Positions 1 through 36,164 of a DNA stretch of 36,164 nucleotides are shown piece by piece. The DNA is taken from positions 1 to 36,164 of IMG/VR virus record IMGVR_UViG_3300020465_000051. One strand, given 5' to 3'. Each line of letters starts with the position of its first letter. Within the stretch, counting starts at the first letter, position 1. Under the pieces are notes generated by a model. That model had not been told where the DNA came from. It did no database searches and saw only the letters and a list, made by a program, of their open reading frames with translations. The DNA comes from a virus. The translations under genes and the position numbers were made by a program.

Positions 1-3000
1 GATTCTATACATTTTGTTAGTGCTTCTATGAGTAGTTCTCTTGAAACACGTACTTCATCTAGTATAGGATTTAAAGAAATAAATTTATTAAAAGAAGGTA
101 AATCGTTAGCAACAGGATCTATACGTGGAATCACTGAAGCTACCAGAATTAAAGCATTATTTTCTAGAGCTGATGTAAATACATTCGTACAACTTGCTAC
201 CGCAAGTAAGCAAGAATTTGTCGTTTCTGGTAGTAAACTTTTAGACTTATCAGGAACAACAAAGAAAATAGATATTGGTATTGATGATTCAACAACATCA
301 ATAACAGGTTCACTTTTACAATATACTGGTTCAAAATTTGAAGCAGATACAACTACATTTGAAGCTAATACAACTAATTTTATTGTAACAGGTTCAACTA
401 CTATATCAGGTTCTACTATAACTCTTAATGGAGGAAATATATATACAACAGGTTCCTTTAATGTTTCAGGTAAATCTAATTTAGTTGGAAATTTATTTGT
501 AACAGGAGCATTAATGGTTACAGAATCTGCAACTTTTGTTGGATTAGTAATGGCTTCAGGTTCAACTACTATATCAGGTTCATTAAATGTTATCTCAGGA
601 GAAGCTTGCCTTGAAAATACTTGTATAACTGGCTCTTTAGGAGTTAGTGGATCTGCAGAATTTACAGGCTCAGTTGCTTTTTCAAATACACCTACAATAC
701 CAACATTAGTTTATACATCAACAGGTAGCTTTACAGGTTCATATGCTGATCCTACTTCAACTATAGCAGCTGTAATAGGTCCAGGAACCGTAAATTATTC
801 AGATAATCCTACTGGATTTGCAGGATTTGGTACATGTGGAGATAATAGATTGTATCCTATAACCTCATACAATAATTTACCTTCAGAATATGTAGCTACA
901 GATCCAAATACTGTAGGCCCTTCATATTTTAATTATCAAAAATTATTTTATCAAACTAACCCATCAAAATCAGGAGGACCATCTTCTAATAGATTCCATT
1001 TCCAAAACTTTGCTGAAAAATCAGCAAGTTTAGCAGTATTTAATGGAGCTTATTCAGCAAGTGTACCATTTACATCTCTTGAACTTGGATCAATATCAAA
1101 TATAAATCCAGGATCAGTTACTCCAGGAACAAAAGGATTTGGTAGTACAATTATATTTACACAGAATAATAGTAATATGTGTAGACACTTCAATGCTAGA
1201 TTAGCAGGAGTAAGTACAGTAGCAACAGGTTCTGGTTCAATAACATTTGAAGTATCTCTTGATGGAAAAGAATCTTCATTTACTGAAATAATGAGGGTTA
1301 AAAATACAGGTTTAGGTATAGGTACAATTTCACCTACTCATAATTTACATGTTTCTCAATCAGGAACTAATGACCCAGTAAAAATTGAAAATCTACAAGC
1401 AGGTGGAACTAAATTTGTTACAATAGATGACAATGGAATATTAAAAACAGCAAATGCAGGTACATTAACAGCAAGTGGTTCAGTAGTAGTAACAGGATCC
1501 TTAACAGTTACTGGAACAGGTTCATTTGGTGCCTTAACTTTTACAGGTACAACTAGTTACTCAGGAAGTCTTTTACCTGCTACTGATAAAACATACGATT
1601 TAGGTTCAACTTCAAAACAATGGAAAAATGGACATATAACATCTGCTTCATTAGCTTGGATTTATCCTAAACCAGGAGTTAATTTACAAGTTTCAGGTGC
1701 TGTTACATTTATGAATAGTGTTACTTTTAGTACTAGCACAGTTTCGATGACATCAGCATCAATACAATATTTAAGTGCTTCAAGTCCAATAACAATAGGA
1801 GCTGCATTAGTACCAGATCAAGATAATGTACATAATTTAGGTTCTTCTACTTTAGAATATAAGGATTTATATCTTGATGGGGTAGGATATATAGATGCTT
1901 TAGGAGCAGCAGCAGAAGACACATCAATAGCTTACATAAAACAATTATCAGGATCATCTGCTAAACCTGCTATGACATCAAGTGTACATATTGTACCTGG
2001 TAATTCTAATAAATACAATTTAGGTTCATCTGTATTACAATGGAGAGATTTATATATACAGAATGTTGCTTATATAGACAATTTAGGAGCAGCAGCAGGA
2101 GATACAGCATTAGCTTTTATATCACATTTAACAGGATCCTCAGCTAAACCTGGATTAACAGCAAGTGTACACTTTGTACCAGGTACAGATAATTTATACG
2201 ATTTAGGTTCTCAATATTTAGAATGGAAAGATTTATACATTGATGGAACAGCTTATATAGATACATTTGATAATGTTAATACAACACACATAACAGCAAG
2301 TGGTAATATAAGTGCAAGTTACACATCAACTGGATCTTTTGGTAGATTAGAAACTAATACTATTAGTGTTGCTTCATTCTCTACTCTTAATGTTACAGGT
2401 CATATTACAGCTAGTAGCATAAGTGCAAGTACCGGAATTACAGGATCTAATTTATATATTGATGGTACTACTACTTTAGGAAATAAAGTTTCAGATACTC
2501 ATTTATTTGTTGGTCATGTAACTGCATCAAGTTACAATATAAGTGCAAGTGGATTAATTGCAAACACATTATCAGAAGGAGATACTACAAAAGGTTTAAC
2601 ATTAACTGGTAATATAACAGCAAGTAATAATATAAGTGCAAGTGGAGACTTAGAAATCAGAAATATAACATCTAGTGGAGATATATTAGCAATTAATATA
2701 AGTGCAAGTGGTGATATTTTTGCAAAAACAGGATCATTTGATTTTATTAAAACTGATAAATTTATAAATCATCAAGGTGATAGTAATACAACAATAGAAT
2801 TAGCTACAGATGATATAAACTTTAATGCTGGTGGAAAAGAATTCTTAAATATAAATGAACTTACTACTAATAGTAAATTTGAAATCAATAGAGGAAAACA
2901 AGATATAAATTTCCATTATCATTCAGTAAATACAACTGATTTTATTAAATTTGACGCTACATTAGATTCTATACAAATTAATGGACCAATAACAGCTAGT

Positions 3001-3444
3001 AAAGATCTTAAATTTAGTGCTGGTTCTACTATAATAGGTAATAAAAGAGAAGTAATTAAAAAAGCAACAGATTTACATGCACAAGTATCATCATCTGGAG
3101 CTTTACTAGTAAGATCACATTCAGCAGCAACTACATTATTTTTACCACCAGTAGCAGATAGTGCAGGTGTACAATTTACTATAATCACAGGTGATAATAA
3201 TGCACACATAATTTCACAATCTGTAGCATCAGCAGAAGGAGGAAAAATTTATGGTAACATAAGTTTTGTTAGTGGAGGTAATGATTTAATCACAGCAGGA
3301 GGTAGTGGATCTATAGGAGTATCTGCTAAACAGAAAATAACTTTATCTGGAACTAATGGTATAGGTCAGAAATTTGATTTTGTAGGAGACGGAACTAATT
3401 GGTATGTTACAGGTATTGCTAACCATGCTCCAACACTTGCTTAA
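1..3444 (+). CDS. Large modular tail/head fiber protein, 5'-partial
   Basis: The reading frame is open from base 1. The first ATG at 28 has no leader or promoter motif and sits in a Ser-rich stretch that looks internal, so the gene very probably starts upstream of the window. About 1147 codons are visible. The protein is rich in Thr/Ser/Gly with many short units of the type TGS, SGSLxV and GNISASG, as in trimeric phage fibers. It holds a GIGTxSPxxNLHV motif near base 1315, a 61-codon repeat (NLGS...W+DLYID) at 1834-2262, a HQGD...INGPITAS module near 2770-3000, and a C-terminal domain from about 3040 ending GDGTNWYV that is also found at the end of the 10929 gene. No intramolecular chaperone (peptidase S74) is visible. 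It probably recognises or binds cell-surface receptors; whether it sits on tail or head is unknown. Confidence 0.75.
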   Translation, partial: DSIHFVSASMSSSLETRTSSSIGFKEINLLKEGKSLATGSIRGITEATRIKALFSRADVNTFVQLATASKQEFVVSGSKLLDLSGTTKKIDIGIDDSTTSITGSLLQYTGSKFEADTTTFEANTTNFIVTGSTTISGSTITLNGGNIYTTGSFNVSGKSNLVGNLFVTGALMVTESATFVGLVMASGSTTISGSLNVISGEACLENTCITGSLGVSGSAEFTGSVAFSNTPTIPTLVYTSTGSFTGSYADPTSTIAAVIGPGTVNYSDNPTGFAGFGTCGDNRLYPITSYNNLPSEYVATDPNTVGPSYFNYQKLFYQTNPSKSGGPSSNRFHFQNFAEKSASLAVFNGAYSASVPFTSLELGSISNINPGSVTPGTKGFGSTIIFTQNNSNMCRHFNARLAGVSTVATGSGSITFEVSLDGKESSFTEIMRVKNTGLGIGTISPTHNLHVSQSGTNDPVKIENLQAGGTKFVTIDDNGILKTANAGTLTASGSVVVTGSLTVTGTGSFGALTFTGTTSYSGSLLPATDKTYDLGSTSKQWKNGHITSASLAWIYPKPGVNLQVSGAVTFMNSVTFSTSTVSMTSASIQYLSASSPITIGAALVPDQDNVHNLGSSTLEYKDLYLDGVGYIDALGAAAEDTSIAYIKQLSGSSAKPAMTSSVHIVPGNSNKYNLGSSVLQWRDLYIQNVAYIDNLGAAAGDTALAFISHLTGSSAKPGLTASVHFVPGTDNLYDLGSQYLEWKDLYIDGTAYIDTFDNVNTTHITASGNISASYTSTGSFGRLETNTISVASFSTLNVTGHITASSISASTGITGSNLYIDGTTTLGNKVSDTHLFVGHVTASSYNISASGLIANTLSEGDTTKGLTLTGNITASNNISASGDLEIRNITSSGDILAINISASGDIFAKTGSFDFIKTDKFINHQGDSNTTIELATDDINFNAGGKEFLNINELTTNSKFEINRGKQDINFHYHSVNTTDFIKFDATLDSIQINGPITASKDLKFSAGSTIIGNKREVIKKATDLHAQVSSSGALLVRSHSAATTLFLPPVADSAGVQFTIITGDNNAHIISQSVASAEGGKIYGNISFVSGGNDLITAGGSGSIGVSAKQKITLSGTNGIGQKFDFVGDGTNWYVTGIANHAPTLA
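1834..2262 (+). repeat. Tandem 61-codon repeat inside fiber gene
   Basis: Two full units and a partial third begin at 1834, 2017 and 2200, exactly 183 bases apart. Each starts with (N/D)LGS and has an aromatic residue followed by (K/R)DLY and YID. The first two also share LGAAA, and GSSAKP and a (S/A)SVH(I/F)VPG motif recur toward the unit ends. The same LGSxxxxW element occurs once more upstream near 1600 and several times in the fiber gene at 8645. The exact spacing indicates internal duplication of a folding unit of the fiber shaft. Confidence 0.8.
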
Positions 3445-3470
3445 GAATCCTTAAGCTAATTATCTTTTTT
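3439..3470 (+). terminator. Possible weak hairpin terminator after first fiber gene
   Basis: GCTTAAG (3439-3445) pairs with CTTAAGC (3450-3456) around a four-base loop and overlaps the stop codon. A T-run follows at 3465-3470, but eight bases after the stem, so termination efficiency is doubtful. It lies just before the promoter-like octamer at 3473. Confidence 0.4.
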
Positions 3471-3472
3471 CA

Positions 3473-3480
3473 TATTTATA
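3473..3480 (+). promoter_or_regulatory. Putative late promoter octamer before gene 13
   Basis: TATTTATA in the context TTTTCATATTTATAAC, 21 bases before the ATG at 3502. It is one of a family of near-identical elements found in almost all longer gaps of this window. Promoter function is inferred from position and repetition. Confidence 0.6.
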
Positions 3481-3501
3481 ACAGGATAAATCTATAATAC
3501 A

Positions 3502-4653
3502 ATGGCAAGAATACCTATATGGCCCGGTTCAAGTTCGTTTTTTCCAGGAGATACACCTTTTGGATTATATGATAATGATGAATCATTTCAAAATGATGCT
3601 ATAACTACAGCAACTTGGTGTGCACAAAGATTAGGATATCCTCTCGTAGATATTGAATTACAATCAGTTAATTTTTATACTTGTTTTGAAGAAGCTGTTA
3701 ATGAATATGGGGCTCAACTATATAATTTTCAAACTATTAATAGTTTCCATACATTAGAAGGTAACACAACAGGTTCAAATTATAATAATAAATTAATTAC
3801 TCCTAATTTAGGATCTACAATTAATATATCAGATCAATATGGAAATGAAACTTATGGAGGCGGTGGTAATTATGAATTAAAAACAGGTTCATTATCAGTT
3901 AAAGCAGCTCAACAAAGATATGATTTATTAACAGTAGCAGGATCTTCAATAAGTGGTTCAGATGACGTATATATTAAAAGAATATACCATTATGCCCCAT
4001 CAGCTATCAATAGATATTTTGACCCCTATGCAGGTACAGGTACAGGAATTCAATCATTAATGGAAGCTTTTGGATTTGGTAATTATTCACCAGGTGTAAA
4101 TTTTATGTTAATGCCTTTATATTTTGATGCTTTAAAACTTCAAGCAATTGAATTAAATGATCAAATAAGAAAATCAGCATATCATTTCCAAATAACTAAT
4201 AATAGATATTTAAAATTATTTCCTATTCCTCAAAGAGCAACAACTCTACATTTTGAATATGTTTTAAAAGCTTCAGCAACAAATCCAATTAGAAATACAG
4301 CTGATAATTTAATTACAGACATATCAAATGTACCATATACAACACCAACATATCAATATATTAATGAACCAGGTAAACAATGGATTAGAAAGTATACATT
4401 AGCATTAGCTAAAGAAATGTTAGGAGGAATTAGAGGTAAATATCAATCATTACCTATTCCTGGAGACACAACAACATTAGACTATAGTAGATTATTAGGT
4501 GAAGCTTCAAATGAAAAAACAACACTAATAACAGAATTAAAAGAATTATTAGAACAAACAACAAGAGTTAAACAACTTGAAAGACAAAATCAAGAAGCTG
4601 ATTTAACTCAACAAACATTTTATAAAGTTCCATACCCAATTTATATAGGATAA
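3502..4653 (+). CDS. 13: Neck protein, T4 gp13-like (head completion)
   Basis: 383 residues, compared with about 309 for T4 gp13. Two regions match the gp13 pattern as I know it. Near residues 40-75 is LGYPLVDIELQSVNFYTCFE followed by EAVNEYG, like the T4 LGAPIINVEL...YDCIQRALELYGEY segment. In the last third, WIRKYTLALAKEMLGGIRGK is followed by PGDTTTLDYSRLLGEA and a glutamate-rich helix, and the protein ends in a short P-x-YIG tail, like the T4 end. gp13 joins gp14 to close the filled head and form the collar to which the tail docks. The next genes (gp14- and gp15-like) support this. The start has an AT-rich leader without Shine-Dalgarno. The stop overlaps the next start by one base. Confidence 0.8.
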   Translation: MARIPIWPGSSSFFPGDTPFGLYDNDESFQNDAITTATWCAQRLGYPLVDIELQSVNFYTCFEEAVNEYGAQLYNFQTINSFHTLEGNTTGSNYNNKLITPNLGSTINISDQYGNETYGGGGNYELKTGSLSVKAAQQRYDLLTVAGSSISGSDDVYIKRIYHYAPSAINRYFDPYAGTGTGIQSLMEAFGFGNYSPGVNFMLMPLYFDALKLQAIELNDQIRKSAYHFQITNNRYLKLFPIPQRATTLHFEYVLKASATNPIRNTADNLITDISNVPYTTPTYQYINEPGKQWIRKYTLALAKEMLGGIRGKYQSLPIPGDTTTLDYSRLLGEASNEKTTLITELKELLEQTTRVKQLERQNQEADLTQQTFYKVPYPIYIG

Positions 4654-4988
4654 TGATAAAATTAAAAGATATATTAAATGAAGTATTAAATACTTATAAA
4701 ATAGAAGCAAATTTATTTACAGATAGAGATTTTAATATATCTGATATTTTAAATCAAATTAGAGCTGTAAGAAAAATAACTATTGTAAGTGTTGAAGATA
4801 TTCCTACAAATAAACCAGGAATAGAACATCATTTATTAAGGGTAAAATTTGTAACTAGAGGAGAACCTAAACAAGATTTAGAACAAATAAAAAAAGATAT
4901 ATTAAAATCAGATTTATCAAAAACAGATTTAAGAATACCAGGAGTTAAATCTTTGGTATTTAAACTAGAAACATTAAAAAGAATATAA
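4653..4988 (+). CDS. Small conserved-type protein of unknown function between neck genes
   Basis: 111 residues. It starts on the last base of the gene 13 stop codon (TAATG) and ends directly against the next ATG, so the genes are translationally coupled. The segment from about residue 30 alternates predicted helix and strand (DILNQIRAVRKITIVSVEDI, then HHLLRVKFVTRG, then a helix, then VKSLVFKLETLK), which suggests a ferredoxin-like alpha/beta sandwich. The N-terminal MIKLKDILNEV helix is amphipathic. I do not recognise a family. Its place suggests a neck/tail-completion accessory or assembly factor. Confidence 0.7.
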   Translation: MIKLKDILNEVLNTYKIEANLFTDRDFNISDILNQIRAVRKITIVSVEDIPTNKPGIEHHLLRVKFVTRGEPKQDLEQIKKDILKSDLSKTDLRIPGVKSLVFKLETLKRI

Positions 4989-5540
4989 ATGGCATTATTT
5001 GGAGGTCATAAAGATGTATCCCTATTTCAAACTTTGAATAGTGAACTTATAAAAGATATTATTCAAACAGAAGTTGCATATTATAAATTTGCTTTAGAAC
5101 AAACTAATGTAAATGTATATGGTGAAGCTCCAGGTAAAAATTATTATGAGCCATTAAAAATAGCATGTTTAATTAATAGAACAGATCAATCTTGGTCATC
5201 TGATCAATTTGGGTCTGATATTAACCAAATAATCCAATTTTCATTTTTAAAAGATGAACTTAAAGAAATAAATTTAATACCTGAAGTAGGGGATTTATTA
5301 CTTTTTAGAAATAATTTTTATGAAACAGATGGAAAAATTGAAAATCAATTAATATTAGGTAGAGATCCAGATTATGCTATTTCAACAGAAACAACAAATT
5401 TTGGAGATAGTTTTTCTATTATACTTAATGCTCATATTTCAAGAGTTGAAAAATTAAATTTAATACCTCTTAGAGAAGGAAAATACCCAAAAACAGTAAA
5501 AATAACAGGAGGTATAGCAAACCCAACAGAAGATTGTTAA
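4989..5540 (+). CDS. 14: Neck protein, T4 gp14-like
   Basis: 183 residues, shorter than T4 gp14 (about 256). The N-terminal part (LFGGHKDVSLFQTLNSELIK...) and the middle, with VNVYGEAPGKNYYEPLKIAC followed by an LIPEVGDLLLFRNNFYET segment and ILGRDPDY, follow the layout of gp14-type neck proteins: an early statement of a port/neck barrel with a 'project the field, then interface loop' region of beta strands. The assignment rests mainly on gene order between clear gp13- and gp15-like genes and on this general resemblance. It should form part of the head-tail connector collar. There is no gap to the preceding gene and one base to the next. Confidence 0.6.
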   Translation: MALFGGHKDVSLFQTLNSELIKDIIQTEVAYYKFALEQTNVNVYGEAPGKNYYEPLKIACLINRTDQSWSSDQFGSDINQIIQFSFLKDELKEINLIPEVGDLLLFRNNFYETDGKIENQLILGRDPDYAISTETTNFGDSFSIILNAHISRVEKLNLIPLREGKYPKTVKITGGIANPTEDC

Positions 5541-5541
5541 A

Positions 5542-6534
5542 ATGATAAATAAAAAACAAATAGATCCTAGAAAACCGATACCAGCAAGTGGTTATAATCG
5601 TTTAAGAGAAAATCTTAAATCAGGTTTTGCTGATGGATTTCCTGTTGAAAATTTTCCAAATCCTGATAATAGACCTAATATAAATAAAGCAAGAATAACT
5701 ACAAGAAAAGACGATAAAGTACAGGATATATCTATAGGTTTACAAGACCATGATGAAGCTATAATGTATTATTTTAATGAAGTTATAAAACCTTCAGTTA
5801 TTATAAATGGTAACAGAACTAAAGTTCCTGTAATTTATGGAGCTCCTGAAAGATGGAAAGGTGTTCAATTAGATGGTTTTTATAGAGATAAAGAGGGAAA
5901 AATACAAGTTCCTCTTATTATGTTTAAAAGAGATAGTGTTGAAAAAAGAAGAGATTTAGGAAATAAATTAGATGGTAATAATCCTCAATTATATTATACT
6001 TTTCAAGAAAAATATACTAAAAGAAATCAATACGATAATTTTTCTGTTTTACAAAATAGACAACCTCAAAAAGAATTTCATGCAGTTGTAGTACCTGATT
6101 TTATTAAATTATCATATTCTTGTATAATTTGGTGTGATTATATAGCTCAAATGAATAAACTAATTGAAATGATTAATTATACTTCAGATAGTTATTGGGG
6201 AGATCCAGAACGTTTTAAATTTAATGCAAAAATAGATACGTATAACAATACAACAGAAATAGCTCAAGGAGACAATAGAACTGTTAAAACTGATTTTGGT
6301 TTAACTCTTCAGGGATATTTAGTACCGGATAGCATTAATAAAGAATTGACTAAAAAACCACAGAAATTTTTTAGTAAATCTACTGTTGTGTTTAAAACAG
6401 AATTAGTAGTAGAACCTTCAGGGAAACCTTTAGATAGAGAAGCTGTTAGAAAAACAGCAGGTGCACAAAATATAAAACAAGAAGGAAAAGGTATTGGTTA
6501 TGATAAATTAGGAAAAAATAATAAGATAGGATAA
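5542..6534 (+). CDS. 15: Tail completion / sheath terminator, T4 gp15-like
   Basis: 330 residues (T4 gp15 is 272). It matches the gp15 pattern in order: NRTKVPVIYGAPERWKGVQL (T4: RVPITYASKEHF), a PLIMFKRDSVEKRRDLGNK segment (T4: LPRINLHLVDF), then VPDFIKLSYSCIIWCDYIAQ with MNKLIEMINY (T4: PSPIKMIYELSIFTRYEDDMFQIVEQI), and a late segment GLTLQGYLVPDSI (T4: SLTFEVNGWMYPP). gp15 caps the finished tube and sheath and makes the head-joining surface. The C-terminus is Lys/Gly-rich and probably flexible. One base separates it from the following fiber gene, so it is probably in the same operon as genes 13 and 14. Confidence 0.75.
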   Translation: MINKKQIDPRKPIPASGYNRLRENLKSGFADGFPVENFPNPDNRPNINKARITTRKDDKVQDISIGLQDHDEAIMYYFNEVIKPSVIINGNRTKVPVIYGAPERWKGVQLDGFYRDKEGKIQVPLIMFKRDSVEKRRDLGNKLDGNNPQLYYTFQEKYTKRNQYDNFSVLQNRQPQKEFHAVVVPDFIKLSYSCIIWCDYIAQMNKLIEMINYTSDSYWGDPERFKFNAKIDTYNNTTEIAQGDNRTVKTDFGLTLQGYLVPDSINKELTKKPQKFFSKSTVVFKTELVVEPSGKPLDREAVRKTAGAQNIKQEGKGIGYDKLGKNNKIG

Positions 6535-6535
6535 A

Positions 6536-8575
6536 ATGGCTAAAAAGACTAGATCAGTACTGAAATCATATTTTGAAACAGGAGATGTCCCTAATCAGGG
6601 ACAATATGTTAATCTTATAGATTCTTTTGTAACTCTTGAAGATTCAAGTACTCAAATAATTAAAGGTCCTTTAAGTGCCTCATCTATACTTTCAGCAACT
6701 AATGTATTTGCAGGGGCTTATAATTCTTATCTTGTACCTGCTGAAATAAGTCAATCTTATTGGGTTACAAGTTCTACTGAAAATACTTTATATAGAGAAG
6801 CAGGAAATATAGGTATAAATACTTCTAAAGCACCTAAAACATTAACTGTTCATGGTGATATAAGTGCAAGTGGTATTGTTTATGCAAGAAGATTTGAATC
6901 TAGTGGTTCAGGTAATTCTATTGATATTGTTGATAGTGTTGATATAACAGGTAATTTAACAGCAAGTGGTGATATAAGTGCAAGTGGAACTGGATCTTTT
7001 GGTAGTATAAATGTTACTTCTTTCCCAAATGTTCATTCATCTACCCACATTACATCTTCAGGTAATATAAGTGCAAGTGGTGCAGTAACAGCATCTGTAG
7101 GGCATTTTACAAAAATAATAAATGTTAATACAACTAATGTTACAGCAAGTGGTAAAGTAAGTGCAAGTGGTGATATAAGTACAACAAACTATTTTTTAGG
7201 TAATATTTCTTCTTCAAAAGGAATATTCATAAATATAACATCATCAGGTGATATAAGTTCAAGTAATACAATAAAAGGTCTAACTGGATCTTTTGAATTG
7301 ATAGGAGGCACTTTAACAACAGCAGCACAAACAAATGTAACTTCATTAGGTACATTAACAGGTTTAAATGTAAATAGCCACATAACAGCATCTGGAAATA
7401 TAAGTGCAAGTGGAAATGTGTATTCAGGATTTTTTGGAAGAGATGAGGGAGAAACTGAAGTAAAAGGAGATATTATAACTTTTACCTCAGATGCTAATCA
7501 ATTATTTAAATTTAGACAAGGTGCAACCCAAACATTTACAATAGGACCGGGATTAGGCTACATAACAGCATCTGGAAATGTAAGTGCAAGTGGAGATTTA
7601 GAAATAAGAAGTATTACATCTAGTAATTCCTTACTTACTTCAAATTATGTTAGTGCAAGTGAAATTAGAGTAAAAGGCAATATAACAGCTAGTGGTCATA
7701 TAAGTGGTTCAGGAACATCAACAGGTTCATTTGGAATGATAAGTACAGTTCCAATATATACTAGTTCATTTGGACAAATAAGTGCAAGTGGAACTATAAC
7801 TGCAACTGATTTTAAAAAGGGAACACTAGCAATTCCAAATATTTATAGCACTCCTGTAGCAAATCAATTAACTTATTGGAGAGATAATAATCAATTAACA
7901 GGAGTACCAGGCATGTTTATAGGAACTGGTACTATAGGAGCTATAACATCTAGTGGAGCTATTAGTTCAAGTAAAACTATAACAGGAAATTCAGGATCAT
8001 TTAATGCAGTTGAAGTAAAAGGAAATTTAACAGCAAGTGGAACTATTATAGCAAATAATTTTCAAACATCAGACGATAAAGTAATTCCAGAAATTCATGG
8101 TACTCCTGTTGCTACTCAATTAACATATTGGAAAGATGTAAATAAAATAAGCACTGTAACAGGTATTTCAATAGGACCTGGTTCTGTAGGAGCTATAACA
8201 GCAAGTGGTGATATAAGTTCAAGCCATTCATCTACAGGATCCTTTGGTAAAATTACAGCAAAAGGTCTTTTTGGAATAAGTAATGCAGGAGTTTCTCCTT
8301 TAAGAATAGAATCTAGTAATATTACTATTAGTGGAAGTATAAGTTCAAGTCATAATTTAACTATTAAAGATATTGTAGCACATAAAATTTCTTGTGCCGC
8401 TATAGAATCAACAGGAGGATTTATTTCTAATCTTAATGTAACACAAAACCTTAATGTTGTAGCAGGGAATAATGTAATATATTATGTAAATGAAACAAAT
8501 TCTTCATTAAATATAGCTTTAGGAACAACATATACTATAGCTGAAGGAGGAAGTATATCAATAATTAATGTTTAA
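6536..8575 (+). CDS. Fiber protein with LKSYFETGDxP N-terminal anchor
   Basis: 679 residues. The first 35 residues (MAKKTRSVLKSYFETGDVPN, then QGQYVNLIDSF) resemble a short N-terminal domain seen on many marine phage fibers, probably the virion-attachment part. The shaft holds a GINTSKAPKTLTV motif (a variant of GIGTxSPxxxLxV) and about a dozen ITASG/ISASG units. A paired motif (IYSTPVANQLTYWRDNNQLT near 7840 and IHGTPVATQLTYWKDVNKIS near 8090) marks an internal duplication of roughly 250 bases. The C-terminus (residues about 620-679) is beta-rich and unlike the other fibers. One base separates it from gene 15, so it is probably co-transcribed with the neck genes. Confidence 0.75.
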   Translation: MAKKTRSVLKSYFETGDVPNQGQYVNLIDSFVTLEDSSTQIIKGPLSASSILSATNVFAGAYNSYLVPAEISQSYWVTSSTENTLYREAGNIGINTSKAPKTLTVHGDISASGIVYARRFESSGSGNSIDIVDSVDITGNLTASGDISASGTGSFGSINVTSFPNVHSSTHITSSGNISASGAVTASVGHFTKIINVNTTNVTASGKVSASGDISTTNYFLGNISSSKGIFINITSSGDISSSNTIKGLTGSFELIGGTLTTAAQTNVTSLGTLTGLNVNSHITASGNISASGNVYSGFFGRDEGETEVKGDIITFTSDANQLFKFRQGATQTFTIGPGLGYITASGNVSASGDLEIRSITSSNSLLTSNYVSASEIRVKGNITASGHISGSGTSTGSFGMISTVPIYTSSFGQISASGTITATDFKKGTLAIPNIYSTPVANQLTYWRDNNQLTGVPGMFIGTGTIGAITSSGAISSSKTITGNSGSFNAVEVKGNLTASGTIIANNFQTSDDKVIPEIHGTPVATQLTYWKDVNKISTVTGISIGPGSVGAITASGDISSSHSSTGSFGKITAKGLFGISNAGVSPLRIESSNITISGSISSSHNLTIKDIVAHKISCAAIESTGGFISNLNVTQNLNVVAGNNVIYYVNETNSSLNIALGTTYTIAEGGSISIINV

Positions 8576-8620
8576 AATAAAATATTAACAAAAATAATAT
8601 ATGATTTTAAAAAAAAATTA

Positions 8621-8628
8621 TATTTATA
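8621..8628 (+). promoter_or_regulatory. Putative late promoter octamer before fiber gene 8645
   Basis: TATTTATA in TTATATTTATAATA, 16 bases before the ATG at 8645. This start is one of the few here with a Shine-Dalgarno-like GAGG (8637-8640), five to six bases before the ATG. Confidence 0.6.
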
Positions 8629-8644
8629 ATAAACACGAGGACAA

Positions 8645-10927
8645 ATGAGTCAATTAAAAGTAAATAACATAACACCAGTAGCAGGGACTACGTTAAGTAT
8701 ATCAGGATCTTTACATGTTAGAGATAATATAACATTTTCAGGTAGTTTAACAACAGTAGGAGACAGCAGTAATGATGCTGTTTTATTTAATGCAGGAGTA
8801 AGTTCAAGTATAACACCTACGGCAACAAATAAATATGATTTAGGTACAGCTACTAAAAGATGGAAAAGTGTTTTCTTTAATTCTATGTCCTTAGGAGGCC
8901 CAGCAACTTTTGCTAGTGGTGGAGTAGTAATAACAGGCTCTTTAACAGTTAGTTCAAGTGAAACATTTACAAATTTAGGTCTTTTTAGACAAACAGGAAC
9001 ATCTCGTTTTACAGGAAGTATATTCCATACAGGAAAAGGAACAACACATGTACAATTTAGTGGTAGTTCAACAACAGCTTCATTTTTAAGAGTAGTTTCT
9101 TATGATAACCATATTGCAGATGGAATTTACCACCAAGGAGATTTAGATACAAGTATAAAATTTGCTGATGATAATGTAATATTTAGAGCAGGAAATGAAA
9201 TATTTCTTACTTTAGATGAAAATGATGGTTCCCAAGATGTATTTGAAGTAAATGCAGGCCTATCAGATATAGATTTTGTATATAATTCTGATAATACGTC
9301 AAATTTAGTTAAATTTGATGGAGCAGAAAATGCTATAATTTTTAATGGCCCTGTAACAGCTAGTAAAAATATAAGTGCAAGTAACGTTACAGCTAATCAT
9401 AGTATAGGAGGTACTACAACATTTACAGGTATCGCTGCTAATGGAGATAGTGTAGTAATAGATGGTGGAGGTGGTCATGTTACAGCTTCAGGTAATATAA
9501 GTGCAAGTGGAACTTCTCATCATTTAGGAAATGATGTTACATTAGGTGATAATTGTACTGATGATATAAATATTAAAGGAACAGTAACAGCTAGTTGTAA
9601 CATAAGTTCAAGTGGAACAATTACAGCAAATACTTTTGTAGGTACAATAGTAGCAACAAGTATAACTCAACCATTTACAAATATAACATCAAGTGGGGCT
9701 ATAAGTGCAAGTGGTACTAATCATATTTTAGGAAACAATGTTACTTTAGGTGATAATTGTACAGATAGTGTTACTATATCAGGTCAAATAACAGCAAGTT
9801 GCACAGCATCATTTCAAGATATAAGTGCAAGTGGAGCTATAATTGGAAATGTAGGTGATTTTACTACTTTAACTATTGGTACTGGAACTACTACCTTCTC
9901 AGGAAGCGTTTTACCAGCTAATGACCAAACATATAACTTAGGTTCAACTCAATATCAATGGAATATAGGACATATAACAACTGCTTCTGTAGCCCATATT
10001 CAAGCTAAAGGAGATGCAGCTTCTACAACTGTTTATGGTGCAAGTGCTGTTATAGTTTCAGGTAATTTAGTACCCCAAACAGACCAAACATGGAATTTAG
10101 GTTCAACTTCAAAACAATGGAACCAAGGACATATAACTTCAGCTTCACTAGCTTGGATTTATCCTAAACCAGGAACTAATTTACAAATATCAGGCTCAAC
10201 TACATTTACAGACTCAGTAACATTTAACCAATCTATAACATTAGCAGGACCTTCAGCTTCACTTAATTTAAGTGGTAGTGGATTAACAATAACAGGATCA
10301 TTAATTGTTAGTGGAAATGGCACTTTTAATAATATAGGCCCAATGAATCAAAATGGCCATACTAGTATTACTGGATCTTTATTTATCACAGGAAGTTCTT
10401 ATTACGACCCTGTAGATACTTTTGGTAGATCAAGTTCTTATGGAAATGGAGTTATGGTAGTTATAGATGGTCCTATAAATCATGGTAATGCTGTAGTATC
10501 ATCAACTGGTGTAGGAAGATCATATAATATTGCTGATCCAGTATTAGATCCTTATTCTACAATAGTTAATGGAAATATAAAACACACTGGAGTATTTAGT
10601 GGTTCTGCTATAGGCTCATTAGTTGTAGAATCTAAAACAGTTTCTGCTTCTTTTATAGGTAGTAGTAGAGATCAAGCAGACGATTTTATTTACGTTAGTA
10701 CTGATGTACGACCAAGAGTAGATAATTCATATGATTTTGGAAGCTCAGAATATAGATGGGCCAATGTGTATACAGCCGATATGCATTTTAGCAATGAAGG
10801 AACAGAAGGAAATAGTGTAGATGGAACCACAGGTAATTGGACATTACAAGAGGGTGAAAATGATCTATTTATACTAAATAATAAAACAGGAAAAAAATAT
10901 AAATTTAACCTAACAGAAATAGAATAA
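8645..10927 (+). CDS. Fiber protein with LGSxxxxW repeats and KKYKFNL-type C-terminus
   Basis: 760 residues. The start is supported by a nearby GAGG and the upstream octamer. Repeated units (Y/W)(D/N)LGS....W occur at least four times. A module beginning HQGDLDTSIKFADDNVIFRA and ending NGPVTASKNISAS is shared with three other genes. A 111-base block (10097-10207) is a close copy of 1600-1710 in the first fiber gene. The C-terminal 45 residues (NEGTEGNSVDGTTGNWTL, then QEGENDLFILNNKTGKKYKF) match a C-terminal domain I know from cyanophage and other marine phage fibers or structural proteins. It is probably a trimeric fiber. Confidence 0.75.
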   Translation: MSQLKVNNITPVAGTTLSISGSLHVRDNITFSGSLTTVGDSSNDAVLFNAGVSSSITPTATNKYDLGTATKRWKSVFFNSMSLGGPATFASGGVVITGSLTVSSSETFTNLGLFRQTGTSRFTGSIFHTGKGTTHVQFSGSSTTASFLRVVSYDNHIADGIYHQGDLDTSIKFADDNVIFRAGNEIFLTLDENDGSQDVFEVNAGLSDIDFVYNSDNTSNLVKFDGAENAIIFNGPVTASKNISASNVTANHSIGGTTTFTGIAANGDSVVIDGGGGHVTASGNISASGTSHHLGNDVTLGDNCTDDINIKGTVTASCNISSSGTITANTFVGTIVATSITQPFTNITSSGAISASGTNHILGNNVTLGDNCTDSVTISGQITASCTASFQDISASGAIIGNVGDFTTLTIGTGTTTFSGSVLPANDQTYNLGSTQYQWNIGHITTASVAHIQAKGDAASTTVYGASAVIVSGNLVPQTDQTWNLGSTSKQWNQGHITSASLAWIYPKPGTNLQISGSTTFTDSVTFNQSITLAGPSASLNLSGSGLTITGSLIVSGNGTFNNIGPMNQNGHTSITGSLFITGSSYYDPVDTFGRSSSYGNGVMVVIDGPINHGNAVVSSTGVGRSYNIADPVLDPYSTIVNGNIKHTGVFSGSAIGSLVVESKTVSASFIGSSRDQADDFIYVSTDVRPRVDNSYDFGSSEYRWANVYTADMHFSNEGTEGNSVDGTTGNWTLQEGENDLFILNNKTGKKYKFNLTEIE

Positions 10928-10928
10928 A

Positions 10929-11921
10929 ATGCCAATATTTACATCATTAATTACAGGTAGTAGTCCATTAGTAATATCATCATCAGTGATAAACATTAAT
11001 GCTACGGGAATTAAAGGCCAAGAAGTAACAGGATCTTTAAATATTACTAAAAATATAACAGCGTCTAGATTTTGTGGCACAAATGGAGTAAACATTTATG
11101 TTACTGGATCTGATTCATCCAAAGGATTATTCTTAGATGTAGCTGGTAACATAACAGCTTCAGGTAATATAAGTGCTAGTATTATTGGAGCTACAGGTTC
11201 TTTTGGACATATATTTTTACATGATGGTGATTTTAAAATAGGAACAGGAAATAAATATCAGCTTTTACCTTCATCAGGTACTGGAAGATTTGAAATATCA
11301 TTAGGTACTAATAATGGAAGAATACATTATGAAAATGGTCACCTACGTCTATCTAGTGAAACTGAAAGAACATTATTATCTGATAGTAGTATTCAACTAG
11401 GAGATGGTATAGGAACAGATTTAGTATCAGTATCTGGAAGTTTAAATGTATCCGGAAATTTAGATTTTAAAAGTTATCACCATGGTAAAGGAAAAATAAT
11501 AGGAGCTAAACAAGAAGTAATAGCCGTAAACAGCACACCTTTTAACGCTCAAGTATCATCGTCAGGAGCTATATATATTGTATCTTCATCAGCAGGAGCA
11601 CTTACTTTTTCACTACCACCAGTAGTAAGTTCTTCAGGTGTAACACTTACATTAATTACAGCTGATAATACTTCTCATATAGTTTCTCAATCATCAAATG
11701 ATAGTGCAACAGGACGCCAATCTAAAATTTATGGAAGTATACAAATAGTAACAGGATCTACTGCTTTAGCAGGATCGGGTTCTATTCCAGTACTAGCACA
11801 AGGAAAAATTACATTTGGTAGTACTAATGGTATAGGCCAAAGATTAGAATTTGTAGGAGATGGAACTCATTGGTATGTTAAAGGATTTTGCAATACAGCA
11901 CCAACAACAGCAGCTAAATAA
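10929..11921 (+). CDS. Short fiber protein sharing its C-terminal domain with the first fiber
   Basis: 330 residues, one base after the previous gene. The N-terminus (MPIFTSLITGSSPLVISSSV) is followed by one GNITASGNISAS unit and a beta-rich middle. The last about 130 residues, from GAKQEVIAVN to the end, are clearly paralogous to the end of the gene at 1-3444: both have QVSSSGA, a L.LPPV segment, IITxDNxxHI(I/V)SQS, KIYG.I, TNGIGQ and FVGDGT(N/H)WYV. This is probably a globular receptor-binding or trimerisation head shared by a long and a short fiber. Confidence 0.75.
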   Translation: MPIFTSLITGSSPLVISSSVININATGIKGQEVTGSLNITKNITASRFCGTNGVNIYVTGSDSSKGLFLDVAGNITASGNISASIIGATGSFGHIFLHDGDFKIGTGNKYQLLPSSGTGRFEISLGTNNGRIHYENGHLRLSSETERTLLSDSSIQLGDGIGTDLVSVSGSLNVSGNLDFKSYHHGKGKIIGAKQEVIAVNSTPFNAQVSSSGAIYIVSSSAGALTFSLPPVVSSSGVTLTLITADNTSHIVSQSSNDSATGRQSKIYGSIQIVTGSTALAGSGSIPVLAQGKITFGSTNGIGQRLEFVGDGTHWYVKGFCNTAPTTAAK

Positions 11922-11930
11922 TTTTATATA

Positions 11931-12230
11931 TTGACTATATTTACTTGGAATAATGCTGATTTCACATGGAATCAATCAAACCCTTCTGATCCCTTATATA
12001 CATGGAATGATGTAGAATTACTTTATAGAGCAGCAGGAGATGATTATTCTCAATGGACTGATTATGATAAAAAGAAATTAGTAAAATTAGTTTTAAAAGT
12101 CCATGGTAGTACTATTACAGAATCTAAACGAAAAGAAATCAAAGAATATAAAATAAAAGCTACAGATATCAAATTAGCTATCAAAAAAATAACAAACATA
12201 GGAATAGTAACTGAAAACATTAAGCTTTAA
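11931..12230 (+). CDS. Small Trp/Asn-rich protein of unknown function, TTG start
   Basis: 99 residues. No in-frame ATG precedes the conserved-looking beginning TIFTWNNADFTWNQSN, so a TTG at 11931, nine bases after the previous stop, is the best start. The N-terminal third repeats the element (F/Y)TWN three times (FTWNNAD, FTWNQSN, YTWNDVEL). The rest is a charged, Lys-rich helical region (KKKLVKLVLKVHG, then KRKEIKEYKIKATDIKLAI). I recognise no enzymatic family. Its position inside the fiber cassette suggests a virion or fiber-assembly role. Confidence 0.6.
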   Translation: MTIFTWNNADFTWNQSNPSDPLYTWNDVELLYRAAGDDYSQWTDYDKKKLVKLVLKVHGSTITESKRKEIKEYKIKATDIKLAIKKITNIGIVTENIKL

Positions 12231-12241
12231 TGAATATTTCA

Positions 12242-12249
12242 TATTTATT
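12242..12249 (+). promoter_or_regulatory. Putative late promoter (variant octamer) before gene 12263
   Basis: TATTTATT in TTTCATATTTATTATA, one base off the family octamer, 13 bases before the ATG at 12263. The upstream TTTCA is the same as at 3468 and 22563. Confidence 0.5.
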
Positions 12250-12262
12250 ATAAAAACACATA

Positions 12263-12823
12263 ATGTATAAATTATTTACAGATAAAACAGAACTCTTTGA
12301 ATGTGATATTAAACTTCAAGGAGCAAGTTTAAAAAAATCAAAAGCTCGTTTAGTTGTAGAAACACCAGATTATTCTCTTTTATTTAATGGAAAAATTTCT
12401 TCTGATGGTAAATGTGAAATTCCTATTAGGAAATTAAAAGGTTTAATAGATGAAGACACTATAGGTAATATACGTTTAGAAATTATAGCAGAAGATACAT
12501 TTTTTACCCCTTGGGAATCAGATTTTGAAGTTGATACAAATAAAAAAGTACAAGTTGAAGTAAAATCTCAAGAATCAAAATCAATTTTAGAAACAAAAGT
12601 AAACGTAAAAGTTAAAAACACAAAACAAATCACAATTACTGAAAAACAACATGTAATTAATTTATTTAAACTTTTAATTAAAGAAAATATTAATATAAAT
12701 AATATTTCATTTAAAAGAAATAAACTTAATAACGTTGTAGCAACTTATTTAAAAGAATATAAAATTAATAATAAAGAAAAAGTTATTAATGGAGTTTTAA
12801 AAGTATTAGAAAAGAAAAAATAA
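12263..12823 (+). CDS. Unknown structural-region protein: beta domain plus Lys-rich tail
   Basis: 186 residues. Residues 1-95 look like a beta-sandwich (LFECDIKLQGASLKKSKARL, VVETPDYSLLFNGKIS, a GKCEIPIRKLKG strand, then IRLEIIAEDTFFTPWESDFE). This N-terminal domain gives me the impression of one that recurs in uncultured marine phage contigs, but I cannot name it. Residues 96-186 are Lys/Asn-rich and helical and could bind nucleic acid or be an assembly domain. A promoter-like octamer precedes the gene. The following small gene begins 11 bases after its stop. Confidence 0.65.
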   Translation: MYKLFTDKTELFECDIKLQGASLKKSKARLVVETPDYSLLFNGKISSDGKCEIPIRKLKGLIDEDTIGNIRLEIIAEDTFFTPWESDFEVDTNKKVQVEVKSQESKSILETKVNVKVKNTKQITITEKQHVINLFKLLIKENININNISFKRNKLNNVVATYLKEYKINNKEKVINGVLKVLEKKK

Positions 12824-12834
12824 AATGGTTATAA

Positions 12835-13029
12835 ATGGCTTTACCCGATTTAACAGGAAAGAATATACAAGATACTTATCAAAGAGTAGTCCAAAAAGAC
12901 GGCACTAATTTTTACGATGGTACTGGCTCATTAGTACCAATAATAACATCCGCTGACACAGGTAGTATGACAGTTGCTACTGCCTCATTTGTTTCTAATA
13001 TTGGATCTATAAATGGAGGAACTTTTTAA
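12835..13029 (+). CDS. Short fiber-like stub protein (N-terminal anchor and INGG tail only)
   Basis: 64 residues. The beginning (MALPDLTGKNIQDTYQRVVQ) reads like the N-terminal anchor of a longer marine phage fiber, and the end (SINGGTF) matches the end of the 356-residue fiber at 16762 (TINGGKF), but the shaft between is absent. It may be a genuine small adaptor protein or the remnant of a fiber that lost its shaft by recombination. An octamer at 13031, directly after its stop, drives the next gene. Confidence 0.6.
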   Translation: MALPDLTGKNIQDTYQRVVQKDGTNFYDGTGSLVPIITSADTGSMTVATASFVSNIGSINGGTF

Positions 13030-13030
13030 A

Positions 13031-13038
13031 TATTTATA
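13031..13038 (+). promoter_or_regulatory. Putative late promoter octamer before fiber gene 13054
   Basis: TATTTATA immediately after the stop codon at 13027-13029, 15 bases before the ATG at 13054. The gap is only 24 bases yet still contains the element. Confidence 0.6.
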
Positions 13039-13053
13039 ATGGAATAAAAAATT

Positions 13054-15567
13054 ATGGCTAGTACAATACAAATAAAAAGAGGAACAGGATCAGCAGTCCC
13101 AACAGGATTAGCAGATGGAGAATTAGCAATTAATCTTGATAATAATAGATTATATTTTGGTTCTGGTTCTGCTGTTAAAAACAGTTTTAGAGTTGCTGAA
13201 TTAATAGCAGATACAGCTACTATAACACAAGTAACATCATCAATAGTTTCTTCTTCAATACTTTTTTCAAGTGGTTCAAATATATTTGGAGATGCATTAT
13301 CAGATACCCATACGTTTAATGGAAATGTAACAGCCTCAAATGCTTTAACTGTAGCGAATAATTTAACTGTAGGAGGAAATATAAATGCAAATGGAAATAT
13401 AATTGGAGATGATTCAACTAATATTACAAATATAGCTACAATACAATCAGATAATTTTGCTGGTGATATCAATGGTGACCATAAATTACAAATTACTTCT
13501 GATGCTTTAGATTTAAGAGTAGACGATACTAGTATATTAGAATTAAAAGAAGGACAATCTAGCTTTTCAACAAATGTAACAGCCTCAGGTAATATAAGTT
13601 CAAGTGGTGATGTATTTGCTACTGATTTATCTTTAGGTGGTTCATCAAGAATATCATCTACTGCAGGTACAGTACAAATTTTAGATCATTTAGATGTAGC
13701 TAATGGAATGCATATAACAGCATCAGGCGATATAAGTTCAAGTGGTAATGTAATTGCTAATCAAATAAGAGCTAACGGAAGAGTATATACAAACTATAAT
13801 TTATCAAATGAACATTTTATAAGAAATACATCAGTTAACAATCCAATGGTAAGTGCAGTTGGTGGATTTCATACAGGTGGTAATATAACATCATCAAAAA
13901 ATATAAGTGCAAGTAGTCATATTATAGCTAGTAGAATATATGGAGGTGCAGATGGAGCATTTATAACAACTGCTAATGGTCAAATTCAATCATCAACTGG
14001 TTTTGTTGGAACAAATATAACAGCCTCAAGCAATATAAGTGCAAGTGGGACAATAACATCATTATCTGCTTCAATTAATAGAATAGATTCAGTTAATATT
14101 AGTGCAAGTGGTAATACTATAAGTAGACAATTTTTTCCAGGAGAAAACATTACTATGCCAGACGGAGGTGTAATTACAGATATTGCAGGAAATAATGATG
14201 AAATATTATTTGATCAAACAAATAGAAAAATCATAACTAAAATTGATAATGATAGTGTATTAACTATTGCAAGCGGACGAGTGGGTATATTGACTACAAC
14301 ACCTCCTGCTAATATGGAATTAACTGTTGCTGGAGATATAAGTGCTAGTAGTAATGTTTATGGTAATAAAGCAATTTTTACCTCAGTAACAGCATCAGGT
14401 AATATAAGTGCAAGTGGTACAAGTAATATTCTATATCAGTTAACCCTTGATCATAATTTATTTTTAGGAGGGGGAAGACATGAACTTAATAGTCATGCTA
14501 GTAATACCTTTTCTATAAAAAGTGGTTCTACAACAGTGTTTCAGATTGGTCCTGATGCTTATACTAATTTTTTAGGTAATATAACAGCATCAGGCGACAT
14601 AAGTTCAAGTGGAGCTATAGTAGCTAATCAATTTGTTATAGATAATGCTGATGCAAATGGTATTAGTTTAAATTCATCAACAAATGCACAACTAGATATT
14701 ACTGCTGGTAATGGAGGAGCACTTTCTAATGCTTATTTTAAATCTAATCAACTAGAAGTAGCTGGTGATATATTAATGGCTGAGAATTTAACACATCGAG
14801 GTGATACTGACACAAAAATCACCTTTGGAACAGATCAAATGGATTTTATAGCAGGTAATGTAACTATGATAGCATTAGATGAAACTGCTAATGGAAATAG
14901 TATATCATTAAATGCACCTATAACAGCCTCAGGTAATATAAGTTGCAGTGGTAATTTAATTATAAATGGAATACAAGGAAGTACAACAACAGGAGATCAA
15001 TCAGGTAGCTTAATATTATCAGGTAGTTTAACTTTAAGACCAAACCAAGCACTACCCTCAGTTAGTTCAAGTGTTTTATATGCAACAGGTAGTGATGGAA
15101 AAGGAACAAATTCAGCTGATTTACATTTTGGTGGAATGCCTATAGGACCCTATACTACTCAAATGTTTAACTGTGGTTTTCAGGGAGCAGCTACCAGTAA
15201 AGTATGGTTACCATTTGCAGAAGGTGGACTAACTGATTTAACAGCAACTACAACTACATCAGAATATGCTTCTATAATAATGCCTTTTGATGGATATGTA
15301 GATCAAGTATTAGTAAGAAGTGAAAACGATTGTGGTGACGTAATAGTTGGTACTCATATATCAACGGACGGACAAGAAATAGGATCAACAACAGCAGGAG
15401 AAGCAGTTACTGTAGATATGTCAACAGATGATACTACTAGAAAATTTGGATTTTCAAGTTCATTTGCAGCTGGTAATACAGTGTCTGTTAGTTTTGATCC
15501 TACAAGTGTATCTGGAGATACTGTTGCTACTTTAATAGTTAAATTTGATATGAGTAAAGGATTATAA
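13054..15567 (+). CDS. Large fiber with IQIKRGT N-terminus and jelly-roll-like C-terminus
   Basis: 837 residues. The N-terminus (MASTIQIKRGTGSAVPTGLA, then DGELAINLDNNRLYFGSGS) is the short domain common at the start of phage fibers (IQI+RGT...L..GE.A.n....LY.G). The shaft has many ITASGNISASG units, a VGILTTTPPANMELTV motif and a HRGDTDTKITFGTDQMDFIA module. The last about 150 residues (from LHFGGMPIGPYTTQMF) form a beta-rich domain containing MPFDGYVDQVLVRSE and ending TLIVKFDMSKGL. It looks like a receptor-binding jelly roll and is paralogous in layout to the end of the 16119 gene. One base separates it from the next gene. Confidence 0.75.
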   Translation: MASTIQIKRGTGSAVPTGLADGELAINLDNNRLYFGSGSAVKNSFRVAELIADTATITQVTSSIVSSSILFSSGSNIFGDALSDTHTFNGNVTASNALTVANNLTVGGNINANGNIIGDDSTNITNIATIQSDNFAGDINGDHKLQITSDALDLRVDDTSILELKEGQSSFSTNVTASGNISSSGDVFATDLSLGGSSRISSTAGTVQILDHLDVANGMHITASGDISSSGNVIANQIRANGRVYTNYNLSNEHFIRNTSVNNPMVSAVGGFHTGGNITSSKNISASSHIIASRIYGGADGAFITTANGQIQSSTGFVGTNITASSNISASGTITSLSASINRIDSVNISASGNTISRQFFPGENITMPDGGVITDIAGNNDEILFDQTNRKIITKIDNDSVLTIASGRVGILTTTPPANMELTVAGDISASSNVYGNKAIFTSVTASGNISASGTSNILYQLTLDHNLFLGGGRHELNSHASNTFSIKSGSTTVFQIGPDAYTNFLGNITASGDISSSGAIVANQFVIDNADANGISLNSSTNAQLDITAGNGGALSNAYFKSNQLEVAGDILMAENLTHRGDTDTKITFGTDQMDFIAGNVTMIALDETANGNSISLNAPITASGNISCSGNLIINGIQGSTTTGDQSGSLILSGSLTLRPNQALPSVSSSVLYATGSDGKGTNSADLHFGGMPIGPYTTQMFNCGFQGAATSKVWLPFAEGGLTDLTATTTTSEYASIIMPFDGYVDQVLVRSENDCGDVIVGTHISTDGQEIGSTTAGEAVTVDMSTDDTTRKFGFSSSFAAGNTVSVSFDPTSVSGDTVATLIVKFDMSKGL

Positions 15568-15568
15568 T

Positions 15569-16117
15569 ATGCCAACAGTTAGTTTAACATGGTCTGACAC
15601 AGTATCAGATAATTTTGGAGGAGGTGCAATTGATAATGTTGCAGCAGATGATGGTTCTTTTGCAGGTGCAGATACTGTTGGACAAGTAGGTACTTTTAAC
15701 TTAACAGATTTACCTGCAAATGCAGGAACAGTAAATAGTGTTCAACTTAAATTAACAGATGCACATATTGAATTAAGAGGGGGTTCATCAGAAATTACAA
15801 CTACTATTGGACACGCTGGAGGTAGTTATTATAATGAAGTTCAAGTTGTAGGTGAATCTCTAACAGCTTATACGCTAACTTCACGAACAACATCAGATGG
15901 TTCAAGCGCATGGACAGTTGCAGAAGTAAATGCAATTCAAATATCATTAAAAGTATCAAGTGCAACTCCTCATATAGGAGCAGGAGTTAAATTAGATTTT
16001 CTAGAATTAATTGTAGACTATGAAGTTGGTGGACCAGCCCCATATTTAACAACAAATAATATATTAAGAGTAACAGAAGGTAGTATTAACTTAACATCAG
16101 GCAATATTAGAATATAA
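15569..16117 (+). CDS. Beta-sandwich structural protein in fiber cassette
   Basis: 182 residues, Thr/Val/Gly-rich with no Cys. Hydrophobic strands alternate (VGTFNLTDLP, VNSVQLKLTDAHIELRGG, VNAIQISLKVSS, VKLDFLELIVDYEV), as in carbohydrate-binding-like beta-sandwiches. The last 25 residues (NNILRVTEGSINLTSGNIRI) look like fiber shaft. It is embedded with one-base gaps between two fiber-type genes, so it is likely a fiber tip, adaptor or decoration protein. The function is not recognisable from sequence. An AAAGGA at 15556-15561 could act as a weak Shine-Dalgarno. Confidence 0.65.
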   Translation: MPTVSLTWSDTVSDNFGGGAIDNVAADDGSFAGADTVGQVGTFNLTDLPANAGTVNSVQLKLTDAHIELRGGSSEITTTIGHAGGSYYNEVQVVGESLTAYTLTSRTTSDGSSAWTVAEVNAIQISLKVSSATPHIGAGVKLDFLELIVDYEVGGPAPYLTTNNILRVTEGSINLTSGNIRI

Positions 16118-16118
16118 T

Positions 16119-16760
16119 ATGGCAATAAAAAATATAAATAGAGACCCAAAATCATCAGAATTTTCTAAAAATGAAATAGTAATTAATTCTAAAGACGGAG
16201 GATTATTTTATAAAACAAATAATAATATTGTAAATAAAATACCAGGTTCTGCATTTTCTATCCCCTCTACTAAAAATATTCCTATTATAACTCTTCCTCA
16301 AATGATTCCTATAGCAACAGATTTTTTAGGAAGTACTGAAGAAAAATCTATACCTATTGTAGATACACTTGAACAAAATAAATTAAAACAAAGTGATTGT
16401 CTTTTATTTCCTTTTGGTGGAAAAATTAATTCTCTCTTTTTTAAAATGACAGGAAAAACTTCATTTATAACATTAAGAGTTTATAAAAACCTCACAGAAA
16501 AAGATAATTTTTTTAGAAAAAAACCAAATTTAAGTGAACAACAACCAAACGGTATTTTATTAAAAGAAAAAAAAATCAAACCTAAATATGGTAAAGGAGA
16601 TAATATAGGTTGGCAAATTAAAGAAGGAATGACTATAATTCCTATAGACATAAGTTTAAATCCAGGAGACCATTCAATTATAACACTACAATCATCATCA
16701 GATGGTAGAATAGATGAACTTTTTGGAACATTATCAATAACATTCAATACTACATTATAA
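16119..16760 (+). CDS. Short shaftless fiber-like protein (anchor plus jelly-roll tip)
   Basis: 213 residues. The N-terminal 40 (MAIKNINRDPKSSEFSKNEI, then VINSKDGGLFYKTNNNIVNK) follow the same pattern as the IQIKRGT...GELAINLDNNRLYFG start of the 13054 protein. The C-terminal about 140 residues (LLFPFGGKINSLFFKMTG to LFGTLSITFNTTL) follow the same order of strands as the last domain of that protein (IIMPFDGYVDQVLVRS to TLIVKFDMS). It therefore looks like a fiber of the same type without the repetitive shaft. One-base gaps on both sides suggest co-translation. Confidence 0.65.
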   Translation: MAIKNINRDPKSSEFSKNEIVINSKDGGLFYKTNNNIVNKIPGSAFSIPSTKNIPIITLPQMIPIATDFLGSTEEKSIPIVDTLEQNKLKQSDCLLFPFGGKINSLFFKMTGKTSFITLRVYKNLTEKDNFFRKKPNLSEQQPNGILLKEKKIKPKYGKGDNIGWQIKEGMTIIPIDISLNPGDHSIITLQSSSDGRIDELFGTLSITFNTTL

Positions 16761-16761
16761 G

Positions 16762-17832
16762 ATGGCAGAATTAAATGTATTAGGAAGTATAACATCATCA
16801 CAGGGAATAAGTGCAAGTGGAGATCTTTTTTGTGATAATATATTTTTAGGGGGAGATGCCTCTACAATTCAATTTGGATATACAATAGACGATAATGGTA
16901 ATATAGAATTTAGTAAAAATATATTATATTATGATACAAATGATTTTTATATTTTTAATGGACAAACTCAATTATTTCATTTAAAAACAGAACCTAATCA
17001 GGAATTTTTAACTTTAGGAAACCAACAAGGAGGATTAACTGAGGTTGATTTAACTGTACATGGACTAATTACTGCAAATGCTTTAAATATACCTGGTTCA
17101 ACACTTTTTTTAGAAAAAGGAAATATAACAGCCTCAGGTGTAGTAAGTGCAAGTAAATTTGTAGGAGATGGAGCAGGAATAACAAATGTAACAGCAACCT
17201 CTACTCCTTCTCCAGGAACTTATTCAAGTTCATTACAAACATTAGGAAATATAACATCTTCAGGTAATATAAGTGCAAGTGGTGATTTAACTGTATTTGG
17301 TGAAGTAGTTCATTTAGAAGGGACAGATCCAAGATTAAAACTTAAAGCAAAAGGTGCTAATCATCCTGGAATTGAATGGCATGAAGATAGTACAAGAAAA
17401 TGGGTATTGTATAATGACCCAGATGAATCTGATAAAATTGTATTTAAAAACGATTCAACTGAACTTCTAAAACTAACACAAGGTGGTGAGTTACAAGTAA
17501 CAGAAGTTATTTCACATATAGGAGATACTAACACTAAAATAACATTTACTGATGACGACATAAATATTACAGTCGGTGGTGTTAATATGATCGACTTTAC
17601 TGAAGGTTCTAATGATGAAATAACTATTAATGAAGCAGCAGCGGACTTAGATGTCAGAATAGAAGGAGAAGATGATGCTAATTTATTATTTGTAGATGCA
17701 TCAACACCAGGTAGAGTTGGTATTGGAACAAATACACCAGGTGAAAAATTAGAAGTAATAGGAAATATAAGTGCAAGTGGAGATATACAATTTAATACTT
17801 TAACAGGAACAATAAATGGAGGAAAATTTTAA
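16762..17832 (+). CDS. Fiber protein with GIGTNTP motif and INGG tail
   Basis: 356 residues, starting two bases after the previous stop. It contains QGISASGD near the start, one VVSASKFVGDGAGITNVTA segment (the FxGDGxGITN motif common in phage fibers), a GNISASGDLTVFGEVVHLEG segment, a HIGDTNTKITFTDDDINITV module shared with three other genes, and RVGIGTNTPGEKLEVIGN near residue 328. That last motif normally precedes a peptidase S74 chaperone in many phage fibers, but here the protein stops about 25 residues later with TINGGKF. It may end naturally or be a shortened form. Confidence 0.75.
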   Translation: MAELNVLGSITSSQGISASGDLFCDNIFLGGDASTIQFGYTIDDNGNIEFSKNILYYDTNDFYIFNGQTQLFHLKTEPNQEFLTLGNQQGGLTEVDLTVHGLITANALNIPGSTLFLEKGNITASGVVSASKFVGDGAGITNVTATSTPSPGTYSSSLQTLGNITSSGNISASGDLTVFGEVVHLEGTDPRLKLKAKGANHPGIEWHEDSTRKWVLYNDPDESDKIVFKNDSTELLKLTQGGELQVTEVISHIGDTNTKITFTDDDINITVGGVNMIDFTEGSNDEITINEAAADLDVRIEGEDDANLLFVDASTPGRVGIGTNTPGEKLEVIGNISASGDIQFNTLTGTINGGKF

Positions 17833-17844
17833 TATGGTTTTTAA

Positions 17845-17863
17845 TTTTACTATATATGTATAT
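17845..17863 (+). promoter_or_regulatory. Shared element TTTTAC-T-ATATATGTATAT, possible second promoter class
   Basis: TTTTAC (17845-17850), T, then ATATATGTATAT (17852-17863) ends 31 bases before the ATG at 17895. An almost identical element lies at 21513-21530, 28 bases before another start. This gap has no TATTTATA octamer. Function is inferred. Confidence 0.4.
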
Positions 17864-17894
17864 AAGAATAAATAATAATATAAATTAATAAGTT

Positions 17895-18155
17895 ATGGCA
17901 ATAAAACAACCATCAAAACTCACTCAACAAGAAATAGATTCTCTTAATAAATTACAACAAAGTAATCAACAAATAACTTTTCAATTTGGTCAACTTTCTT
18001 TAGAAAAACTTAGATTAGAAGAACAAGAAAGAATATTAAAAAATAGTATTGAAAACTTAAAAAAAGAAGAATTAAAGTTAGCTCAAGAACTTACAAATAA
18101 GTACGGAAAAGGAAGCGTAAATACAGAAACAGGAGAGTTTACACCTGTAGAGTAA
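17895..18155 (+). CDS. Small coiled-coil protein of unknown function
   Basis: 86 residues (MAIKQPSKLTQQEIDSLNKL...). Residues 10-70 are Gln/Glu/Lys/Leu-rich with heptad-like leucines, a strong coiled-coil or long helix, followed by the short ending KYGKGSVNTETGEFTPVE. I believe similar small proteins are widespread in marine T4-like phages, but I know no function. Its place just before the sheath gene and behind its own type of upstream element suggests a regulator or an assembly factor rather than an enzyme. Confidence 0.65.
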   Translation: MAIKQPSKLTQQEIDSLNKLQQSNQQITFQFGQLSLEKLRLEEQERILKNSIENLKKEELKLAQELTNKYGKGSVNTETGEFTPVE

Positions 18156-18174
18156 TTCTTATAATTATTTTTTA

Positions 18175-18182
18175 TATTTATG
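18175..18182 (+). promoter_or_regulatory. Promoter-like variant octamer upstream of a hairpin
   Basis: TATTTATG in TTTATATTTATGGG, one base off the family octamer, directly followed by the hairpin at 18183-18206. If active, it would start a very short transcript ending at or reading through the hairpin. Confidence 0.3.
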
Positions 18183-18206
18183 GGCGATTAGATTTTTTTA
18201 ATCGCC
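18183..18206 (+). terminator. Hairpin between coiled-coil gene and sheath gene
   Basis: GGCGATTA (18183-18190) pairs perfectly with TAATCGCC (18199-18206) around an eight-base T-rich loop. No strong T-run follows, so it is either a weak terminator for the upstream genes or an RNA-stability element. Confidence 0.45.
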
Positions 18207-18238
18207 TAACTTAGTTTTAGGTTTATAACTCCTTTTCA

Positions 18239-18246
18239 TATTTATA
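18239..18246 (+). promoter_or_regulatory. Putative late promoter octamer before tail sheath gene
   Basis: TATTTATA in TTTTCATATTTATATAC. It lies 40 bases before the ATG at 18287, the longest distance of the set, giving the abundant sheath protein a longer leader than other genes. Confidence 0.6.
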
Positions 18247-18286
18247 TACGAACAGGCATATTTAATATACAAAATAAATTTTTAAG

Positions 18287-20929
18287 ATGGCAGAACAAAT
18301 AATTTCACCAGGTGTATTTACCCGAGAAAATGATCAAACATTTTTACCCCAAGGAGTAGGACAAATTGGAGCAGCAGTAATTGGACCTACAAAACAAGGA
18401 CCAGCTTTTGTTCCTACAGTAGTAAGAAGCTTTGCTGAATATCAAAGGATATTTGGTCCCCAATATGCAGGATCATTTGTACCTCAAACAGTAAGAGAAT
18501 ATCTAAGAAGTGCAGGATCAGTAACAGTATGTAGAGTACTAGCAGGAGGAGGATATGATTATACTACTTCTAATAGATTCTTTTGTTTACTTGCAAGTTC
18601 ATCAGCAAATGATACATCTACAGAAACAGCACAAAAACTTAGAACAGGAGATCATCCAACAACTTTATTAACCGTATTATTACCTTCAAAAGCAACTTCT
18701 ACACCAGATTTAGGAGCAGGTTCAGACATAGCTCACAATACATTAACTCCAGATTCTACTTTAGGTACTGGTAGTTTATTATCTGATTTCCGTTTAAGAT
18801 TAAGAGATACAGCAAATAGTACTATAACTTCTACTGAACTAGCTTTAAGTATGAATCCAGTTCATGATAATTATGTAGAAAAAGTATTAGGAACTAATCC
18901 TGAAAATAGTATAACATCAGTAACTGATTATGCAGGTACTCCTGCTTTTGTATATGTTAATTTTAAAAATCTTACTAAAAGAGTATTAGCATCAGGTAGA
19001 GGTGAATTGGGAGGATATGGTTCTACAAACCCAGAAAATGTAGGAGCAGAATCTGTAGACAAATTAGGAGGTCTTAGTTCAGGATCTAAATTAATATCAG
19101 CTTCTAATGTAAGCACAGTATCTTTTAATGGAATAGGAAATACAGAAGGATATAGTCAAGCAACAACTCCATGGGTAGAATCTCAATTTTTAGGAGGTGT
19201 AGGATCTAATATAGGAACAACAAAGAAATTATTTAGATTTCATACATTAGCTCATGGAAGTGATTTAAATAAAAAATATAAAATAAGTATAGCTAATTTA
19301 AGAGAACCAGCAGATATTGATGGTGAAGAACAATATTCAACTTTTTCAGTAATATTAAGATCATACGGTGATAAAGATACTACACCACTTATTGTTGATC
19401 AATTTCCTAATGTAGATCTAAACCCAGAAAGTTCAAGATATATTGCTAGAGTAATTGGAGATAGACATCCATTATATAATGATACTTTAGAAAAAATAGA
19501 AATGTTAGGTGATTATCCTAATATATCAACTCATGTTAGAGTAGAAGTAGCAGACACAGTTAAAGCAAAAGCACTTTCACCTAAATTATCTCCTAAAGCA
19601 TTTGCAGCAGTATATAACCCAATTCCAACTTCTTCTTTAAGTACAGCTATAAGAGGTAAAGCAAAATTAATATTCCCTTCAGCATCATATGAAGGAACAC
19701 AAACAATAGGTGGAGTTTATAATGAAAGATGTTATTTAGGATGGCAATTTGAAGATAAAGAATCAGATAATAAAAATTTCCACTTACCATTACCAACTGC
19801 TTTAGAATCAAATGTATCAGGTAAATTTAGTGTTGAAAATTTCTTTGGCCATGCAGATTCAGGATTATGGACAGGTTCATTAAGTGCTTCACTTGATGTA
19901 ACAGGAACAAATGGTCCAACAAATTCTCAGTTAAAATTTTCAATTCCTTTCCAAGGAGGTGATGATGGTATAAGACCTGATATTCCTATTAGAGTAGGAA
20001 ATGAAAGCACTTTAAGTACTGCTTATTTAAATAAAACTAATTTATTTGGGTTTAATGTAAGCTCTACATCAGCTGCAGGATATAAAGGATATAAAAAAGC
20101 AATAGATTTATTATCTAATCAAGACCAATATGATATCAATATGTTAGCATTACCTGGTGTAATTCACTCGTTACATTCAAGTATAACTAATAGAGCGATT
20201 GATATGGTGGAAGGAAGAGGAGATGCGTTTTATGTCATGGATTTAGACTTATATAACGTTAGTGTAAACACGGCAATTCAAAGTGTTAGTGGATTAGATA
20301 CAAATTATGCTGCTGTATATTACCCGTGGGTAAAAGTATTAGATACAAGTAGAAATGTACCAGTATTAGTCCCACCATCAGTAATAGTACCAGGAGCAAT
20401 AGCTGCTTCAGATAGAATAGCTGCTGAATGGTTTGCACCTGCAGGTTTAAATAGAGGAGTTTTAGGAAATGTAAGAGAAGCTAAAACACAATTAACTCAA
20501 GCAGAAAGAGATAAATTATATGATGAAAAAATTAATCCAATAGCAACATTCCCTCAAACAGGAGTTTGTATTTGGGGTCAGAAAACGTTACAAGAAAGAG
20601 CAACTGCTCTTGATAGAATTAATGTTAGAAGATTATTAATTACTCTTAAGAAATTTATAGCAAGTTCTACAAGATATTTAGTATTTGAACAAAATACACA
20701 AGCAACAAGAAATAGATTTTTAAATATAGTAAATCCATATTTAGAAACAGTACAACAACAACAAGGATTATTTGCATTTAGAGTTCAAATGGATGAAAGT
20801 AATAATACACCAGATGTTATTGATAGAAATCAATTAGTAGGTGCTATTTTCTTACAACCAGCAAGAACTGCAGAATTTATAATCCTAGACTTTAACATTT
20901 TACCAACAGGAGCAACATTTCCTTCATAA
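18287..20929 (+). CDS. 18: Contractile tail sheath protein, T4 gp18-like
   Basis: 880 residues (T4 gp18 is 659). The start ISPGVFTRENDQTFLPQGVG, followed by AAVIGPTKQGPAFVPTVVRS and FAEYQRIFG, is the classical N-terminal signature of phage sheath proteins. The C-terminal about 130 residues (INVRRLLITLKKFIASSTRY, NTQATRNRFLNIVNPYLETV, and a final VGAIFLQPARTAEFIILDFN) match the conserved sheath C-terminal domain that makes the inter-subunit mesh. The extra length lies in the middle (about residues 100-600), a typical place for surface-exposed inserts. The tail tube gene follows, as in T4. It should polymerise around the tube and contract at infection. Confidence 0.97.
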   Translation: MAEQIISPGVFTRENDQTFLPQGVGQIGAAVIGPTKQGPAFVPTVVRSFAEYQRIFGPQYAGSFVPQTVREYLRSAGSVTVCRVLAGGGYDYTTSNRFFCLLASSSANDTSTETAQKLRTGDHPTTLLTVLLPSKATSTPDLGAGSDIAHNTLTPDSTLGTGSLLSDFRLRLRDTANSTITSTELALSMNPVHDNYVEKVLGTNPENSITSVTDYAGTPAFVYVNFKNLTKRVLASGRGELGGYGSTNPENVGAESVDKLGGLSSGSKLISASNVSTVSFNGIGNTEGYSQATTPWVESQFLGGVGSNIGTTKKLFRFHTLAHGSDLNKKYKISIANLREPADIDGEEQYSTFSVILRSYGDKDTTPLIVDQFPNVDLNPESSRYIARVIGDRHPLYNDTLEKIEMLGDYPNISTHVRVEVADTVKAKALSPKLSPKAFAAVYNPIPTSSLSTAIRGKAKLIFPSASYEGTQTIGGVYNERCYLGWQFEDKESDNKNFHLPLPTALESNVSGKFSVENFFGHADSGLWTGSLSASLDVTGTNGPTNSQLKFSIPFQGGDDGIRPDIPIRVGNESTLSTAYLNKTNLFGFNVSSTSAAGYKGYKKAIDLLSNQDQYDINMLALPGVIHSLHSSITNRAIDMVEGRGDAFYVMDLDLYNVSVNTAIQSVSGLDTNYAAVYYPWVKVLDTSRNVPVLVPPSVIVPGAIAASDRIAAEWFAPAGLNRGVLGNVREAKTQLTQAERDKLYDEKINPIATFPQTGVCIWGQKTLQERATALDRINVRRLLITLKKFIASSTRYLVFEQNTQATRNRFLNIVNPYLETVQQQQGLFAFRVQMDESNNTPDVIDRNQLVGAIFLQPARTAEFIILDFNILPTGATFPS

Positions 20930-20945
20930 AAGTTAAAAAAGTTTA

Positions 20946-20953
20946 TATTTATA
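20946..20953 (+). promoter_or_regulatory. Putative late promoter octamer before tail tube gene
   Basis: TATTTATA in TTTATATTTATAAATG, 26 bases before the ATG at 20980. It would allow separate strong expression of the abundant tube protein. Confidence 0.6.
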
Positions 20954-20979
20954 AATGAAATAATAAAAGAAAATAAAAG

Positions 20980-21465
20980 ATGGCAATTCTCAATACAAAT
21001 GAAATGATGTTTACAGCATTTGAACCTAAACTACAAAATAGGTTTATAATGTTTATAGATGGAATCCCAGCATACCTTATCAAAAAAATAGCTCGTCCAA
21101 ATATTACATTTGGAGAAGTAGTTCTTGATCATATTAATGTGAAAAGAAAAATTAAAGGTAAAGCTAATTGGGAAAACATAACATGTGAATTATATGATCC
21201 AGTAACTCCATCAGGAGCACAAGCAGTAATGGAATGGGTTAGATTATCACATGAATCAGTAACAGGTAGAGATGGTTATAGTGATTTTTATAAAAAAGAC
21301 GTTAGAATCAATACTTTAGGACCTGTAGGTGATGTTGTTGAAGAATGGATTTTAAAAGGAGCTTATTGTCAAAATGCTAATTTTGGTGATATGGATTGGA
21401 CTTCAGATACTCCAACTTCAATATCAATGACTATAGTAATGGATTATGCTATTTTAAATTATTAA
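20980..21465 (+). CDS. 19: Tail tube protein, T4 gp19-like
   Basis: 161 residues, almost the same as T4 gp19 (163). The core contains LQNRFIMFIDGIPAYLIKKI, RPNITFGEVVLDHINVKRKI and NITCELYDPVTPSGAQAVME, followed by WVR.SHE, and the C-terminal half ends with a WTSDTPTSISMTIVMDYAIL segment typical of T4-type tube proteins. It forms stacked hexameric rings inside the sheath through which DNA passes. It follows the sheath gene directly, with its own upstream octamer and a strong terminator after it. Confidence 0.95.
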   Translation: MAILNTNEMMFTAFEPKLQNRFIMFIDGIPAYLIKKIARPNITFGEVVLDHINVKRKIKGKANWENITCELYDPVTPSGAQAVMEWVRLSHESVTGRDGYSDFYKKDVRINTLGPVGDVVEEWILKGAYCQNANFGDMDWTSDTPTSISMTIVMDYAILNY

Positions 21466-21482
21466 TATTATATATTTTACTT

Positions 21483-21511
21483 AAAGAGGTGCTATTTTTA
21501 GCACCTTTTTT
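21483..21511 (+). terminator. Intrinsic terminator after tail tube gene
   Basis: GGTGCTA (21488-21494) pairs with TAGCACC (21499-21505) around a TTTT loop and is followed by six T. Flanking A and T bases extend the stem. This is a classical bidirectional-looking Rho-independent terminator that closes the sheath-tube unit. Confidence 0.85.
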
Positions 21512-21512
21512 A

Positions 21513-21530
21513 TTTTACATATATGTATAT
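21513..21530 (+). promoter_or_regulatory. Shared element TTTTAC-ATATATGTATAT, possible second promoter class
   Basis: TTTTAC (21513-21518) directly followed by ATATATGTATAT (21519-21530), ending 28 bases before the ATG at 21559. It is nearly identical to 17845-17863, and this gap likewise has no TATTTATA octamer. Confidence 0.4.
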
Positions 21531-21558
21531 CTGAACTAGTTTTAAAAAATATAACGTT

Positions 21559-22305
21559 ATGGAAAATAAACAACAATTCCCGACTGAAGAAGTCACTTTA
21601 CCCTCAAAAGGCTTATTATATTCTAAAGATAGTCCCTTAAAAAAAGGAACAATAGAAATGAAATATATGACAGCTCGTGAGGAAGATATTCTTACGAATC
21701 AAAATTTTATAAAAAATGGTACAGTAATTGATAAATTATTAGAATCTCTTATTGTTAGTAAAATTGATTATAATGATTTAATACTTGGTGATAAAAATGC
21801 AATATTAATTGCAGCTCGTATTTTAGGTTATGGTAGTGATTATACTTTTGAATATAATGGAGAAGAACATACAGTAGATCTTACAACTATTGAAGATAAA
21901 TTTTTAGATAAATCTTTAGTTAAAGATGGAAAAAATGAATTTTCTTTTACTTTACCTACATCTAAAACATCAGTTACTTTTAAATTTTTAACACATAAAG
22001 ATGAAATAGCTATTTCTAATGAATTAAAAGGACTACAAAAAATTAATAAAAATAATGTCCCTAATAATACTACAAGATTAAAACATATAATTACATCAGT
22101 AAATGGTAATTATGAAACAAAAAATGTTAGAGAATTTGTAGATAATAATTTATTAGCTAGAGATGCAAGAGCTTTAAGAAAATACATAAGTAATATACAA
22201 CCAGATGTTAAATTAGTATATGAAAATGAAAAACCAAACGGAGAAGTTACAGAAATCGCAATACCAATTGGAGTAGGCTTTTTTTGGCCTGACGCCGGCG
22301 TATAG
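21559..22305 (+). CDS. Baseplate/tail-assembly chaperone, T4 gp26-type, upstream frame
   Basis: 248 residues. It resembles the T4 base plate protein family (gp26-type): EEVTLPSKGLLYSKDSPLKK, a EMKYMTAREEDILTNQNFIK segment, VIDKLLESLI, DLILGDKNAILIAARILGYG and a late IPIGVGFFWPDAGV. In its position between the tail tube and the tape measure it probably acts as an assembly chaperone or hub component. The frame ends with TAG at 22303-22305, but an open frame in the +1 phase starts at 22277 and continues with well-formed protein sequence to 22534. A heptamer of T at 22279-22285 and a stop preceded by a palindrome lie in the overlap. The full product is probably made by frameshifting. Confidence 0.75.
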   Translation: MENKQQFPTEEVTLPSKGLLYSKDSPLKKGTIEMKYMTAREEDILTNQNFIKNGTVIDKLLESLIVSKIDYNDLILGDKNAILIAARILGYGSDYTFEYNGEEHTVDLTTIEDKFLDKSLVKDGKNEFSFTLPTSKTSVTFKFLTHKDEIAISNELKGLQKINKNNVPNNTTRLKHIITSVNGNYETKNVREFVDNNLLARDARALRKYISNIQPDVKLVYENEKPNGEVTEIAIPIGVGFFWPDAGV

Positions 22306-22534
22306 GACATCATTATTTGCCCAGATCCACGATCTAGTGTACCATGGCGGCGGTGGTTTTCAACACTCAGAGGTTTATAATATGCCCGTTTGGTTAAGAT
22401 TGTTTCATATTCAAAAAATTAATGAACATACCAAAGAAAAAAATAAAGAAATAGAAAAGGCACAAAAAGGTTCTTCAAATAGTGGAAATATATCCAGACC
22501 TAATATAAATCCTTCTTCTACTTATAATTTTTAA
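22277..22534 (+). CDS. Frameshift extension of the gp26-type gene (+1 frame), no own start
   Basis: The frame is open from 22277, just after an in-frame TAG at 22274-22276, and it overlaps the upstream gene by 29 bases. It reads YRTSLFAQIHDLVYHGGGGF, then QHSEVYNMPVWLRLFHIQKI, then a Lys/Glu-rich tail. There is no ATG before 22382. The only earlier start-type codon, GTG at 22337, falls inside the smooth DLVYHGGGGF segment, so an independent start is unlikely. The pattern (aromatic/Gly stretch, MPVWLR, charged helix) looks like the C-terminal part of a tail chaperone, and the place just before the tape measure is where lambda G/GT-type frameshifts occur. Codons in 22286-22380 are unusually GC-rich compared with the rest of the window. 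Confidence 0.65.
   Translation, partial: AFFGLTPAYRTSLFAQIHDLVYHGGGGFQHSEVYNMPVWLRLFHIQKINEHTKEKNKEIEKAQKGSSNSGNISRPNINPSSTYNF
22292..22301. repeat. Perfect 10-base palindrome next to the frameshift stop
   Basis: ACGCCGGCGT equals its own reverse complement and sits one base before the TAG at 22303-22305. A second inverted repeat, AGATC-CAC-GATCT, lies at 22323-22335. Either could form RNA structure that affects the ribosome in the overlap; this is inference. Confidence 0.5.
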
Positions 22535-22566
22535 TAAGGATATTGTGAGATATCCTTATTTTTTTC
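22533..22566 (+). terminator. Intrinsic terminator after the frameshift gene
   Basis: AATAAGGATAT (22533-22543) pairs perfectly with ATATCCTTATT (22550-22560) around TGTGAG, followed by T. The stem begins inside the stop codon of the +1 frame, which supports 22534 as the true end of the upstream coding unit. Confidence 0.85.
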
Positions 22567-22567
22567 A

Positions 22568-22575
22568 TATTTATA
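22568..22575 (+). promoter_or_regulatory. Putative late promoter octamer before tape measure gene
   Basis: TATTTATA in TTTTTCATATTTATAAC, directly after the terminator and 18 bases before the ATG at 22594. Its context is almost identical to that at 3466-3481. Confidence 0.65.
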
Positions 22576-22593
22576 ACAAAACAATAAAATATA

Positions 22594-24630
22594 ATGCCTA
22601 ACGGAGACGAAAATAATAAAAATAATAAGGGTCCTACACAAGAAGATCTACAAAATAGGCAAAAATCTATAGATCAACAAAAACAAGAAAGAGATCTACT
22701 TAATGAAACCTTAGCTACTATTAAAGAAAGAGCAATAGTAGATAAAAAAAGAATCACAGAACTAAGAAATTCCGTAGATATTCAACAAGATATATCTAAT
22801 TCTATTCAAACTAGTAAAAATTTAAAAACAGAAATAAGTAAGTTAGATGCTAGAGCTAATAAAGATTTAATTAATAAATTAAATAAAGAAAAAGAAATAC
22901 ATGAAGCAAAAACTAAGCAATTAATTAAAGAAAATGAAGTAGCAAAATCATTTGAAAAGAATTTAGGCACTGCTAACATGTTAATGGGAGAAATGTCTAA
23001 AATTCCTTTAGTAGGATCAATGCTAAATACCCAAAAGGCATCAGAAGCCATGACTGAAGAATTTGCTAAAAGTGGAGATAAAACAAAAGCTTTAGCAGCT
23101 GGTTTTAAAGAAATGGGAAAATCACTTAATGCTGCAATGGGTCCCCTTATTCTTTTAACAATTATAAAAAGTTTAGTTGAAGCTAATAAATCAGTAGTTG
23201 GTATACAAAAAGAATTAGGTATTTCTAGAGGGAGAGCAAAGGAATTAAGAGGAGAATTAGCAGCAACAGCAATGCATGCTAAAGATATAGTAGGTTCTGC
23301 AACTGCTTTAAGAATTACAACTAAAGCTTTACTAGAGTTAAATACTAAATTAAATGATCAATTTCAAACAGCAGCAGTATTTAATCAAGAAACATTAGCT
23401 CATTTAACTGACATGAATAAAGCAGGAATACTGTTAGATGATCAATTAGGTGTAGCTGCGGGTAGTGCTGCAAGAATGGGTATGAGTGTAGATCAAGCAT
23501 TAGAAGGTATTGAAGGTATTGTTAATGAATCAAATGCAGCAACAGGTGCTCAAATTAATTTAAAAAATGTAATACATGATACCCATAAAATTTCAGGCCA
23601 AATTAGGGCTCAAATGGGAGGTAATGTAATGGAAATATCCAAAGCTGTAGTTAAAGCAAAAGCTTTAGGATTTGAATTAGAACAAGTAGCAAATGCAGGT
23701 AAATCCTTATTAGATTTTGAAAGTTCTATAAATGCTGAATTAGAAGCAGAATTATTAACAGGTAAACAATTAAATTTAGAAAGAGCTAGATTAGCAGCAT
23801 TAACTGGTGATTATGAAACACTAACAGCAGAAATAGCAGCTAATGTAGGTGATTTTGCAGATTTTTCAAAATTAAATGTTTTACAACAAGAATCAATAGC
23901 AAAAGCTGTTGGTATGACTGCTGATGAATTATCAAATGCTTTATTATTAGAATCAGATAGGGCAGCAATGTTAGCAGAAGCTGAAGCTAATAATGATAAG
24001 CAGACAATTGCTATGTTAAAACAAATGGATGCTCAAGAAGAATTTAATGCAGCAGTAGAACAAATGAAACAATTATTTGTAGATATGGTAGGCCCTATAG
24101 AAGGAATAGTAAATAGAATTTCAGGTATAGCTGAATTTTTTGGCTCAGCTACAGGTAAAGCTCTTCTATTTACAGGTGCTATGGTTAAATTAGGTGCTAT
24201 TGTAGCTGGACTTTTTGGAAAATCATTAGCAACTGCTATAGCAAGTATTTATTCAGGATTTGGATTTTTAGGAATTGCAGGAGTAGCTTTAGCAGCAGGT
24301 GCTGTTGTAACTTTAATGGCTTCAATAGGTAAAGCAAAAGCAACAAAAGTTGATGATGCTATTATTGATCCTCAAGGAGGTATAGTAACTCAAGGCCCAA
24401 AAGGTACAATACAATTAAATAAAGAAGATTCAATTATAGCAGGTACTAATTTAGGAGGAGGGGGAGGAGGAAATGAATCTGAAAAATTTGATTATAAAAA
24501 AATGGCAATGGCTATGTCAAACATAAAAGTATCTACAAATATAAAACATGATTCTTTTGGAGCCAGTAGTTCAACAGGTAAAGATGGAGATTATCAAAAA
24601 ACAGCAAAATATAGTACTAAGTTTGTATAA
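22594..24630 (+). CDS. Tail tape measure protein
   Basis: 678 residues (T4 gp29 is 590). Residues 1-130 are charged and helical, rich in Gln/Lys/Glu/Asn (coiled coil). Near 180-195 is a hydrophobic helix (MGPLILLTIIKSLV). A long Ala-rich helical middle contains GAAAxxA-like small-residue stretches. At about 523-580 comes a second, longer hydrophobic region (LLFTGAMVKLGAIVAGLF through FLGIAGVALAAGAVVTLMAS). This is followed by a short basic region, a DDAIIDPQGGIVTQGPKGTI stretch, a glycine run and a polar C-terminus. Hydrophobic segments in a mainly helical protein just after the tube and chaperone genes are typical of tape measures, which set tail length and are ejected into the cell. An octamer and an AT-rich leader precede it. 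Confidence 0.88.
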   Translation: MPNGDENNKNNKGPTQEDLQNRQKSIDQQKQERDLLNETLATIKERAIVDKKRITELRNSVDIQQDISNSIQTSKNLKTEISKLDARANKDLINKLNKEKEIHEAKTKQLIKENEVAKSFEKNLGTANMLMGEMSKIPLVGSMLNTQKASEAMTEEFAKSGDKTKALAAGFKEMGKSLNAAMGPLILLTIIKSLVEANKSVVGIQKELGISRGRAKELRGELAATAMHAKDIVGSATALRITTKALLELNTKLNDQFQTAAVFNQETLAHLTDMNKAGILLDDQLGVAAGSAARMGMSVDQALEGIEGIVNESNAATGAQINLKNVIHDTHKISGQIRAQMGGNVMEISKAVVKAKALGFELEQVANAGKSLLDFESSINAELEAELLTGKQLNLERARLAALTGDYETLTAEIAANVGDFADFSKLNVLQQESIAKAVGMTADELSNALLLESDRAAMLAEAEANNDKQTIAMLKQMDAQEEFNAAVEQMKQLFVDMVGPIEGIVNRISGIAEFFGSATGKALLFTGAMVKLGAIVAGLFGKSLATAIASIYSGFGFLGIAGVALAAGAVVTLMASIGKAKATKVDDAIIDPQGGIVTQGPKGTIQLNKEDSIIAGTNLGGGGGGNESEKFDYKKMAMAMSNIKVSTNIKHDSFGASSSTGKDGDYQKTAKYSTKFV

Positions 24631-24637
24631 AATATTA

Positions 24638-24645
24638 TATTTATA
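24638..24645 (+). promoter_or_regulatory. Putative late promoter octamer before gene 24659
   Basis: TATTTATA in ATTATATTTATAAAA, 13 bases before the ATG at 24659, in a gap of only 28 bases. It would start a transcript through the baseplate/hub genes up to about 34859, as no further octamer occurs in that stretch between genes. Confidence 0.6.
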
Positions 24646-24658
24646 AAAAAATAAAACT

Positions 24659-25966
24659 ATGAGTTTATTAAAGAAAAGTTCAAGATTTGATTTATTACCA
24701 GGAAATGATGATAGAACAAATCCAATAGGAAAAATGGAAGAAACAAAAGGAAAAGCTTTTGATAGAGGTCCTGGTTCTACTTTACAACAAGATTCATTAT
24801 CTGAAATACCTAATAAATCTTTATATCAAGATTTAGATGGGCAAAAGGGTCCTTCATTTGATTTAGGACCACGACCAATAGGAGAAGCCTTTCAACAAGA
24901 TTTATTATTAGAAGAAGGTAATAAATTAGATAATACTCCATTTTCAGTTGATGGTGCTACTTTTGATTTTGGTAAAAAATCTAGCTTACATGCTTATAAT
25001 CCGATAAATCAACTTGTAAAAACTAATGAAATACCTGCTTTTTTTCCTCCAGATGCTTATGAAATATATAAAAGTAAAATAAACCCACAATCAAGTTTTG
25101 GAGCAGGACAAGCAGGAGGTCCTGGATGGCCTGCTGTAGGAGCAACTGATCTTTCTATGTTAGGAATACCTATTTTATCACAAGGAGGAATGTTTTTAGG
25201 ACCTAATGCTGATTTAATAGCAGAAAAATTAGAATCAATTCCTAAACCAGGTACTCCATTTCAAGATTTAAATACAACACCTACAAGTATAGGTGATGCA
25301 GGTTTTTTCCATAATATACCAAATCCAGGAAAAGGACAAGGCAAACAACTAGATGGTGAAGACTTACATGTTGCCTTACTAACTCAAAATTATACTTACA
25401 ATCATGGTAATTCTGTAGAATCAGTAGGCCCTTCACCTGGAGCTACAGGCAATTCAGAATATCAAGATTTAAATTCAACAGTAGACAGTATTGGAGATGC
25501 TAATTATTTTCATGGAATACCAAATCCAGGAAAAGGACAAGGAAAAACCCTAAATGGTGAAGATTTACATGTAACTATGTTACAAACAGCTTACACATAT
25601 ACCCATGGTGATGCTGTTGGAATAGTAGGCCCTTCACCTGGACCAACAGGCAATTCAGAATATCAAGATTTAGGTGATGGTGCACCAGGAACACCTTATA
25701 ATAATGTAGGAGGTAATGGTTTTTTTCATGGAATAGCAAATCCGGGAAGATATAATGGTAAACAATTAGGAGGAATAGATTTACACCAAGCTTTACTAAC
25801 AAATACCTATCAGTATTCACATGGTATTTCTGTAGGAGGCTATAATTCTGTTGTACAAGTAGGACCATCTCCTGGAGCCACAGGTTTTTCAGATTTTGCA
25901 GATTTAGATGGGGGGTTACCCGCAACAGGAAAATATACCAATCCTGAAACAGGCATTGGATTTTAA
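24659..25966 (+). CDS. Gly/Pro-rich baseplate-region protein with 67-residue repeats
   Basis: 435 residues with no recognisable catalytic family. Residues 1-150 hold several QDLDGQKGPSFDLGPRP-like elements. Residues 200-415 consist of three tandem units: (F/Y)QDL, then GFFH or NYFH with IPNPGKGQGK or a variant, then (E/I)DLH, a short helix ending with Tyr and HG, and VGPSPGATG or a variant. Units begin at bases 25259, 25460 and 25661 (201 bases, 67 codons each), and a partial fourth begins at 25895. The gene lies between the tape measure and a tube-like baseplate protein, so it is likely a tail-tip or baseplate component. A repeated beta/loop module with conserved His and Gly suggests a structural or ligand-binding role, but this is speculation. 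Confidence 0.65.
   Translation: MSLLKKSSRFDLLPGNDDRTNPIGKMEETKGKAFDRGPGSTLQQDSLSEIPNKSLYQDLDGQKGPSFDLGPRPIGEAFQQDLLLEEGNKLDNTPFSVDGATFDFGKKSSLHAYNPINQLVKTNEIPAFFPPDAYEIYKSKINPQSSFGAGQAGGPGWPAVGATDLSMLGIPILSQGGMFLGPNADLIAEKLESIPKPGTPFQDLNTTPTSIGDAGFFHNIPNPGKGQGKQLDGEDLHVALLTQNYTYNHGNSVESVGPSPGATGNSEYQDLNSTVDSIGDANYFHGIPNPGKGQGKTLNGEDLHVTMLQTAYTYTHGDAVGIVGPSPGPTGNSEYQDLGDGAPGTPYNNVGGNGFFHGIANPGRYNGKQLGGIDLHQALLTNTYQYSHGISVGGYNSVVQVGPSPGATGFSDFADLDGGLPATGKYTNPETGIGF
25259..25906 (+). repeat. Tandem 201-base repeat within gene 24659
   Basis: Two units of exactly 201 bases begin at 25259 and 25460. A third begins at 25661 and is lengthened to 234 bases before a partial fourth at 25895. The segments GTAGGCCCTTCACCTGGA (25424 and 25625) and CCAAATCCAGGAAAAGGACA (25319 and 25521) are nearly identical at DNA level, indicating recent duplication. 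Confidence 0.85.
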
Positions 25967-25976
25967 TAAAAATTAA

Positions 25977-28529
25977 ATGGGATTAAAAAAATTACTAACA
26001 AATTTAGAACAAGGTAAATTAGCTTACCCTAATCATAATACTCCTTCATCTGTAGGAGGTTTTAATTATTCAGAAGCTTCATCTATATTTGATTCAGGAA
26101 TGACTTTTAATCAAAGATCTTTTAGTTGGGGTAATGATGAAATTTTTAATGGTGATAGTGGAGAACCTTTTATTAGAGATGAACTTTTACCTGATAGGTT
26201 TGAAAATTTTGATCAAAGTACTACTTTAGGTGGTCAAAAAGCCAATAATGTAAGAGGAGGCATAACAACTTTAAATGATAGAAATAGATTAGACTCTAAA
26301 AGAATACGAAATTTTATGGCCTCCCCTAGAGGTTTACAATGGAAACTTACACAAGTAGGTTTACAATTATCTAATCCAAAACCAAGCGAACCTGGTATAG
26401 AAGCAGGCCCAGCAGGAATCAGTTCAGTTGCTAATGATAGTTTATATAATTTAGGAATAAATACAGAAGCCCAAATAGCAGCAAACCCAACTCTTACAGG
26501 ATTACATGTTAAAAGAGGAGGAGCTACACCTTTATCATTTGAAGGATATGATGATGAACCAAAAATAAAATATGATTTAACTAATCAAGCGGGTGATTTG
26601 ACAATACACCCAAATAGAATGATTAATTTATATGGAAATCATATAAAACCTGCAGTACCTCAAGGAGGAGAAGGTTTACCTAATGATGAACCTTCATGGT
26701 TTGAATCTACTTTTTTAGGAGGAAAAGATTTCATGACAGAAACAGCTTTAGGAAGATCACTTGGTAATATTATAGGTAGAAATGAAAATGTTGCAGAATT
26801 ATATAAATATGGAGGTGGACCTGGATCAGTATATGGAATAGGTACTACTACTATTAAAAAATATGCCCCATTTGTTGCTGATAGATTTACAGATACAGCT
26901 AAAGAATTAATTCCAAAATTTGATAGTTTTGGAGAATTAGACCGTGAAATACCAAATGGTCACTTTAAAATACTTAAAAGTAAAATTAGATTCCAACCTA
27001 ATTATCCTATGATCCTAAAAGGAGCATTAGATATTGATGGACTTGATGCATCACTTGATAGTACACTTTACACTGAACGTAATGTAGTTTTAAAAACTCA
27101 AACAGGAATGTATAGAAATTTAATGTCAAGAAGAGGAGGTGTATATACTGGAAAAGACATAAAAGATTTTAGACAGTTAGTAGGAGAACTTGGTTCTGAT
27201 TATACTAAAAGTCCAGCAGTATCAGGAATTCGTGGTGGAGGATCACGTACATATGTTGGAGGAGACCCAGGAGCAACGCCTCCTCAATATTGGTATCCAA
27301 ACGAAAGATCTAATAAAACAAGAATTAAAACGGATGAAGGAAACAATATGGCTTACTCTGTATATTTCCCACAAAGTGTAAATAAAATCAATATGATGGA
27401 TATATTTGAATCTCAAGGAGATTTTTCAAATGACGATTTAAGAGATTTTATACCATTTAGATTTGAGGCTATTAACCATGATGATCCTACTAAAGCAAAT
27501 ACAATGGTATTTAGTGCTTATTTAGATTCTTATAATGATGATTTTAATGCTAGTCATAATGAATTTAGATATAATGGTAGAGCTGAACCATTCTATACTT
27601 ATGAAGGTTTTAATAGAAGTATAGGTCTTAGTTTTAAAATAGCAGCACAAACTCGCCATGAATTAATACCACTTTATAGAAAATTAAATTATTTATGTGC
27701 TCAAACTGCTCCCGAATATAAAGGAGGAAGAATGAGAGCCCCTTACGTTCGAATGACTGTAGGAGATATATGTTATAGAGTTCCTGGATTAATGGAAAGT
27801 GTTGGTTTATCTTGGAAAACAGATTACCCTTGGGAAATAGCTAGATTAACAGGAGATCAGTTATCTGATAGTAATAAAAAAAATGGTCGTCCTTTAGATG
27901 ATGATGTATTAATGTTACCTCATGTTTTAGATGTAAATGTTTCATTTAAACCATTACATAACTTTACTCCTCAAAGAAGTGTCAATGCACCATTTATATT
28001 ACCACATGCAGGAGAAAATAGAAAAGTATATGGAGATAGAGCTAATAGAAAAGCAGTTCCTTTAGGAAATGATGGAAAAATAGACACTCAAACAGCACTA
28101 TCACATGGATATGAAGAATCAAATAAATTAAATGATGGGGAAATATCAATTGAACCAATAACACTACAAAAAATACCTGTTTCAGAACCACAATTTATAG
28201 ATTTACCAATATTAGAAAGTCCTACAAATGACAGTACTAAAAATAGTAATATTATTAATCAACCTAATCCTTCTACATTTGTTCACCACCAAAATAGAAG
28301 TGAGGGAGCAGGAGGTCCTATGTTTGTTGATCTTCCTCAAAATGTAATAGACGCAAATACTCCAGCAAGCCAACCAGCTAAATCAGGGGTTCCAGGTTCT
28401 TCTAATTTTTGGGCAAATGCTGCAGCAAATGCTCAAATCCTTACAGAACAACAAAATCAGGAAATGGAAAATCAAAATAATTTTGAACAACAACAATCAG
28501 GACAAGCTTATAGTGAATTTCCAAAATAA
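25977..28529 (+). CDS. Large baseplate protein with tube-like domain (gp48/gp54-type role possible)
   Basis: 850 residues. Near 105-135 is an RLDSKRIRNFMASPRGLQWK segment with TQVGLQLSNP. The best-conserved-looking part (about 460-665) contains LRDFIPFRFEAINHDDP, AYLDSYNDDFNASHNEFRYN, GRAEPFYTYEGFNRSIGLSF, KIAAQTRHELIPLYRKLNYL, a YVRMTVGDICYRVPGLMESV segment and TDYPWEI. This has the look of tail-tube or baseplate-tube-initiator folds (T4 gp48/gp54 type): a beta barrel with a long helix and a closing loop. The C-terminal 80 residues are Asn/Gln-rich and likely flexible. The exact T4 counterpart is uncertain. It starts 10 bases after the previous gene and 14 bases before a LysM-type baseplate gene. 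Confidence 0.7.
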   Translation: MGLKKLLTNLEQGKLAYPNHNTPSSVGGFNYSEASSIFDSGMTFNQRSFSWGNDEIFNGDSGEPFIRDELLPDRFENFDQSTTLGGQKANNVRGGITTLNDRNRLDSKRIRNFMASPRGLQWKLTQVGLQLSNPKPSEPGIEAGPAGISSVANDSLYNLGINTEAQIAANPTLTGLHVKRGGATPLSFEGYDDEPKIKYDLTNQAGDLTIHPNRMINLYGNHIKPAVPQGGEGLPNDEPSWFESTFLGGKDFMTETALGRSLGNIIGRNENVAELYKYGGGPGSVYGIGTTTIKKYAPFVADRFTDTAKELIPKFDSFGELDREIPNGHFKILKSKIRFQPNYPMILKGALDIDGLDASLDSTLYTERNVVLKTQTGMYRNLMSRRGGVYTGKDIKDFRQLVGELGSDYTKSPAVSGIRGGGSRTYVGGDPGATPPQYWYPNERSNKTRIKTDEGNNMAYSVYFPQSVNKINMMDIFESQGDFSNDDLRDFIPFRFEAINHDDPTKANTMVFSAYLDSYNDDFNASHNEFRYNGRAEPFYTYEGFNRSIGLSFKIAAQTRHELIPLYRKLNYLCAQTAPEYKGGRMRAPYVRMTVGDICYRVPGLMESVGLSWKTDYPWEIARLTGDQLSDSNKKNGRPLDDDVLMLPHVLDVNVSFKPLHNFTPQRSVNAPFILPHAGENRKVYGDRANRKAVPLGNDGKIDTQTALSHGYEESNKLNDGEISIEPITLQKIPVSEPQFIDLPILESPTNDSTKNSNIINQPNPSTFVHHQNRSEGAGGPMFVDLPQNVIDANTPASQPAKSGVPGSSNFWANAAANAQILTEQQNQEMENQNNFEQQQSGQAYSEFPK

Positions 28530-28543
28530 TTAAAATTAAAAAT

Positions 28544-28861
28544 ATGCCAAGTAGACTAGCATTCGTAAGTAAACAAAGAATAACACCTCAAGGTAAAAGA
28601 AAATATAAAGATATTAAATATCCAGATATATCTTTATCTGAAAATGATATTTATATTACAACTACTGTTGGTGATAGATTAGACACACTAGCTCAAATGT
28701 TTTATGGAGATGTAGATTTGTGGTGGATAATAGCAACTGCTAATGTTGATGTTATAAGACGAGATAGTTTTGGGGTAAAAACAGGAACCCAAATAAGAAT
28801 CCCATCAGATTTTCAAGGTATAATATTACGATTTGAAGAGTTAAATTCAATTAAAAAATAA
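28544..28861 (+). CDS. 53: LysM-like baseplate wedge protein, T4 gp53-like
   Basis: 105 residues. The second half shows a LysM-like pattern: DIYITTTVGDRLDTLAQMFY, followed by GDVDLWWIIATAN and, after a loop, GTQIRIPSD. A strand, a (V/D)GDRLDxLAxxFYGDxxLWWxIAxAN helix pair and a final GxxIRIP strand are characteristic of gp53 and tail protein X-type baseplate proteins. It probably joins wedges or binds peptidoglycan during assembly or infection. It lies between two large baseplate genes with gaps of 14 and 6 bases. Confidence 0.8.
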   Translation: MPSRLAFVSKQRITPQGKRKYKDIKYPDISLSENDIYITTTVGDRLDTLAQMFYGDVDLWWIIATANVDVIRRDSFGVKTGTQIRIPSDFQGIILRFEELNSIKK

Positions 28862-28867
28862 AAAGTT

Positions 28868-31800
28868 ATGTCAATATTTAAAGAAACATTTAAAGGCTAT
28901 GTAAAACGTCAATTAAGAATAAGAGAATCAATTCTTTCACAAGGTAATGATTTAAAAGATAATAGATTTAAAGCACATAAAGCTCAAAATCAATTAGATT
29001 ATAGAGAAGAAGCAGCTATATTACCTCCAGGAGCTTTTTTTACATATACAGCAGAAAGACAATGTATGATTAGAATGATGTCAGGAGTAGATTTACTTGA
29101 AACTAATAAAATATTAGATGGAACTAAATTTGAAAAGATTGATGATTTAAAAGGTCCTGGATTAGCTATGAGATATATGTTAATGGGAGGTATTCCTGTT
29201 AAAAATTATGATTTTAAAGCAGGTAGAGATTATATAGATACAACCCCAAATCCAGAAGCTCAACAAGTATACACGTTAGATCCTTTTGGAGAACCCGGAA
29301 ATCCTGATAGATTTGTAAAACCCCCTATACAAATGGCTAGTAGAGGAATGGCTAGAAAAAAAGGATCTTTTGGAAAACATTATTCTGCTACATATGGTGA
29401 TCCTTATATAAGATCAGATGCATCAGAAGGAGATGATTTTGGTATTGTACCTATGCCTGGTATTGTATCAGCTAATATTAGAACAAAATCAGCATATGGT
29501 TCTCTTAGAGAAGCTAAAGTAGAATTTGCTTGTCATAATAGAAGACAACTAGAAGTCTTAGAATTACTTTATATGAGACCAGGATTTCCTGTATTACTAG
29601 ATTGGGGGTGGTCAGTATATTTTTCTAACGATGGGAAAAAAGAAATTTTTTTCCCTTCTATAGATACCTTTTGGGATACTAATGTTACTATAGAAGAAAT
29701 TAATTCAGACATTATAAAATATAAAAAACTAACATCAGGTAACTATGATGGGTTTTTAGGAATGTGTAAAAATTTTGAATTTGTAGCAAGACCAGATGGA
29801 GGTTATGATTGCACTACAGAATTAATAGGATCAGGTGAAATTATAGAATCCCTAAAAGGAAGAAGATCAGGAAAACGTATTTCAAAAGTAGAAAAAGATG
29901 GAGAAGAAGAAAAAGAAAGATCAAAAAAGGTAGAAGTAGATGATTTAGAATATTATATAGCCGCAATAGTACAATTTGCTGAAACTAGAACTAAAAGAAT
30001 ATCAGATTCTAGTTATATTCAAGAAAATCCATACCAATTAAGTTTATATGCAGATTTTAGAAAATTTGCTAATGATTATGTAGAAAAAAACGATGGCAAA
30101 ATAGGAGATTACAAATTAACAGATGGAGAATTTCAAGCATTAGCAGATGAATCAGATAGAATGGATAATCCTAGTGGAATTTTTGGGGGTGTAAATGGGA
30201 GTAAAATTAGAGATGATATAGAAGAAATAGAAAGATTAATAGATGCTTACTATATATATAAAGGTGAACCTTTATTTAGAGGTTCTAATGAATTAGAAGC
30301 TAGAATGGCATCTAAAGAAAACTATATAAGATGGGATTTCTTTGCTCATATATTAAATATGTTTGTAATAGATAGACAAGGAACATCAGAAAATCCTATG
30401 TTACGTCTTACAACACGATACAATGAAACAAGTGAACCACTTACATACACACAAATTAAAGTAACTAAGCCAACATCGGTTATGAATGCACCTTGGTTAG
30501 CAGATGAACCATCAATGATATACATTAAAGGTGATTTTTGGAAACAACATTTTAAAGATCTACAATACACTAAAACAATTAGAATTCCTGACTTAGTAGA
30601 TATGTCTGTAGATCCACTTATTTGTTTATTACCTCACCAACTCCAAAAATTACAAACACATTCTCATGATGGTAGTTTAAAAACCCCAAATCAACCAACC
30701 ATTCAAATGGATCCAGGTAAAATTCCAAATAAAGCTACAGGTTTTAGAACAACAACAGGTTGGGTTCAAGGTAATAGAGAAATAGGAAATATATTTCTTA
30801 ACATAAGCCATATTAAAGAAGTTTTTCAATCAATGAGATATAATGATGAAGGATTAAATCCAAACTTTAATTTATTTGACTACCTAAAAAAAATATGGGA
30901 TGATGTTAATAGTGCATGTGCAGGAACACATACTTTTACACTTCAATCAGAACATGAAAGACCTAATTATATTAGAGTTATAGATTTAGGATTTCAAATA
31001 GATTCTGGTTTAGCATATGAAAATTTATTTACATTAGACATTCAAAGTAATACAACTATATGTAGAGAATTTAATTTTAATACAACAATCCCTAATGCTT
31101 TAAGCTCAACAATAGCTATAGCAGCTCAAAATCCAGATTCTATTACAGATTTAGAAGCAGCAAGTTTTTCTGCATTACACACAGACATTCAAAGTAGATT
31201 TTTTAAACCTTCAGCTATAACAGATACAGAAAGAGAACAAAAAAGAAAAAAATATCAAGAAGATTTAGAAGATTTTAAATTAGATATAGCAAAATTATAT
31301 GTGTATAGAATTGATGTATTAACAGGAGATTATACAATAACAGGAGAAAATAAAAAATTAAATAGAATTTCTAAAAATAAAGCTATATCAATAGTAAAAG
31401 GTTTAGAATCAAAAATAATATCTTTAAATGCAAGATACCATAAAGATGATCTAACTGCAGATCCACCTCAATATGAAGGTTTTAGAGACCCAAATTACTC
31501 ACAAGGAAGATCAGAAATAATACCATTAAAATTTAATGCAAAATTTGATGGAATATCAGGATTAACAATAGGTAATGTTTTTAAAATTAATAAACGAAGA
31601 TTACCTAAAGGATATCAAGGAGAAGATATAGGTTTTATTGTTATGGGAGAAAGTCAAAATATAACTTCAGGCCAAGATTGGACTACAGAAATATCGGGTC
31701 AACTAATTTTATTAGATAACCCTCAATCTCTTAATGAAGAAAATTCAGAATATGAATATTCAGCAGCTCGTGGACAGGATAATATAGATCAAATGGAAGG

Positions 31801-33088
31801 TCTTCAAATAGAAAATCCAGAAGCAACATTAGATGAACATTCTAATGATAACTTAATTCAAGAATTTATAGATGAAGGAAAAACAGATATTTTGAAAAAA
31901 ATATTTGAAAATTATGAATACCTTTTTTATGAAAAATGTCGTTATCAGCTTACTGTAACAACTTGGAATGTTGCAGGTAAAAATAAACATTCACCATTTG
32001 GTCAAAGTCCTGATGGATATGCTAGAGATTTTGGTGAAGGAAATATAGATGATATTTCTAGAGCGTCTTGGGGTAGAAATGGAAAACAAGTTGAATGTTC
32101 TCCTGCTACTGGTAATATAGCTATAGGTCCATTTGAGCTAGAGACATTTTGGGATGCTAGAGAAGGAGGTATTTATGGAGATCCTACACATTGTAAATCT
32201 TGGTGGATGGATAAAAGTCTAAACCCAGGTGGAGGTACCCAGGCTCACAGCCACCCTGCTCCTTCATTTATTGATTGGAGAACACCTCCTGCAGGTGTAT
32301 TAAGTGCAGATGCAGTACAAACAGGTTGGGTAAATTTTGGAATAGAACGCGAAAGATATGAATATAGTAAAAGTGATCATGAAACGGGCACACATGGTTC
32401 GAATAATGTATGGTGGTCAGGAGGATGTGGAGTTTCTAATGCTGCTCAAGCACAATGGGTACTTGAATGTTTTGGTGTAGGTGATGCATCTATGGGTTTA
32501 TATCCAGGACATGTTACAAATCCTAAACCAGCCCATCATAGTTATAGGACTAGAAAGGATAGATGGAGTACTCATTATGAAGACGAGGGAGTTGAATATA
32601 ACGATATTATGAATATAAGAGGTACACCAAATCATTTTGCTATTGGAAATCCAGCAGGTGGAAATAATTTAGTAGGTGCTTGGAATGTTCCTAACGAAAG
32701 AAGATATACAAAAATGACTTTACAAGAATATAAAAATTGGATATATTTAATATTTTCATATTATTTTGCTCAAGCTCAATTTAAAGAAACTCATACGGGA
32801 TATACTTTTGAAGGTGTTGCAACTGGAAAAGATCCTAAAAATGATTATGATGAAAAAAATGCCCATAGAGGTACAGGACAAAGAATTTTCCCTAATATTA
32901 GCCCAGGAACTCCTCCTTCAGGTGATGCAGTAGCTTTAGGGATTAAAAGTACAATAGCTAAAGCAAGGCTATCTAAACAATTTGCTGATAGAGGATTACT
33001 TGCTGGAAATACAGAAGGTGTACCTTTAGGTGGAGCTGATTATTATGGAGGTGAATTCCATACAGGAACAATTTTAAGACCAAATTAA
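28868..33088 (+). CDS. Giant baseplate hub-like protein with unknown C-terminal extension
   Basis: 1406 residues, the largest protein of the window. At about 195-255 it reads MPGIVSANIRTKSAYGSLRE, AKVEFACHNRRQLEVLELLY and MRPGFPVLLDWGWSVYF, and at 295-320 MCKNFEFVARPDGGYDCTTE. This resembles the central hub (gp27/VgrG-type) proteins of marine T4-like phages as I know them. About 660-990 contains further hub-like beta domains (SHIKEVFQSMRY, IRVIDLGFQID, PLKFNAKFDGISGLTIGNVF, SGQDWTTEISGQLILLD). From about 1014 to the end lies a different region rich in Trp, His and Gly, with three Cys in 1060-1210, HSH at 1127-1129 and GGCGVSNAAQAQWVLECFG around C1187. No clear T4 gp5 lysozyme signature was found. 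The protein probably forms the tail needle base; the C-terminal part may be an enzyme. Confidence 0.7.
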   Translation: MSIFKETFKGYVKRQLRIRESILSQGNDLKDNRFKAHKAQNQLDYREEAAILPPGAFFTYTAERQCMIRMMSGVDLLETNKILDGTKFEKIDDLKGPGLAMRYMLMGGIPVKNYDFKAGRDYIDTTPNPEAQQVYTLDPFGEPGNPDRFVKPPIQMASRGMARKKGSFGKHYSATYGDPYIRSDASEGDDFGIVPMPGIVSANIRTKSAYGSLREAKVEFACHNRRQLEVLELLYMRPGFPVLLDWGWSVYFSNDGKKEIFFPSIDTFWDTNVTIEEINSDIIKYKKLTSGNYDGFLGMCKNFEFVARPDGGYDCTTELIGSGEIIESLKGRRSGKRISKVEKDGEEEKERSKKVEVDDLEYYIAAIVQFAETRTKRISDSSYIQENPYQLSLYADFRKFANDYVEKNDGKIGDYKLTDGEFQALADESDRMDNPSGIFGGVNGSKIRDDIEEIERLIDAYYIYKGEPLFRGSNELEARMASKENYIRWDFFAHILNMFVIDRQGTSENPMLRLTTRYNETSEPLTYTQIKVTKPTSVMNAPWLADEPSMIYIKGDFWKQHFKDLQYTKTIRIPDLVDMSVDPLICLLPHQLQKLQTHSHDGSLKTPNQPTIQMDPGKIPNKATGFRTTTGWVQGNREIGNIFLNISHIKEVFQSMRYNDEGLNPNFNLFDYLKKIWDDVNSACAGTHTFTLQSEHERPNYIRVIDLGFQIDSGLAYENLFTLDIQSNTTICREFNFNTTIPNALSSTIAIAAQNPDSITDLEAASFSALHTDIQSRFFKPSAITDTEREQKRKKYQEDLEDFKLDIAKLYVYRIDVLTGDYTITGENKKLNRISKNKAISIVKGLESKIISLNARYHKDDLTADPPQYEGFRDPNYSQGRSEIIPLKFNAKFDGISGLTIGNVFKINKRRLPKGYQGEDIGFIVMGESQNITSGQDWTTEISGQLILLDNPQSLNEENSEYEYSAARGQDNIDQMEGLQIENPEATLDEHSNDNLIQEFIDEGKTDILKKIFENYEYLFYEKCRYQLTVTTWNVAGKNKHSPFGQSPDGYARDFGEGNIDDISRASWGRNGKQVECSPATGNIAIGPFELETFWDAREGGIYGDPTHCKSWWMDKSLNPGGGTQAHSHPAPSFIDWRTPPAGVLSADAVQTGWVNFGIERERYEYSKSDHETGTHGSNNVWWSGGCGVSNAAQAQWVLECFGVGDASMGLYPGHVTNPKPAHHSYRTRKDRWSTHYEDEGVEYNDIMNIRGTPNHFAIGNPAGGNNLVGAWNVPNERRYTKMTLQEYKNWIYLIFSYYFAQAQFKETHTGYTFEGVATGKDPKNDYDEKNAHRGTGQRIFPNISPGTPPSGDAVALGIKSTIAKARLSKQFADRGLLAGNTEGVPLGGADYYGGEFHTGTILRPN

Positions 33089-33089
33089 A

Positions 33090-34859
33090 ATGGGATATTT
33101 TCCAAAATCTAAAATAAATGTACTAGAAACTAGTGGTGGTGACTTTATAATTAAAGGTTCAGACAGACCATACACAGGTAAATATATAGCAACTAGTGAT
33201 AACAAATATTATGCTGGTTCAAATCCATCAAAATTAGGAATAGAATTAGAAAAAGCACAACCAGGTGAAGGAAGTAACATGGGGAATGATCGTAATGTGA
33301 AAATGTATAATCTTTTAAAAAAACAAAAACATATTTTTCTTAGAGGAAGAAAATCAGCTGATTCAAAAAAACCATCACCAACTGAAGATGATTATAAAAG
33401 AGGATTTTTTGTAAGATATTTTATGAAAAAAGTAAATGATCATTCTTACATAGAAATAGATAAAAAAACATATGATGATTTTTACAATGAAAATGATTAT
33501 AATTTATTTACTGTAGGATCATTACAATGGGCTCTAATAGGAGATGTAAGAAAAGTTAATCGTAAAACTTTAAACCGATTAGAACAAAGTCATTCTGACA
33601 TATCTTTATTATTTTTTATTTTAGATGAATACTCAACTCCTGCATTGCAAGAAGGATTATCTACTAGAGGAGGAGAATTATATTATAAAGATGGAAGAGA
33701 ATATACGGGTCATTATCATATACATCCCGTAATGGGTCCCATAGAAGGATCTATACCTGAAGGTGTTAGTCTGGAAACACCATCAATAACTCCAATATTA
33801 GATAGAACTTATCCTGATGATTCAAACATACCTGTAAATTTACCTGCTTCATACGCTTTACCTGTAGGAGAAGCACATGAACAAAATCAAAATTGTGTTG
33901 GTTGTTATTTTTTTCATAAAAATGTTTGTCATAAATGGAAAGCTTCTGTAAGAGCCACTTACTGGTGTCAATCTTTTATTATTATGAAACAAGAATTAGA
34001 TTATGCTAATGAATTCAAATCAGCTAGAAATGAAGATGAAGCTCAAAGAAATAGAATAATAAGAAGAATTGAAGAAGATTTTCAAGAAAGAGGTAATTTT
34101 AACCAAAATGAACTTCAACAAGCTATAGACCAAGCCCTCATAGAAGCAGGATTAGAAACTCCTGCAACTTTAAGACTTAAAAATTCTATAAGAGATGCAG
34201 AATATATTCCTCCAGGAAATCAAATAGGTAAATCATCCATAATTATACCTCCACCTATTGAACCAGAAGAACCACAAATCCAATCAATAGAAGAATATTT
34301 TGATACTTATGGAATTGATCCAATGGCTCAAGAAACTTTAAGATTAGAAGAATTAGAAAGTAAAAGACAAACTCTACTAAATAAAATTAGAATGGAAAGA
34401 ATAGAAGCAATTAAAGGCGCTTTATTATATGAGGGAAATCCCGTTTTCAACACTAATTTTTACCCAAGTAATACTACAGGTTACATAAGATATCTTATGA
34501 AAGGACTTGCTAGAAAACAATATTTTTCTAGGGATGCTAATGGATTTAATTATACAAGAGCAAATACTATAAAAGAAAATGATTTTGAAGCAATCCAACC
34601 TCCTACTTATATTTTAGAAAATTCTATGAAATCACCTGTATATTTAGAAGAATTAAGACCTTATGACATTCAAATATCTCAATATCCTGGTTTTGAAGGC
34701 CATTTAAAATTAATGACATCAAATCCTCCTGTAGTAACAGCAGAACAACGAAAAGAAGGAGATGAACAAAGAATTTACTTAAGATCATTAAGAAAAGAAT
34801 TAAAAAAATATAAAACAAATGTATACTTTGGGGGTATAGGTTCAGGATTATCATACTAG
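33090..34859 (+). CDS. Baseplate/virion protein with four-cysteine motif
   Basis: 589 residues, one base after the hub gene. The N-terminal 60 residues (SKINVLETSGGDFIIKGSDR, PYTGKYIATSDNKYYAGSNP) and the later YTGHYHIHPVMGPIEGS look like repeated phage structural modules (Y+G.YH....G...(T/E)G). Residues 269-293 form C-x2-C-x7-C-x12-C (C269, C272, C280, C293) with His at 276 and 281, ending VRATYWC. Similar Cys clusters occur in marine phage baseplate proteins and could bind Zn or an Fe-S cluster. The C-terminal 250 residues are Glu/Arg-rich helices followed by a mixed domain. The exact function is unknown; the location suggests the outer baseplate or a fiber attachment site. Confidence 0.7.
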   Translation: MGYFPKSKINVLETSGGDFIIKGSDRPYTGKYIATSDNKYYAGSNPSKLGIELEKAQPGEGSNMGNDRNVKMYNLLKKQKHIFLRGRKSADSKKPSPTEDDYKRGFFVRYFMKKVNDHSYIEIDKKTYDDFYNENDYNLFTVGSLQWALIGDVRKVNRKTLNRLEQSHSDISLLFFILDEYSTPALQEGLSTRGGELYYKDGREYTGHYHIHPVMGPIEGSIPEGVSLETPSITPILDRTYPDDSNIPVNLPASYALPVGEAHEQNQNCVGCYFFHKNVCHKWKASVRATYWCQSFIIMKQELDYANEFKSARNEDEAQRNRIIRRIEEDFQERGNFNQNELQQAIDQALIEAGLETPATLRLKNSIRDAEYIPPGNQIGKSSIIIPPPIEPEEPQIQSIEEYFDTYGIDPMAQETLRLEELESKRQTLLNKIRMERIEAIKGALLYEGNPVFNTNFYPSNTTGYIRYLMKGLARKQYFSRDANGFNYTRANTIKENDFEAIQPPTYILENSMKSPVYLEELRPYDIQISQYPGFEGHLKLMTSNPPVVTAEQRKEGDEQRIYLRSLRKELKKYKTNVYFGGIGSGLSY

Positions 34860-34878
34860 TGCCTAAATAGTAGGATAT

Positions 34879-34886
34879 TATAAATA
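34879..34886 (+). promoter_or_regulatory. T4-type late box TATAAATA before polymerase gene (inverse of the window octamer)
   Basis: TATAAATA lies 18 bases before the ATG at 34905. It is the reverse complement of the TATTTATA seen before the structural genes. Either this gene has a different promoter type or orientation, or the match is chance in AT-rich DNA. Confidence 0.35.
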
Positions 34887-34904
34887 TTTTTTATATATTC
34901 ATGT

Positions 34905-36164
34905 ATGTTTTATCTTATAGAAACTCAACATCAATTTAAAATATTACGTGGAAAAATAGCAAAATCATGTTATATAGATTATATCTATGGCAATGATAAC
35001 ACACACCCCGCTCTTGCAGAAATTATTGGTATTTACATTTCTAATTTAGATGATGATAAAGGTTATATTTTACCTATTAACCACCCAGAATGTATAAATT
35101 TACAAAAAGATGAGGTATTTTATTATATAGAATCATTAAAAAAAATTTATATTTTAGATAAAAAAGCCGCTTTACATGCGAACCCTTTAAAATCTTATAC
35201 GGATATACAATATAGATATTATTGTGCAAAAAATGAGCCATTCCCTAATGAATTTAATACACAAGCTCATGCATGGTATTACCGTAAATTCCCACAAACA
35301 AAGGTAAATAAAATGATACCTATTGGTAAACATTATGAGCGTTGTCAAAAAAGAAAACGCGCGCTTATACCATGGTTTTCTAGTAAAGAAGGATTACATT
35401 ACGATGAAATAATTATACCTAATTTATATAAGTTAGAAAAAAATTCATTAAAAATTAATGATAAGTTTAATAAATACTTTAAATTAAAAAATAACAAATA
35501 TAGTATAAAAGATAACAATATATACGGATGGTATAACCCATATACTACTACCGGGCGACCTGTAAATAATTTTAATGGAATAAATTTTGTAGGACTAAAA
35601 CATAGTACGGGAGAACGTGATTGTTTTATACCTAAAAATGATTATTTTATAGAAATGGATTATGATAGCTTTCACCCTTATCTAATAGCAGATATGATTG
35701 GATATAAGTTTAAAGATTATCCATATCATGAATTAGCTAAATTATATTTTAACACTAATAACCCAACACCAAGCCAATATAAAGAAAGTAAAATTTTAAC
35801 TTTTAAACAAATATATGGAGGTGTTAATAAAAAATATTTACACCATCCTTTCTTTAAAGGTATACAAAAATACACTGATGAGAAATGGGATGAATTTCAA
35901 GAACGTGGTTATACAATGAATTATTGTTGGAAAAAGATAAAAAAGGAAAACCATAAAGAAATGACTAAAGCAAAGTTATTTAATTATTTAATCCAATCTA
36001 AAGAAACAGACCAAAATATATACACATTAAGTCTTATACATAGTATATTGGAAAATTGTAAAACTAAAGTAGTTTTATATAATTATGATGCGTTTGTTTT
36101 TGATTTTTGTGATAGTGAATATAATAATCTTTTTAATACATTAAGTAATGTAGTTATGGACAAA
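34905..36164 (+). CDS. Divergent family A DNA polymerase, 3'-partial
   Basis: 420 codons are read before the window ends, with no stop. Translating from the ATG at 34905 gives the family A palm/fingers motifs in order. NPYTTTGRPVNNFNGINFVG (residues about 211-230) is the TxTGR block. EMDYDSFHPYLIADMIGY carries motif A (D252). ESKILTFKQIYGG carries motif B with the exact K296-x3-F300-x3-Y304 spacing of Pol I K758/F762/Y766. VVLYNYDAFVFDF carries motif C (D395), but the usual His-Asp-Glu is Tyr-Asp-Ala. The N-terminal about 90 residues keep a trace of the 3'-5' exonuclease pattern (YILPINHPE), but I see no catalytic Asp-x-Glu, so proofreading may be lost. It could replicate the phage genome. 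The ATG at 34901 is out of frame and closes after 12 codons. Confidence 0.8.
   Translation, partial: MFYLIETQHQFKILRGKIAKSCYIDYIYGNDNTHPALAEIIGIYISNLDDDKGYILPINHPECINLQKDEVFYYIESLKKIYILDKKAALHANPLKSYTDIQYRYYCAKNEPFPNEFNTQAHAWYYRKFPQTKVNKMIPIGKHYERCQKRKRALIPWFSSKEGLHYDEIIIPNLYKLEKNSLKINDKFNKYFKLKNNKYSIKDNNIYGWYNPYTTTGRPVNNFNGINFVGLKHSTGERDCFIPKNDYFIEMDYDSFHPYLIADMIGYKFKDYPYHELAKLYFNTNNPTPSQYKESKILTFKQIYGGVNKKYLHHPFFKGIQKYTDEKWDEFQERGYTMNYCWKKIKKENHKEMTKAKLFNYLIQSKETDQNIYTLSLIHSILENCKTKVVLYNYDAFVFDFCDSEYNNLFNTLSNVVMDK

Follow-up and report, generated by a model that had tools for sequence, protein, structure and literature searches.

Probable programmed +1 ribosomal frameshifting in a T4-type tail-assembly chaperone gene of mostly marine phages

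In a viral DNA stretch of 36,164 nucleotides (IMG/VR record IMGVR_UViG_3300020465_000051; hereafter, the window), a gp26-type gene ends at a stop codon while an overlapping frame carries on beyond it, which raises the question of whether the two frames are read as one protein and, if so, by what means. The original prediction had proposed that a programmed frameshift adds a C-terminal extension to the product of this gene, and the conservation of the arrangement in 126 distinct junctions among relatives supported this proposal. The explanation that we consider highly probable is that programmed +1 ribosomal frameshifting makes two tail-assembly chaperones from one gene, a short form of 248 aa and a long form of 324 aa.

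Overlapping frames at the end of a tail gene

On re-reading the sequence, the ORF coordinates, the TAG end and the open +1 frame at 22277-22534 given in the original prediction proved exact, and the seven T that it had claimed were present at 22279-22285, inside the overlap of the frame-0 and +1 ORFs. The frame-0 ORF of the gp26 type (21559-22305, plus strand) reads GGA GTA GGC TTT TTT TGG CCT GAC GCC GGC GTA TAG at its end, with the stop codon at 22303-22305. The +1 frame is closed by a TAG at 22274-22276, is open from 22277 onward and ends with a TAA at 22532-22534. Because the +1 frame is open only from 22277 and frame 0 ends at 22305, the shift must fall within 22277-22305. A -1 slip leads to a TGA at 22290-22292, and this direction is blocked, as had been predicted. 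From 22286 to 22305, frame 0 reads (T)GG CCT GAC GCC GGC GTA TAG and the +1 frame reads GGC CTG ACG CCG GCG TAT AG. The extension had also been described as having no credible start, and this was borne out among the 126 relatives, in which the sole common start codon in its frame is the ATG of 'YNMP', approximately 32 codons in and inside the conserved core.

Table 1. Coordinates of the features at the junction, in its neighborhood and in related phages
Feature	Position	Strand	Evidence
Tail sheath gene	18287..20929	+	PF04984 E 1e-15, phrog_23 E 2e-72
Tail tube gene	20980..21465	+	phrog_4542 E 4e-28
Probable intrinsic terminator between tail tube gene and chaperone gene	21483..21510	+	terminator scan
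Short tail-assembly chaperone (TAC-N, predicted), 248 aa, end GVGFFWPDAGV	21559..22305	+	phrog_150, PF12322, fold
Long chaperone (TAC-NC, predicted), 324 aa	21559-22534	+	frame-0 part plus extension
Codon 5' of shift site, GGC	22276..22278	+	third base C/G constrained across relatives
Putative shift site TTT TTT T (stretch without flanks: CTTTTTTTGGCCTGAC)	22279..22285	+	TTT[T/C]TTT in 126/126 distinct junctions; in-frame TTTTTTT depleted elsewhere
Dual-coded overlap	22286..22305	+	low synonymous difference; CCT invariant 126/126
+1-frame C-terminal extension, 82 aa plus stop	22286..22534	+	open, conserved in all relatives
Probable intrinsic terminator after chaperone gene, 12-bp hairpin plus U run	22533..22566	+	-12.1 kcal/mol, z -4.1
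Probable tape measure gene, 678 aa	22594..24630	+	position; long coiled-coil-like, hydrophobic protein (by eye)
-1 jumbo-phage junctions (LR756511, Atu_ph07, RAS14)	L156:3145-3200, L157:2444-3520, L158:2429-3489		
Extension annotated as hypothetical protein	L063:4854-4964, L060:5746-5982, L061:4809-4928, L157:3388-3510, L158:3322-3489		

The short protein matched phrog_150 (baseplate hub; E 5e-11) and PF12322 (E 9e-4; 19.5 bits, under the cut-off of 24.5). Its AlphaFold model (pLDDT 90.5) matched T4-type baseplate hub and assembly proteins in BFVD, with E values down to 1e-18, and of the 990 PDB chains aligned with it, the two that ranked highest were YqbN (3klu, Z 5.4), a tail chaperone, and the HK97 tail assembly chaperone (2ob9, Z 4.6), these two PDB matches being weak in absolute terms, with Z scores below the level that is safe alone. 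When the fused alignment was compared by hhalign with T4 gp26 or gp51 as single sequences, no signal was obtained; the link to gp26/gp51 rests on phrog_150, PF12322 and the folds, which place the short protein in the T4 gp26/gp51 family. The predicted function of the window gene is best read as that of a TAC-N/TAC-NC gene. The short part and the extension were folded separately, not as a fusion, and the extension was modeled as a small three-helix domain (pLDDT 76) with no clear match in the PDB. It scored 25.0 bits against Pfam DUF6760 (PF20546; E 2e-5), under the curated cut-off of 27, and when 8 genomes and 14 controls were searched for the DUF6760 family, no match appeared anywhere.

The genomic place had been described as that of lambda G/GT, and this agrees with what we found: the gene sits between the tail tube gene and the position of the tape measure, as G/GT genes do. 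The 22594-24630 protein had no family match of its own in Pfam and PHROG searches, and the gene at the equivalent place is annotated as tape measure in phages immuto and LIS04. A terminator had been predicted at 22533. The hairpin there is real, its 12 bp spanning 22533-22560 right after the extension stop, but a comparable hairpin follows the stop in just 41 of 124 relatives. A simple terminator scan missed it, probably because of its few G-C pairs. Considering the probable terminators on both sides, the chaperone gene may be a single-gene transcription unit. Elsewhere in the window, the large late-gene proteins (28-3444, 4989-8575, 10929-11921 and 25977-34859; up to 1406 aa) showed no informative PHROG match, and the first of these genes (28-3444) matched two families whose function is unknown, both weakly.

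Conservation of the split and selection at the junction

A scan with the frame-0 protein yielded 59 viral loci, and the frame-0 ORF was conserved in 58 loci. At 55 of the 57 loci inspected, the frame-0 protein stops within a few codons of TTT[T/C]TTT and the +1 frame carries on; the remaining two (L058 and L059) are remote and possess TTT_CTC in its place. An extension-only scan, which matched patterns well 3' of the shift site and was independent of the upstream gene, found an upstream ORF in the frame needing +1 at all 80 retained loci, indicating that the split is not due to chance. When both scans were pooled, 126 distinct junctions were obtained, with the heptamer TTTTTTT in 116 and TTTCTTT in 10, and TTT[T/C]TTT was found in all 25 clusters after collapse at 70% nucleotide identity. 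The TTTCTTT form, present in 3 of these 25 clusters, contains no T run above three. Related contigs had been proposed as the place to seek the same split, and it is present both in these 126 junctions and in separately sequenced isolates, namely Flavobacterium phage immuto (TTTCTTT) and Microcystis phage Mel-JY01 (TTTTTTT). Across the relatives, the extension carries the motif FFGLTPxYR...QIHxxVFHGxGG...VYNMPxWLR. As far as sequences can tell, it is nearly certain that a large group of phages, related to T4 and mostly marine, has conserved the frameshifted coding arrangement. The host of the phage is probably a member of Bacteroidota, because the bacterial assemblies with matches include Flavobacteriales MAGs. 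In deposited records, the extension stands as a separate hypothetical protein, mostly cut to an internal start (Table 1).

Pairwise pN/pS was 0.50 upstream of the site and 0.44 over the first 36 columns of the extension past the overlap. The synonymous difference was 0.14-0.28 at approximately codons -4 to +4 around the site, compared with 0.4-0.75 outside, and it recovered immediately beyond these codons, so that the drop is limited to the shift site and the dual-coded overlap. The +1 codons of the overlap, GGC (4.5% of Gly in window usage), CTG (0.4% of Leu) and ACG (1.8% of Thr), are nearly the rarest in the window, a pattern to be expected only where frame 0 is under constraint as well. 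In addition, the frame-0 Pro codon CCT past the shift site is invariant in all 126 junctions, and the Leu read in the +1 overlap is never encoded by TTA, despite TTA being the main Leu codon. These observations indicate that both frames are under selection and that the short form, too, matters. In the codon just 5' of the site, the third base is C in 110, G in 12, T in 3 and A in 1 of the 126 junctions; AAC occurs there 66 times and AAT never, against a background in which AAT is 4 times commoner (871 AAT, 213 AAC). The C/G bias at the third base of 22276-22278 and of the same codon in relatives runs against the A/T-rich usage. Elsewhere in these phages, in-frame TTTTTTT was seen 4 times versus 14.8 +/- 2.6 expected from synonymous shuffles, and in-frame TTTTTTC was not depleted (24 seen, 24.6 expected). 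The frames, the conserved site and extension, the selection at the site, the family and the synteny are all read from the sequence itself.

We also searched for elements that might stimulate a shift. Folding across the relatives revealed no conserved RNA structure at the site (mean z -0.15 and -0.49), and neither excess folding 3' of the site nor synonymous constraint past the overlap was found. The Rfam search gave no relevant match, a Shine-Dalgarno-like element 5' of the site was not conserved (34 of 126 junctions), no slow stop codon lies at the shift site, and there is no phage tRNA gene within the window.

A +1 shift and the rival readings

Under programmed +1 frameshifting, most ribosomes would stay in frame 0 and stop at 22303-22305, producing the short form, while a fraction would shift +1 at CTTTTTTTGG (22278-22287). 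The peptidyl-tRNA(Phe) would slip from UUU forward onto the UUU that overlaps it (UUC in relatives); from there, the +1 frame would be read as ...FF-GLTPAYR..., producing the long form. By analogy with lambda gpG/gpGT, the short form would serve as a coat for the tape measure protein and the extension as the part that recruits tail tube subunits. It is the occurrence of the shift, its direction and rate, the tRNA step and the chaperone function that we infer. All of the +1 sites contain UUU_Y, that is, a frame-0 UUU codon and then a pyrimidine (126/126 junctions as well as SP-15, LIS04, GXN1, LR756508 and L058), and re-pairing of tRNA-Phe from UUU to UUU/UUC in the +1 direction fits every case, remote relatives included, while TTTTTTT alone does not tell which of the two Phe/Leu codons slips. 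Bacterial ribosomes are reported to shift +1 with particular ease on UUU_Ynn, even where the next codon is not a stop (PMC5009743).

The original prediction had left the slip as either +1 or -2. Of these, the junctions point to +1 as very likely the direction. A -2 ribosomal frameshift at the same site would reach the same frame with one extra Phe; on TTTTTTT, the Phe-tRNA of the second TTT can re-pair two bases back, and -2 shifting has been reported for Mu-like tails. However, the TTT CTT T variants (10/126) offer poor -2 re-pairing, as they would pair Leu-tRNA with TTC, or Phe-tRNA with a mixed triplet such as ACT, GCT or CCT, and the remote TTT_C sites in LR756508, L058 and GXN1 permit cognate +1, but not -2, re-pairing. 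We thus consider a -2 shift unlikely. Transcriptional slippage on the run of seven T could instead join the frames through a mixed mRNA, with one U lost or two gained, and the avoidance of in-frame TTTTTTT elsewhere would also follow from polymerase slippage. Yet the TTTCTTT junctions lack a run on which this could occur, T runs of at least seven occur at nine other places in the window, and known transcriptional slippage sites are mostly longer, all of which makes slippage quite improbable.

The fact that the frames meet at a homopolymer might suggest a sequencing or assembly error in what is truly one ORF, which the original prediction had named as the main alternative. This was refuted because the split recurs in numerous independent contigs, drawn from many metagenomes, as well as in the isolates immuto and Mel-JY01, with the run kept at seven or interrupted by C, and the frame-0 constraint on CCT past the site argues that the short form is real; the probability of such an error is negligible. 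Two separate genes, the second with an internal start at GTG 22337 or at the ATG of YNMP, would agree with the deposited annotations, in which such fragments appear as hypothetical proteins. However, GTG 22337 exists in just 40 of the 126 relatives, a start at the common ATG would drop the conserved FFGLTPxYR...HGxGG half, and conservation reaches right up to the shift site, so that this arrangement is very improbable.

Remote relatives bear on what sets the direction of the +1 shift that we favor. The remote +1 sites are TTT_CTA in LR756508, TTT_CTC in L058, TTT_T in SP-15 and LIS04, and TTT_CGT in Streptococcus phage GXN1. In the jumbo phages LR756511, Agrobacterium phage Atu_ph07 and Stenotrophomonas phage RAS14, an extension is found at the same place in the -1 frame, with sites reading T_TTT_TTC or T_TTT_TTT (U_UUU_UUY). 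With the extension profile, the extensions of SP-15, LIS04, GXN1, RAS14 and Atu_ph07 score only close to the background given by shuffled sequences, so that the grounds for their homology are position and a motif held in common. In the -1 jumbo phages, the base immediately 5' of TTT TTT is T, and the +1 group avoids T there. C or G at this position (122/126) would forbid backward re-pairing, leaving UUU_Y to shift +1, and U would create U_UUU_UUY, which would shift -1. That this base largely sets the shift direction, and that T4 replaced the shift by two genes, is a suggestion to which we give even chances, the rule being drawn from three -1 cases with weak profile homology of the extensions. 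In phage GXN1 (L155:2501-3250 and beyond), TTC TTT CGT stands at the shift position, with the same UUU_CGU as influenza PA-X, and its extension is unannotated.

Relation to known chaperone systems and implications

The locus resembles the programmed frameshift by which tail-assembly chaperones of the lambda G/GT type are made (Xu, Hendrix and Duda 2004, as cited in PMC5009743) in its place between tail tube and tape measure, in its short ORF with a frameshifted C-terminal extension, in a shift site lying close to where the short ORF ends and in an extension that is conserved without its own start. However, in lambda and the majority of such systems, the shift is -1 and takes place on tandem slippery sites, whereas the shift here would be +1 on UUU_Y; tandem -1 slippage is the commonest form, and other directions are known in the G/GT class. 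No sequence relation to lambda G/T was detected.

With T4 gp26 (short) and gp51 (long), both of which belong to PF12322 with gp51 being approximately 50 residues longer, the window gene shares the protein family, the fold and, by prediction, the occurrence of a short and a long form. In T4, these are two genes on opposite strands without a frameshift (PMC5009743; PMC10885494), whereas here there is one gene with a +1 overlap, and the T4 gp51 C-terminus did not match the extension profile. According to PMC10885494, which cites Vladimirov et al. 2022, some T4-like phages possess separate short and longer chaperone genes instead of frameshifting. The original prediction called such an arrangement unusual in T4-like myoviruses, which is true of T4 itself, with its separate gp26 and gp51, but not of the wider gp26-family group, in which frameshifting appears to be the rule.

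Shifts of +1 have been proposed in haloviral myovirus chaperones, in HSTV-2 and, at TTT-CGC, in the HF1 group (PMC5009743, PMC7230728). These are likewise myovirus tail chaperones with a +1 shift, and the HF1-group site is also UUU_C, but the hosts are archaeal and the local context differs. The influenza PA-X site is UCC_UUU_CGU (PMC3498833). Bacterial UUU_Ynn and PA-X sites share with the present one a UUU followed by a pyrimidine, a C (or G) just 5' of UUU and the +1 direction; here, in contrast, conservation extends over seven bases, and in most cases U comes after UUU. In Vandenendeviridae and Andersonviridae, the chaperone gene has a frameshift at GTTTTT (PMC12846349), similarly a poly-T site at the end of a myovirus short chaperone gene, but shifting -1; for the chaperone genes of T4-like phages, its authors also cite poly-T signals with a -1 shift.

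Almost all long-tailed phages have frameshifted tail chaperones, and T4 has been named as the exception (PMC5009743). The frameshift principle is known, but within the T4-type chaperone family its +1 form seems to be new, with Vladimirov, Gautam and Davidson 2022 (Virology 566:9) weighed through the papers that cite it. The annotation of several phage records, in which the extension is filed as a 'hypothetical protein' fragment, would be corrected accordingly. The well over 100 natural junctions provide a data set for a +1 site without a stop codon, a Shine-Dalgarno element or a visible RNA structure, and they suggest a rule for shift direction that is testable. In this phage group, the T4-type chaperone family seems to have been kept as one frameshifted gene, in the rarer +1 direction, and this one-gene arrangement supports the view that T4 gp26 and gp51 may represent the split of a formerly frameshifted gene.
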